The notes under the pieces: generated by a model
Told to the model about the DNA's origin: nothing
The model's database searches: none
The model's input: only the letters and a program-made list of their open reading frames with translations
In this document: one piece after another, positions 1 to 47,517 of the stretch
How positions within the stretch are numbered: position 1 is the stretch's first letter
Layout: each line of letters begins with the position of its first letter
Program-made: the position numbers and the translations under genes
Source of the DNA: Rhodococcus aetherivorans
GTDB taxonomy: Bacteria > Actinomycetota > Actinomycetes > Mycobacteriales > Mycobacteriaceae
Direction of reading: 5' to 3'
DNA length: 47,517 bases
NCBI RefSeq assembly: GCF_011058165.1
Contig: NZ_JAALEG010000045.1
Coordinates: forward strand, 1-47,517

Positions 1-3000
1 GTGATAGCCCCGCGCCAGCCCGTCCCCGGCCAGGTACAACTCCCCCACCACGCCCACCGGGGCCGGCCGCAACCGCCCGTCGAGCACCAGCGGCGTCACT
101 CCGCGCACGGCCGATCCGATCGTCACCGCCCGTCCCGGCGCCAGCGGTCCCGCCGTCGCCCAGATCGTCGCCTCCGTCGGCCCGTACAGGTTCAGCATCG
201 TCCGCCCCCCGGCGAACCGCTCGACCAACTCGGCTCCGACCGCCTCCCCGGCCACCGCCAGCACCTCGACCGACGTCAATGCCGCCGGCTCCAGCGTCGA
301 GAGCACCGACGGCGTGAGGACCATGTGCGTCACCTGCTCGGCATCGAGCAGCGTGGCGAGTTCGGCGCCGCCGACGACGCCGGCCGGAACCGACACCAGG
401 CAGCCCCCGGAGCCGAACGCGGCCAGTTGTTCGAAGATCGCCGCGTCGAAGCTCGGCGAGGCGAAGCCGAGGACCCGCGCGTCCGGTCCGACCGCGAGCG
501 AATCATCCTGGGCGCGAACGATGTTCGCCAACCCGCGGTGGGTGACCGTGACGGCCTTCGGGGTGCCGGTCGAGCCGGAGGTGTAGATCAGGTAGGCGGC
601 GTGGTCGGGATGCAGCGGCCGGGTCCGGTCCGCGTCGGTCAACGGCGCGGCGGATTCGGCGGCGGATGCGGCCCGCAGCGCCGGGTCGTCGAGCTCGAGC
701 CAGGTGAGCGCGCCGGGCAGCGCGGACCGGTGCGCGGTCGTGGTCAGCCCGAGCGTGGCACCGCAGTCGCCGAGCATGTGCGCGATGCGCTCGGCCGGAT
801 ACGCCGGGTCGACGGGCACGAAGGCGCCGCCGGCCTTGGCGACCGCCCACACGGCGAGCACCGACTCCGCCGAGCGGGGCAGCGCGAGGGCCACGCGCAC
901 GTCCGGGCCCACCCCGGCGGCGACGAGCAGGCGGGCGAGCCGGCCGGCGGCGGCATCGAGTTCCCGGTAGGTCCAGGTGGTGCCGTCGGCACGCACGGCC
1001 GGGCGCTCGGGGTGCGCCGCGGCGGCGGCCCCGAGCAGCGTGGGCAGCAGCCACGGCCCGACACCGGCGGGACCCGCCGTCGCGTGCAGGGCGGCGGACT
1101 CGGCGGCGTCGAGCAGATCCACGTCCCCGACGGGCACGGCCGGGTCGGTGGTGACGGCGGTGAGGAGCCGCACGAACCGCGCGGCGATCGTGCGCGCGGT
1201 GGCCTCGTCGAACAGGTCGGTGGCGTAGGTGAGGGTGGCGTCCAGCCCGGCGGGCCGGCCGTCGTCGCCGGTGTGTTCGCGCAGCTCGAGCCCGAGGTCG
1301 AACTGCGAGGAGCCACGCTCGACGTCCTCGACGGCGATCTCGAGCCCGTCGATCTCGAGGGTGGGTGCCGCGAAGTCGGCCAGCGCGAGGGAGACCTGGA
1401 ACAGCGGGTGGTGCGCGGTGGACCGGGCCGGGCGCACCGCCTCGACCACCTGATCGAAGGCGACGTCGGCGTGGGCGAACGCGGCCAGGTCGGCCTCGCG
1501 CACCTGCGCCACCAGGTCGGCGAACGTGGCGTCGGGCCGCACCGCGGTGCGCAGGACCACGGTGTTGACGAACATCCCGACCAGGTCGTCGAGTTCGGCG
1601 GCGCCGCGGCCGGCCACCGCGGTGCCCACCGCGATGTCGTCGCCGGCGCCGAGACGGGACAGCAGCGCGACGAGCGCGGCGTGCAGGGTCATGAACACGG
1701 TGGCGTTCTCGGCGCGGGCGAGGCGGCGCAGCGCGGCGTGGACGCCGGCGTCCACGGTGAAGGCGACGTCGGCGCTCGCGCCGGACTGCACCGCGGGTCC
1801 GGGCCGGTCGGTGGGCAGGACGACCCGATCCGGCAGGCCGGCCAGGGTGCGGGTCCAGAAGTCCAGTTGCCGGGCGGTGGTCGAGTCGGGGTCGTCGGGC
1901 TCGCCGAGCACCTCGCGTTGCCACAGCGTGTAGTCGGCGTACTGCACCGGCAGCGGCGCCCACGCCGGGGCCGCACCCGCGGTCCGGGCGGCGTACGCGG
2001 CGATCAGGTCCCGGGCCAGCGGCGCCACCGACACCCCGTCCGCGGCGATGTGGTGCAGCACCAGCACCAGCACGTGCTCCTCCGCGCCCAGGCGCAGCAC
2101 CCGGGCCCGCACCGGCAGGTCCACGGTCAGGTCGAAGCCGGCCCCGGCGAAGCCCGCCACGGCGGCATGCACGGCGTCCGCGGGGACGTCGACAAAGTCC
2201 GGACCGGTGGGCGCCGCGTCGACGATCACCTGGCGGGGGCCCTCCGCGTCGGCGGGGAACACGGTGCGCAGGCTCTCGTGCCGGGCGGTCAGGTCGCCGA
2301 AGGCGGCGGCGAGCGGGGCGATGTCGAGCCGGCCCCGCAGGCGCAGCGCCACCGGGATGTTGTAGACGCCGGACGCGGGGTCGAGCTGGTTGAGCACCCA
2401 CATCCGGTGCTGCGCCGGGCCGAGGGGCAGGCGGGCCGGCCGCTCCCGTCGCCCGAGTGCGACGGCGGCACCGGTGCGGCCCGCGGCGCGGGTGGCCAGC
2501 GCCGCGGGGGTGGGCGCCTCGAACAGATCGCGCACCGCCAGGGCGGAGCCCGCGGTGGCGTTGATGCGGGCGATCACCCGGGTCGCGTCGAGGGAGTTGC
2601 CGCCCAGGTCGAAGAACGAGTCGTCGGCGCCGAGCCCGTCCAGGCCGAGGACGTCGGCGAAGGCGGCGGCGGCGGCGGTCTCGACCGGTCCACGCGGTGC
2701 GCGGGCCGGGCGCCGGCTGCGGCCGAAGTCCGGCTCCGGCAGCGCCGTCCGGTCCAGCTTGCCGACCGGGGTGAGCGGAACCTCGTCGAGGACGACGACC
2801 GCGGCGGGCACGAGATGGGCGGGCAGCTGTTCGCCGAGCCGGTCCCGCAGCCGGTCCGGGTCCAGCCCGCGGCCCGGCACGGGCCGCACGTAGGAGACGA
2901 GGACGGCCGAGCCGGTGGGACCGGGACGGCCGAGCGTGGCCGCGAAGTCCACGTCGGCGACGGCGGCGAGGGCCGCGTCGACCTCCCCGAGCTCGACGCG

Positions 3001-6000
3001 GATGCCGCGCACCTTGACCTGGAAGTCGGTGCGGCCCAGGTATTCCAGCACCGGGCCGCCGTCGGCGGCGCGGGTCCAGCGCACGAGGTCACCGGTGCGG
3101 TACATGCGCTCCCCGGGCCGTCCGGGATGCGCGACGAACCGGCTCGCGGTCAGCTGCGGACGGCCGTGGTAGCCGCGCGCCAGCCCGGGACCGGCCAGGT
3201 ACAGCTCTCCGGCGGTGCCGAGCGGCACCGGCCGCAGCCAGCCGTCGAGGACTTCGGTTTCGGTGCCGGGCACACCGGCGCCGAGGGTGACGGGCGCATC
3301 GGCGGTGAGGGGGGCGACGGTGGCCCAGATGGTGGTCTCGGTGGGGCCGTAGAGGTTGAACATCGTGCGGCCGGGCGCCCACCGGCGCACCAGGTCGGTG
3401 GGGACGGCCTCACCGCAGACACCGACGACCCGCACGGTGTGCGCGGCGGCCGGGTCGAGGGTGGCCAGCACCGCGGGGGTGAGGACGAGGTGGGTGACGC
3501 CCGCGTCGGCGAGCCGGTCGGTCAGTTCGTCGCCGCCGACGACCGTCGGGGGTACGACGACGAGCCGGGCGCCGGCGGCGAACGCGGCGAGCTGTTCGAA
3601 CACGGACGCGTCGAAGCTCGGCGACGCCACGTGCGCGACCCGTGCCGACGGGGTCGGCTCCAGCACGGCGAGCAGTGCGTCGACCAGGTTGCCGAGGCCC
3701 CGGTGGGTGACCGTGACGGCCTTCGGCGTCCCGGTCGAGCCGGAGGTGTAGATCAGGTAGGCCGGGTCGTCGAGCCGGGCCGGTGACGGCACCGCGGGGC
3801 CGGCCGGGGTGCGGCGGGCGGTCGCGGGATCGTCGAGCACCAGCCACGTCGTCGCGGAGCCGGGCAGCCGGTCCCGGTGGGCGGTGACGGTGACGCCGAG
3901 GCGGGCGCCGGAATCGGTGAGCATGTGCTCGATCCGGTCCAGGGGGTGGCGCGGGTCGACGGGGACGAACGCGGCGCCGGTCTTCGCGACCGCCCACACG
4001 GCGAGGACCGATTCGAGCGAGCGGGTCAGCGCGAGCGCGACCAGCGTGCCGGGTCCGGCGCCGTGCGCGGCGAGCAGCCCCGCCAGGGCGGCGGTCCGGT
4101 CGTCGAGTTCGCGGTAGGTGAGCTCGGCGGTGCCGGCGACGACGGCGACCGCATCCGGGTGACGGGTGGCGGTGCCGGCGAGGATGTCGGCGAGGGTGAC
4201 GGCCCGGTCGCGGGCCGGCACGAACGGGGCGTCGACGCCGGGGGCGCCGAGCGCGGCGATGCGGCGGTCCGGGGTCCGGGCGAGCGCACCGAGCAGCTCC
4301 GCGCACCGCTCGAGGATGCGGCGCGCGACGCCGTCACCGACCGAGGCGGGGCGGTAGCGCACGCTCAGCTCCGGCCGGGCGCCCGGCTCGACGATCAGGC
4401 TCACGGGGTACGGGGTGGCTTCGGCGCCGGTGACGCCGAGGACCCGCATTCCGGCGCCGTCGGCGGTCGCGGACAGGGCGTCGCGGTCGAGCGGGTAGGA
4501 CTCGACGACGGCGAGGGTGTCGAACAGTTCGGTGACGCCGGCCGCCCGGTGGATCTCGGCGAGCCCGAGGTGCTGGTGCTCGAGCAGCGCCGCCTGTTCG
4601 GCCTGGAGGCGGCGCAGCAGGTCGGCGCCGGTGTCGGTGGGCTGCAGGCGCACCCGCACCGGCACGGTGTTGACGAACAGGCCGAGCACGGCGTCCACGC
4701 CGGGCAGCTCGGGCGGGCGGCCGGAGACGGTGGAGCCGAACACCACGTCGGTGCGGCCGGTGAGCTCGGCCAGGGTCAGCGCCCACGCCGCCTGCACGAC
4801 GGTGGCGAGGGTGACGTCGTGGGCGCGGGTGGCAGCGTCGAGGGCGGCGGCGGTTTCGGCGCTCAGCGCGACGGTGTGGGCGGCGCCGCCGGTGTCGGCG
4901 GGGTCGTCGTGCGGGGCGACGAGGGTGGGGGCGTCGATGCCGTCCAGGGCGCGGGCCCACGCGGTCCGCGCGGCGACGAGGTCCCGGCCGGCAAGCCAGG
5001 CCAGGTGGTCCCGGAACGACGGCGCCGGTCCGGGCACCGCCGCGCCCGCCGCGTAGGCGGTGAGCAGTTCGGCGACGAGCAGCGGGGTGGACCAGCCGTC
5101 GAGGACGAGGTGGTGGTTGGTCAGCAGCAGCCGGTACCGGTCGGCGGCGGTGCGGACCAGGTGGACGCGCAGCAGCGGCGCGGCGGCCAGGTCGAACCGG
5201 TCGGCGCGGTCCGCGTCGAGGATGCGCGCCAGCTCGCCGTCGGTGTCGGCACGGCCGCGCAGATCGGTTTCCCGCCAGGTCACGTCGGCCGTGCGGAGCA
5301 CGACCTGGAGCGGGCCGGCGGCCGTGTCGCGGAAGGCGGCCCGCAGGCTGTCGTGCCGGTCGACCACGGACTGCGCCGCGGCGCGGAGCCGGGCGGGGTC
5401 CACGGTGCCGGCGAGTTCGAGCACGGTCTGCACGGTGTAGTCGTCGGGGGCGTCGGTGGCGGCGTACCCGGTGTGGAACAGCAGCCCGGCCTGCAGCGGG
5501 GACAGCGGCCACACGTCGGCCAGGCCTCCGCGGTCGCGCTCCCACGCGTCGATCCGGTCCTGGTCGACGGCGACCAGCGGGAAGTCGGAGGGGCTGTGAC
5601 CGCCGGCGGCCGGGTCGCCGACGTGCCAGGCGAGCGCGGCGAGCGCGGCCACCCACAGCTGCGCGAACTCGTCGACGGCGTCCTCGTCGAGCAGGCCGGT
5701 CGCGTAGGTGAAGGTGGCGGCGAGGCCGTCGGCCTCGACGGCGGCGTCGATGTCGAGCACCGCGGGCAGCGGCATCTGCGGTTCACGGGTGGCGGCGGTG
5801 CCGAGCGGCAGCCACGGTCCCTCGACCGTGGTGTCGATGCGGCCGAGGAAGTTGAACGCGATCTGCGGGGCCGGATGCGCGGGCAGGGTGCCGGCGACGT
5901 ACCGGAGCAGGCCGTAGCCGATGCCGTGGTCGGGAACGGCGGCGAGCCGTTCCTTGACCGACCGGATCGCCGCGCCCGCCGCGGCACCGCCACCGAAGGC

Positions 6001-9000
6001 GTCGTCGACGTCGATGCCGGTGAGGTCCACGTCGAGGGGGTGCACGGTGGTGAACCATCCGACGGTGCGGGACAGGTCGGCTCCGGGGACCGCCGCCTCC
6101 TCGCGGCCGTGGCCCTCGACGCCGACGAGCGTCGCGGGGGCGGTGCGGCCGCGGTTGCGGCGCCACCGCTCGGCCGCCAGGCCGAGCGCGGCGAGCAACG
6201 CCTCGGCGGTGCCGCAGTGGAAGCGCTGGGGCACGGCGGTCAGCACGGCGTCGGTGACCTCGGCGGGCACGTGCACGCGCAGCCGGGCGGAGGTGGCGAC
6301 GGTGTCGCGCGCCGGATCGAACGGCCGCTCCCCCAGTGCCGGGTCGGGCGTCGCGAGAATCCGCTCCCACAACGGCAGTTCGTCGCTGCGGTCGGCCTCG
6401 GTCAGGCCGTGCGCCCACCGGCGCAGCGACGTGCCGACCGGGGCGAGGGCGGGCGCGGCACCGCCGGCGAGGTCGGTGTAGGCGGCGGCCAGGTCGGGCA
6501 GCAGGATGCGCCAGGACACCGCGTCCACGGCGAGGTGGTGGACGACGGCCACGAGCAGGTCGTCGCGGCCGTCGGGCGAGGCCAGCCACTCGAACTGCGC
6601 GACGATCCCGGCGGCCGGATCGAGTCGGTCCGCCGCGGCCTCCAGCGCGGCCGCGGCGGCGCCGCGTGGCTCGTCGACGGCGGCGCGGCGCAGCACCGCG
6701 TCGGCGGCGACCGCGCCGACGGGGAGCACCTCGAGCGTGCGGGCAGCGGTCAGCCGCATCCGCAGCGCGTCGTGCCGATCGAGCAGCGCCTGCACGGCCC
6801 CGGCCAGGTGCGCCGGGTCGGGATGCTCGGGCAGCCGGATCAGCACGGCCTGCCCGTACCGGTCGACGGGCCCGCCGCCGGCCAGCAGTTCGGCGACGAT
6901 CGGGGTGGTGTCGACCGGACCGGTGCCGCCGCCGGGGAGTTCGGCAAGGACTGCGCCGGCTCCGGTGTCCGCCACCGCGACGGCGGCCAGAGCGGCGACG
7001 GTGCGGCGCTCGAAGACGTCGCGCGCGGTGAACCGCAGTCCGGCGGCGCGGGCGCGGGAGACGAGGGTGATCGCGACGATGCTGTCGCCGCCGAGGGCGA
7101 AGAAACTGTCGTCGGCGCCGACTCGTTCCACGCCGAGCACCTGGGTGAACAGGGCGGCGATCACTTCCTCGCGGGCGCCCTCGGGGGCGCGGCCGGCGGT
7201 GGGGGTGCCGAAGTCCGGGGCGGGCAACGCGGCGCGGTCGATCTTCCCGACGGGGGTGAGCGGCAGTTCGGGCAGCACGGTGATCGCCGCGGGCACGAGG
7301 TAGGCGGGCAGGGTGTCGGCGAGTTCGCCGCGCAGGGCGTCGACGTCGACGGCGGCGCCGGCGTGCCCGACGACGTAGGCGGCGAGGACGGTCGCGCCGG
7401 CGGGCGTGGTGGCGCCGACGGTGACGGCCCGGGCAACGGTGTGGTGCCGGAGCAGCGCGGCGTCGACCTCGCCGAGTTCGACGCGGAACCCCCGGATCTT
7501 GACCTGGTGATCGGTGCGGCCGGCGAACTCGAGCGCGGCGGCTGCGCCGCCGGTGTGTCCTTCGGGCTCCCCTGGCAGCCCAAAGGACGCACCGCGCCAG
7601 CGCACCAGGTCACCGGTGCGGTACATGCGTTCTCCGGGCGCGTACGGGTCGGCCACGAAGCGGGCGGCGGTCAGGTCGGGGCGGCCGAGATAGCCGCGGG
7701 CGATCCCGGCGCCGGCCAGGTACAGCTCGCCGGTGACCCCTGCGGGCACGGGCTGCAGCCGGCGGTCCAGGACGAGGGCGCGCATGCCGCGGATCGGGGT
7801 GCCGACCCCGACCCGGTCGCCGCGGTGGTGCGGAGCCGCGAAGGTGGCGGTGACGGTGGCCTCGGTGGGGCCGTACGCGTTGAGGAACGCCCGGCCCACC
7901 GACCACCGATCGGCCAGGTCGGGCGGGCAGGCGTCGCCACCGACGACGACCGTGCCGATCTCGGGGTGGTCGTCGGGGTCGAGGGTGGCGAGCACGGCCG
8001 GGGTCGCGTCGAGGTGGGTGACTCGTCCGGCGCGGAGAACCTCGGCGAGCTCGGTGCCGCCATAGGCCTGCGGCGGCACCACCACCAGGGTGGCGCCGGC
8101 GGTGAAGGTCACCAGCAGCTCCTCGATCGAGGAGTCGAAGGCCGGCGAGTACAGGTGGGTGGCGCGCGAGCCGGCGGCGACGGCCAGACGCGCGCGGGCG
8201 TCGTCGGCGAGGTTCGCCAGGCCGGCATGGGTGACGACGACCCCCTTGGGGGTGCCGGTGGAACCGGAGGTGTAGACGACGTAGGCGGCGTGCTCGGGCC
8301 GCAGCGGGATTCCCCGCTCCGCGTCGGTGACCGGGCCGGCGTCCGCCGCCGTGACCGCGGCGACGGTCGCGGGGTCGTCCAGGGCGATCCAGTCGGTGTC
8401 GTCGGGCAGTCCGTCCCGGTGCGCGGCGACGGTCAGGCCGATGCGGGCGCCGCTGTCGCGCAGGACGTGCTCGAGCCGGGCCCGGGGGTGACCGGGGTCG
8501 ACGGGCACGAACGCGGCTCCCGTCTTGGCGACGGCCCACACGGCCTGCACCGATTCGACGGACCGCGACAGCGCCAGCGCCACCGTGGTCTCCGGGCCGG
8601 CGCCGCGGGCGAGCAGCAGCCGGGCGAGCCGGTCGGTGGCGGCGTCCAGGTCGGAGTAGGTCACGGTGCGCGCACCGTCGATCACCGCGACGGCGCCGGG
8701 GTCGAGGGCCGCCCCGGCGGTGAGCAGGTCGGCCAGGGTGCGGGGCGGCACCGGATCGGCGCCGCGGGCCGGGACGAGGGCGGCGCGCTCGTCGTCGCCG
8801 AGCAGGTCCAGGTCGGCGAGACGCCGGTCGGGTGCGGCGGTGGCGAAACGGTGCAGGAACGCGAGGAACCGCCGGTGGTGCGCGGCGAGCTCGTCCCGGT
8901 CGTACAGGTTGGGGTTGGCCTGGAAGTCGAGGTGCGTGCTGTGGCCGCCCGGATAGAGGTTGACGAACAGGTCCTCGATGAGCCCGGAGGTGAGCACGTG

Positions 9001-10131
9001 GACCCGCCCGGTGAGCGCGCCGAGCCGGACCCGGTGGTCGAACAGCATGAGGTTGACCGAGGGGCCGAACCCGGCGGCGTGATCGCCGGTGAGACCGAGG
9101 TCGCGGGCGATGTCCTCCTGCCGGTACCGCTGGCGGCGCAGTGCCCCGGTCAGCTCGAGTTCCGCCGCGGCGATCACGGCGGCGACGGTGGCGGCGTCGG
9201 TGCGCAACCGCAGCGGCACCACGTTGGCGAGCATGCCCCCGGAGCGGCGCAGCGTGGCGGTGGTGCGGGCCGAGACGGGCAGGCTGAGCATCACCTCGTC
9301 GTGGCCGGTCATCCGGGCGAGGTAGGTGCCGAACGCGGCGACCACCAGCGGTGCGAGGCTCGACCCGCGCCGGGCCGCGGCGTCGCGCAGGGCCTGCTCG
9401 GTGTCGGCGGGCAGCTCCGCGCCGACCAGCAGCGGGTGCGCGTCGGCGGGGGCGGCCCGGCCGGCCAGCGACACGGGATCGCTCAGCCCGGCCAGGTGCT
9501 CGGTCCAGTACGCACGGTCGGCCTCGAACCGCGGGGAGCGGCGGTAGGTCTCGTCCGCGGCGACGATGTCGGGCAGCGCGGCGGTGCGCGGCGTGTGCAC
9601 CGCGGTTCCGGTGACGGTGGCGGTGTAGAGCTCGGCGGTGCGCGCGACGAGGGTCATCGCGCCGACGCCGTCGAGGGCGATGTGGTGGATCCGGGCGTAC
9701 CAGAACCAGCGGTCCTCGGCGATGCGGAGCACGGCGGTGACGGCGAGCCGGTCGGTGCACATGTCGACCGGGGCGGTGTAGTCGCGCTCCATCCATTCGC
9801 GGGCCGCGGCCACGGGATCGGCCTCGCCCCGCAGATCGACCACCGTCAGCCGCTCGCCGGTGTGCACGACCGTCTGGAACGGGTGGCCGTCCTCCTCGAC
9901 GATGCGCAGGAAGCCGGTGCCGAACTCGCGTCCGACGGCACGGGCGGCACCTTCGAGGGCGTCGAGGTCGAGGTCCCCGGCGATGTCGACGTACTGGGCG
10001 ATGTTGACGGGCGTGGCGCCGGCCAGGTGCTGTGCGAACCAGATCCCGCGCTGGGCCGCCGAGAGCGGGAACGCGCCGGCGGGCTGCGGGGCAGCGAAAT
10101 GTTCTTGGGCGACCGGGCTTTCGTGCAACAC
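1..10131 (-). CDS. Non-ribosomal peptide synthetase, 3' end outside window
   Basis: A single open minus-strand frame of at least 3377 codons builds a peptide on carrier domains in the cytoplasm. The GTG start at 10131 follows AGGAG by 8 nt. Domain order: C1 from about residue 21 (HHIALDG at 149), A1 (YTSGSTG at 620, NAYGPTE at 751, Lys963), T1 (LGGDS, Ser1017), E ([11 protein letters not shown] at 1198), C2 from about 1538 (HHLVLDGW at 1673), A2 (YTSGSTG at 2128), T2 (LGGNS, Ser2513), C3 from about 2564 (HHIAADG at 2693), A3 (YTSGSTG at 3183), cut at residue 3377. All anchors share one frame, so no frameshift is needed. C1 resembles the EntF condensation domain ([10 protein letters not shown]; the region before FDHRVRLG), which accepts an acyl or aryl group from a separate carrier. 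T1 has the GGDS form usual before E domains. My reading of the A1 pocket is D-S-E-D-V-G-A-V-T-K, whose acidic residues hint at a basic amino acid; A2 (DAFVGCLIW-) and A3 (DAFVAALIW-) resemble each other. No MbtH or siderophore starter genes are in view. Confidence 0.95.
7558..7587. repeat. Palindromic insertion inside NRPS A1 domain
   Basis: The 30 bp are an 11-bp inverted repeat (TCCTTCGGGCT / AGCCCAAAGGA, one mismatch) around an 8-nt centre. It lies between core motifs A7 (YRTGDL) and A8 ([11 protein letters not shown]) of the first adenylation domain, where this stretch is about 15 residues longer than the usual RWRADGTLEF-type loop and than the matching loop of A2. The reading frame is preserved. 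It looks like a small palindromic element inserted into a tolerant surface loop; a naturally long loop is the alternative. Confidence 0.5.
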
Positions 10132-10265
10132 GGGGGTACTCCTGACGACCGGTGGACTGTGCTGCTTCCACGGTCGTCCGCAGACCCCGGTGCCGATACC
10201 GACCCCAGCGGTGGGCGCGGCACCCGCAGGGGTGGTCGAGAATCACCCTCGGGTGCGAGAACTCC

Positions 10266-10757
10266 TCAGCCGGTCCAGCCCGCGGTGGGATCGCGCCGCC
10301 ACAACAGGTCGTGGATGGCGTCGACGGCGTCCCCGGCGGAGGTCACGGCGAGCACCCCGGCGGCGGGCAGCGGCCACCCCCCGATCGAGATCACCGGGAC
10401 GCCGGTGCGGACGGCGAGCGCGATCTCGCTGAGCGTGCCCCAGCTGCCGCCGACCGCGATGAGCGCCTCGCAGGTGCGTACCAGCAGGGCGTTGCGCATC
10501 TCGCCGAGACCGGTCGGGATCGACACGGTGAGGTACGGGTTGGCCTCCGCGCGGTCGTCGCCGGGCAGCAGGCCGAGGGTGGTGCCGCCGGCCTCCGCGG
10601 CTCCGCGCGATGCCGCGGCCATCACCCCGCCCAGTCCCCCGGTCACGACGACGGCGCGTCGCGCCGCGAGCAGCCCGCCGACCTGACGGGCGATCCGGCG
10701 TTGTTCGGCCGTGGCCTCCGCGGGCCCGACCACGCCGACATACCGCTGCGCATCCAT
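10266..10757 (-). CDS. LOG-like / TIGR00725-type Rossmann-fold protein
   Basis: The 163-residue product starts at ATG (MDAQRYVGVV). It has an N-terminal beta strand and glycine turn (VGVVGPAEA), a second turn VVVTGGLGG, and a late motif GGSWGTLSEIA that corresponds to the PGGxGTxxE nucleotide-binding motif of the LOG/lysine-decarboxylase-like superfamily. The first Pro-Gly of that motif is replaced, as is common in the TIGR00725 branch, whose biochemical role is not established. The gene lies upstream of the NRPS on the same strand with a 134-nt gap, so co-transcription is possible but a separate NRPS promoter is at least as likely. The start is not marked by a strong RBS; longer in-frame starts exist, but the fold begins here. 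Confidence 0.75.
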   Translation of the reverse strand: MDAQRYVGVVGPAEATAEQRRIARQVGGLLAARRAVVVTGGLGGVMAAASRGAAEAGGTTLGLLPGDDRAEANPYLTVSIPTGLGEMRNALLVRTCEALIAVGGSWGTLSEIALAVRTGVPVISIGGWPLPAAGVLAVTSAGDAVDAIHDLLWRRDPTAGWTG

Positions 10758-10863
10758 GACGCGATTGTCCACCACCCAGGGTGCAGAAGTGGCCCCCTGA
10801 GGTGAAATCCACCACCACCGGGGTTGCTCGCCCGGCACCGGCATCCGGCGGATCCTTGTCCGC

Positions 10864-11766
10864 ATGTCCACCCTCCGCACCGAGCGTCTCGTACGCCGCC
10901 ATACGGTGATCGCCGACGACGGCGTGCCGCTCGCGGTCCACGAGATCGGCGCGGCCGGCGCACCGCTCACCGCCGTGTTCGTCCACGGGCACTGCGGCCG
11001 CACGGAAACCTGGTCGCCTCTTCGGGATTCGCTGCTCCGGCGCCGCGGAGCGACGCTGCGGATGGTGTTCTTCGACCACCGCGGTCACGGCGCGTCCGGC
11101 ACCGCCGGGCCGGAGACGTACACCGTCGAGCAGCTCGGGCGCGATCTCGCGGCGGTGCTGCGCGCGGTCTCCGCCGGTCCGGTGGTGCTGGTCGGCCACT
11201 CGATGGGCGGCATGACGATCCTGTCCTACGCCCGTCAACATCCGCACGAGATCGGCACCCGGGTCGCCGGGATCTGCCTGATCGGCACCGCCGCCGGTGA
11301 TCTCGGCCGGTCGGGGCTCGGGCGGTACCTCGAGAGCCCCGCGGTCGAGTTGTTCCACCGCGCGGTGCAGCACGCACCCGGCGCCGTGCAGCACGCGCTG
11401 CACCTGGGCGGACGGGCGGTGCGGCCGCTGAGACGGGCGGCGCAGCGACGCGCCCCCGGTTCCCGGTGGGCGGCCCTGCTGGCGGTGCTCGCGAACGACA
11501 CGCCGGTGGTGACGATGGCGGCGTTCCTGCGATCGTTCGCCGTGCTCGACGAATCCGCCGCGTTGGCGGTGCTCGCCGCGGTCCCCGCGCTCGTGCTGTG
11601 CGGGTCGGCGGACGAGTGGACCCCGTTCGAGCTGTCCGCCGGTCTCGCAGCGCGGCTGCCGCGCGCCGAGCTGGTGCGGGTCGACGGCGCCGGGCACTCG
11701 GTGATCGCCGACCGCCCCGCGGAGGTCGCGCGGGCCCTCGGCAGGTTGCTGCAGCGGGTGGGGTGA
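10864..11766 (+). CDS. Alpha/beta hydrolase
   Basis: The 300-residue protein has a complete alpha/beta-hydrolase fold. The oxyanion region is FVHGHCG (about 39-45), the nucleophile elbow is GHSMGG with Ser113, the acid is Asp250 in CGSADEWTP, and the histidine is His278 in GAGHSV. It has no signal peptide and is probably a cytoplasmic esterase or lipase-like enzyme; the substrate cannot be read from sequence. A long cap segment (about 145-225) between the Ser and Asp blocks is rich in Arg and Ala. The gene is divergent from the LOG-like gene, with about 106 bp between the starts, and convergent with the FHA regulator, whose stop codon lies 8 bp beyond. Confidence 0.88.
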   Translation: MSTLRTERLVRRHTVIADDGVPLAVHEIGAAGAPLTAVFVHGHCGRTETWSPLRDSLLRRRGATLRMVFFDHRGHGASGTAGPETYTVEQLGRDLAAVLRAVSAGPVVLVGHSMGGMTILSYARQHPHEIGTRVAGICLIGTAAGDLGRSGLGRYLESPAVELFHRAVQHAPGAVQHALHLGGRAVRPLRRAAQRRAPGSRWAALLAVLANDTPVVTMAAFLRSFAVLDESAALAVLAAVPALVLCGSADEWTPFELSAGLAARLPRAELVRVDGAGHSVIADRPAEVARALGRLLQRVG

Positions 11767-11774
11767 GCCGCAGG

Positions 11775-12395
11775 TCAGAGGTCGCGTTCGGTGATGACGC
11801 CGCTGTGCAATGCGAGCTCGGCGAGCCGGACCCGCTTCTGGTTCTGCGGCAGATCCTCGACACCGAACTTCGCGAACAGCGCCCGCAGATGCGTCTTGAC
11901 GGCGTCGACGCTGAGGAACAGCTCGGTGGCGATGTCCTGGTTGGAGGCGGGGGTGGCGAACGCGGCGCCGTGCTTGTAGGGCCGGCACAGCGCGAGCAGG
12001 ATTCCGCGTTGCGTCTCCGTGAGCGAACGCACCGTCGGCAGCTCCGACGCGACGCGGGTCGCCTCGTCCGGTCCGGCACCGATCTCCTGGAAGGTCAGTC
12101 GGATCGAGCCGATCCGGATGCTGTCGCCCTCCCGCAGGCGGCGGCGTCCGGTGATGCGTTCCCCGTTGAGGAACGTGCCGTTGCGGGAGAGCCCGTCGTC
12201 GAGGATGGTCCAGTGGGTGCCGATCCACTCCACGACGGCGTGCAGGCGGGAGACCTCGTTGTCGCCGGTGAACGCCACGTCGGAGCTCGGAGCACGGCCG
12301 ATGGTGACGCGCGGCGACTCCGGCGACAGCTCGAACCGATGCTGCCGCCCCTGCTTGTCGACATACGACAGACGCGATTCGGTGACGACGCTCAT
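11775..12395 (-). CDS. FHA domain protein with C-terminal LuxR-type HTH
   Basis: The 206-residue protein joins a phosphothreonine-binding FHA domain (Gly33-Arg34, Ser49-Arg50...His52, Asn72-Gly73-Thr74) to a C-terminal winged or LuxR-like helix-turn-helix (NQDIATELFLSVDAVKTHLR). It is probably a cytoplasmic DNA-binding regulator whose FHA part senses or docks on a Ser/Thr-kinase target. I chose the ATG at 12395 because GGAGG lies 5 nt upstream; the adjacent GTG at 12398 would leave too little space. It lies 21 nt downstream of the chorismate-mutase-like gene on the same strand, so the two probably form one operon. The HTH resembles that of the large LuxR regulator at 36.4-39.2 kb. Confidence 0.87.
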   Translation of the reverse strand: MSVVTESRLSYVDKQGRQHRFELSPESPRVTIGRAPSSDVAFTGDNEVSRLHAVVEWIGTHWTILDDGLSRNGTFLNGERITGRRRLREGDSIRIGSIRLTFQEIGAGPDEATRVASELPTVRSLTETQRGILLALCRPYKHGAAFATPASNQDIATELFLSVDAVKTHLRALFAKFGVEDLPQNQKRVRLAELALHSGVITERDL

Positions 12396-12416
12396 CACAA
12401 CCTCCAGGGCGCGGAC

Positions 12417-12737
12417 TCAATCCTGCCCGTAGGTTGCAGCGTCGGCAAGGGGGTCGCGTCCCAACCGCAGCAGCGTCGCCGCCAGCGCCGAACCGTCCCG
12501 CCCCAGTGCCGCGGTGAACCGCGCGAGCACCGCCATCTCGCGACGCGTGTGCGCCGGCACCGTTCCGTGACCGGCGCGGCGCAGCCGGCCGGCGTGGTGC
12601 GCGAGACCGGTCCGGCGCCGGATCGCGGCGACGATCTCGGCGTCGACCCGGTCGATCTCGTCGAACACGTGATCCAGTTCGGCCGTGCCGGCGAGGGCGG
12701 TGGGGTTCGGGGTGAACGTTTCCGACGTTACGGTCAC
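12417..12737 (-). CDS. Chorismate mutase, AroQ-delta type
   Basis: The 106-residue protein aligns by eye with the mycobacterial intracellular chorismate mutase (Rv0948c type): EIDRVDAEIVAAIRRRTGL, then GHGTVPAHTRREM, then LLRLGR. That family converts chorismate to prephenate and is activated by binding DAHP synthase through its C-terminal RLGR tail. Here RLGR is kept, as are the REM Arg and Glu, but the GKAR-like segment reads GRLR, so activity is uncertain. The start is a GTG at 12737 with GGAGG 4 nt upstream. It leads an operon with the FHA-HTH gene, an arrangement that suggests a regulatory or secondary-metabolite role rather than the housekeeping copy. Confidence 0.78.
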   Translation of the reverse strand: MTVTSETFTPNPTALAGTAELDHVFDEIDRVDAEIVAAIRRRTGLAHHAGRLRRAGHGTVPAHTRREMAVLARFTAALGRDGSALAATLLRLGRDPLADAATYGQD

Positions 12738-12802
12738 GGGGCCTCCACGGGATTGGCGGTCGGTCGCCCCATCGTGGCTCGGGAACGCCTTGTCCCCCAA
12801 GG

Positions 12803-12813
12803 ACCCCTGGGGT
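12803..12813. promoter_or_regulatory. Candidate operator ACCCCTGGGGT upstream of chorismate mutase gene
   Basis: This perfect 11-bp palindrome (ACCCC-T-GGGGT) lies 66 bp upstream of the chorismate-mutase-like start. It partly overlaps the hairpin that follows the transporter gene. A very similar palindrome, CCCACCCTGGGTGGG, occurs at 39580-39594 upstream of the LuxR regulator gene. The binding protein is not known; the FHA-HTH protein encoded next door is a candidate. Confidence 0.35.
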
Positions 12814-12830
12814 GGGGAACACCCCACCCC
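12809..12830 (-). terminator. Hairpin directly after the transporter stop codon
   Basis: A perfect 9-bp stem (GGGGTGGGG / CCCCACCCC) with a 4-nt loop begins right after the stop codon of the minus-strand MgtE-like gene. There is no run of T, as is common for actinobacterial terminators. It could also act in the promoter region of the downstream chorismate-mutase operon, whose start is about 70 bp further on. Confidence 0.5.
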
Positions 12831-13820
12831 TCAGCCGAGCAGAAGCGTCACCGCCACGAAGTAGATGACGATGGAGAGCAGGTCCTGGATCACCGTGGCG
12901 AGCGGGCCGGACCCGAACGCCGGGTCCTTGCCCAGCCGCTGCAGTGCCCACGGCAGGACCATCGCGACGGTGGTCGCGATGGTGCTGGCGGCCAGCACGG
13001 CCGATGCCACGGCGACCGCGAGATCCCGGTTTCCCGTCATGAGCAGCACCGCCGGCAGCATCGTCGCACCCAGCAGCGCCCCCACCGACAGGCCGGTCAG
13101 CACCTCGCGGCGCACGATCCGGCGGATCCCCACACCCACCGAGAACCCGCGGATGACCAGCGCCTCGGTCTGCGTACCGACCGCGTCCGCCAGGTACACG
13201 ATGCCCGGCACGAAGTAGGCGACGGCGAGGTCGGCGTCGAGCTCGGCCTCGAAGACCTGCATCAGGCGGGCCGAGACCATGGCCCCGACCAGACCGACGA
13301 CGAGCCACGGCAGCCGGTGCCACAGGCGTCGACGGATTCCCTCGACGCTCGAGGCCCGTGCCGCGTCCACCGAGTGCACGAAGCCGCCGAGCCGGGCCAT
13401 GTCCTGGTCGTGCTCGTGCAGCAGCACGGCGAGCAGCTGCTGGGGCGCGATGAGACCGCGGAACCGGCCGCGGCCGTCCACGACGGCGAGGCCGGGTTCA
13501 CCGTGCTGAACAGCCTTCCACGCGGCCCGTTCCTGCGCGGTGTCCGGACGCACCACCGGCGGATCCGGATCCATCACGTCGCTCATCCGGGTGGTGCCGG
13601 GGGCTGCCAGCAGCCGTTCGATCGTGACGAGACCGACGAGCACCTCACCGGCGAGCACGGCGACGACGGCGGCGCTGTCGAAACTGTGCTCCCGCATCCG
13701 GTCGAGCACCCCGGCAACCGTGTCGTCCGGCCCGGCAACCGGGACGGCCGCGAAGCTGTGCCGCAGCGCGGTGCCGGGACTGCCCTGCTCCCATGCCTGT
13801 GTGTCGGCAGATTCGACCAT
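12831..13820 (-). CDS. Short MgtE-type magnesium transporter (CBS pair plus membrane domain)
   Basis: The 329-residue protein starts at ATG (MVESADTQAW) with GGAGG 11 nt upstream. Residues about 17-140 are two CBS domains (SFAAVPVAGPDDTVAGVL; SDVMDPDPPVVRPDTAQ), which in MgtE bind Mg2+ or nucleotides and gate the pore. The rest holds about five membrane helices with family signatures GTQTEALVIRG and DPAFGSGPLATVIQD, the latter carrying the conserved pore-lining Asp. Classical MgtE proteins are about 450 residues and begin with a helical N domain, which is absent here, so this is a shortened type. It probably moves Mg2+ or another divalent cation. It is divergent from the YchJ-like gene. Confidence 0.85.
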   Translation of the reverse strand: MVESADTQAWEQGSPGTALRHSFAAVPVAGPDDTVAGVLDRMREHSFDSAAVVAVLAGEVLVGLVTIERLLAAPGTTRMSDVMDPDPPVVRPDTAQERAAWKAVQHGEPGLAVVDGRGRFRGLIAPQQLLAVLLHEHDQDMARLGGFVHSVDAARASSVEGIRRRLWHRLPWLVVGLVGAMVSARLMQVFEAELDADLAVAYFVPGIVYLADAVGTQTEALVIRGFSVGVGIRRIVRREVLTGLSVGALLGATMLPAVLLMTGNRDLAVAVASAVLAASTIATTVAMVLPWALQRLGKDPAFGSGPLATVIQDLLSIVIYFVAVTLLLG

Positions 13821-13913
13821 GCCCCACCGTTCCTCCGGCCGCGCTCGTCCCGAGGTTCGATCGTGCCACGGCCGGCACCACCGCCCGATCCCGGCCGTGG
13901 CGATAATGTGCCG

Positions 13914-14321
13914 GTGAGTCCACGCGAGCGCGCCCCCCGACCCGGCCCCACCACACCCTGCCCGTGCGGCCGGGGCCTGCCGTACGGCGAATGCTGCGGG
14001 CCGTTCCTCGCCGGCGGGCACGCGCCCACCGCCGAACAGCTGATGCGTTCGCGGTACACCGCCTTCGCGGTGGGCGACGAGGCGTATCTGCGCCGCACGT
14101 GGCACCCCGGGACTCGCCCGGTGCGGCTGGACCTCGATCCGGCGCAGCGGTGGACCGGGCTCGAGGTGCTGCGCACGAGCGGCGGCGGGTTCCTGCACAC
14201 GGAGGGAACGGTCGAGTTCCGCGCCCACTACAGGTTCGGCGGTCACGCGGACGTGCTGCACGAACACAGCCGGTTCGTCCGCGAGGACGGCCGCTGGCTC
14301 TACGTCGACGCTCTCGGCTGA
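13914..14321 (+). CDS. YchJ / UPF0225 family protein
   Basis: The 135-residue protein starts with a Cys-rich, SEC-C-like motif (CPCGRGLPYGECCGPFL), probably a zinc site, and continues with the YchJ core (SRYTAFAVGDEAYLRRTWHP; FVREDGRWLYVDA). This is the usual full length of the family. Its function is not established; a NTF2-like fold is known for relatives. I chose the GTG at 13914 (MSPRERAPRP); a GTG two codons upstream is equally possible because neither has a clear RBS. It is convergent with the DUF6480-type gene, with 32 bp between the stop codons. Confidence 0.83.
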   Translation: MSPRERAPRPGPTTPCPCGRGLPYGECCGPFLAGGHAPTAEQLMRSRYTAFAVGDEAYLRRTWHPGTRPVRLDLDPAQRWTGLEVLRTSGGGFLHTEGTVEFRAHYRFGGHADVLHEHSRFVREDGRWLYVDALG

Positions 14322-14353
14322 CCTGGCGGGCGCGGTTCGGTCGTTCGGCGTAC

Positions 14354-14584
14354 TCAGTCGAAGAGGGCGAACGCGCGCGCCACGAAGAACGCCGCCACTC
14401 CGAGCACGATCAACGCGATGAGCAGGATCGCGAAGACGGGCATCACCCGGCTCGGGTTGGGTTGGGGATGCGACAGACCGGAGGTCTGTCCGGCATCGGG
14501 CGGCGTGTCCCCGGGCTGTACTCCCCCGCCGGCGTCGAGGCCGGGGGTGTCTTCCGGCTGAGGTCCGGGGTTCTGGGTACTCAC
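14354..14584 (-). CDS. Small single-pass membrane protein, DUF6480 type
   Basis: The 76-residue protein starts at a GTG with AGGAG 5 nt upstream. Its first 47 residues are rich in Pro, Gly, Asp and Gln (NPGPQPEDTPGLDAGGGVQP), followed by SHPQPNPSR and one membrane helix (PVFAILLIALIVLGVAAFFV) ending close to the C-terminus. This pattern, a TPGL-GGG-P-G-TPP linker plus a C-terminal helix, is that of the actinobacterial DUF6480 family, whose role is unknown. It is 101 bp downstream of the next minus-strand gene. Confidence 0.75.
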   Translation of the reverse strand: MSTQNPGPQPEDTPGLDAGGGVQPGDTPPDAGQTSGLSHPQPNPSRVMPVFAILLIALIVLGVAAFFVARAFALFD

Positions 14585-14685
14585 GTGCGCTCCTGGTGTC
14601 GGCGGTGCGGGAACGGTGCCGAGAGCAGCGCCTCGGCCCCGACGACATACCCGGTTTCCGGCCGCGTAATCCTCGGGCGCGAGCG

Positions 14686-14937
14686 TCAGCCGAACGGTCC
14701 GGGCAGATGACGCGAGAACCAGACGGCCTCGCCGAGCGGCTCCGTCGCCGCGTCGAGGTGCCCGCTCACGTCGGTGAGAGCGTCGACGAGCCCGGTCACG
14801 GCGATCTCGTCGGCGAGCGGCAGGGACTCCCGGTCGAGTGCCTCGGCGGCCTCCACGATCGCGGCGATCTCGCGGGCCAGGTCGAACAGCTTGTCGCGAG
14901 TGGCACCGACCCGGGACGCGAAACTGGCGTGACTCAT
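14686..14937 (-). CDS. Hypothetical small helical protein
   Basis: The 83-residue protein starts at ATG with AGAGGA about 5 nt upstream. It is predicted mostly helical and acidic (LFDLAREIAAIVEAAEALDR), ending in WFSRHLPGPFG. No Cys, signal peptide or membrane helix is visible and I do not recognise a family. It may share a transcript with the DUF6480-type gene downstream. Codon use and spacing support a real gene. Confidence 0.65.
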   Translation of the reverse strand: MSHASFASRVGATRDKLFDLAREIAAIVEAAEALDRESLPLADEIAVTGLVDALTDVSGHLDAATEPLGEAVWFSRHLPGPFG

Positions 14938-14997
14938 GGGGTCCTCTCGGGCAACGTCGTGGGTTCGCGGTCCCCGTCGCCGTCGAGGCGACGTATG

Positions 14998-15032
14998 TCA
15001 CCGTCCGCCCCCGGGCGGGGCGCGGACGGTGA
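14998..15032 (-). terminator. Hairpin after the 23-residue peptide gene
   Basis: A perfect 11-bp inverted repeat (TCACCGTCCGC / GCGGACGGTGA) with a 13-nt loop begins 9 bp after the stop codon of the small peptide gene on the minus strand. It has no T-run. It separates the peptide gene from the next minus-strand gene and supports the peptide gene as its own transcription unit. Confidence 0.65.
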
Positions 15033-15041
15033 GGCCCTGTC

Positions 15042-15113
15042 TCAGCTCAACCAGCCGAACAGGTCACGGAACAGATGCATGAACCAGTTGAACTCAGGTC
15101 GGAAGTTCCACAT
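15042..15113 (-). CDS. 23-residue Phe/Trp-rich peptide
   Basis: A 72-nt gene begins at ATG with a near-perfect ribosome site (GAAGGAGGAAA) upstream and ends in TGA, directly followed by a terminator hairpin. The peptide begins MWNFRPEFNW and contains six Phe and three Trp with few charges, so it could be an amphipathic membrane-surface helix. A CRP-like palindrome lies about 60 bp upstream of the start. I do not recognise a family. The RBS, isolated position and terminator argue for translation; conservation cannot be tested here. Alternatives are a leader peptide or a small membrane or stress peptide. Confidence 0.6.
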   Translation of the reverse strand: MWNFRPEFNWFMHLFRDLFGWLS

Positions 15114-15171
15114 GACCGATTTCCTCCTTCCCTGCCTCGACGTCCCGACCCACTGTCTCGGATATCCGGCG

Positions 15172-15193
15172 GAATGTGATCCGAAACACATTC
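15172..15193. promoter_or_regulatory. Candidate CRP/GlxR-type site upstream of the peptide gene
   Basis: The inverted repeat GAATGTG-N8-CACATTC contains TGTGATCCGAAACACA (15175-15190), one mismatch from the actinobacterial CRP/GlxR consensus TGTGA-N6-TCACA. It lies 59-80 bp upstream of the peptide start codon, a usual distance for an activator or repressor. It is also just downstream of the broken hydrolase gene on the same strand. Confidence 0.45.
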
Positions 15194-15216
15194 GAGCGCC
15201 CCACCGCCGGGACCCC

Positions 15217-15600
15217 TCACGATTCCGCCGGCCCGGCGGTCTCGGGGACGTGCAGCGGCCGGTTGTGGCCACTCGCGACGACCCGGGGCGCGAGCCCCGC
15301 GATCCGGGACATCGATTCGCGCGCGTAGGCCCGGTTCCAGGTGGTGAGGCGGGGCGGACCGGACGTCCCGCGCCTGCGGCGCAGCAGGCCGGGGCAGCGA
15401 GCTCACGTCGACCGTCAGCACGGCGCCGCCGGTGATCGCCACCCGGCCGGACCTGCGGAACAACGCGAGGTGCCCCGGGGTGTGCCCCGACCGCACGAGG
15501 TAGACGTTGGCCTCGGTCAGGCCGCGGCCGGCCCCGAGCCGGTACACGCCCGCGGCGACCTCTTCCGGATGCGGCCCGTTCCGGGCGGTCGTTCCCGAGC
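15217..15600 (-). pseudogene. Broken metallo-beta-lactamase-fold hydrolase
   Basis: Pieces of an MBL-fold hydrolase lie in more than one frame. The first part reads VYRLGAGRGLTEANVYLVRSG and passes straight into HTPGHLALFRRSGRVAITGG, so the segment that should hold the metal-binding HxHxDH motif is missing. After a frameshift near 15380 the C-terminal part continues in another frame as TTWNRAYARESMSRIAGLAP and ASGHNRPLHVPETAGPAES, then stops at 15217. The loss of the active site plus the frameshift makes this a non-functional remnant. The start is approximate. The DNA up to 15787 holds no other gene that I can support. Confidence 0.75.
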
Positions 15601-15787
15601 CCGTGCCCGCCGCGGTGCGCCCGCGCCGGGAGGGCGCCCCGTCTTCGGTGCAATTCTCGGACGCGAGGAACCGCGCGGACCTGGTTCGGTAAATTCCATT
15701 TTTCCGTAGGCCGTGGATTCCACATACCGGGTGCGCCGGTCTCCGCGGCGCACGCTGGGGCGCCACCCCGGCTGCCGCGGCGCGCCG

Positions 15788-16603
15788 TCACCCGCCGGAT
15801 CGGTCCCGCCCGGCCGGGGCGAAGTGCTCCGAGAGATGCCTCGCGACCTCGTCCGGTTGCTCGAGCGCCACGGAGTGCCCCGCGGCGTCGACCGTGACGT
15901 GCCGGCCTCCCGCGGCGTCGGCGATGTTCACCGACGAGATCGGCGGCGGGTAGGCGTGGTCCTCGTGGCCGGCGACGGCGAGGACCGGCACGCGGCAGCC
16001 GGCCAGCTCCTCGACGATCCGTCCGCGGTGGATGACGCCGTGGGCCGCGTCTCCGATGCGCGGCCCGAGCCGGGCGATCGCCGCGCGCCAGGTGCTCGTC
16101 ATCGCGCTCTCCTGAGCGAGGCTCGAATCGCCGAACATGATGTACATGATCGTGTCGACGACGTCGGCCGTGCCGTGCTCGGTGAGGTGGCCGACCAGCG
16201 GAGCGAACTCGTCGAGCTTGTACTCCTCCTCCGCCGACGAGCCGAGTGCGGCGGCCGTGCGGAGCAGTTCGGGCCGTCGCGCGGCGAGCCGCAGCGCGAC
16301 GAATCCGCCGAGGGAATTCCCCACGACGTGACAGGGTGCGAGATCGAGGTGCTCGATCAGGGCCGCGGCGTCCTCGGCGAGAACGTCGACCGCCAGTTCG
16401 TCCCGCGCAGCCGGGGCGCTCTCACCCTGCCCACGATGGTCGTAGGCGACCACCCGGTACCCGTCGTCGGCGAATTTCTGCACGAGCGCGTCGAACATCG
16501 TGTGATCGAAGAAGAGCGAGTGGCTGAACACGATCGGCACCCCGTCGCGCGGACCGACGTCGACGAAGGCGAGTTCCGTCCCGTTGACCGATGCTCGAAG
16601 CAT
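15788..16603 (-). CDS. Alpha/beta hydrolase
   Basis: The 271-residue protein starts at ATG with AGGAGG about 7 nt upstream. Fold markers are FSHSLFFDHTMF (oxyanion region), YDHRGQGES, the nucleophile elbow GNSLGG with Ser97, the acid in AGHEDHAYPPP and the histidine in DAAGHSV. It resembles 3-oxoadipate enol-lactonase and related small-ester hydrolases, but the substrate is not determined. It is divergently transcribed from an AraC-family regulator with 147 bp between the starts and a symmetrical inverted repeat between them, so it is probably the regulator's target. Confidence 0.87.
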   Translation of the reverse strand: MLRASVNGTELAFVDVGPRDGVPIVFSHSLFFDHTMFDALVQKFADDGYRVVAYDHRGQGESAPAARDELAVDVLAEDAAALIEHLDLAPCHVVGNSLGGFVALRLAARRPELLRTAAALGSSAEEEYKLDEFAPLVGHLTEHGTADVVDTIMYIMFGDSSLAQESAMTSTWRAAIARLGPRIGDAAHGVIHRGRIVEELAGCRVPVLAVAGHEDHAYPPPISSVNIADAAGGRHVTVDAAGHSVALEQPDEVARHLSEHFAPAGRDRSGG

Positions 16604-16643
16604 GAGAAACCTCCTGGATCCGGGCCACCGCACCGCGCTGTGG

Positions 16644-16670
16644 CGCTCGTCACTACACTGCCGACGAGCG
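16644..16670. promoter_or_regulatory. Candidate operator between hydrolase and AraC genes
   Basis: A perfect 8-bp inverted repeat (CGCTCGTC / GACGAGCG) with an 11-bp spacer lies in the divergent promoter region, about 40 bp from the hydrolase start and 80 bp from the AraC start. AraC proteins more often use direct repeats, so the link is tentative. Confidence 0.4.
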
Positions 16671-16750
16671 TAGGGAGCGGTCCGGTCGCAGCACTCGTCG
16701 ATCCGCGCAGGACCGTGCCCGTCCCGCGCACGGCCGGTGAGGAGGTCACG

Positions 16751-17725
16751 GTGACAGCGGACTACCAGGTGCAGTTCACGACGACCCGCCGCGTGCCGCG
16801 GCGCGACCGCGCCGAGTTCTGGACCGACCACGTGCGGTTCAACCACGGCACCCTGGACTACTTCTTCCCCGCTCAGGGCGAGCGGTCGCCGGCCGACTTC
16901 GCCGGCGCCACGCACGTGCAGCGCTGCGGGAATCACCAGCTCGTCGAGTTCTGGTCCGATCGGATCACCTACGCGCGGACCGCGCGGCACGTCCGGGCGG
17001 ACGACGACCGGAGCATGCGACTGTTCGTGCCGAAATCCGGCACCCTCACCGTCGCGCACGACGGGGTCACGCTGCCGGTGCCGGTCGGCCGCGCGGCCCT
17101 CGTGTCGATGGCCCGCCCCTTCGAGCTCCTCCATCGCGCGCAGACCCGGGCGTGGGTGCTCACCGTGCCCGAAGGGTGCCTGCCCGACCGTGCCGTCGCC
17201 GACGGGCCGAGCGTGCTCGACCTGCGCCGCGGCGTCGCGTCGGTGGCGGAGACGATGACGCGGGCGCTGGCCCGGGAACGGAAGTCGTTGTCCGGTCCCG
17301 CATTCGTCACGATCAGCGCGCGGGTGATCGAACTCGTGGCCGTCGCCCTGGCCGACCTGCGCGACGGCATCCGCCCGGGCGGCCTGGAGGCGGTGGCCGC
17401 GGCCGCCCGGGCCTACGTCGACGAACGTTCGGACGATCCTGACCTGACACCGGCGTCGATCGCGCGCGACCTGGGCTGGTCGCTGCGGCAGCTCCAGCTC
17501 GCGTTGCGGACGGCCGGCACCACGCCCGCCGAACTGCTCCGCAACCGGCGGCTGGACCGCGCCCGCAGCCGCCTCGAGGACCCCCGCTGGAGCGCGGTCG
17601 CCGTGGGCGACATCGCGTTCGCCTCCGGCTTCGGATCGCTCAGCGCGTTCGGGACGGCGTTCCGTGCCCGCTTCGGGACCACCCCGCGGGCGGTGCGCGT
17701 CCCGGCCCCGGCGGCCTGGCCGTGA
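16751..17725 (+). CDS. AraC-family transcriptional regulator
   Basis: The 324-residue protein starts at a GTG with GGAGG 5 nt upstream. The N-terminal two thirds match the AraC_binding_2-type sensor (RAEFWTDHVRFNHGTLDYFF; RSMRLFVPKSGTLTV), which resembles NimR/FeaR-type regulators. Residues about 225-315 contain two helix-turn-helix units (LTPASIARDLGWSLRQLQLA; VAVGDIAFASGFGSLSAFGT) typical of the family. It probably controls the divergent hydrolase gene. Downstream it is convergent with a TetR gene, 15 bp away. Confidence 0.88.
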   Translation: MTADYQVQFTTTRRVPRRDRAEFWTDHVRFNHGTLDYFFPAQGERSPADFAGATHVQRCGNHQLVEFWSDRITYARTARHVRADDDRSMRLFVPKSGTLTVAHDGVTLPVPVGRAALVSMARPFELLHRAQTRAWVLTVPEGCLPDRAVADGPSVLDLRRGVASVAETMTRALARERKSLSGPAFVTISARVIELVAVALADLRDGIRPGGLEAVAAAARAYVDERSDDPDLTPASIARDLGWSLRQLQLALRTAGTTPAELLRNRRLDRARSRLEDPRWSAVAVGDIAFASGFGSLSAFGTAFRARFGTTPRAVRVPAPAAWP

Positions 17726-17740
17726 GGAGGCGGCACCGGC

Positions 17741-18409
17741 TCAGCGCAGCAGCGTCGCCCGCAGGGTCGCCGTGAGCCACGCCCGGTACTCGTCCACGTC
17801 CCAGCCGCAGTCGCGGCGCAGCAGCGCATGCACCTGCGGAGAACCCAGCGTGTAGAGCACGTGTGCCGCGTGATCGACGCTCACGTCGTCGCGCAGCAGC
17901 CCGTGCCGGTGCAGCCCGACCGCGATCGTGCGCGCGTTGTCCGCGGTGGCGCGGGCGTCCTCGTCGGCGAACCGGCGCATGTCCGGGTCCGCGCCCGACG
18001 ACTCGACCGAGGTCATCAGCAGCCCGCCGGCCCGCTCGAGCAGGTCCGCGCCGTAACGGACCACCTGCTCGACGATGCGTTCGGCGTCCGATCCCGCCGG
18101 GCCGGAGGCGACCCGCCCCGGGCGCGAACGCTCGGCCGGAGCCGGATCGTCGCCGGCCGAGTCCGCGGACCCGCCCGCGACCGCGGCGTCGAGCGCCTCC
18201 CGGAACAGTTCGGACTTGCCGCCGGGGAACGCCGTGAAGACGGTTCGCACGGCGACCCCGGCCGTCTCCGCGATCTGCTTCACCGTGGTGCTGACGTACC
18301 CGCGATCGACGAAGAGCCGGGCGGCAGCGTCGACGACGGTCGCCCGGGTACGGCGCGCGGCCTCCTCGCGCAGCGGCGAACTGTAGGTCCTCTTGGCATG
18401 CTGGGACAT
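17741..18409 (-). CDS. TetR-family transcriptional regulator
   Basis: The 222-residue protein has an N-terminal TetR HTH (LFVDRGYVSTTVKQIAETAG, then VAVRTVFTAFPGGKSELF) and a variable helical ligand domain. Residues about 80-105 form an Asp/Ala/Pro-rich linker longer than usual. It starts at ATG with a weak RBS. It is divergent from treZ with 89 bp between the starts, containing an inverted repeat that may be its operator. Whether it controls treZ or only itself is not known. Confidence 0.87.
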   Translation of the reverse strand: MSQHAKRTYSSPLREEAARRTRATVVDAAARLFVDRGYVSTTVKQIAETAGVAVRTVFTAFPGGKSELFREALDAAVAGGSADSAGDDPAPAERSRPGRVASGPAGSDAERIVEQVVRYGADLLERAGGLLMTSVESSGADPDMRRFADEDARATADNARTIAVGLHRHGLLRDDVSVDHAAHVLYTLGSPQVHALLRRDCGWDVDEYRAWLTATLRATLLR

Positions 18410-18431
18410 CGATCTCAGCGTATCAGCATCG

Positions 18432-18450
18432 GTTGCATCGAAACTGCAAC
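18432..18450. promoter_or_regulatory. Candidate TetR operator between tetR and treZ
   Basis: The sequence GTTGCATCGAAACTGCAAC is a 6-bp inverted repeat (GTTGCA / TGCAAC) with a 7-bp spacer, close to the usual 15-19 bp size of TetR operators. It lies 22 bp upstream of the TetR start and about 50 bp upstream of treZ, in a locally AT-richer stretch. Confidence 0.45.
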
Positions 18451-18498
18451 AGATTTCGGAGGCCTGCAGGCGCGACGACGACCGGGCATGCTGGTCGG

Positions 18499-20244
18499 GT
18501 GCATACCTTCGAGGTCTGGGCTCCGACCCCGCAATCCGTCCGGCTCCGCGTCGACGGCACGGACCACCCCATGCGCCGGGACGACGGCGGCTGGTGGCGC
18601 GCCGAGGTCGACGCCTCCCCCGGTGCCCGCTACGGGTACGTCCTCGACGACGACGAGACCGTGCTGCCCGACCCGCGCTCGCCGCGGCAACCCGACGGCG
18701 TGCACGGCCTGTCCCAGCTGCACTCGCTCGACGAGAGCGCCTGGACCGACGCGTCCTGGACCGGTCGGCAACTCGCCGGCGGAGTGGTCTACGAGCTGCA
18801 CGTGGGCACCTTCACCGATGGCGGCACCTTCGACGCGGCCGTCGACCGCCTCGACGACCTCGTCGAGCTCGGGGTGGACCTCGTCGAGCTGATGCCGGTC
18901 AACGCCTACAACGGCACCCGCGGCTGGGGCTACGACGGGGTGCTCTGGTATGCGGTGCACGAGCCGTACGGCGGCCCGGACGGCCTGCAGCGCTTCGTGG
19001 ACGCCGCCCACGCCCGCGGCCTCGGGGTGATCCTGGACGTGGTCTACAACCATCTCGGACCGTCCGGCAACTACCTGGACCGCTACGGCCCGTACCTGTC
19101 CGGCGGGCAGGGCACGTGGGGCGCATCGGTCAACCTCGACGGGCCGGACTCCGGCGAGGTGCGCCGCTACATCCTCGACAATGCCCTGCGGTGGATGCGG
19201 GACTTCCATATCGACGGGCTGCGCCTGGACGCGGTGCACGCACTGGTCGACCACACCGCCGTGCACCTGCTCGAGGAACTGGCCGTCGCGACGTACCGGA
19301 TGTCCGCGCACCTCGGCCGGCCGCTGAGCCTGATCGCCGAGAGCGACCTGAACGATCCGAAGACGATCTCGCCCCGCGCCGCCGGCGGCTACGGCCTGCA
19401 GGCGCAGTGGGACGACGACATCCACCACGCCGTGCACGCCGCCGTCTCCGGCGAACGACAGGGCTACTACGGCGATTTCGGTTCGCTCGACTGTCTCGCC
19501 CGCACCCTGCGGCACGGGTTCTTCCACGCCGGGACCTATTCGAGCTTCCGCGGGCGCACGCACGGGCGCCCGCTCGACGTCGGGCGCATCCCGGCGAGCG
19601 CCCTGCTCGCCTACACGTGCACCCACGACCAGGTGGGCAACCGGGCGATCGGCGACCGGCCCGGTCACTACCTCGACCACGGTCAGCTCGCCGTCAAGGC
19701 CGCGCTGGTGCTCACCTCCCCCTTCACGCCGATGTTGTTCATGGGCGAGGAGTGGGACGCGAGTTCACCGTTCCAGTACTTCACCTCCCACCCGGAACCC
19801 GAGCTGGCCCGGGCCACCGCCGAGGGACGCCGGCGCGAGTTCTCCGAGCACGGATGGGACGCCGAGGACGTGCCCGACCCTCAGGATCCGGAGACGTTCC
19901 GGCGGTCGACCCTGAACTGGGCCGAGCGCGCCGAGCCGGGCCACGCGCGGGTGCTCGACTGCTACCGGCAGCTGCTGGCGCTGCGCCGCGAACGCGCCGA
20001 GCTGACCGATCCGTGGCTCGAGCACCTGCACGTCGACTACGACGAGGACGAGCGCTGGATCGTGATGCACCGCGGCGGCCTTCATGTGGCGTGCAACCTC
20101 GGGCCCGACCCGGTGACCGTGCCCTTCGGTGGTGCTCCCCTGGTGTGGTGGGAGCCGGTTGTGGTCAACCGGACCGGGTCCGCGACGCTCGTGCCGGGGC
20201 ACTCGTTCGTCGTGCTCGACTCTGCCGTCACACCGCGGGCCTGA
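18499..20244 (+). CDS. treZ: Malto-oligosyltrehalose trehalohydrolase
   Basis: The 581-residue protein is a GH13 enzyme that releases trehalose from maltooligosyl-trehalose made by TreY. It shows an N-terminal CBM48-like domain (FEVWAPTPQSVRLRVDG) and a TIM barrel with catalytic Asp244 (GLRLDAVHA), Glu281 (LIAESD) and Asp377 (THDQVGN). The family region GWGYDGVLWYAVHEPYGGP is present. I chose the GTG at 18499 because it starts just before the FEVWAP block; the upstream in-frame ATG at 18433 would lie in the regulator's promoter region. No treX or treY is adjacent on either side, which is unusual. The gene ends at a cluster of short tandem repeats, convergent with the MFS gene. Confidence 0.93.
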   Translation: MHTFEVWAPTPQSVRLRVDGTDHPMRRDDGGWWRAEVDASPGARYGYVLDDDETVLPDPRSPRQPDGVHGLSQLHSLDESAWTDASWTGRQLAGGVVYELHVGTFTDGGTFDAAVDRLDDLVELGVDLVELMPVNAYNGTRGWGYDGVLWYAVHEPYGGPDGLQRFVDAAHARGLGVILDVVYNHLGPSGNYLDRYGPYLSGGQGTWGASVNLDGPDSGEVRRYILDNALRWMRDFHIDGLRLDAVHALVDHTAVHLLEELAVATYRMSAHLGRPLSLIAESDLNDPKTISPRAAGGYGLQAQWDDDIHHAVHAAVSGERQGYYGDFGSLDCLARTLRHGFFHAGTYSSFRGRTHGRPLDVGRIPASALLAYTCTHDQVGNRAIGDRPGHYLDHGQLAVKAALVLTSPFTPMLFMGEEWDASSPFQYFTSHPEPELARATAEGRRREFSEHGWDAEDVPDPQDPETFRRSTLNWAERAEPGHARVLDCYRQLLALRRERAELTDPWLEHLHVDYDEDERWIVMHRGGLHVACNLGPDPVTVPFGGAPLVWWEPVVVNRTGSATLVPGHSFVVLDSAVTPRA

Positions 20245-20320
20245 GGCCGCGCAGGGTCACCGCAGGCCGGAGGCCGCACAGGGTCACCGCAGCCGGAGGC
20301 GCACAGGATCACCGCCGGCG
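20243..20320. repeat. Three degenerate tandem copies of a 26-bp unit
   Basis: Units begin at 20243, 20270 and 20296 and share the pattern GAGGCCGCRCAGGGTCACCG followed by CAGGCCG-like sequence. They decay from unit 1 to unit 3. They fill the gap between the convergent treZ and MFS genes, and the third unit overlaps the last codons and stop of the MFS gene. Confidence 0.7.
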
Positions 20321-21832
20321 GAGCATGCGCAGGGTCAGCGCGGCGGTGGCCGCCAGGATCACCGCCGTGGCGGCCGCGGCCCCGTGCGTGCCGGCGACGA
20401 ACGCGGCCCGCGCCGACTCGAGCAGGGCCTCGGCCTCCGCCGCCGGGAGTCGTCCGGCCGCGGCCACCGCGCCGCCGAGGGTGTCGAACTCGTGGCCGGA
20501 GCCCGGAATCCCGAGCCGGGAACGGTAGACGGCCGTGACGACGCTGCCGAGCACCGCCACCCCCAGCGCGACACCGAGTTCGTACGCCGTCTCCGACACC
20601 GCCGACGCGGCGCCGGCCCGGTCCGCCGGGGCGGCCCCGACCACCAGGTCGGTGGTGAGGGTCAGCGCGACGCCGACCCCCACGCCGATGAGGGTGAAGC
20701 CGACGACGAACAACCCCGCCCCGTGGGTGGTGCCGAGAGCCAGCAACATCGCCGCACCCACGGCCGCGATGGCCAGAGCACCCGACAGGACGGTCCCGAC
20801 GGGCAGGCGCCGCACGAGCCATGCCGCTCCGAGCGAGGACAGAGCGCTGGTCGCGGTCCCGGGGAGCATCAGCAGACCCGCCTGTAGTGGTCCGATCCCG
20901 AGCACCAGCTGCAGATACTGCGACCCGAAGAACAGCACCCCGGCGAGGGCGAAGATCGCCAGCAGATTCGTCAGTACGGCCGCGGAGAACTCGCGCCGCC
21001 GGAACAGAGTGAGATCGAGCAGCGGGTTCTTCGCGACCCGCTGACGGTGCACGAACGCCGCGGCGGCCGTCAGACCGCCGCCCAGCGCGACCAGCGCGGC
21101 GGCATGCGGGCCGTGCAGCGCCGTTTCCTTGACCGCGTAGACGATCGGAACCACGGCCAGCAGCGACAGCGCGGCCCCCGGCAGGTCGAAGCGGCCCGGG
21201 TGCGGATCCCGCGATTCCGGGACGAGGAACGGCCCGGCGAGGACGAGCACCGCCATGATCGGCAGGTTGATCAGGAAGACCGACCCCCACCAGAAGTGTT
21301 CGAGCAGCCAGCCGCCCACGAGCGGGCCGAGCGCGGCGCCGCCGCCGGCCATCGCGCCCCACACGCCGATGGCGACGGTCCGCTCCCGCGGGTCGGTGAA
21401 CATGTGCCGGATGAGCCCCAGGGTCGCGGGCATGAGGGTGGCGCCGGAGATTCCCTGCAATGCACGCGCCAGGATCAGCATCTCGGGGCTCACCGCCCAC
21501 GCCGCGACGGCCGAGGCCGCGGCGAAGCCGACGGCGCCGACCAGCAGGAGCCGGCGACGGCCGACGCGGTCGCCGAGCACGCCCATCGTCACGAGCAGGC
21601 CGGCGACGGCGAACGAGTACACGTCGATGATCCACAGCAGCTGCACCCCGCTCGGGGCCAGATCGGCACTGAGGAAGGGCAGGGCGAGGTCGAGAACGGT
21701 CGCGTCGACCGCGATCAGCAACACGGCACAGGCGAGTACCACCAGCCCCGCCCAGGTGCGCACACCCGCGGGCGCAGGCCCGGTCCCCGCGGCCGCCGGG
21801 CGGAGCCCCGGCATCTGCCCGGTGTTCGTCAT
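20309..21832 (-). CDS. MFS drug exporter, DHA2 (14-helix) type
   Basis: The 507-residue inner-membrane protein has the layout of EmrB/QacA-type proton antiporters. Visible motifs are DATVLDLALPFLSADL in helix 1, GDRVGRRRLLLVG (motif A), LARALQGISGA (motif B) and GAALGPLVGGWL (antiporter motif C), with further helices to residue about 500. It starts at ATG with GGAAGA upstream. It is divergently transcribed from a small TetR gene with palindromic operators between them, the classical layout of a repressor-controlled efflux pump. The substrate is unknown but probably a hydrophobic or cationic compound. Confidence 0.9.
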   Translation of the reverse strand: MTNTGQMPGLRPAAAGTGPAPAGVRTWAGLVVLACAVLLIAVDATVLDLALPFLSADLAPSGVQLLWIIDVYSFAVAGLLVTMGVLGDRVGRRRLLLVGAVGFAAASAVAAWAVSPEMLILARALQGISGATLMPATLGLIRHMFTDPRERTVAIGVWGAMAGGGAALGPLVGGWLLEHFWWGSVFLINLPIMAVLVLAGPFLVPESRDPHPGRFDLPGAALSLLAVVPIVYAVKETALHGPHAAALVALGGGLTAAAAFVHRQRVAKNPLLDLTLFRRREFSAAVLTNLLAIFALAGVLFFGSQYLQLVLGIGPLQAGLLMLPGTATSALSSLGAAWLVRRLPVGTVLSGALAIAAVGAAMLLALGTTHGAGLFVVGFTLIGVGVGVALTLTTDLVVGAAPADRAGAASAVSETAYELGVALGVAVLGSVVTAVYRSRLGIPGSGHEFDTLGGAVAAAGRLPAAEAEALLESARAAFVAGTHGAAAATAVILAATAALTLRMLRRR

Positions 21833-21852
21833 CCGTCTTCCCTCCACACTGA

Positions 21853-21900
21853 ACCGTCCAGCCGGTACAGAAATACGGTAGCACCGACCGTCCGGACGGT
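21853..21900. promoter_or_regulatory. Paired TetR operators in the MFS/tetR divergent promoter
   Basis: A perfect 14-bp palindrome ACCGTCCGGACGGT lies at 21887-21900, and a second, imperfect copy ACCGTCCAGCCGGT lies at 21853-21866. The spacing between copies is 34 bp. Such sites between a TetR gene and a divergent pump gene are the usual target of the repressor; here they would cover both promoters. Confidence 0.7.
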
Positions 21901-21926
21901 ACAAAGACAATCGGTAGAATCGGCCC

Positions 21927-22463
21927 ATGGCCTCCGACACCCGCGACCGCATCCTCGACGCCCTCGAACGCACCCTCGTCGACGTGGGGGTCGCCCAGGT
22001 GACGCTCGAGGGCGTCGCGGCCGCCGCGGGCGTCTCGAAAGGCGGCCTGCTGTACCACTTTCCGACCAAGGAGTCGATGCTCGCCGCGATGGTGCGGCGC
22101 CTCGGCGAACGGGGCGACGCCCGGCTCGCCGATGCCGTCGCCGGCGGCACCCCGGTCGCGGAGTGGTATCTCGCCGATCCGGACGAGACCGGCGACGCCG
22201 CGGAGATGGCCCTGTTCCGGTCCACGGTGGCGGCGCTGCGCAGTGCCGACGGCCAGCACGACGACGTGCAGCGCGCGGTGGTCGAGGTGATGCGCTCGTG
22301 GGACGAGGGCCTGCGCGCCGAGATCGACGATCCCGTCACCGCCGAGATCGTGCGCCTCGTGGGCGACGGCATCTACCTCGGTGCGATGCTCGGCCTCCCG
22401 AAGCCCGATCCGGAACTGCACAGACAGGTGGTCGCCCGCCTGCTCGGCTCCGCACACCCCTGA
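21927..22463 (+). CDS. TetR-family repressor of the MFS exporter
   Basis: The 178-residue protein has the TetR HTH (VTLEGVAAAAGVSKGGLLYH, then FPTKESML) followed by a short helical ligand domain typical of the TetR_C_37-like group. It is divergent from the MFS gene, with 94 bp between the starts and the palindromes at 21853-21900 between them, so repression of both genes is likely. It ends 90 bp before a terminator hairpin shared with ilvA. Confidence 0.9.
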   Translation: MASDTRDRILDALERTLVDVGVAQVTLEGVAAAAGVSKGGLLYHFPTKESMLAAMVRRLGERGDARLADAVAGGTPVAEWYLADPDETGDAAEMALFRSTVAALRSADGQHDDVQRAVVEVMRSWDEGLRAEIDDPVTAEIVRLVGDGIYLGAMLGLPKPDPELHRQVVARLLGSAHP

Positions 22464-22553
22464 TCGCCGGAACCGCCGCCACACCCGCACCGATCGGAAT
22501 CACCCGGGCGGCGCACGCGGTTCACGGGCGCCGGCACACACCGGACGGGCGGG

Positions 22554-22585
22554 CCCGGCGGGGACAACACACCTCCCCCGCCGGG
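22554..22585. terminator. Bidirectional terminator between tetR and ilvA
   Basis: A perfect 10-bp stem (CCCGGCGGGG / CCCCGCCGGG) with a 12-nt loop lies between the convergent TetR and ilvA genes, 13 bp from the ilvA stop codon. There is no T-run. Confidence 0.65.
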
Positions 22586-22598
22586 AATCCCGTGCGGC

Positions 22599-23951
22599 TC
22601 AGGTGAGATAACGGTAGGCCGGCGAGCCCGGCTCGAGCCGCTGCGCCTCGATCGGCGAGGCCGACATGCGCGCCAGCAGCGGCGACAGGCCGTCCGCCGC
22701 CCCGAGTTCGATGCCGACCAGCGCCGCCCCGAATTCCCGGTTGTTGCGCTTGACGTACTCGAACAGCGTGATGTCGTCGTCGGGTCCGAGCACCTCGTCG
22801 AGGAACCGCCGCAACGCACCCGGCTCCTGGGGGAAGTCCACCAGGAAGTAGTGCTTGAGGCCGCGGTGCACGAGGGAGCGCTCGATGATTTCCCCGTAGC
22901 GGGAGACGTCGTTGTTGCCCCCCGAGATCAGGCACACCACCGTCGAGCCCGGCGCGATGGTCAACCCCTCGAGAGCAGCGACGGACAGCGCGCCCGCGGG
23001 CTCGGCGATGATGCCCTCGTTCTGGTACAGATCCAGCATCGCGGTGCACACTGCACCCTCGTCGACCTGGGTCATCCCGAACGGTCCGGTGCCCAGACCG
23101 TCGTTGCGGAGCGCCGCGACCAGCGGCAGGTTCGCGTGGGAGACGATCTCGGCGCCGAGCCGGGAGACCACCGCGTAGGGCACGTCGCCGACCCGCTTGA
23201 CGGCGGCACCGTCGACGAACGGATCCACCTCGGGCAGGGTCACCGGTCCGCCCGCGACGAGGGCCGCGGTCATCGACGCCGCGCCGGCCGGTTCCACCCC
23301 GACGATGGAGGTGGACGGCGACTTCTCGTGCAGGTACGCCGCGATGCCGGCCAGACAACCGCCACCGCCGACCGGAACCAGCACCAGGTCCGGCGCCGCG
23401 GGCAGCTGGTCGAGCACCTCGCGGGCGATGGTCCCCTGCCCCGCCGCGGTGCGCGCGTCGTCGAACGGCGCGACCATCGTCGCGCCGGTACGCGCGACGT
23501 CCTCGGCGGCGGCGGCCGCCGCCGCGTCGAACGTGTCGCCCGTGGGGATGAGTTCGACGAAGGCACCGCCGTGCGCACGGATGCGGTCCCGCTTCTGCTT
23601 CGGGGTCCGGGTGGGCACGTAGATCCGGCCCATCACCCCCATCGCCCGGCAGGCGTAGGCCACACCCTGCGCGTGATTGCCGGCGCTGGCCGTCACCACA
23701 CCCGCCTCGCGTTCGGCGGGAGAGAGCTGCGCCATGACGTTGTATGCGCCGCGCAGCTTGTAGGAGCGGACGCGGGTGAGGTCCTCGCGCTTGAGATAGA
23801 CGTTCGCGCCGGTGAGGACGGAGAGCCGCTCGCTGTGCTCGAGCGGGGTGGGCGCGACCACCGCCGAAATTCGCTCCGCCGCGGCCTCGATGTCGGCCAC
23901 GCTCAGGGCGGGCAGGTGCATCGGATCGGCGGCTCGCGAGGTAGTGGTCAC
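22599..23951 (-). CDS. ilvA: Threonine ammonia-lyase (threonine deaminase)
   Basis: The 450-residue PLP enzyme converts threonine to 2-oxobutyrate and ammonia, the first step of isoleucine synthesis. The PLP lysine is Lys65 in SYKLRGA, followed by TASAGNHAQGVA and the phosphate-binding loop VGGGGCLAG. From about residue 355 it has an ACT-like regulatory region (HYFLVDFPQEPGALRRFLDE), shorter than the double ACT of the enterobacterial enzyme and as in other actinobacteria. The GTG start at 23951 has only a weak RBS; the ATG at codon 11 is an alternative. Its position next to the F420-type enzyme and treZ matches the mycobacterial order. No attenuator was seen upstream. Confidence 0.94.
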   Translation of the reverse strand: MTTTSRAADPMHLPALSVADIEAAAERISAVVAPTPLEHSERLSVLTGANVYLKREDLTRVRSYKLRGAYNVMAQLSPAEREAGVVTASAGNHAQGVAYACRAMGVMGRIYVPTRTPKQKRDRIRAHGGAFVELIPTGDTFDAAAAAAAEDVARTGATMVAPFDDARTAAGQGTIAREVLDQLPAAPDLVLVPVGGGGCLAGIAAYLHEKSPSTSIVGVEPAGAASMTAALVAGGPVTLPEVDPFVDGAAVKRVGDVPYAVVSRLGAEIVSHANLPLVAALRNDGLGTGPFGMTQVDEGAVCTAMLDLYQNEGIIAEPAGALSVAALEGLTIAPGSTVVCLISGGNNDVSRYGEIIERSLVHRGLKHYFLVDFPQEPGALRRFLDEVLGPDDDITLFEYVKRNNREFGAALVGIELGAADGLSPLLARMSASPIEAQRLEPGSPAYRYLT

Positions 23952-24036
23952 CTACCTATGCTGCCACTGCCCGCCCGGAACCCCCAACGCGGGTTTCGTC
24001 ACCCCGCCGGCCACACCCGGCTCCCGCGCTCGCGCG

Positions 24037-24471
24037 TCAGCGCGGTTCCAGGATCAGGAGCGGGATCTCCCGGTCCGTCTTCTTCTGGTACTCCGCGTAA
24101 TCGGGGAAGGCCTCGACCGCGCGCCGCCACCACAGATCCTTCTCCTCGCCGTGGACCTCGCGGGCGGTCATGTCCCGGACCGTCGGCCCGTCACGCAGTT
24201 CGACGTGCGGGTCCGCCAGGACGTTGTAGTACCAGACCGGATGCTTCGGGGCACCGCCGAGGGAGGCGACCACCGCGTAGACGCCGTCGTGCTCGACCCG
24301 CATCAGCGGGGTCTTGCGCAGCTTGCCGGTCCTCGCTCCGCGGCTGGTCAGCACGACGACGGGCCGGCCGTTCAGGGTAGTACCCTCGGTACCGCCGGAA
24401 CTCTCGTACAGCGCCACCTGGTCGGCGGCCCACTGGGACGGACTCGGTTCGTATTCTCCGGTGAGAGGCAT
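24037..24471 (-). CDS. Deazaflavin (F420)-dependent nitroreductase family protein, Rv1558 type
   Basis: The 144-residue protein belongs to the DDN / F420H2-dependent reductase family: [20 protein letters not shown] is the F420-binding signature, followed by [20 protein letters not shown] and [19 protein letters not shown] at the C-terminus. Such proteins reduce quinones or activated nitro or alkene substrates with F420H2. I chose ATG 24471 ([10 protein letters not shown]), which matches the usual N-terminus; the RBS is weak. It lies 85 bp upstream of ilvA on the same strand and may be co-transcribed with it. The backbone synteny breaks just upstream of this gene. Confidence 0.88.
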
Positions 24472-24526
24472 GGCCCCGATTCGACCACGCCCGGCCGCCC
24501 CTCGCTGCCAAAACACGGCTCATCTG

Positions 24527-24664
24527 TCAAACCACCAGCGAAAAAGGGTCGCCAGGCAACCGACGTGCATTCAACGTCTCGACCAGCCGCCGGATCACTG
24601 GCTTCGGCTCGGACTCCCGATGCAGCCGCAACGCGCGTTCACGCAGCTGGCTGGGCACTTCCAC
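24527..24664 (-). pseudogene. IS3-type transposase OrfA remnant
   Basis: A 45-codon fragment reads VPSQLRERALRLHRESEPKP and VIRRLVETLN before leaving the family pattern and stopping. The start of IS3-family OrfA proteins (xxLRERAxRLxxES...IRRxAExLG) is recognisable, but the helix-turn-helix and leucine zipper that should follow are missing. It marks the left edge of the accessory island. The call rests on a short match. Confidence 0.45.
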
Positions 24665-24929
24665 ATTCTCACGTGTATGGGTGCCAGAATATGATTAGCG
24701 TGACTAATTATCGGTTACATTGGTAGTTCGGGGCGTGGACACTCGAGAAGGACCGGTCTTGCTGTATTCGCCGAAGCGCGTCTGCCGGCCGGTCGGCCGC
24801 GACGATCGCGCCGACGGCAAGACGAAAGGATGCTGGTCCGAGTCCGTCACAACGGTGGCAACGTACTGATCGCATGGAAGCCCAACGGTTTCATTCCGGG
24901 GTGTCCGCGCACCGCCGCGCCTACCTGCG
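24665..24929. other. AT-richer non-coding stretch at island edge
   Basis: No convincing gene was found. The stretch includes ATTAGCGTGACTAAT (24694-24708), a 5-bp inverted repeat with a 5-bp spacer in an unusually AT-rich patch that could be a relic promoter or operator. The rest may be the decayed 3' part of the hydrolase fragment to the right. Confidence 0.4.
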
Positions 24930-25224
24930 CAAAGGATGCAGGTGCGGGCCTCGACCTCACCGACCACGCGGTTGACCGGCGCCGGGGTGGGGCGACAGTC
25001 AGCCAGGTCGAACCAGTCCGAGAGGGACTCGAGCAGCCAGGGGTGTCGAGCAGACCGCCGACCAGCAGGACGGGCAGTCCTCCCGCCTCCAACGGTGGGG
25101 CCGTAACTCCTCGGACCAGGTTGTGTGCCTGCTGCCGCTGCCGAAGGGCACGTGCCTCCTCGTACAGGGGCACGTGCAGCGCGGTGGCGAACCGGTCGGC
25201 CGCACGCAACAGATCAACAGCCAT
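24930..25224 (-). pseudogene. Frameshifted, truncated alpha/beta-hydrolase fragment
   Basis: The fragment starts at ATG 25224 (MAVDLLRAADRFATALHVPL) and runs through LPVLLVGGLLDTPG, which looks like the first strand and oxyanion turn of a lipase-like alpha/beta hydrolase. It then needs a frameshift to continue as LESLSDWFDLADCRPTPAPV and NRVVGEVEAR, after which similarity ends; no nucleophile elbow is present. I read it as the N-terminal third of a dead gene cut off by rearrangement at the island boundary. Confidence 0.55.
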
Positions 25225-25325
25225 GTGACAACTCTTGCGTGGATGACCTCGGTCACTCGACGGGGAAATCCCTCGAACTCGCCGTCCACCCGCTCCGATC
25301 GGGGACAACCCGGCGCGTCCGGTCC

Positions 25326-25895
25326 AGGGTTTCCCCCGTCGCCGGTCACCGTGCCCGTGCCGAATGCTGTTCTACGTCAACCATTCGTGCCGGCGGCTCA
25401 TCACCCGCCCGCCGCACACTGCGAGGGAGAACACCTTGACCAAGAACGTGTGTCGTGCAGCGGTGGCCGCCCCCAAGGCGATCCATCCCGTCAGGCTCGG
25501 CCCGCTTGCTCCCGCATCCGCGTCGATGTTCAGGGTGCCGGTCGTGGGCGGGTCGTGGGCGCGGCACTGTCACGTCGAGCGCCCACCTATCGGGAATCGG
25601 CAGGTCAGGTAGTCGACTACTCGTTACCGCCGCAGGACGAAGTGCGAGGCCTTCTGCACGGATGCTCTCCCCAGACCCGATATGGGACTTGCGAGTGCGT
25701 CGCAGGATGTGCCGATGAAGTGAGGGCGTCATGACCGAAGACGCAGCGATCGCCGAAGCCACGGGACGGTTCACCTCCGCCCGGCGCCGAAGCGGCTCGC
25801 CCGGCAGCGTGTCCGCCGTCGTCCGGTCCGGCCGCTGACTGCACGGTTCGTCCTGTCCCCACCCGTGGTATTTCCTCTCGGGGTAGAGATTTGCA
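25326..25895. repeat. Long direct repeat, left copy
   Basis: This segment is repeated in the same orientation at 34661-35208 with high but imperfect identity by eye. One tract of 47 nt (25476-25522) is identical to 34809-34855. Small open frames in it (for example one starting near 25436 and one at 25731) show frameshifting differences between copies and no recognisable domain, so I do not call genes. Both copies are about 9.3 kb apart and bracket the six-gene biosynthetic set. It may be a decayed mobile-element arm or a duplicated control region. Confidence 0.8.
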
Positions 25896-26135
25896 ACCTG
25901 GGGTGCCTACTGGGGGCAGCGGCGCCGGCACATTGTGGTAGGCGATCAGCTGCGCACCAGGCGGAGCGCAACGATGCAGAGATTCCGGGTAGGCCCGGCG
26001 CTCCCGAATCTGACCCCAGCCCCTACGTGTGGGGTCGCCCAAGGGCACCCGTGACGGTGACCCGATCGGGCCAGACCTCACCACATCGGGAAGCGACAAG
26101 AAGAGCAGGGACCGAAGTCCCGGGAGGAGCACGGC
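25896..26135 (+). promoter_or_regulatory. Leader and promoter region of the biosynthetic operon
   Basis: The 240 bp between the left direct repeat and the first operon gene hold no gene. They include ACCTGGGGT (25896-25904), close to the palindrome upstream of the chorismate-mutase gene at 12.8 kb, and an inverted repeat GACCCC / GGGGTC (26012-26017 and 26031-26036). The ribosome site GGAGGAGC precedes the ATG at 26136. I could not place -10 and -35 boxes with confidence. Confidence 0.4.
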
Positions 26136-27809
26136 ATGGTAACGAGCGGTCGAAGTCATGGACGCGAACAGCGGCGGGTCGTCGACTACCTGGTCGATGC
26201 GGTGGCCGCGCTGGGCGTGCGGAACATCTTCGGGGTGGACGGCGCCAACATCGAGGACCTCTACGACGCGGTCTTCGATGCCGACGTGGATGTGACCGGG
26301 GTGGTTGCCAAGCACGAGTTCTCCGCGGCCACCATGGCCGACGGGTACGCACGCTCGTCGAGTGGGCTCGGTGTTGTCGCCGCCACCTCGGGTGGTGGCG
26401 CGATGAACCTGGTCGCCGGACTGGCCGAGTCCTACACCTCGCGGGTGCCGGTGCTGGCCCTGGTCGGTCAGCCACCGACCACGTTGGAGGGCGGCGGGGC
26501 GTTCCAGGATTCCAGCGGCCGGGCGGGTTCGATCGACGCTGCGCGGTTGTTCTTCGAGATCTCCCGCTACTGCACGCGGGTCGAGCGGCCCGAGGACATC
26601 GCCGAGCACCTGGAGCGGGCGGTGTCCGCGGCGCTGTGCGGTGGGCCTGCGGTATTGCTGTTGCCCAAGGATGTTCAGCAGGCCACCGTTACGGGGCCCC
26701 GGTTCACCCCGCCGACCCGCCGGGTGGTTCGCGATCACATCGGGCTGGCCCGGGTCGCCGAGATGATCGCCGCGGCCCGGCGGACCGGCAAGATCGTGCT
26801 CATCGTCGGCGATCAGGTGGCGCGCAACGATGCCCGCGCGCAGGTGCGGGCGTTGGCCGTCGCGTTGGACGCGGCGGTCGGGGTGGCACCGGATGCGAAG
26901 GATTGCTACGCCGCCGACGAGCATGGATTCTGCGGTGTGGCAGGCATAATGGGCCACGCCGAACTCGTCGACGCCGTGCAGCAGGCGGCGTTGTGCCTGC
27001 TGGTGGGCACCCGGATGCCGATGACCGCACGAGCCGGGCTCGACGGTGCGCTGGCCGGAGTGCCGGTGGCCAGCATCGGCGCCGAACCACCCTATGCGCC
27101 CACGGTGCACGCGGTGAGCATGGACCTCGGGTCGACACTGGACGAGCTCACGGCGCTGTTCGACGTCGACGGCGTACCGGAACCGGCAGGCCCGCAGGCC
27201 CTGACGACGCTGGAGGTACCCGACTCCTCGGGTCCGGGGCTGCGCTACCGCGAGGCCGTGGAGGCGATCACAGCGATGCTGCCGGCGGGAGCGGACGTGT
27301 TCGCCGACGCCGGGAACACGGGCGCATCGGTGGTGCATCATCTTTCGGTGCCCCGCGGCGGGCGGTTCGTGGTCGCCCTCGGGATGGGCGGCATGGGCTA
27401 CAGCTTCGGCGCGGGGATCGGCTCGGCGTTCGCGCGGAACAGAAGGACGTTCGTGATCGCCGGGGACGGCGCGTTCTTCATGCACGGCCTGGAGATGCAC
27501 ACCGCGATCGAGCACGACCTGCCGGTGACATTCATCGTGTTCAACAACAACGCGCACGCGATGTGCGTGACCCGCGAGCAACTGTTCTACCGCGATCGAT
27601 ACAGCTTCAACCGATTCCGGCCGGCCCTGCTCGGCGAGGGGATCGCGGCGATGTTCCCGACGCTGCCGGCATTCGCCGCGCGAAGTGTCGGCGAGCTGAC
27701 CGACGCGCTGGCACGCAGCGCGCACACCGAAGGCCCGTCGTTCGTAGCGGTGGACTGCGATCCCGACGAGATACCACCGTTCCTGCCGTTCCTGACCAGC
27801 CCCCGATAA
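26136..27809 (+). CDS. ThDP-dependent enzyme, acetolactate-synthase/decarboxylase superfamily
   Basis: The 557-residue protein has the three-domain layout of ThDP enzymes. The N-terminal Pyr domain carries the activating Glu61 in AKHEFSAATMADGYAR, the middle domain is a Rossmann-like region (about 195-340), and the C-terminal PP domain has the ThDP/Mg2+ motif GDG(444-446)...NNN(471-473). Such enzymes decarboxylate 2-oxo acids and may join the resulting acyl anion to an aldehyde or 2-oxo acid (acyloin formation). It is not the housekeeping IlvB: no FAD-site pattern or IlvN partner is visible. ATG has GGAGGAGC upstream. It leads a plus-strand operon; the next gene begins 20 bp after its stop. 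Donor substrate is unknown; aromatic or branched 2-oxo acids are plausible given the neighbours. Confidence 0.88.
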   Translation: MVTSGRSHGREQRRVVDYLVDAVAALGVRNIFGVDGANIEDLYDAVFDADVDVTGVVAKHEFSAATMADGYARSSSGLGVVAATSGGGAMNLVAGLAESYTSRVPVLALVGQPPTTLEGGGAFQDSSGRAGSIDAARLFFEISRYCTRVERPEDIAEHLERAVSAALCGGPAVLLLPKDVQQATVTGPRFTPPTRRVVRDHIGLARVAEMIAAARRTGKIVLIVGDQVARNDARAQVRALAVALDAAVGVAPDAKDCYAADEHGFCGVAGIMGHAELVDAVQQAALCLLVGTRMPMTARAGLDGALAGVPVASIGAEPPYAPTVHAVSMDLGSTLDELTALFDVDGVPEPAGPQALTTLEVPDSSGPGLRYREAVEAITAMLPAGADVFADAGNTGASVVHHLSVPRGGRFVVALGMGGMGYSFGAGIGSAFARNRRTFVIAGDGAFFMHGLEMHTAIEHDLPVTFIVFNNNAHAMCVTREQLFYRDRYSFNRFRPALLGEGIAAMFPTLPAFAARSVGELTDALARSAHTEGPSFVAVDCDPDEIPPFLPFLTSPR

Positions 27810-27829
27810 AGAACCGAAGGAGAGAAATC

Positions 27830-28486
27830 GTGACCATCAGTCTTCCCGCTCTGAGCGACATCGCCGAGGATCTGATCCCGGGTGTGCTGCGGATCGAAAA
27901 TTCCGACAAGGAGGCCACCACACCGATCATCGTGGACATGCTGCGGTCGGTGTACCCGCACGACCAGGTGTTCGGTCAGTTCTGCCCGGTCAACGCCTAC
28001 ATCGCGGCGCCGCCGCGTGAGGTGTACGAGTACCTTGCGGACACCCGGTGTCTGGAGGAGTGGACCTACAGCCTGCGCGGGTTCACCGAGACCGACGAGC
28101 CCGGGCTGTGGCTCTCCTACGACCGACTCGGCGACCAGACGAAATGCTATGTGCGCACCGTCGCGAACCCCGACGCGATGACGGTGGACTACCACTGCGC
28201 GTGGGACCAGGGCCGACACCTGTGGATGATCTATCTGATGCGGGTGGTCGATGCGCAGGTGGTGCTCAACAAGCCCGGATCGGTGGTGCTGTGGACCAAC
28301 TGCCGCCACCCGTTCTACGACGAGAACCCTTACCCGGAGACGGCACCGGCGAACCGCCCGGTGTGGGTCGGCGACTTCTGGGACATGTTCTCCGCCGGAC
28401 ATCAGTTGGAGATGGACAACCTCAAGGCCATCTGCGAGTACCGCGCCACCCACGGTCTGCCGATCAAGCCGGAATGGATGAAATGA
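27830..28486 (+). CDS. SRPBCC (START-like) family protein
   Basis: The 218-residue protein starts at GTG with AAGGAG upstream. Its middle (YIAAPPREVYEYLADTRCLE, then EWTYSLRGF) is the opening of a START/SRPBCC hydrophobic-cavity fold of the kind found in polyketide cyclases, aromatases and ligand-binding proteins. It is longer than a minimal SRPBCC domain, with an N-terminal extension of about 50 residues and a C-terminal tail (SAGHQLEMDNLKAICEYRAT). The 4-nt ATGA overlap with the ketosynthase-like gene indicates translational coupling and suggests the two products act together, perhaps with this one shaping or cyclising the KASIII product. No specific reaction can be assigned. Confidence 0.75.
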   Translation: MTISLPALSDIAEDLIPGVLRIENSDKEATTPIIVDMLRSVYPHDQVFGQFCPVNAYIAAPPREVYEYLADTRCLEEWTYSLRGFTETDEPGLWLSYDRLGDQTKCYVRTVANPDAMTVDYHCAWDQGRHLWMIYLMRVVDAQVVLNKPGSVVLWTNCRHPFYDENPYPETAPANRPVWVGDFWDMFSAGHQLEMDNLKAICEYRATHGLPIKPEWMK

Positions 28487-29544
28487 GCATGACAGTGCAC
28501 GCACCGATGACAGCGGCCCGGCCCACGGTCAGCCTGGTCGACGTCGCCAGCTATCTACCGGAGAATCGGGTTCCCACCGAATATTTCACTCAGTTCTCCC
28601 GCTCGGACCGGATGGCGAAGAACGTCATGTTCCGCTCGCCGAAGTATCGGCACCACGTGGCCCGTGACGAGACTGCGGTGGACATGGTGGAGCGGGCGGT
28701 GGCCCCGCTGATCGACAGGCACGGCGCGGACACGATTTCGAACGTGGATGTGCTGCTCACCCACACCCAGCTGCCCGACAACCCGGTGCTCGGCTGCGGC
28801 CCGGAGGTGGCCCGCCGGTTGGGATTGCGCCCGGACTGGGTGATCGACGTGCACAACGGCGGCTGCGCGTCGTTCGTGCACATGATGGCGCTGGCCCGGA
28901 CCATCCTGCAGAGCTCCGATGCGACCACGGCGCTGGTCGCCACGACCCAGAACAGTGCGGGACAGGTCTTCACCCAGAGCGAGATCCGAGGGTTGGCGCA
29001 TGCCTCGGTCCCCGGCGACGGCTGCGGGGTCGGCCTGTTGACCAAATCCGACGACGCCCCGATCCTGGGCATCGAATGCCGCACCTATCCGGAGTTCGGC
29101 GGGGACATGACCTTCGAGGGAGTTCCGGTCTCCGATCGCAAGTACTGGGAGCCGGGCCTCGGGCAGGTCTGCGTGGGGTTCACCGAGTCCAAGATCACCA
29201 AGGTGTTCGCCCGCGGCAACCGGCTGGTGCCGGAGGTGGCGCTGGCGGTCTGCGATCGGATCGGCGTGCAATCCGCCGAGGTCGACACCTTCGTCACCAA
29301 CCAACCCAACCGGCTGTTCCTGCGGAACTGGCGCGAGGCCATGCAGCTGACCCCGGAGCAGCACCCGGACACCTTCGACGAGTGCGGAAACCTGTTCGGC
29401 GCCGGCATTCCGGTGACGCTGGATACCGCCAACCGGGACGGGCGCATCGGCAACGGGTCACTGGTGGTGCTGGCCGGATTCGCCCACGCCGGCGACTTCG
29501 CCGGTGCGGCCGCCGTCCGATGGGGAGCGGGGCCGACGCCATGA
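28483..29544 (+). CDS. KASIII-like (FabH-fold) acyltransferase with altered active site
   Basis: The 353-residue thiolase-fold protein starts inside the stop of the preceding gene. Active-site Cys128 sits in VHNGGCASF, matching the FabH Cys. Asn303 is kept (ECGNLFGAG). The catalytic His of the FabH HQAN motif is replaced: the segment reads TNQPNRLF with Asn273. Substitutions of this kind occur in KASIII relatives that have become C-O or C-N acyltransferases or use other substrates, so this is unlikely to be a fatty-acid initiation enzyme. In xenocyloin biosynthesis two KASIII-like proteins acylate an acyloin; that is the closest functional analogy I know for the ThDP/KASIII pair. Its stop overlaps the aminotransferase start by 4 nt. 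Confidence 0.87.
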   Translation: MSMTVHAPMTAARPTVSLVDVASYLPENRVPTEYFTQFSRSDRMAKNVMFRSPKYRHHVARDETAVDMVERAVAPLIDRHGADTISNVDVLLTHTQLPDNPVLGCGPEVARRLGLRPDWVIDVHNGGCASFVHMMALARTILQSSDATTALVATTQNSAGQVFTQSEIRGLAHASVPGDGCGVGLLTKSDDAPILGIECRTYPEFGGDMTFEGVPVSDRKYWEPGLGQVCVGFTESKITKVFARGNRLVPEVALAVCDRIGVQSAEVDTFVTNQPNRLFLRNWREAMQLTPEQHPDTFDECGNLFGAGIPVTLDTANRDGRIGNGSLVVLAGFAHAGDFAGAAAVRWGAGPTP

Positions 29545-30572
29545 CCGGCGAGATCGCGGAGGCGACGACACCGTCGGCGGGGAGCGGCGTGACCAGGCCG
29601 GTGCCCCACTTCGAGCTCGGGCTGAGCGAGAACCCGTTCCCGCCGTTGCCGTCGGTGCTGGCGGCGCTGTACGAACAGATGGCCCGGGCGAATCGATATC
29701 CGGAGTTTCTGCCGCAGCGGCTTCCCCGGATCATCGCCGACCGGGTCGGTGTGGACCCGGAGCAGGTGGCGGTCGGTTCGGGCGCGACGGGGGTGGCGAT
29801 GCAGATCATGCAGGCCGTGCTGCGAAGCGGCGAAACCATGGTGTTCGCGAACCCGACGTTCGACGGTTATCCGATCATGGCCGACATGTTGGGCGTGGAA
29901 GCGGTGGCGGTGCCGCTCGATCATGGTGGTCGCCAGGATCTGTGTGCGATGGGCGAGGCGGTCGACGACCGGACCGGGCTGGTGGTGGTGTGCCGGCCGC
30001 ACAACCCCACCGGCACCCTGGTCTCCGCGGCCGACCTGGAGGTGTTCCTGTCCTCGATTCCGCCGCAGGTGGTGGTGATCCTCGACGAGGCCTACGTCGA
30101 GTTCATCGACGCCGCCGACGCGGTCGATGTGCTCGGCCTCATTCGCCGCTACCCCAATATGCTGGTGCTGCGGACGTTTTCGAAGGCATTCGGGCTGGCC
30201 GGGCTGCGCATCGGGTACGTATTCGGAGGGCGGGAGCTGGTGGCGCGGGTGCGGCGCCGGCAGCTGCCGTTCGGGATGAGTTGCGCGGCGGTGGCGGCGG
30301 TGACCGCCTCCTATGCGGCGGAGGACGAACTGCGGGACCGGGTCGCGCGGATCACCGCCGAACGCGAACTCTTGTGGGTGGCGTTGCGGCAGAACGGGGT
30401 GCATGTTCCCCGCAGCCATGCCAACTTCCTCTACCTGAACGGGTCGCGCATCGCACCGGCGCTGCAGTGTGCCGGCATCGTGGCAAAACCCTACGCCGAC
30501 GGCAGCGCCCGCATCGCGGTGGGCGATCCCGCCGCCGGCCGCGCGGTGCTGCGGGCACTGCAGGCGATCTGA
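29541..30572 (+). CDS. Class I/II aminotransferase, HisC / aromatic type
   Basis: The 343-residue PLP enzyme has the fold-type I marks: LSENPFPPLPSV at the N-terminus, Asn155 (HNPTGT), Asp182 and Tyr185 (DEAYVEF) and PLP Lys215 in TFSKAFGLAGLRIGY. It resembles histidinol-phosphate and aromatic aminotransferases of actinobacteria. As chromosomal histidine genes are not here, it probably serves the operon, either supplying an aryl 2-oxo acid or aminating the ketone product. ATGA overlap with the ketosynthase gene shows tight coupling. The P450 gene begins 10 bp after its stop. Confidence 0.88.
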   Translation: MTGEIAEATTPSAGSGVTRPVPHFELGLSENPFPPLPSVLAALYEQMARANRYPEFLPQRLPRIIADRVGVDPEQVAVGSGATGVAMQIMQAVLRSGETMVFANPTFDGYPIMADMLGVEAVAVPLDHGGRQDLCAMGEAVDDRTGLVVVCRPHNPTGTLVSAADLEVFLSSIPPQVVVILDEAYVEFIDAADAVDVLGLIRRYPNMLVLRTFSKAFGLAGLRIGYVFGGRELVARVRRRQLPFGMSCAAVAAVTASYAAEDELRDRVARITAERELLWVALRQNGVHVPRSHANFLYLNGSRIAPALQCAGIVAKPYADGSARIAVGDPAAGRAVLRALQAI

Positions 30573-30582
30573 GGGCCGCGGT

Positions 30583-31983
30583 ATGTCGACGATGTTGCCG
30601 CGTGCCTCGCAGTTACGTGCGGCCGGGCGCGGTGCTGTTCGCACGCTCACCGCCGGGGCCGATCCCGATCGCTATTTCCGGTGGCGGCGCGACCGCGACG
30701 GTGACCCGTTCGAGGTCCGGTTTCCCGGCTTCACGCCGATCCTGTTCACCGGACATCCCGAGGGTGCCCGAGATATCTTCCGTGCGCCCGTCGATCTGGT
30801 CGAGCCCCCGACCCCGAATCCGATCGCGCCGCTGGTCGGGGACGCGTCGCTGATCTTGATATCCGGAGAGCGGCACCGCCGGGAACGGAAATTGTTGACA
30901 CCACCGTTCCACGGGGAGCGGATGCGGGCATACGGCGAGATCATCCGCGTTTCGACCCTCGATGAGATCGCCGACTGGACTCCGGGACGCACCGTCGACT
31001 CGCGGTCTGCCCTTCGGGCCATCACCCTGCGCGTGATCCTGGAGGCGGTGTTCGGGCTCACCGGCACCGAACGCCCGGCCGAATACATCCGGGTGGTCGC
31101 CGATTTCCTCGCCGCCTACACCGGCCCGCTGATGTTGGTTCCACCGCTGCGCCGCGGTGTGTTCGGACACGCGCCCTGGGATCGGTTCGTCCGCGCACGC
31201 GACGAATTCGATGCGTTGCTGACCGAGGACATCGAGCGCCGGCGCGCGGAGCCCGAGGACGGCCGGGTGGACATCCTGAGCATGCTGCTCGCCGCGACCT
31301 ACGAAGACGGGTCGCGGATCGACGACGGCGAACTGCGCGAGGAACTCCGCACATTGCTGGTGGCCGGGCACGAGACCACCGCGACCTCGGTGTGCTGGGC
31401 GTTGTTCCATCTGCACCGCCACCCTGAGGTCCGCGAGCGGGTGATAGCCGAGGTGCGGGACCTGGGCGCGACGGCGGCGCCCGAGGACCTCGCTCGGTTG
31501 CCGTACCTGGACGCGGTGTGCCACGAGACGCTGCGGTTACACCCGCCGGTGCCGATCGTGCTGCGCCGGCTGACCGGGCCGCTGCACGTGCGCGGCGTCC
31601 CGGTAGCCGCGGGCGCAACGGTCGGTATCGCCCTGCCGCTCCTGCATTCGCATCCGGATGTCTGGGAACGACCCGACCGGTTCGATCCGGAGCGTTTCGT
31701 CGGGCGGCGCTACAGTCCGTTCGAATTCGCGCCGTACGGCGGCGCGCATCGACGGTGCATCGGGTTCGCCCTGGCGGAGTACGAGATGCCGATCGTGCTG
31801 GCGACCATCCTGTCGCGGGTCCGGCTGGCTCTGCCGGAGCGGGCCCTACGCCGGCCGCCGCCGGTGTCGGTCCCACACAACATCGCGACCGGGCCGCGTC
31901 GGCCGATCATGTTCGAAGTGTTGGGCCCGCGGCACCAGGACGACCGTTCGGACGGGTCGTCGGTCCCGCACGGTCCGGGGTGA
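30583..31983 (+). CDS. Cytochrome P450
   Basis: The 466-residue haem monooxygenase shows the I-helix oxygen-binding motif AGHETTAT (261-268), the K-helix ETLRLHPP (ExxR), and the haem loop FAPYGGAHRRCIGFA with axial Cys392. Length and motifs place it with class-I bacterial P450s of the CYP110/CYP102-like branch; no fused reductase or ferredoxin gene is nearby, so it must use cellular redox partners. It probably hydroxylates or otherwise oxidises the product of the preceding genes. ATG at 30583 lies 10 bp after the aminotransferase stop. The C-terminus is a Arg/Asp/Gly-rich tail. Confidence 0.92.
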   Translation: MSTMLPRASQLRAAGRGAVRTLTAGADPDRYFRWRRDRDGDPFEVRFPGFTPILFTGHPEGARDIFRAPVDLVEPPTPNPIAPLVGDASLILISGERHRRERKLLTPPFHGERMRAYGEIIRVSTLDEIADWTPGRTVDSRSALRAITLRVILEAVFGLTGTERPAEYIRVVADFLAAYTGPLMLVPPLRRGVFGHAPWDRFVRARDEFDALLTEDIERRRAEPEDGRVDILSMLLAATYEDGSRIDDGELREELRTLLVAGHETTATSVCWALFHLHRHPEVRERVIAEVRDLGATAAPEDLARLPYLDAVCHETLRLHPPVPIVLRRLTGPLHVRGVPVAAGATVGIALPLLHSHPDVWERPDRFDPERFVGRRYSPFEFAPYGGAHRRCIGFALAEYEMPIVLATILSRVRLALPERALRRPPPVSVPHNIATGPRRPIMFEVLGPRHQDDRSDGSSVPHGPG

Positions 31984-32236
31984 TGTCGAGCGCGGCGGCG
32001 CCCGGTGTTCCGGGCGGGGATGAATCCGATTGCCGACGATCGAGAGCAGGATCGAGATGAGCACCACCACCGACGGCTACCCGGCCGGGCCCGGGTCGCA
32101 ACGCCCTCGCCATGGTGCAGACTGCGGCGCTCACGGCGGCGCCGGTAAACGCGACGACGAGCCGCGACACGCGGCATCGGAGGAACAACAGCTCACCACC
32201 GCGCATGGCAAACGATCGCGAAGGAGCGACGACGTC
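31984..32236 (+). other. Gap between P450 and exporter genes
   Basis: These 253 bp hold no gene I can support. An in-frame upstream ATG at 32057 would extend the exporter by 60 residues of low-complexity, hydrophilic sequence, which is not expected before the first membrane helix. The gap may hold a second promoter or the remains of a deleted gene. Confidence 0.4.
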
Positions 32237-34432
32237 ATGGTGACACGGCTCGCCACCCTCATCGTCGACCGTCCCCGCCGGGTTCTCGCCGGCGCCCTGG
32301 CCTTCCTGGTGCTCGCCGGTGTGTTCGGCACGGGTGTCTCCGCCGAGCTGAAGGTCGGCGGTTTCGACGACCCCGACTCGGAATCGTCTCTGGCCGAGGC
32401 CTTCCTCGACGAGCGCTTCGGCGGCTCCACACCCAACCTGGTGTTGCAGGTCACCGCCCGCGCCGGCGATGTGAACAGCCCCGAGGTGATGGCCGCGGCG
32501 CAGCGGCTCGAGCGGCGGATCGCGGCGGAGCCGGAGGTGACCGAGGTCGGCTCCTACTGGACCACGCGGCTGCCGGATCTGCGCAGCACCGACGGCCGGT
32601 CCGGGCTGGTGCTGCTGCACGTCGGCGGCACCGCGGAACAGGCCGCCCGGCACACCACGACGATCCTCGCGGAGCTGCCCGAGGACCCGGCGGTGCGGGT
32701 GGCGGCCGGGGGCAAGCTGGGGCTGACCGACGCCCTCGAGACCCACGTGGCGCAGGACCTGAAGCTGGCCGAATCGATCGCGCTGCCCGCGACGCTGCTG
32801 CTGCTGATCATCGTGTTCGGCAGCGTGGTGGCCGCGCTGCTGCCGCTGAGCCTGGGCGTGGCCTCGATTCTGGCGACGATGCTGGTGCTGTTCGTGCTGG
32901 CCCAGGTCACCGACGTGTCCGTCTACGCGCTGACCGTGGCCACGGCATTCGGGCTCGGCCTCGCCATCGACTTCGGGCTGCTGCTGGTGTCCCGGTTCCG
33001 CGAGGAGCGGGCCGCCGGGCATCCACCACGGGAAGCGGTGATCGAGTCGGTCGCGACGGCCGGCCGCACCATCCTGTTCAGCGCGGCCACCGTGACGGTG
33101 GCGATGGGCGGGATGCTCGTGTTCCCCATCTACTTCCTGCGGTCGGTCGGGTTCGCGGCGATGGCGGTGGTGGTGACGGCGGCCGTGAGCGCAGTGGTGG
33201 TGCTGCCGGCGATTCTGGCACTGCTCGGTGGGCGAATCGACTCGTTGGCGGTGCGGCGCCGACGCGACCGGCTGGCGGCGGATTCGCCGTTCTGGCGTCG
33301 CACCGCGGCGGCGGTGACGCGCCGACCGGTGCGCGCCGCGCTGCCGGTGCTGATGCTGTTGCTACTGATGGGCCTTCCGGTCCTGCACGCCCGGTTCGCG
33401 ACCCCGGACGAGCGAGCGCTGCCGGTCGATTCGGCCGCGCGTCAGGTCACCACCGCGATCCGGGACGACTATGCCGCCGACAGCTCGGACGCAGCGATCT
33501 TGGTGGCGCGCAACGACGCGGCGGCGCTCGAGCGGGTGGCCCGCGAGGTGTCCGCGCTCGACGAGGTGGCCCGGGTGGACGGCGCCTTCGGCCGCTACCA
33601 ACACGGGATGCTGGTGGCCGGTCCGGGACCGCAGAGCGCGCGCTTCACCGCCGACGATGCCGGGTACGTGCTGGTCGAACCGACGGTGGACGCGCAATCG
33701 GAACCGGCCCAGGACCTGGTGCACGAGATCCGGGCGCTGCCGGCGGTGGCCGAGAACCGCGTTGCCGTCGGCGGCCCGACGGCGACGCTGATCGACAGCA
33801 ATTCCGCGATCGCCGGCCGTCTGCCGTCGGCACTCGCACTGCTGGCCGTGTCGACCTTCGTGCTGTTGTTCCTATTCACCGGAAGCATGATCGTGCCGAT
33901 CAAGGCGCTGCTGCTCAACGTGTTCGTGCTCATCGCGGTGATCGGCGCGATGGTGTGGCTGTTCCAGGACGGGCACCTGGCCGCGATCACCGGCGTGACG
34001 CCCGCACCGCTGAACATCGGCATGGTGGTGCTGCTGTGCTGCATCGCGTTCAGCCTGTCGGTGGACTACGAGATCTTCCTGCTCAGCCGGATCAAGGAGG
34101 CGCGCGACGGCGGGGCGGGCACCACCGAGGCGACCATCGAGGGCCTGGGTCGCGTCGGGCGGATCGTGAGCAGCGCCGCCGCCCTGCTCACCGTGACCTT
34201 GCTGTCCTTCTCGACCGGGCTGTCGTTCATGCAGATGTTCGGGATCGGCACCGCGCTCGCCGTGCTGATGGACGCCACACTGGTGCGCGGTGTGCTGGTG
34301 CCGGCGTTCATGCGGGTGGCCGGCGAGTTCAACTGGTGGGCACCGGGACCGCTGCGCCGACTGCACGCGCGGATCGGGGTGCGCGAGTCCCCGAGGTCGT
34401 CCGCTCCCGCAGGGTCGCGGCCAGGCAGCTGA
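32237..34432 (+). CDS. MMPL/RND-family exporter
   Basis: The 731-residue inner-membrane protein has two halves of the RND type, each with one helix, a periplasmic domain and a bundle of five helices. Helix 1 is RVLAGALAFLVLAGVFGTGV. Proton-relay-type motifs are GLAIDFGLLLVSRF in the first half and SLSVDYEIFLLSRI in the second. Short MMPL proteins of actinobacteria export lipids, siderophores or antibiotics; this one probably exports the operon product. I chose ATG 32237 (MVTRLATLIV) with AAGGAG 10 nt upstream. The last 16 or so codons lie on sequence that is antisense to an ISKra4-type transposase remnant, so the natural C-terminal tail seems to have been replaced by an insertion. Confidence 0.9.
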   Translation: MVTRLATLIVDRPRRVLAGALAFLVLAGVFGTGVSAELKVGGFDDPDSESSLAEAFLDERFGGSTPNLVLQVTARAGDVNSPEVMAAAQRLERRIAAEPEVTEVGSYWTTRLPDLRSTDGRSGLVLLHVGGTAEQAARHTTTILAELPEDPAVRVAAGGKLGLTDALETHVAQDLKLAESIALPATLLLLIIVFGSVVAALLPLSLGVASILATMLVLFVLAQVTDVSVYALTVATAFGLGLAIDFGLLLVSRFREERAAGHPPREAVIESVATAGRTILFSAATVTVAMGGMLVFPIYFLRSVGFAAMAVVVTAAVSAVVVLPAILALLGGRIDSLAVRRRRDRLAADSPFWRRTAAAVTRRPVRAALPVLMLLLLMGLPVLHARFATPDERALPVDSAARQVTTAIRDDYAADSSDAAILVARNDAAALERVAREVSALDEVARVDGAFGRYQHGMLVAGPGPQSARFTADDAGYVLVEPTVDAQSEPAQDLVHEIRALPAVAENRVAVGGPTATLIDSNSAIAGRLPSALALLAVSTFVLLFLFTGSMIVPIKALLLNVFVLIAVIGAMVWLFQDGHLAAITGVTPAPLNIGMVVLLCCIAFSLSVDYEIFLLSRIKEARDGGAGTTEATIEGLGRVGRIVSSAAALLTVTLLSFSTGLSFMQMFGIGTALAVLMDATLVRGVLVPAFMRVAGEFNWWAPGPLRRLHARIGVRESPRSSAPAGSRPGS

Positions 34433-34660
34433 ACGTTCGGGTCGGCTGCGGCGTGCACGGGCTGCGCCACCAGCGGGGGCTGTCCAGCGGCAGCGTGCCG
34501 AACAGCGTCCCCATCACGATGGGCCAGGCTGTCCGTGTGCCGCCGCGGGATTTCGCAGTCCGGGCACGCGAGCCGGGAGGACAGCGCGGTGGCGACCTGG
34601 TGTTCGACCACGGTGTCCTGCACCGCGGCGAACAGGTGCTCGGCCCAAACATCGCGGTCG
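34385..34660 (-). pseudogene. ISKra4-type transposase remnant
   Basis: Read on the minus strand, one frame gives DRDVWAEHLFAAVQDTVVEH and ALSSRLACPDCEIPRRHTD, and after a frameshift the next gives GTLFGTLPLDSPRWWRSPCT then PQPTRTFSCLAATLRERTT. This zinc-like CxxC followed by FGxLxLxSPR...RTFSxLAAxLxERTTPE is the ISKra4 N-terminal pattern. The catalytic part is gone. The remnant overlaps the 3' end of the exporter gene and borders the right direct repeat. Confidence 0.65.
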
Positions 34661-35208
34661 AGGGTTTTCCCCGTCGCCGGTCACCGTGCCCATGCCGAAT
34701 GATGTTCTCCACGTCAACCACTCGTGCCGGGTGCAACACCCGCCGAAACACACCACGAGAAGAACACCTTGGACAAGAAAGTGTTTCGCGCAGCGATGGC
34801 CGTTCCCGAGGCGATCCATCCCGTCAGGCTCGGCCCGCTTGCTCCCGCATCCGCGCCGTTGTTCAGCGTGCCGGTCGTGGGCGCCGTCCCGCCCGACGTG
34901 GCGAGGTTGCCGCGGAAACAGGAGTCGACTACTCGTTACCGCCACGCGGTGAAGTGCGACGGCTTCGTCAAGGATGCTCTCCCCATACCCGATATGAGAC
35001 CGGCAAGTGCGTCGCAGAATGCGCCGATGAAGCGAGGCCTTCATGATCGAGGACGCAGCGATCACCGAAGCCACGAGACGGTTCACCCCCGGCTCGTCGC
35101 CGAACAGGCTCGCCCGGCAACGTGCCCGCCATCGCCCGGTCCGGCCGCCGACTGCACGATCCGTCCCGTCCCCACCCGTGACCCTTTCCCTCGGTGTGGA
35201 GATTTGCA
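34661..35208. repeat. Long direct repeat, right copy
   Basis: This is the partner of 25326-25895 in the same orientation, sharing the identical 47-nt tract at 34809-34855 and many shorter ones, with small indels. On its left it joins the ISKra4-type remnant; the left copy does not. Recombination between the two copies would delete or circularise 9335 bp carrying all six operon genes. No gene is called within it. Confidence 0.8.
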
Positions 35209-35307
35209 CCCGTCGGTACTTCGTGGAATCCATGGTGTCGGTCTCGGTTCCACGGTGAACCGCCGACAACCACCGACCTGATACGCGATAGTTGCCAGGA
35301 GCTGGAG
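35209..35307 (+). promoter_or_regulatory. Promoter region of the chorismate-mutase-like/secreted-protein operon
   Basis: The region contains the inverted repeat GGTTC-N6-GAACC (35246-35261), 47 bp before the start codon of the next gene. Unlike the matching place after the left repeat copy, it lacks the TGGGGT sequence. A promoter is expected here, but no clear boxes are seen. Confidence 0.35.
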
Positions 35308-35592
35308 ATGAACCCACTCGCGTTCCCCCAATCGGACGAGCGATCGATCACAATCGAGTTCGACGAGCTGCACAACGAGATCGACCACATCGACGCGGAA
35401 ATTCTCGCGGCGGTCGTCCGGCGCACGGAACTCTCTCGGAGAGTTACCGCGGTCGAGCGGGCCTGCGGCGTCACCGGCACCCCGTACAAGCGCGACCTCG
35501 CGGTGATCCACCGCTTCGGAGTGCTCGGTAAGGAAGGCCACTCGCTCGGCAGCCTGCTGATCCGGCTGGCGCATCCGCGCAACCACCGCTGA
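35308..35592 (+). CDS. Chorismate-mutase-like (AroQ-delta) protein with altered active site
   Basis: The 94-residue protein aligns by eye with Rv0948c-type chorismate mutases (FDELHNEIDHIDAEILAAVV, then RRTELSRR; LGSLLIRLAH) and with the protein from 12417-12737. Compared with the mycobacterial enzyme, the Lys and Arg of the GKAR segment correspond to Ala and Glu (TAVERACG) and the Glu of SREM is Asp (KRDLA). The C-terminal RLGR that contacts DAHP synthase is RLAH. Activity is therefore doubtful; a ligand-binding or decoy role, or a specialised mutase feeding aromatic precursors to the operon, are options. ATG at 35308 has AGGAG upstream. It is followed 37 bp later by the secreted-protein gene, probably in one operon. 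Confidence 0.75.
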   Translation: MNPLAFPQSDERSITIEFDELHNEIDHIDAEILAAVVRRTELSRRVTAVERACGVTGTPYKRDLAVIHRFGVLGKEGHSLGSLLIRLAHPRNHR

Positions 35593-35629
35593 ACTTGCCA
35601 CCCCAAACCCGACAAGAGGAGGACTTCCG

Positions 35630-35974
35630 ATGAGAAACATCCGACTCAGAAACATCCGACGTGCCGGGTCGGTGGCAGCGGCAGCGGCGCTCGGTCTGCT
35701 GGCAGTCGGCACTGCGTCCGCGACCCCGCCGGTCGCCACACCCGAACCCGGCGGGGTCATCCGCATGGACCTGGCACCAGGGGAAACGTGGGAGTGCGAG
35801 GGATGGAGTCTCGAGCCGCCGTACCTACAAGTGGTCCCGGACTTCGACAAATTCGAGACCGGACCGAACCCGATCTTCTTCCGATACACACCCGGTACCC
35901 GAGCGTTCATCCAGTGCATCGGCACGGGTGCACCGTACTACTACGTCGGCCCAATCGTGACCGCCATCCCATAA
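35630..35974 (+). CDS. Small secreted protein of unknown function
   Basis: The 114-residue precursor starts at ATG with GAGGAGG upstream. It has a Sec signal peptide (Arg-rich n-region, hydrophobic core VAAAAALGLLAVG, cleavage probably after ASA or SATP near residue 31). The mature part, about 82 residues, is acidic and aromatic and has two Cys (WECEGW and FIQCIG) that could form one disulfide. It ends in YYYVGPIVTAIP. I do not recognise the family. It follows the chorismate-mutase-like gene by 37 bp. A role as an extracellular binding or inhibitor protein linked to the pathway is possible but unproven. Confidence 0.75.
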   Translation: MRNIRLRNIRRAGSVAAAAALGLLAVGTASATPPVATPEPGGVIRMDLAPGETWECEGWSLEPPYLQVVPDFDKFETGPNPIFFRYTPGTRAFIQCIGTGAPYYYVGPIVTAIP

Positions 35975-36359
35975 GTTCGCGCACGCACTGTCAGCTTCGC
36001 TGATGGCCGGCTGCAGCGGATGATCTCGCCGCTCGTGCTCATCGATGTCCTCGATGAGCACGAGGCCCGGTTCTTCGGCCAGATCGGTGCCGCCGCCCTC
36101 GCGACCTACCAGCCCGGTACCGCAGGAACGGTGAGAGCGGCGCCCCTGCCCGAGGTGGCTGACGAGCTGACCCAGTGGGGTGTCTCGAGAAGGACGAGGT
36201 CCGTGCAGGTCGAAGGGCCGGAGCCGGTAGCGCGAAGCCGGGGCCGTCCCCCGCCTGGAATCGGGTGCTGTCCCGGCAACCGCGTCGCCAGGGGAGGCAG
36301 TCGAAGCGCCCTTGACGACGACCACGGGCGGGGGGATCGCGTACAGCGCCCGGCGGTGA
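35975..36359. other. Convergent intergenic region
   Basis: Apart from the hairpin at 36032-36064, nothing convincing is seen in these 385 bp between the secreted-protein gene and the LuxR gene. A plus-strand stretch reading PLVLIDVLDEHEARFFGQIG could be a relic of a gene, but it has no start context and no recognised family. Confidence 0.4.
36032..36064. terminator. Strong hairpin after the secreted-protein gene
   Basis: A perfect 14-bp stem (CTCGTGCTCATCGA / TCGATGAGCACGAG) with a 5-nt loop lies 57 bp beyond the secreted-protein stop codon. It is the most stable inverted repeat I see in the island. It may terminate transcription from the plus strand; the LuxR gene end is about 300 bp away on the other side. 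There is no T-run. Confidence 0.55.
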
Positions 36360-39188
36360 TCACACGCAGTCCTTCACGCTGTCCCGGAAGGAGTTGGCGA
36401 GCTGCGTCCGGGAGCGGACACCAACCTTGCGATAAACCCGTCCCAGGTGCATCTCGATCGTCTTGACACTGAGGAACAGCTGCGTGGCGATCTCACGGTT
36501 CGTGCCACCGTTTGCAGCAAGCTGGGCCACCTCCAACTCCTGTGCGGTGAGCGCGTCGGCAACGCTTCCACTTCGCGCCTTGGCTGGTTGCCCGGCGGCG
36601 GTGAGTTCGGTGGCCGTCCGCGCCGCCCACAGGCGAGCCCCAATGCGCTCGAACCCGTCGAGTGAGCAACGAAGATGCTCGCGCGCGTCGCGCCGACGAC
36701 CCGCCCGACGGAGCCGTTCGCCATAGCACAATCGCGTGCGGGCCGCATCGAACGGCGACGGGCACCGAGCGTGGAAGGCGACTGCCCGCGAAAAGAACTC
36801 GTCGTAATCCCCATCGCCAGCTACCAACGCCATAGCCCGCCAGATCAAAGCACTGAGCGCCGGAGGCAGCGTCAATCCTGCGAATCCCCCCAGCTGATCT
36901 CGCATTGTGGCGCTGATGTCCGCACCGACCCGAACGTAGGCCTCGATGAGATCCAGGGACGAGACTCGCACCACCATCGGGTCGCGTACATCCGGCTCCG
37001 GGCCTCGATTGACCTCTTCGAGGTATGGAATCGCCCGATCGGGTCGGTTCAGGCTCAGCTCGAGCAGGCCCAATCCCTCCAGCGCCACGTGATGCATCAC
37101 GCCCAAGCGGGTGACCTCACGCTGTCGCAGCGATTCCGCAGCATGAGCACGGCATGACTGTTCGTCACCAACTTGCGCTTCGAGCAGCGCAAGGCAGCCC
37201 AGCGCCGGACACAGCGTGAAGACGTCACCGATACCGGCCGCCAGTTCGGCCGCCTCCGCAGCCGCGGACCGGCCCGACTGCAGCCGTCCTCGCCTACTGT
37301 CGGCGAGCGCTGCAACATGCAGCGCCAGCGGTAGATGGCCCAGCGCGCCGCTGCGCCGTAGCTGATGAAGCAACGGATCGAGGAACCCCCGCGGATCGAT
37401 CTCCTCGCCGTACCAGGTCACACCACTGAGCGCGCCGACAAGGACCCACTCGAGGTCGGGCTCACCTGCCGCAGGCTTCCGGGTCGACGCGGCCGCCTCC
37501 CGCATCCACCGCATGCCGTCCGACTCCTGGCCCATCAGTGTCAGAGCGTTCCCGATGACGGTCTTGCTCAGGAGTTGGGTGTTTCCGTCGGCCGGGGAAG
37601 CTGAGTGGGCGGCCTCCCGCGCGAGCGCACAGGCGCCCGCGGGATCACCCGCTGCCAGCGCTCCAATGGCAGCCGTGGCCCGCAACGAGGCCGCCCGCGC
37701 GGGGTCTACCTCGCTGACCGCAACCGCGCCGGCCTGCCACACCATGCGGGCGACGCTGGCCCGTCCCGTGTGAAGTTCAATTCGACCGCGCATGTCCGCG
37801 ATGTCGGCATGCAGGACGGGATCGACCGTGTACTCTTCGGACTTCCTCAGCAGTCGCAGCGCAGTGTCAAGCTGTCCCGCGGAGTGCGCCGCGTTCGCGG
37901 CGGCACAGAATCGGCGCGCCTTCGAGGGGCCGTCCGTGGAGAGTTCAGCGGCGCGCTCGAGCGCCAGAGCGGCGCCGGCATAGCCGCTGCGTCTCAGCGC
38001 ATGGTCTGCAGCCTGTTCGAGGGCTCGAGCGGCGGCCTCGTCAGGCCCCAGAGCGGCCTCGGCGAGGTGCCAGGCCCGGCGTTCCGCCTGTGACGGCGCC
38101 GTCATGACGGAGGCAACAGTTCGGTGGAGTGCCCGTAATTGGCCCGGTGTCAGATTGGTCAGTACGGCAGTACGCAGCAACGGGTGCACGAAATGAACAT
38201 CGGCGACCTCGACGGCGACCAGCCCGTTGTTCTCGAGCGATTCCAGCGCGGCACAATCTCCAGGTTCCGCCGCCAGCGCGGCGAGCACCACCTCGAGGCC
38301 ATCACCGGCGGCGACCGCGGTGATGCGGAGCGCGTGCAGCGATGCACGGTCGAGGGCGGAGATACGCGGGCCGAAGATGCGTGATGCGGCGTTCTCCGCC
38401 GAGAATGGCGCTCGGAGCGGGTCGGTGCCGGTCAGCTCAGCGCGGGTGAGGGTGCCGCTGACCTCATGCAATGCCAGTGGGTTGCCTCCGAGTTCCGCGG
38501 TAAGCGCGCGCACGACCTCCTCGGCGGGTGCAGCCGCGAATCGGGCGGTGAGCAACTCCGCGGCGGAATCCTCGTCGAGCGCGCCGATGTTCAGCTGCTC
38601 GATGTCCGCGAAGCCTCCGACGTCGCGCGTGGCGATCAACAGCACGAGTCCCTCGGCCCGCAGTCGGCGTGCAGTGAAGGCGAGTGCCTCGGCGGTGGAG
38701 ACATCCAACCATTGCGCGTCATCGACGAGCACGAGAGTCGGGGATCTCTCGGCCGTCGTCGCGAGCAACTGAAATGCCGCCGCGCACACAGCGAAGCGGT
38801 CACGGGGTCGTTCCGCGCTGAGCGTGAGCGCGCAGCGCAGGGCGTCCGCCTGAACGGCGGGCAGCGAACCGAGCCGATCAAGGACGGGCGTGAGCAATCG
38901 TCCTAGCGCTGCGAACGGGAACATGGTCTCCGCCTCGACCCCGCTCACGGACAACACTTTCAGTGTGCGAGCGCCGTCGCGGGCGTAGCGCAGCAGGCTT
39001 GTCTTACCGATCCCAGGATCCCCGGTGATGACGAGCGCGGCGCTCGCCCCCGTCAGGGGTTCCGCCAACAACTGATCAATTCGTGCGCATTCCGGCCGCC
39101 GCCCGAAAAGCACATTGGAATCGTTTGGGGTGCCGCTCGAGGCGTCGTCGAACACCCGATTGTGCCGCACCATGGTCGATTCGTGCAT
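36360..39188 (-). CDS. LAL-type LuxR transcriptional regulator
   Basis: The 942-residue protein is a large ATP-binding LuxR-family (LAL) activator of the kind that controls secondary-metabolite clusters. It has Walker A GDPGIGKT (56-63), Walker B LVLVDDAQW (152-160), a long tetratricopeptide-like middle region (about 350-850) and a C-terminal LuxR HTH (LTAQELEVAQLAANGGTNRE, then IATQLFLSVKTIEMHLGRVY). It starts at ATG with AAGGAG close upstream; ATG at codon 6 is an alternative. It is convergent to the biosynthetic and secreted-protein genes. The most likely role is activation of the operon at 26.1 kb, but no tested binding site is known. Its HTH is like that of the FHA regulator at 11.8 kb. 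Confidence 0.92.
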   Translation of the reverse strand: MHESTMVRHNRVFDDASSGTPNDSNVLFGRRPECARIDQLLAEPLTGASAALVITGDPGIGKTSLLRYARDGARTLKVLSVSGVEAETMFPFAALGRLLTPVLDRLGSLPAVQADALRCALTLSAERPRDRFAVCAAAFQLLATTAERSPTLVLVDDAQWLDVSTAEALAFTARRLRAEGLVLLIATRDVGGFADIEQLNIGALDEDSAAELLTARFAAAPAEEVVRALTAELGGNPLALHEVSGTLTRAELTGTDPLRAPFSAENAASRIFGPRISALDRASLHALRITAVAAGDGLEVVLAALAAEPGDCAALESLENNGLVAVEVADVHFVHPLLRTAVLTNLTPGQLRALHRTVASVMTAPSQAERRAWHLAEAALGPDEAAARALEQAADHALRRSGYAGAALALERAAELSTDGPSKARRFCAAANAAHSAGQLDTALRLLRKSEEYTVDPVLHADIADMRGRIELHTGRASVARMVWQAGAVAVSEVDPARAASLRATAAIGALAAGDPAGACALAREAAHSASPADGNTQLLSKTVIGNALTLMGQESDGMRWMREAAASTRKPAAGEPDLEWVLVGALSGVTWYGEEIDPRGFLDPLLHQLRRSGALGHLPLALHVAALADSRRGRLQSGRSAAAEAAELAAGIGDVFTLCPALGCLALLEAQVGDEQSCRAHAAESLRQREVTRLGVMHHVALEGLGLLELSLNRPDRAIPYLEEVNRGPEPDVRDPMVVRVSSLDLIEAYVRVGADISATMRDQLGGFAGLTLPPALSALIWRAMALVAGDGDYDEFFSRAVAFHARCPSPFDAARTRLCYGERLRRAGRRRDAREHLRCSLDGFERIGARLWAARTATELTAAGQPAKARSGSVADALTAQELEVAQLAANGGTNREIATQLFLSVKTIEMHLGRVYRKVGVRSRTQLANSFRDSVKDCV

Positions 39189-39387
39189 TGCTCCTTCTCG
39201 CTCCTTTATGAGTTCTAGGAAGTTTTCAAATCGACTCGATCAAGTCGTTCCCGGAGCGTTTTCGGTTCGAGGACTCCACCGGAATGGCAGCACCGTCACG
39301 CCAGCCGGATCGGTCCGCAACATCTTGTAGCAGTACATCCTTTCGCGGCCCACGGCCGGATATCCGAGCGGCCGCTCGAGGAGACCG

Positions 39388-39528
39388 TCATGCACGGATA
39401 CCGACATCAATTGATGGACTTGTTCGACATAGAGGCCGTTCGGACCTCCACATGGGGCCGTCCACCCAGGTCACGAGCGCGTAACCGACGTCGTCCACGC
39501 CTCCCCGATGGCCGTTCATTTGTTCCAA
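39388..39528 (-). CDS. Possible 46-residue peptide upstream of the LuxR gene
   Basis: A frame beginning at TTG 39528 (or ATG 39519) reads MEQMNGHRGGVDDVGYALVT and continues to a TGA at 39388. An AAGGAGG sequence lies about 11 nt upstream of the TTG, and the palindrome CCCACCCTGGGTGGG lies about 52 bp further upstream. I do not recognise the product, which has one Cys and no signal peptide. The site could also be a decayed gene or chance; coding is uncertain. Confidence 0.3.
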   Translation of the reverse strand: MEQMNGHRGGVDDVGYALVTWVDGPMWRSERPLCRTSPSIDVGIRA

Positions 39529-39579
39529 ACTGAGATTTGCCTCCTTGTCTATCTTCCGCTCGCTCGACCACCCGGAAAC

Positions 39580-39594
39580 CCACCCTGGGTGGGC
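39580..39594. promoter_or_regulatory. Palindrome CCCACCCTGGGTGGG, candidate LuxR-type operator
   Basis: A perfect 7-bp inverted repeat around one central base, followed at 39602-39608 by a further half-site CCACCCT. The core ACCCTGGGT resembles ACCCCTGGGGT at 12803-12813 upstream of the other chorismate-mutase-like gene. It lies about 390 bp upstream of the LuxR start codon and just upstream of the possible small peptide frame. Confidence 0.4.
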
Positions 39595-40049
39595 AATCGA
39601 TCCACCCTCGGTGTTCCGTGCGGTCCGGCGCAGTCGCCAGTGAGCGATGTCATCTCTGCCCGATCGTGTGCTGGCGCAGTCGCCACCAACGATTTGCAGC
39701 ATGTTCATCCAACTCGCGCGTCGTACAATCTTGCAGATTGCGCCGAAAAACGGCGCGCTGTCCGGTGCACTACTCGCGCAGCGGGCGCACCGCTTCTGCC
39801 GAGGCGTTCCAGCACTCGATTCGAATTCGAAGATTATCGAGCTCATACATCAGTCAGTGATCGCCGCAACGGACTCCGATTGCACCGCGCGTCTGCTACT
39901 TCGTCCGCCGTGGTTGTTGTGCGCTGATCGTGTAGTTACTGCACCACCTGATCGTCTTAGCTCGGGAGACAGTAAGCCCGAGTAGTCGGCTACTCCATTC
40001 CCTGAGCTTGATTTTTGACCTGTGCGGTTTACACCGGCCGGTTCCTGCA

Positions 40050-41420
40050 TGTCGGTTCTGACGCGTTTGCCCGCGTGGAAATACGGAGCGGGACGGGTGT
40101 TCTTCGAGCCGAAGGGTCGTCCGGGACCGGGCCGGGAGGGTCTCGGCGCACCGGCCGGAGTGGGCATCGTCCGGCAGATGCACCGACACCCGCGACGGAC
40201 CCGGGCCAGGGTCAGCCGGCCCGGAGGCCGCGGTCGCTCCCAGGGTCGGCGCAGGTCCTCGGCCAGGGGCCGGGCGAGCCGCAGCTGGGCATGCGCCACG
40301 ATGACGATCCAGGTCCAGCGATCGGCCGTCTCGGGACGGCGGATCGTCGGCGCAGTCCACTCCGACGCCTGCTGGAACTTCTTCGAAGGTGTGCACGAGG
40401 AAAGAAGCGGCGCAGAAACATCTGCCACAGTCCGTCGACGTGGTCACCTCCTACGGTGGGGTCCGAGTACCACAGCCATACCGGGGCCGGGTGCCGGTTC
40501 CGGGCAGATGGCCGACGGTCAGTGGGATTACCGTGCCCTCGACGATCGGCAGTGCTCCGGGATGCTCGGCCCACACCCCTTGGTGGATGAGCCTCGGGTT
40601 CAGCTGATTCCATGCGGAGGCCGTCGCCGTTCCGTACCGGCCGGTGACCGTGCTCGTGGTGGCCGCGGGTGTGGGCCAGCTGCTCAGGTCGGCGAACCGG
40701 AACTGCGGGCCGTGCCGGGGTGGCGCCGGTGCGGCCCGGCGGCAGCGCCGGGAAGCACGACACGCGGTCCCCGCGCATTCGGCCCAGGATCCACCCCGGA
40801 AGGTCGGTGAGGGCGACCGCCAGCCGAGGCAGGTCGTAACCAGCGTCGAAGATCAGGAGGATGTCCGGGTCACCGTCGCGGTGCTGCCCGGCCGCTCGCA
40901 GACGCTCGACCACGCTGCGCACTTGTCTTGCGGTGACGAGTGTTTCATCGTCGTCCGGCTGCAGGCGGACTGCGTCGAACACCGCCGTCCACGAGGTGCG
41001 ACCCGGCTCGAGCGCGGCGACGAACGAGTACTGCCGGCCGGGGATCAGCTGCGCCCGTCCCGTGCCGCGCCCGTACACGTGGCGGAACGTACGCTGTGGG
41101 CTCGTCGGGCATCCGGGCGCGGCCAGGCCCTGACATCGACGGCCAACACGATCGCGCCCTCGCGGTCGCGTGGGATCGACTCGGCGGCAATCATGTTCCG
41201 TAGACGATCGATGTCGAATCCGCCCAGGCCGTCGTACAGGGCGCCGTGACCGCGACGGCGTTCGGGTGTCAGGGGCAACTTGACGAGGGTACGGACCGCA
41301 CCGCCGGAACACAGCACCGCGTCAGTCAACTCGAACAATGCGTCACGACGAGTGGTCAGGCAGTCGTAGAACCGGCCCCGGAACGCCGCCAGGTCGATAC
41401 GCGTATCGATTGCTCGGCTG
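40050..41420 (-). pseudogene. Multiply frameshifted transposase (actinobacterial DDE type)
   Basis: Read on the minus strand, family pieces follow in order but in different frames: RRDALFELTDAVLCSGGAVR; GAIVLAVDVRAWPRPDA; YGRGTGRAQLIPGRQYSFVA then ALEPGRTSWTAVFDAVRLQP; DILLIFDAGYDLPRLAVAL; WNQLNPRLIHQGVWAEHPG; DRWTWIVIVAHAQLRLARPL and PSRPGPGRPFGSKNTRPAPY. This is a common actinobacterial transposase type of about 450 residues with Asp-containing blocks at the DDE positions. At least three frameshifts make it non-functional. The boundaries are approximate; the ends of the element were not found with certainty. Confidence 0.75.
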
Positions 41421-41659
41421 CTCGCCGACGGCCCGCACGTCGGGCACACTGATGCCCACGGCCACCATGTGTCCTCGTCTCGGATGTTTCTGTGGAAGGA
41501 ACCCCAAGATGATCGGGTGGTAACCGTCGCGAGTCGCCGCGACACGCCGAACAACACCGGCCCCTACAGTCGCAGCAGGTCGCCGAGGTGAAGAATCGAG
41601 CTCAGAGTGCATCCGAGAACGCTACGAGCCGGTGGCGAGGCATGTGAAGTGTGGGAACA

Positions 41660-41715
41660 GGTGAACTCCTGGTAAGTCAAGAGTGCTTACGTCACGACCC
41701 GACCAAGAGTTCACT
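41660..41715. repeat. Inverted repeat, probable mobile-element end
   Basis: GGTGAACTCCTGGT (41660-41673) and ACCAAGAGTTCACT (41702-41715) form a 14-bp inverted repeat with two mismatches. A smaller inverted repeat GTAAG/CTTAC lies inside it. It sits between two transposase remnants and probably marks an element end. Confidence 0.4.
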
Positions 41716-41795
41716 GGCCATCATCGCTCATCGCGCCGTGCCCGGCATGCCCCACCCCGGACACGGCCCCCGGACACCAGTGCGCGGTGTACCGT

Positions 41796-41900
41796 CGTCG
41801 TCGCTCACCGACGCCCAGTGGGCGCTGCTCGAGCCGCCCGTGCCGCCGCCGGGCAACATCGACGGCGAGGGCGACGACCCGACCGCCGGGACCCGGCGTC
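41796..41900 (+). pseudogene. IS5-type transposase N-terminal remnant
   Basis: A short plus-strand frame reads SSLTDAQWALLEPPVPPPGN and IDGEGDDP, the N-terminal signature of IS5/IS1182-like transposases (LTDAQWxxIEPLLPPPG). Nothing of the catalytic domain follows. It lies at the right edge of the island. Confidence 0.6.
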
Positions 41901-41988
41901 ACCGCGCCGATCGGCAATGTTCGGTAGACCGAAAACAAGTCTGCGAGTAGCCTGGCGGACGGGTTCCCCGAGGCGCACGGAGGTCGAG

Positions 41989-42216
41989 ATGACGACGATG
42001 GATTCGCCCACCCCCACCCGCCGCCGGCCCGCGTCCGTCGACGTGGCCGGAACCGCATGGCCGCTGTACAAGCTCGAGGCACTCGTCGCGGCCGTCCTGG
42101 TCCTCCTGGCGCTGTTCGCGATCACCGCGGATGCGCAGACCGCCGTGCTCACCGCCGCCGCGACCGCCACCGTCGTCTGGTGGGCCCGCCTGCTGCACTA
42201 CCGCCGCGACACCTGA
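41989..42216 (+). CDS. Small two-helix membrane protein
   Basis: The 75-residue protein starts at ATG with GGAGG 6 nt upstream. After a Thr/Pro/Arg-rich N-terminus it has two likely membrane segments (KLEALVAAVLVLLALFAI and AVLTAAATATVVWWARLL), ending in HYRRDT. I do not recognise a named family; similar small proteins lie next to dnaE-region genes in actinobacteria. It is convergent with dnaE1, 52 bp from its stop codon, and marks the return to backbone sequence. Confidence 0.72.
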   Translation: MTTMDSPTPTRRRPASVDVAGTAWPLYKLEALVAAVLVLLALFAITADAQTAVLTAAATATVVWWARLLHYRRDT

Positions 42217-42268
42217 CCGCAGCGACACCCGACCGCAGCGTCGTCCGACTGCAGACACCGTCGGCGGG

Positions 42269-45200
42269 TCAGGTCGCCAGGCAGGCCGGCCCGAGCAGAG
42301 CCTTGAGATCCCCCATCAGCGCCGACGACGGCTCCACCCGCAGGCTGTCGTCCACCTTCAGCACGGTGACCTTGCTGCCGGAGATCAGCCGGACGTGCAC
42401 GTCCGAGGTACCGGGGTGGCGGGTGAGCACGCTCTTGAGCGCCCCGACCTTGTCGGGGGTGCACAGCCGGGTCGGCATCGACACCGACAGCGGCTTGGCC
42501 ACCCCGACCTGCGACAGGTCGGGCACGGCGAGATCGTTGGCGATCAACGAGATCCGGTCGTCGCGGATCGACACCCGCGCCTTGACCAGCACCACCGAGT
42601 CCTCGACCACGTCCATGCCGTACACCGAGTAGGACTGCGGGAAGAAGAGCACCTCGATGCCGCCGGCGAGATCCTCGAGCTGCGCCGACGCCCAGGTCAG
42701 ACCGTTCTTGTTGATGCGGCGGTTCACCGACGCGAGGATGCCGCCCACGGTGACCTGGGTGCCGTCCTTGATCGCGCCCTCGAGGATGGTCGGGATCGCG
42801 GTGTCCGACTGCTGGGCGAGCACGTGCTCGACGCCGTTGAGCGGATGCCCGGACACGTACAGGCCCAGCATCTCCCGTTCGAGGGCGAGCTTGTGCTTGG
42901 TATCCCACTCCTCCTCGGGGATCTTCACGTTGAACACCGAGGTGACCGACTCGTCGGCGTCCGCGCCGCCGAACAGGTCGAACTGCCCGATCGCCTCGGC
43001 CTTCTTGGTGCCCATGACCGCGTCGATCGCGTCGGCATGGACCAGCATCAGGCCCTTGCGGGGATGGCCGAGCGAATCGAACCCGCCGGCCTTGATCAGC
43101 GACTCGATGACCTTCTTCGAACATGCGAGCGCATCGATCTTGTTGAGGTAGTCGGAGAAGTCGGTGAACCGGCCCTTCTCCTCCCGCGCCCGGATGATGG
43201 ACGCCACGACGTTGATACCGACGTTGCGCACCGCGCCGAGGCCGAACCGGATGTCCTCCCCCACCGACGCGAAGTCGACCCGCGACTCGTTGACGTCGGG
43301 CGGCAGCACGGTGATGCCCATCTTGCGGCAGTCCGACAGGTAGACCGCAGCCTTGTCCTTGTCGTCGCCGACGGACGTGAGCAGGCCCGCCATGTACTCG
43401 GCGGGGTAGTTCGCCTTGAGGTACGCCGTCCAGAACGAGACGAGGCCGTACCCGGCGGCGTGCGACTTGTTGAACGCGTATCCGGCGAACGGAAGCACCG
43501 TGTCCCACAATGCGGTGATCGCGGGCTGGGAGAAGCCGTTGTCGAGCATGCCCTTCTGGAAGCCGCCGTACGCCTCCTCGAGGATCTCCTTCTTCTTCTT
43601 GCCCATGGCTCGCCGTAGCAGGTCTGCCTGTCCGAGCGAGTAACCGGCCACCTTCTGAGCGATCTGCATGATCTGCTCCTGGTAGACGATCAGGCCGTAG
43701 GTGTCGGCCAGGATGTCCTTCAGCGGCTCCTCGAGCTCGGGGTGGATCGGCTTGACCTCTTGCCGGCCGTTCTTGCGGTCGGCGTAGTCGTTGTGGGCGT
43801 TCATGCCCATCGGGCCGGGCCGGTACAGCGCGAGCACGGCGACGATGTCCTCGAAGCCGGTCGGCTGCATCCGGCGCAGCAGATCGCGCATGGCGCTGCC
43901 GTCGAGCTGGAACACGCCCAGGGTGTCGCCGCGGGCCAGCAACTCGTAGGTGGGCGGATCCTCGAGCGGCAGCGTGTCCAGGTCGAGGTCGATGCCGCGG
44001 TTGTTCTTGATGTTCTCGATCGCGTCACCGATGACGGTGAGGTTTCGCAGACCGAGGAAGTCCATCTTCAGCAGGCCGATGGCCTCGCACGACGGGTAGT
44101 CCCAGCCGGTGATGATCGCGCCGTCCTGCGCCCGCTTCCACAGCGGGATGGCGTCCATCAGCGGCTCGGAGGACATGATCACCGCGCAGGCATGCACGCC
44201 GGCGTTGCGGATCAGGCCCTCGAGGCCGAGCGCGGTGTCGTAGATCTTCTTCACGTCCGGGTTGGATTCGATCAGCGCTCGGACCTCGGCGGCCTCCTTG
44301 TACCGCTCGTGGTTCGGGTCGGTGATGCCCGACACCGGAATGTCCTTGGCCATGATCGGCGGCGGCAGCGCCTTGGTGATCTGGTCGGCGATCGCGAAGC
44401 CCGGCTGGCCGAACTGCACGCGCGCCGAGTCCTTGATCGCGGCCTTCGTCTTGATGGTGCCGAACGTGATCACCTGGGCGACCTTGTCGTTGCCCCACTT
44501 CTCGGTCGCGTACCGCACCATCTCGCCGCGGCGGCGATCGTCGAAGTCGATGTCGATATCGGGCATGGACACGCGCTCGGGGTTGAGGAACCGCTCGAAC
44601 AGCAGGCCGTGCGGGATCGGATCGATGTTCGTGATGCCCATGGCGTAGGCGACGAGCGAACCGGCGGCCGAGCCCCGACCCGGACCGACCCGGATACCCA
44701 CCTCGCGGGCGTGGTTGATCAGGTCGCCGACGACGAGGAAGTACGCCGGGAAACCCATCTCGCAGATCACGTCGATCTCGTAGTCGGCGCGGCGCAGGTA
44801 TTCGTCGGGCGCGCCGTTCGGGAAGCGGCGGTCGAGGCCGCGCATGACCTCCTTGCGCAGCCAGCTCGCCTGCGTCTCCCCCTCGGGCACGGGGAAGATC
44901 GGCATGCGGTCGCGGTGGGTCCATACCTCCTCGTAGGACTGCACCCGCTCGGCGATGAGCAGCGTGTTGTCGCACGCGCCGGGCACCTCGCCGTCCCACA
45001 GCGCCCGCATCTCCGCGGCGGACTTCAGGTAGTAGCCGTCGCCGTCGAACTTGAAGCGGGTCGGATCCGACAGCGTCTTGCCGGTCTGGATGCACAGCAG
45101 CGCCTCGTGGTTCTCGGCGGCATCCTTGGTGACGTAGTGGCAGTCGTTGGTGGCCAGCGGCGGGATGCCGAGCGTGCGGCCGATCTCGAGCAGGCCCTCC

Positions 45201-45805
45201 CGGACGCGGCGCTCGATGGACAGGCCGTGATCCATCAGCTCGAGGAAAAAGTTGTCCTTGCCCCAGATCTCCTGCCACTTCGCGGCCGCCTCGAGCGCCT
45301 CGCGGTCGTGGCCGAGACGCAGCCGGGTCTGGATCTCCCCCGACGGGCAGCCGGTGGTCGCGATGATGCCCTCGGCGTGGTGGGCGATGAGGTCCTCGTC
45401 CATCCGGGCCCACTTGCCGAGCTGGCCCTCGATGGAGGCGAGCGAGGACAGCTTGAACAGGTTCCGCAGTCCGGTGGCGTTCTCGGCCACCATCGTCATG
45501 TGCGTGTACGAGCCGGAACCGGAGACGTCGTCGGACTTCTGGCTCGGATCCCCCCACTGCACGCGCTTGGTGCTGAACCGCGACTCCGGGGCGATGTAGG
45601 CCTCGATGCCGATGATCGGCTTGATCCCGAACTTCGTCGCGGCGTTGTAGAACTCGCTGGCGCCGTACATGTTCCCGTGGTCGGTCATCCCGACCGCCGT
45701 CATCCCCAGCCGCTCGGCCTCCTTGAACAGGGGACCGACCTTCGCGGCGCCGTCGAGCATCGAGTACTCGGTGTGGTTGTGCAGATGAACGAACGAGTCA
45801 GCCAC
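42269..45805 (-). CDS. dnaE1: DNA polymerase III subunit alpha
   Basis: The 1178-residue replicative polymerase starts at GTG (GTG GCT GAC TCG) with GGAGAGG upstream. The N-terminal PHP domain has HLHNHTEYS (residues 7-15) and further metal-site motifs, which in mycobacteria gives 3'-5' exonuclease proofreading. The catalytic polymerase aspartates lie in PDIDIDFDD near residue 414, followed by the tandem HhH and OB-fold regions; length is that of DnaE1. A leftward in-frame extension exists but is antisense to the rarD region and lacks an RBS. This is an essential backbone gene. Confidence 0.97.
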
Positions 45806-45906
45806 GCGTGCCTCTCCCGGAAGGTCTGTGAGCATCCCGAGTGTAGGCCTCCCCGGCGACGGGATCGGACCGCCACACCGGCGCCGGCGGCGAGTCGTGA
45901 CCGGTG

Positions 45907-46830
45907 TTACTCCGGTGTACTCGAGGTGACCGGTTCGAGGCGTCCGCGCGCCGTGCGGGCCCGCAGGACGGCGTCGACGGTGAACACCGCCAGCGCGGTC
46001 CAGATCAGCCCGAATCCGATCCACCGCGAGGCGGGCATGTCCTCGTGCAGCACCAGCACGCCCCACGCCATCTGCAGGCCGGGGGTCAGGTACTGCAGCA
46101 TGCCGAGGGTCACCAGCGGCACCCGCTGGGCGGCCGCCCCGAACAGCAGCAGCGGCAGCGCCGTGACGAGCCCGGCCGACACGAGCAGCAGCGAGTGCCC
46201 GGCCCCGTGGCCGGTGAAGGTGCCGGTGCCGGTGACGGCGAGGAAGACCAGGTAGCCCGCCGCGAACGGCACGGCGACGATGCCCTCCCCCGTCAGCGAC
46301 GTCCGCGGATCGAGCGGCACGATCTTCTTGACCACCCCGTACAGCGCGAACGAGAACGCCAGGGTCAGCGCGATCAGCGGCGGCCGGCCGTAGTCCACGG
46401 TGATCACCGCCACCGCGGCGGTCGCCACGAACAGGGCCGCGACCTGGGCGCGGCGCAGGCGCTCCCGGAAGAACAACACCCCGAACAGCACGCTGACCAG
46501 CGGGTTGATGAAGTAGCCCAGCGCGGTCTCGACCACCCGGCCCGACACGACGCCGTAGATGTACGTACCCCAGTTGACGGCGATGGCCACCGACGCCGCC
46601 GCGACCAGGGCCCACACCCGCACGCCCAGTCCCCGCAGCGAGCCGAGCCGGCCGAGCACGGCGAGCAGCAGCAGCATCGCCAGCAGCGTCCACAGCACCC
46701 GGTGGGCGAGGATCTCGACGGGTCCGGCGGGCTCGAGCAGCCCGAAGAACGCCGGGAAGAGTCCCCACGTCAGATAGGCGCCGAGCCCGCACACGATGCC
46801 GGCGTCGAAGCGCGATGCGGTGCTGCTCAC
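45907..46830 (-). CDS. rarD: EamA-family transporter RarD
   Basis: The 307-residue inner-membrane protein has ten predicted helices of the DMT/EamA type, with the RarD signatures [20 protein letters not shown] near the N-terminus, [17 protein letters not shown] and [20 protein letters not shown]. RarD members are proposed metabolite exporters of unproven substrate. It starts at GTG without a strong RBS. It is upstream of dnaE1 on the same strand with a gap of 101 bp, and 46 bp downstream of lemA. Confidence 0.92.
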
Positions 46831-46876
46831 CGCTCAACGGTAGGGCCCGGTGGCGCGACCGCGCGCGCCGGGTGGA

Positions 46877-47440
46877 TCAGAACGACACGGTCGGCGGCAG
46901 TTCCGTGCCCGCCGGAGCGGTGTAGAACTCGCGCTCGCGCACACCCGCCGGTCCCGCGAAGAACATCCACGGGATCGTCTTCAGCGACGTGTTGAGCCGG
47001 CCCGCGGCGTCGTTGTAGTACTGGCGGGCGAAGGCGAGCTGGTCCTCGGTCTCGCCGAGCTGGCGCTGCAGATCCAGGAAGTTGGCCGAGGCCTTCAGGT
47101 CCGGGTAGTTCTCGGCGACGGCGAGCACGTCGAACACCGCCTTCTCGAGCCGGGCGTCGGCCTGGGCCTTCTCTGCGACCGTGCCGCCGGAAGCCGCCCG
47201 CGACGCGGCGGTGCGCGCGGCGGTGACCTCCTCGAGCACGCTCTTCTCGTGCGCCGCGTAGCCGCGCACCGTCGCCACGAGGTTCGGCACCAGGTCCGCG
47301 CGCCGGCTCAGTTGCACGTCGATGCCGCCGAGGGCCTCCTGGGCCAGCACGTCGGCGCGGCGCAGCCGGTTGAAGCCGACCACGAACACAGCACCGAGCA
47401 CCACCACCAGCACGACGACGATCACGATTGCGGTCACCAT
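46877..47440 (-). CDS. lemA: LemA family protein
   Basis: The 187-residue protein has one N-terminal membrane helix (AIVIVVVLVVVLGAVFVVGF), then the LemA coiled-coil domain with NRLRRADVLAQEALGGIDVQ, RRADLVPNLVATVRGYA and YPDLKASANFLDLQRQLG. The C-terminal periplasmic-side part ends in ELPPTVSF. Function is unknown; it is usually found with membrane proteases or TPM-domain proteins, which are not seen on this side. ATG has AAGGAGG upstream. It may be co-transcribed with rarD, 46 bp downstream. Confidence 0.93.
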   Translation of the reverse strand: MVTAIVIVVVLVVVLGAVFVVGFNRLRRADVLAQEALGGIDVQLSRRADLVPNLVATVRGYAAHEKSVLEEVTAARTAASRAASGGTVAEKAQADARLEKAVFDVLAVAENYPDLKASANFLDLQRQLGETEDQLAFARQYYNDAAGRLNTSLKTIPWMFFAGPAGVREREFYTAPAGTELPPTVSF

Positions 47441-47517
47441 GGAGCCGCCCTCCTTCCGTAGCCCGGCACCGGTGCGGACGCGCCGGTGCCTCGTTCACTG
47501 CGGCGATCGGTCACCAC

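What the first reader, a model, noticed from the sequence alone, without database searches (positions are those of the whole stretch)
26136..34432. Six-gene biosynthetic operon pairing a ThDP enzyme with a KASIII-like enzyme
Seen: ThDP enzyme, SRPBCC protein, KASIII-like protein, HisC-like aminotransferase, P450 and MMPL exporter in one direction, with ATGA overlaps between the SRPBCC, KASIII and aminotransferase genes. Known: in xenocyloin biosynthesis a ThDP acyloin synthase works with KASIII-like acyltransferases. Inference: this operon may make an acylated acyloin or an amino-ketone from an aromatic or branched 2-oxo acid, then oxidise and export it. I know of no described actinobacterial cluster with this exact set.
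Basis: partly seen in the sequence, partly recalled or inferred. Interest (0 to 1): 0.85.

Follow-up and report, generated by a model that had tools for sequence, protein, structure and literature searches.

The report
Carbazole-type operon, variant lineage
These genes look like a little-studied version of the bacterial machinery that builds carbazole antioxidants from tryptophan; relatives are common in mycolic-acid actinomycetes, and the product may be an oily carbazole like those known from Tsukamurella.

Summary
The six genes are real and co-directional; both ATGA overlaps are exact. The core is not a xenocyloin-like acyloin/amino-ketone set: the SRPBCC protein is a homologue of the carbazole synthase CqsB2 (E 2.8e-47, 43% identity), and ThDP + SRPBCC + KASIII-like + HisC-like aminotransferase correspond to CqsB3/B2/B1/B7, which turn tryptophan, pyruvate and an acyl thioester into a carbazole. 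The window belongs to a sister lineage ("clade B") of the characterised enzymes (KASIII 24-29% identical). In clade B the KASIII catalytic His is Asn in 142 of 142 copies at 140 loci (one a duplicate); 8 of 8 KASIII at five canonical loci have His. CqsB2 Glu105 is Asp in 141 of 141. SRPBCC homologues occur in 151 of 401 genomes sampled from the family and 15 of 16 of a genus inferred to be Tsukamurella, source of the antioxidant lipocarbazoles, one per genome. In three other genomes the triad sits with an ACP-like gene, an AMP-binding ligase, MMPL, methyltransferases and the nearest relative of the window P450. Best reading: a 1-alkyl-2-methyl-carbazole (lipocarbazole-like) pathway. The chemistry is inferred, not shown. 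New variant of a known kind.

The parts
26136..27809 (+). ThDP-dependent acyloin/alpha-hydroxy-beta-keto-acid synthase, CqsB3/NzsH counterpart
   Evidence: Pfam TPP_enzyme N/M/C; fails ALS cut-offs; 35-38% identical to the ThDP enzymes of five canonical Streptomyces carbazole loci and sharing with them Arg480 and the AGN, GMGGMG, GDG and NN motifs
27830..28486 (+). SRPBCC carbazole synthase homologue (CqsB2/NzsI type)
   Evidence: PDB 6ipv CqsB2 E 2.8e-47, 43% over 183 aa; Tyr135, Tyr163, His191, Glu194 = CqsB2 Tyr144, Tyr172, His206, Glu209; Asp98 in place of Glu105
28483..29544 (+). KASIII-like condensing enzyme (CqsB1/NzsJ counterpart) with Cys128-Asn273-Asn303 in place of Cys-His-Asn
   Evidence: Pfam ACP_syn_III; Asn273 aligns with the His of the five PDB KASIII/PqsC sequences shown; invariant in the clade B copies read
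29541..30572 (+). HisC-like aromatic aminotransferase (CqsB7 counterpart), expected to make indole-3-pyruvate
   Evidence: Aminotran_1_2; below the HisC model cut-offs; a homologue lies by the SRPBCC gene in 120 of 140 related loci
30583..31983 (+). cytochrome P450, putative tailoring oxidase
   Evidence: Pfam p450; in four of seven other genomes searched the genome-wide best match is the P450 beside the same triad, 45-50% identity against 38% for the next; the other three had no match at 1e-60
32237..34432 (+). MMPL-family exporter, putative lipid/product exporter
   Evidence: Pfam MMPL; MMPL genes near the triad in L141, L187, L199, L203, L205; linkage weaker than for the P450
25320..25913 (.). 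upstream copy of a flanking imperfect direct repeat
   Evidence: matches 34655-35211 at 81%; only these two copies found in the genome
34655..35211 (.). downstream copy of the flanking direct repeat
35308..35592 (+). small chorismate-mutase-like gene just outside the operon, not a conserved partner
   Evidence: TIGR01808 53.8 bits against cut-off 52.15; below the Pfam cut-off; no match in the 80 named loci at tblastn 1e-8 and 30% of the query, a strict limit for 94 aa

Best explanation
The operon encodes a variant of the bacterial carbazole assembly line. Proposed course: (1) the HisC-like aminotransferase converts L-tryptophan to indole-3-pyruvate; [quoted passage not shown] (3) the KASIII-like enzyme, loaded with a fatty acyl group on Cys128, condenses with that acid with loss of CO2; (4) the SRPBCC carbazole synthase closes the chain onto indole C2 and aromatises the new ring, giving a 1-alkyl-2-methyl-3-oxygenated carbazole; (5) the P450 oxidises it and MMPL exports it. 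Because the window belongs to the lineage found in the genus of the lipocarbazoles, and because relatives of its P450 and MMPL lie beside the triad with an acyl-activating enzyme and an ACP-like gene elsewhere, the product is most likely a long-chain (lipocarbazole- or carazostatin-like) carbazole, plausibly a membrane antioxidant. Shown here: gene content, homology, residue conservation, distribution and linkage. Inferred: every chemical step, substrate, chain length and biological role.
For: CqsB2 is the only meaningful PDB sequence match of the SRPBCC protein (E 2.8e-47; the next is 0.37), with four of five proposed catalytic residues identical and Glu105 as Asp (roles from PMC7466098). The ThDP/SRPBCC/KASIII/aminotransferase set corresponds to CqsB3/B2/B1/B7 (PMC7466098) and chlCz2/5/3/1, where the aminotransferase is also annotated as histidinol-phosphate transaminase (PMC10100901). 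Triad together in 139 of 140 loci of this lineage, aminotransferase in 120 of 140 (one locus is a duplicate). Lipocarbazoles come from Tsukamurella pseudospumae (title of ref. [quoted passage not shown] Three genomes have triad-ACP-like-AMP-binding ligase-MMPL-OMT-MT-P450, with the P450 the best genome-wide match to the window P450.
Against: No product has been linked to any locus of this lineage in what was read. KASIII is only 24-29% and ThDP 35-38% identical to the enzymes of the canonical loci, and the invariant His-to-Asn and Glu-to-Asp changes could mean different chemistry. T. pseudospumae itself was not identified; that the unnamed genus is Tsukamurella is inferred. The window has no second KASIII and no ACP found with the two queries used, and neither window-type P450 nor MMPL was found in any of the 80 named Nocardia/Antrihabitans loci. 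The three Tsukamurella-type loci lack an adjacent aminotransferase. In the P450/MMPL comparison the triad-adjacent P450 of G123 and the MMPL of G045 and G123 carry a stop inside the match, so those copies may be broken or misread. The chorismate-mutase-like gene next door could hint at phenylpyruvate.
Confidence: 0.68

Rival explanations
1. The lineage uses another aromatic 2-oxo acid (phenylpyruvate or 4-hydroxyphenylpyruvate) in place of indole-3-pyruvate and builds a naphthalene-type product by the same logic.
For: HisC-like aminotransferases can accept several aromatic amino acids (recalled); a chorismate-mutase-like gene lies just downstream; 40% CM matches on the opposite strand downstream of the aminotransferase in L211 and L213; the related ScyA uses 4-hydroxyphenylpyruvate as donor (PMC9822442).
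Against: Four of the five CqsB2 residues that act in ring closure are kept; the three Tsukamurella-type loci hold a TrpB-like gene; CM not found in the 80 named loci; closing onto an unactivated benzene ring is chemically harder (inference).
Confidence: 0.15
2. One reading: an acyloin is O-acylated by the KASIII-like enzyme (xenocyloin-like) or transaminated to an amino-ketone, with the SRPBCC protein in another role.
For: Loss of the catalytic His would suit an enzyme that transfers acyl groups without driving decarboxylation (inference); canonical CqsB1 product turns spontaneously into indole-containing esters (PMC7466098).
Against: A CqsB2 homologue with Tyr/Tyr/His/Glu kept is present in each of the 140 loci, which were chosen for it, and its known role is ring closure; the matching Streptomyces pathways use the aminotransferase upstream.
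Confidence: 0.12
3. The operon is an inactive or silent copy, the working locus being the second triad on contig C29.
For: Two triads in the genome; the window copy sits between imperfect direct repeats; only 2 of 18 genomes of the genus, this one included, have any copy.
Against: All six window genes are open and keep lineage-invariant residues; the C29 copy has no adjacent aminotransferase, P450 or MMPL.
Confidence: 0.05

Closest known systems
Carquinostatin (cqs) and neocarazostatin (nzs) clusters of Streptomyces
   Same: ThDP enzyme, SRPBCC carbazole synthase, KASIII-like enzyme, aminotransferase; synthase residues Tyr144/Tyr172/His206/Glu209 kept
   Different: Order ThDP-SRPBCC-KASIII-AT against KASIII-SRPBCC-ThDP-..-AT at the five CqsB2-like loci read; KASIII Cys-Asn-Asn not Cys-His-Asn, Glu105 to Asp; no second KASIII and no ACP found by the window triad; the known clusters also have a prenyltransferase and an IPP isomerase
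Chlocarbazomycin (chlCz) cluster, Streptomyces tubbatahanensis
   Same: Histidinol-phosphate-transaminase-like AT, ThDP enzyme, KASIII, SRPBCC carbazole synthase (passages)
   Different: Has an ACP and FAD/SDR tailoring genes; acetyl donor and pathway proposed by its authors; its sequences were not compared here
Lipocarbazoles (Tsukamurella pseudospumae) and carazostatin
   Same: [quoted passage not shown] the genus carries this lineage
   Different: No gene cluster for them was seen in the passages read; the link is by genus and chemistry only
Xenocyloin (Xcl) acyloin system
   Different: No carbazole synthase (recalled); not compared here by sequence
ScyA/ScyC (scytonemin)
   Same: ThDP aromatic acyloin synthase plus a cyclase; weak ScyC match of the SRPBCC protein (26.3 bits against cut-off 400)
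   Different: Far below the family cut-off; no KASIII step (recalled)

Membership tests
Bacterial carbazole (cqs/nzs-type) assembly | SRPBCC carbazole synthase homologous to CqsB2 with Tyr144, Tyr172, Glu105, His206, Glu209 | tested here: inconclusive
   43% identity over 183 aa, E 2.8e-47; four residues identical, Glu105 is Asp in 141 of 141 clade B copies and Glu in 5 of 5 clade A
Bacterial carbazole (cqs/nzs-type) assembly | ThDP enzyme of NzsH/CqsB3 type next to the synthase | tested here: met
   35-38% to the ThDP enzymes of the five canonical loci, shared motifs; NzsH and CqsB3 themselves were not fetched by name
Bacterial carbazole (cqs/nzs-type) assembly | KASIII-like enzyme with Cys-His-Asn (CqsB1/NzsJ) | tested here: not met
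   Cys128-Asn273-Asn303; Asn in 142 of 142 clade B copies, His in 8 of 8 KASIII at canonical loci. Hence filed as a variant lineage, not as a member
Bacterial carbazole (cqs/nzs-type) assembly | Aminotransferase for Trp to indole-3-pyruvate | tested here: inconclusive
   Homologous HisC-like AT present (33-47% to the ATs of the canonical loci); substrate not testable
Bacterial carbazole (cqs/nzs-type) assembly | Makes a carbazole | not testable with these tools
   needs biochemistry or metabolomics
Housekeeping acetolactate synthase | Meets TIGR00118 / ALS cut-off | tested here: not met
   210.7 bits against 538.35
Histidinol-phosphate transaminase HisC | Meets TIGR01141 / PRK03321 cut-off | tested here: not met
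   246.1 against 276.55; 325.2 against 374
Xenocyloin system | Sequence kinship with XclA/XclB/XclC | not tested
   no Xcl sequence was fetched; resemblance is recalled

The most novel reading that the evidence does not exclude
Mycolic-acid actinomycetes and some streptomycetes carry a previously unrecognised lineage of carbazole machinery in which the condensing enzyme has replaced its catalytic His by Asn (Cys-Asn-Asn). It makes lipid-tailed mono-oxygenated carbazoles as a near-core membrane antioxidant in genera such as Tsukamurella and Nocardia, and is the unidentified route to lipocarbazole/carazostatin-type compounds.
Probability: 0.4. Interest if true: 0.8.

Novelty: new variant of a known kind. 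Interest (0 to 1): 0.62.

Why it matters
A 2020 review states that the machinery for mono-oxygenated carbazoles remains to be identified (PMC7466098). This lineage is a concrete candidate, present in the genus that makes lipocarbazoles, and it carries two lineage-wide active-site changes (KASIII His to Asn, synthase Glu105 to Asp) that can be tested directly. If right, a carbazole lipid would be a common, overlooked metabolite of Nocardia, Tsukamurella and relatives, and Cys-Asn-Asn would be a working form of the KASIII active site of which I know no described example (recalled, not searched).

Tried and rejected
Xenocyloin-like acylated acyloin or amino-ketone: demoted once the SRPBCC protein matched CqsB2. 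Housekeeping ALS and HisC: rejected on family cut-offs. Chorismate mutase as pathway partner: no match in the 80 named loci, opposite-strand matches in L211 and L213 only among the 55 loci. BbmA/CsmA as guide to the ThDP function: best PDB matches, but the paper search gave nothing on them. The ten paper searches listed no paper that, from title or abstract, describes this lineage in Nocardia, Tsukamurella or mycobacteria; the library holds open-licence papers only, and Figure 8 of PMC7466098 (other homologues) could not be seen.

Limits of the counts. The 80 named loci are the best 80 of 495 relatives, all Nocardia or Antrihabitans, so the other 415 were not read. KASIII copies were counted at 45% identity to the window or more outside the clade A loci (none fell below, although one search shows a 24% KASIII elsewhere in L188 that was not counted). 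L217's KASIII reads as two pieces. Some copies carry a stop in the aligned stretch: SRPBCC of L135 and L212, KASIII of L081, L210 and L213. ThDP matches of L149, L184 and L188 come in two pieces. The KASIII tree was a quick search on 52 rows with long branches between clades A and B; it supports the clades, not the deep join. Searches used partly wrong frames and were superseded. One search fetched 100 bases that were not used.
Full report
What is there. Six co-directional genes lie at 26136-34432: ThDP enzyme, SRPBCC protein, KASIII-like enzyme, HisC-like aminotransferase, P450 and MMPL transporter. The SRPBCC/KASIII and KASIII/aminotransferase genes overlap by ATGA. Imperfect direct repeats (25320-25913 and 34655-35211, 81%; the only two copies found in the genome) flank the operon.

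What it resembles. The SRPBCC protein matches one solved family: CqsB2, the carbazole synthase of carquinostatin biosynthesis (6ipv, E 2.8e-47; next hit E 0.37), 43% over 183 aligned residues. Of the five residues that the review by Kobayashi and Kuzuyama assigns to the mechanism (PMC7466098; parts 1-3 of 5 and passages read), Tyr144, Tyr172, His206 and Glu209 are kept as Tyr135, Tyr163, His191 and Glu194, and Glu105 is Asp98. In that pathway the aminotransferase CqsB7 makes indole-3-pyruvate, the ThDP enzyme CqsB3 joins it to pyruvate, the KASIII-like CqsB1 adds an acyl group with decarboxylation, and CqsB2 closes the ring. The chlocarbazomycin cluster has the same enzyme types, its aminotransferase also annotated as histidinol-phosphate transaminase (PMC10100901, passages). 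The ThDP donor step is supported by PMC9822442 (part 1 of 4 read).

A distinct lineage. In Streptomyces, 36 of 392 genomes have a CqsB2 homologue; the best match is 70-98% identical to CqsB2 in five genomes and 41-49% in the others, one genome (G1137) having both kinds. I fetched 20 of the places listed. The five CqsB2-like loci (clade A) have the order KASIII-SRPBCC-ThDP and further downstream an aminotransferase, in three of them with a second KASIII between; the other 15 (clade B) have ThDP-SRPBCC-KASIII as in the window. Window KASIII is 24-29% identical to the five clade A rows and 50-80% to the 14 clade B rows compared. In clade B the KASIII His is Asn: 117 of 117 loci against His in 5 of 5 clade A; with 23 more loci, 142 of 142 KASIII copies at 140 loci (L217 read as two pieces; L215 repeats L074) against His in 8 of 8 KASIII copies at the clade A loci. 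The position was checked against the five PDB KASIII/PqsC alignments shown, all with His. The SRPBCC Glu105-to-Asp change holds in 141 of 141 clade B copies and none of 5 clade A. A quick tree of 52 KASIII rows separates clade B (44 rows; SH-aLRT 97) from clade A (5 rows), with three rows of the second KASIII as outgroup and long branches between.

Distribution. Own genus: 2 of 18 genomes, this one included. Own family: 151 of 401 sampled genomes, 16 of 31 genera. Phylum sample: 14 of 396, 13 of them in the own family. Named genomes: 495 relatives, of which the best 80, all Nocardia or Antrihabitans, were kept; in those the triad is found in 80 of 80 and the aminotransferase in 78 of 80 (the two others end at contig edges), and window-type P450 or MMPL in 0 of 80 at the limits used. 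By protein clustering of the 80 loci, an ABC-type ATPase recurs on the opposite strand upstream in 65, a permease in 40, a small EXLDI-like protein in 57, and leuS nearby in 63 (these names are my reading of the sequences, not scanned), which suggests a stable chromosomal place in Nocardia. Over the 140 loci read the triad is together in 139 and an aminotransferase homologue lies alongside in 120.

Link to lipocarbazoles. A plasmid search found six records with the SRPBCC gene, one from Tsukamurella tyrosinosolvens, where the triad is followed by a TrpB-like gene. [quoted passage not shown] The simplest reading is that clade B makes them; T. pseudospumae itself was not identified among the genomes.

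P450 and MMPL. Three genomes of one genus of the family (L141, L199, L205) have ThDP-SRPBCC-KASIII-ACP-like-AMP-binding ligase-MMPL-O-methyltransferase-methyltransferase-P450 (domains checked by Pfam in L141 only; the ACP-like gene rests on a 31% match). Of the eight genomes searched with the window P450 (own included), four of the seven others have as best match the triad-adjacent P450 (45-50% identity, next best 38%; the G123 copy with a stop inside), and three have nothing at 1e-60. For MMPL the triad-adjacent gene is the best match in G182 and G164, second in G1137 and G045, third in G123, and not adjacent in G381 or G014; the adjacent copies of G045 and G123 have a stop inside the match: suggestive only. 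An acyl-activating enzyme, an ACP-like gene and a lipid-type exporter beside the triad favour a fatty acyl donor.

The window copy and its sister. The genome has a second triad on contig C29 (72% identical in ThDP and SRPBCC), beside glycosyltransferase-like genes and without aminotransferase, P450 or MMPL alongside. In the KASIII tree the C29 copy groups with the other genome of the genus that has a copy (L133) and one from another genus (L146), the window copy with Nocardia, one Antrihabitans and others, so the window operon may be an acquisition.

Judgement. Carbazole-type assembly is well supported by homology; the long-chain, lipocarbazole-like product is a reasoned inference; the effect of the Cys-Asn-Asn site is open. 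Filed as a new variant of a known kind, not as a member of the canonical cqs/nzs family, because the Cys-His-Asn feature was tested and not met.

Noticed in passing
contig C29 of the same genome (L007:706-4369): Second ThDP-SRPBCC-KASIII triad, about 70-72% identical, followed by genes read by eye as glycosyltransferases and a LuxR-type regulator on the other strand; no adjacent aminotransferase, P450 or MMPL.
   Followed up: partly
25320-25913 and 34655-35211: Imperfect direct repeats (81%) flanking the operon; only two copies found in the genome.
   Followed up: partly
24037-24516 (-): F420H2-dependent quinone reductase gene (PF04075) near an operon whose product could be a quinone or catechol.
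   Followed up: no
L009-L088 (Nocardia, Antrihabitans): In many loci the carbazole-type operon is divergent from a DrrA/DrrB-like ABC exporter and a small EXLDI-like protein (names recalled, not scanned), near leuS.
   Followed up: partly
L188, L189, L190 (Streptomyces): Triad divergent from an ACP (PF00550 in L189), a cyclopropane-synthase-like methyltransferase and an FAD oxidoreductase (both read by eye) and an NAD_binding_4 reductase: a different tailoring set.
   Followed up: no
L216 (Tsukamurella tyrosinosolvens NZ_LR134449.1): TrpB-like gene downstream of the triad, and a styrene/indole monooxygenase-like gene about 8 kb away; the TrpB-like gene is in the same place in L142 and L210.
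   Followed up: partly
1-10131 (-): Large NRPS-like gene (condensation and AMP-binding domains in the part scanned, 7610-10131) running off the window edge.
   Followed up: no
L217 (Rhodococcus oxybenzonivorans plasmid pRB29): The KASIII match comes in two pieces and no gene is listed there, so it may be broken; the gene table of that collection is incomplete.
   Followed up: no
L218 (Nocardia sp. NBC_01327 plasmid): A rearranged version: SRPBCC then ThDP on one strand, KASIII and aminotransferase on the other some 5 kb away; KASIII still Cys-Asn-Asn.
   Followed up: no
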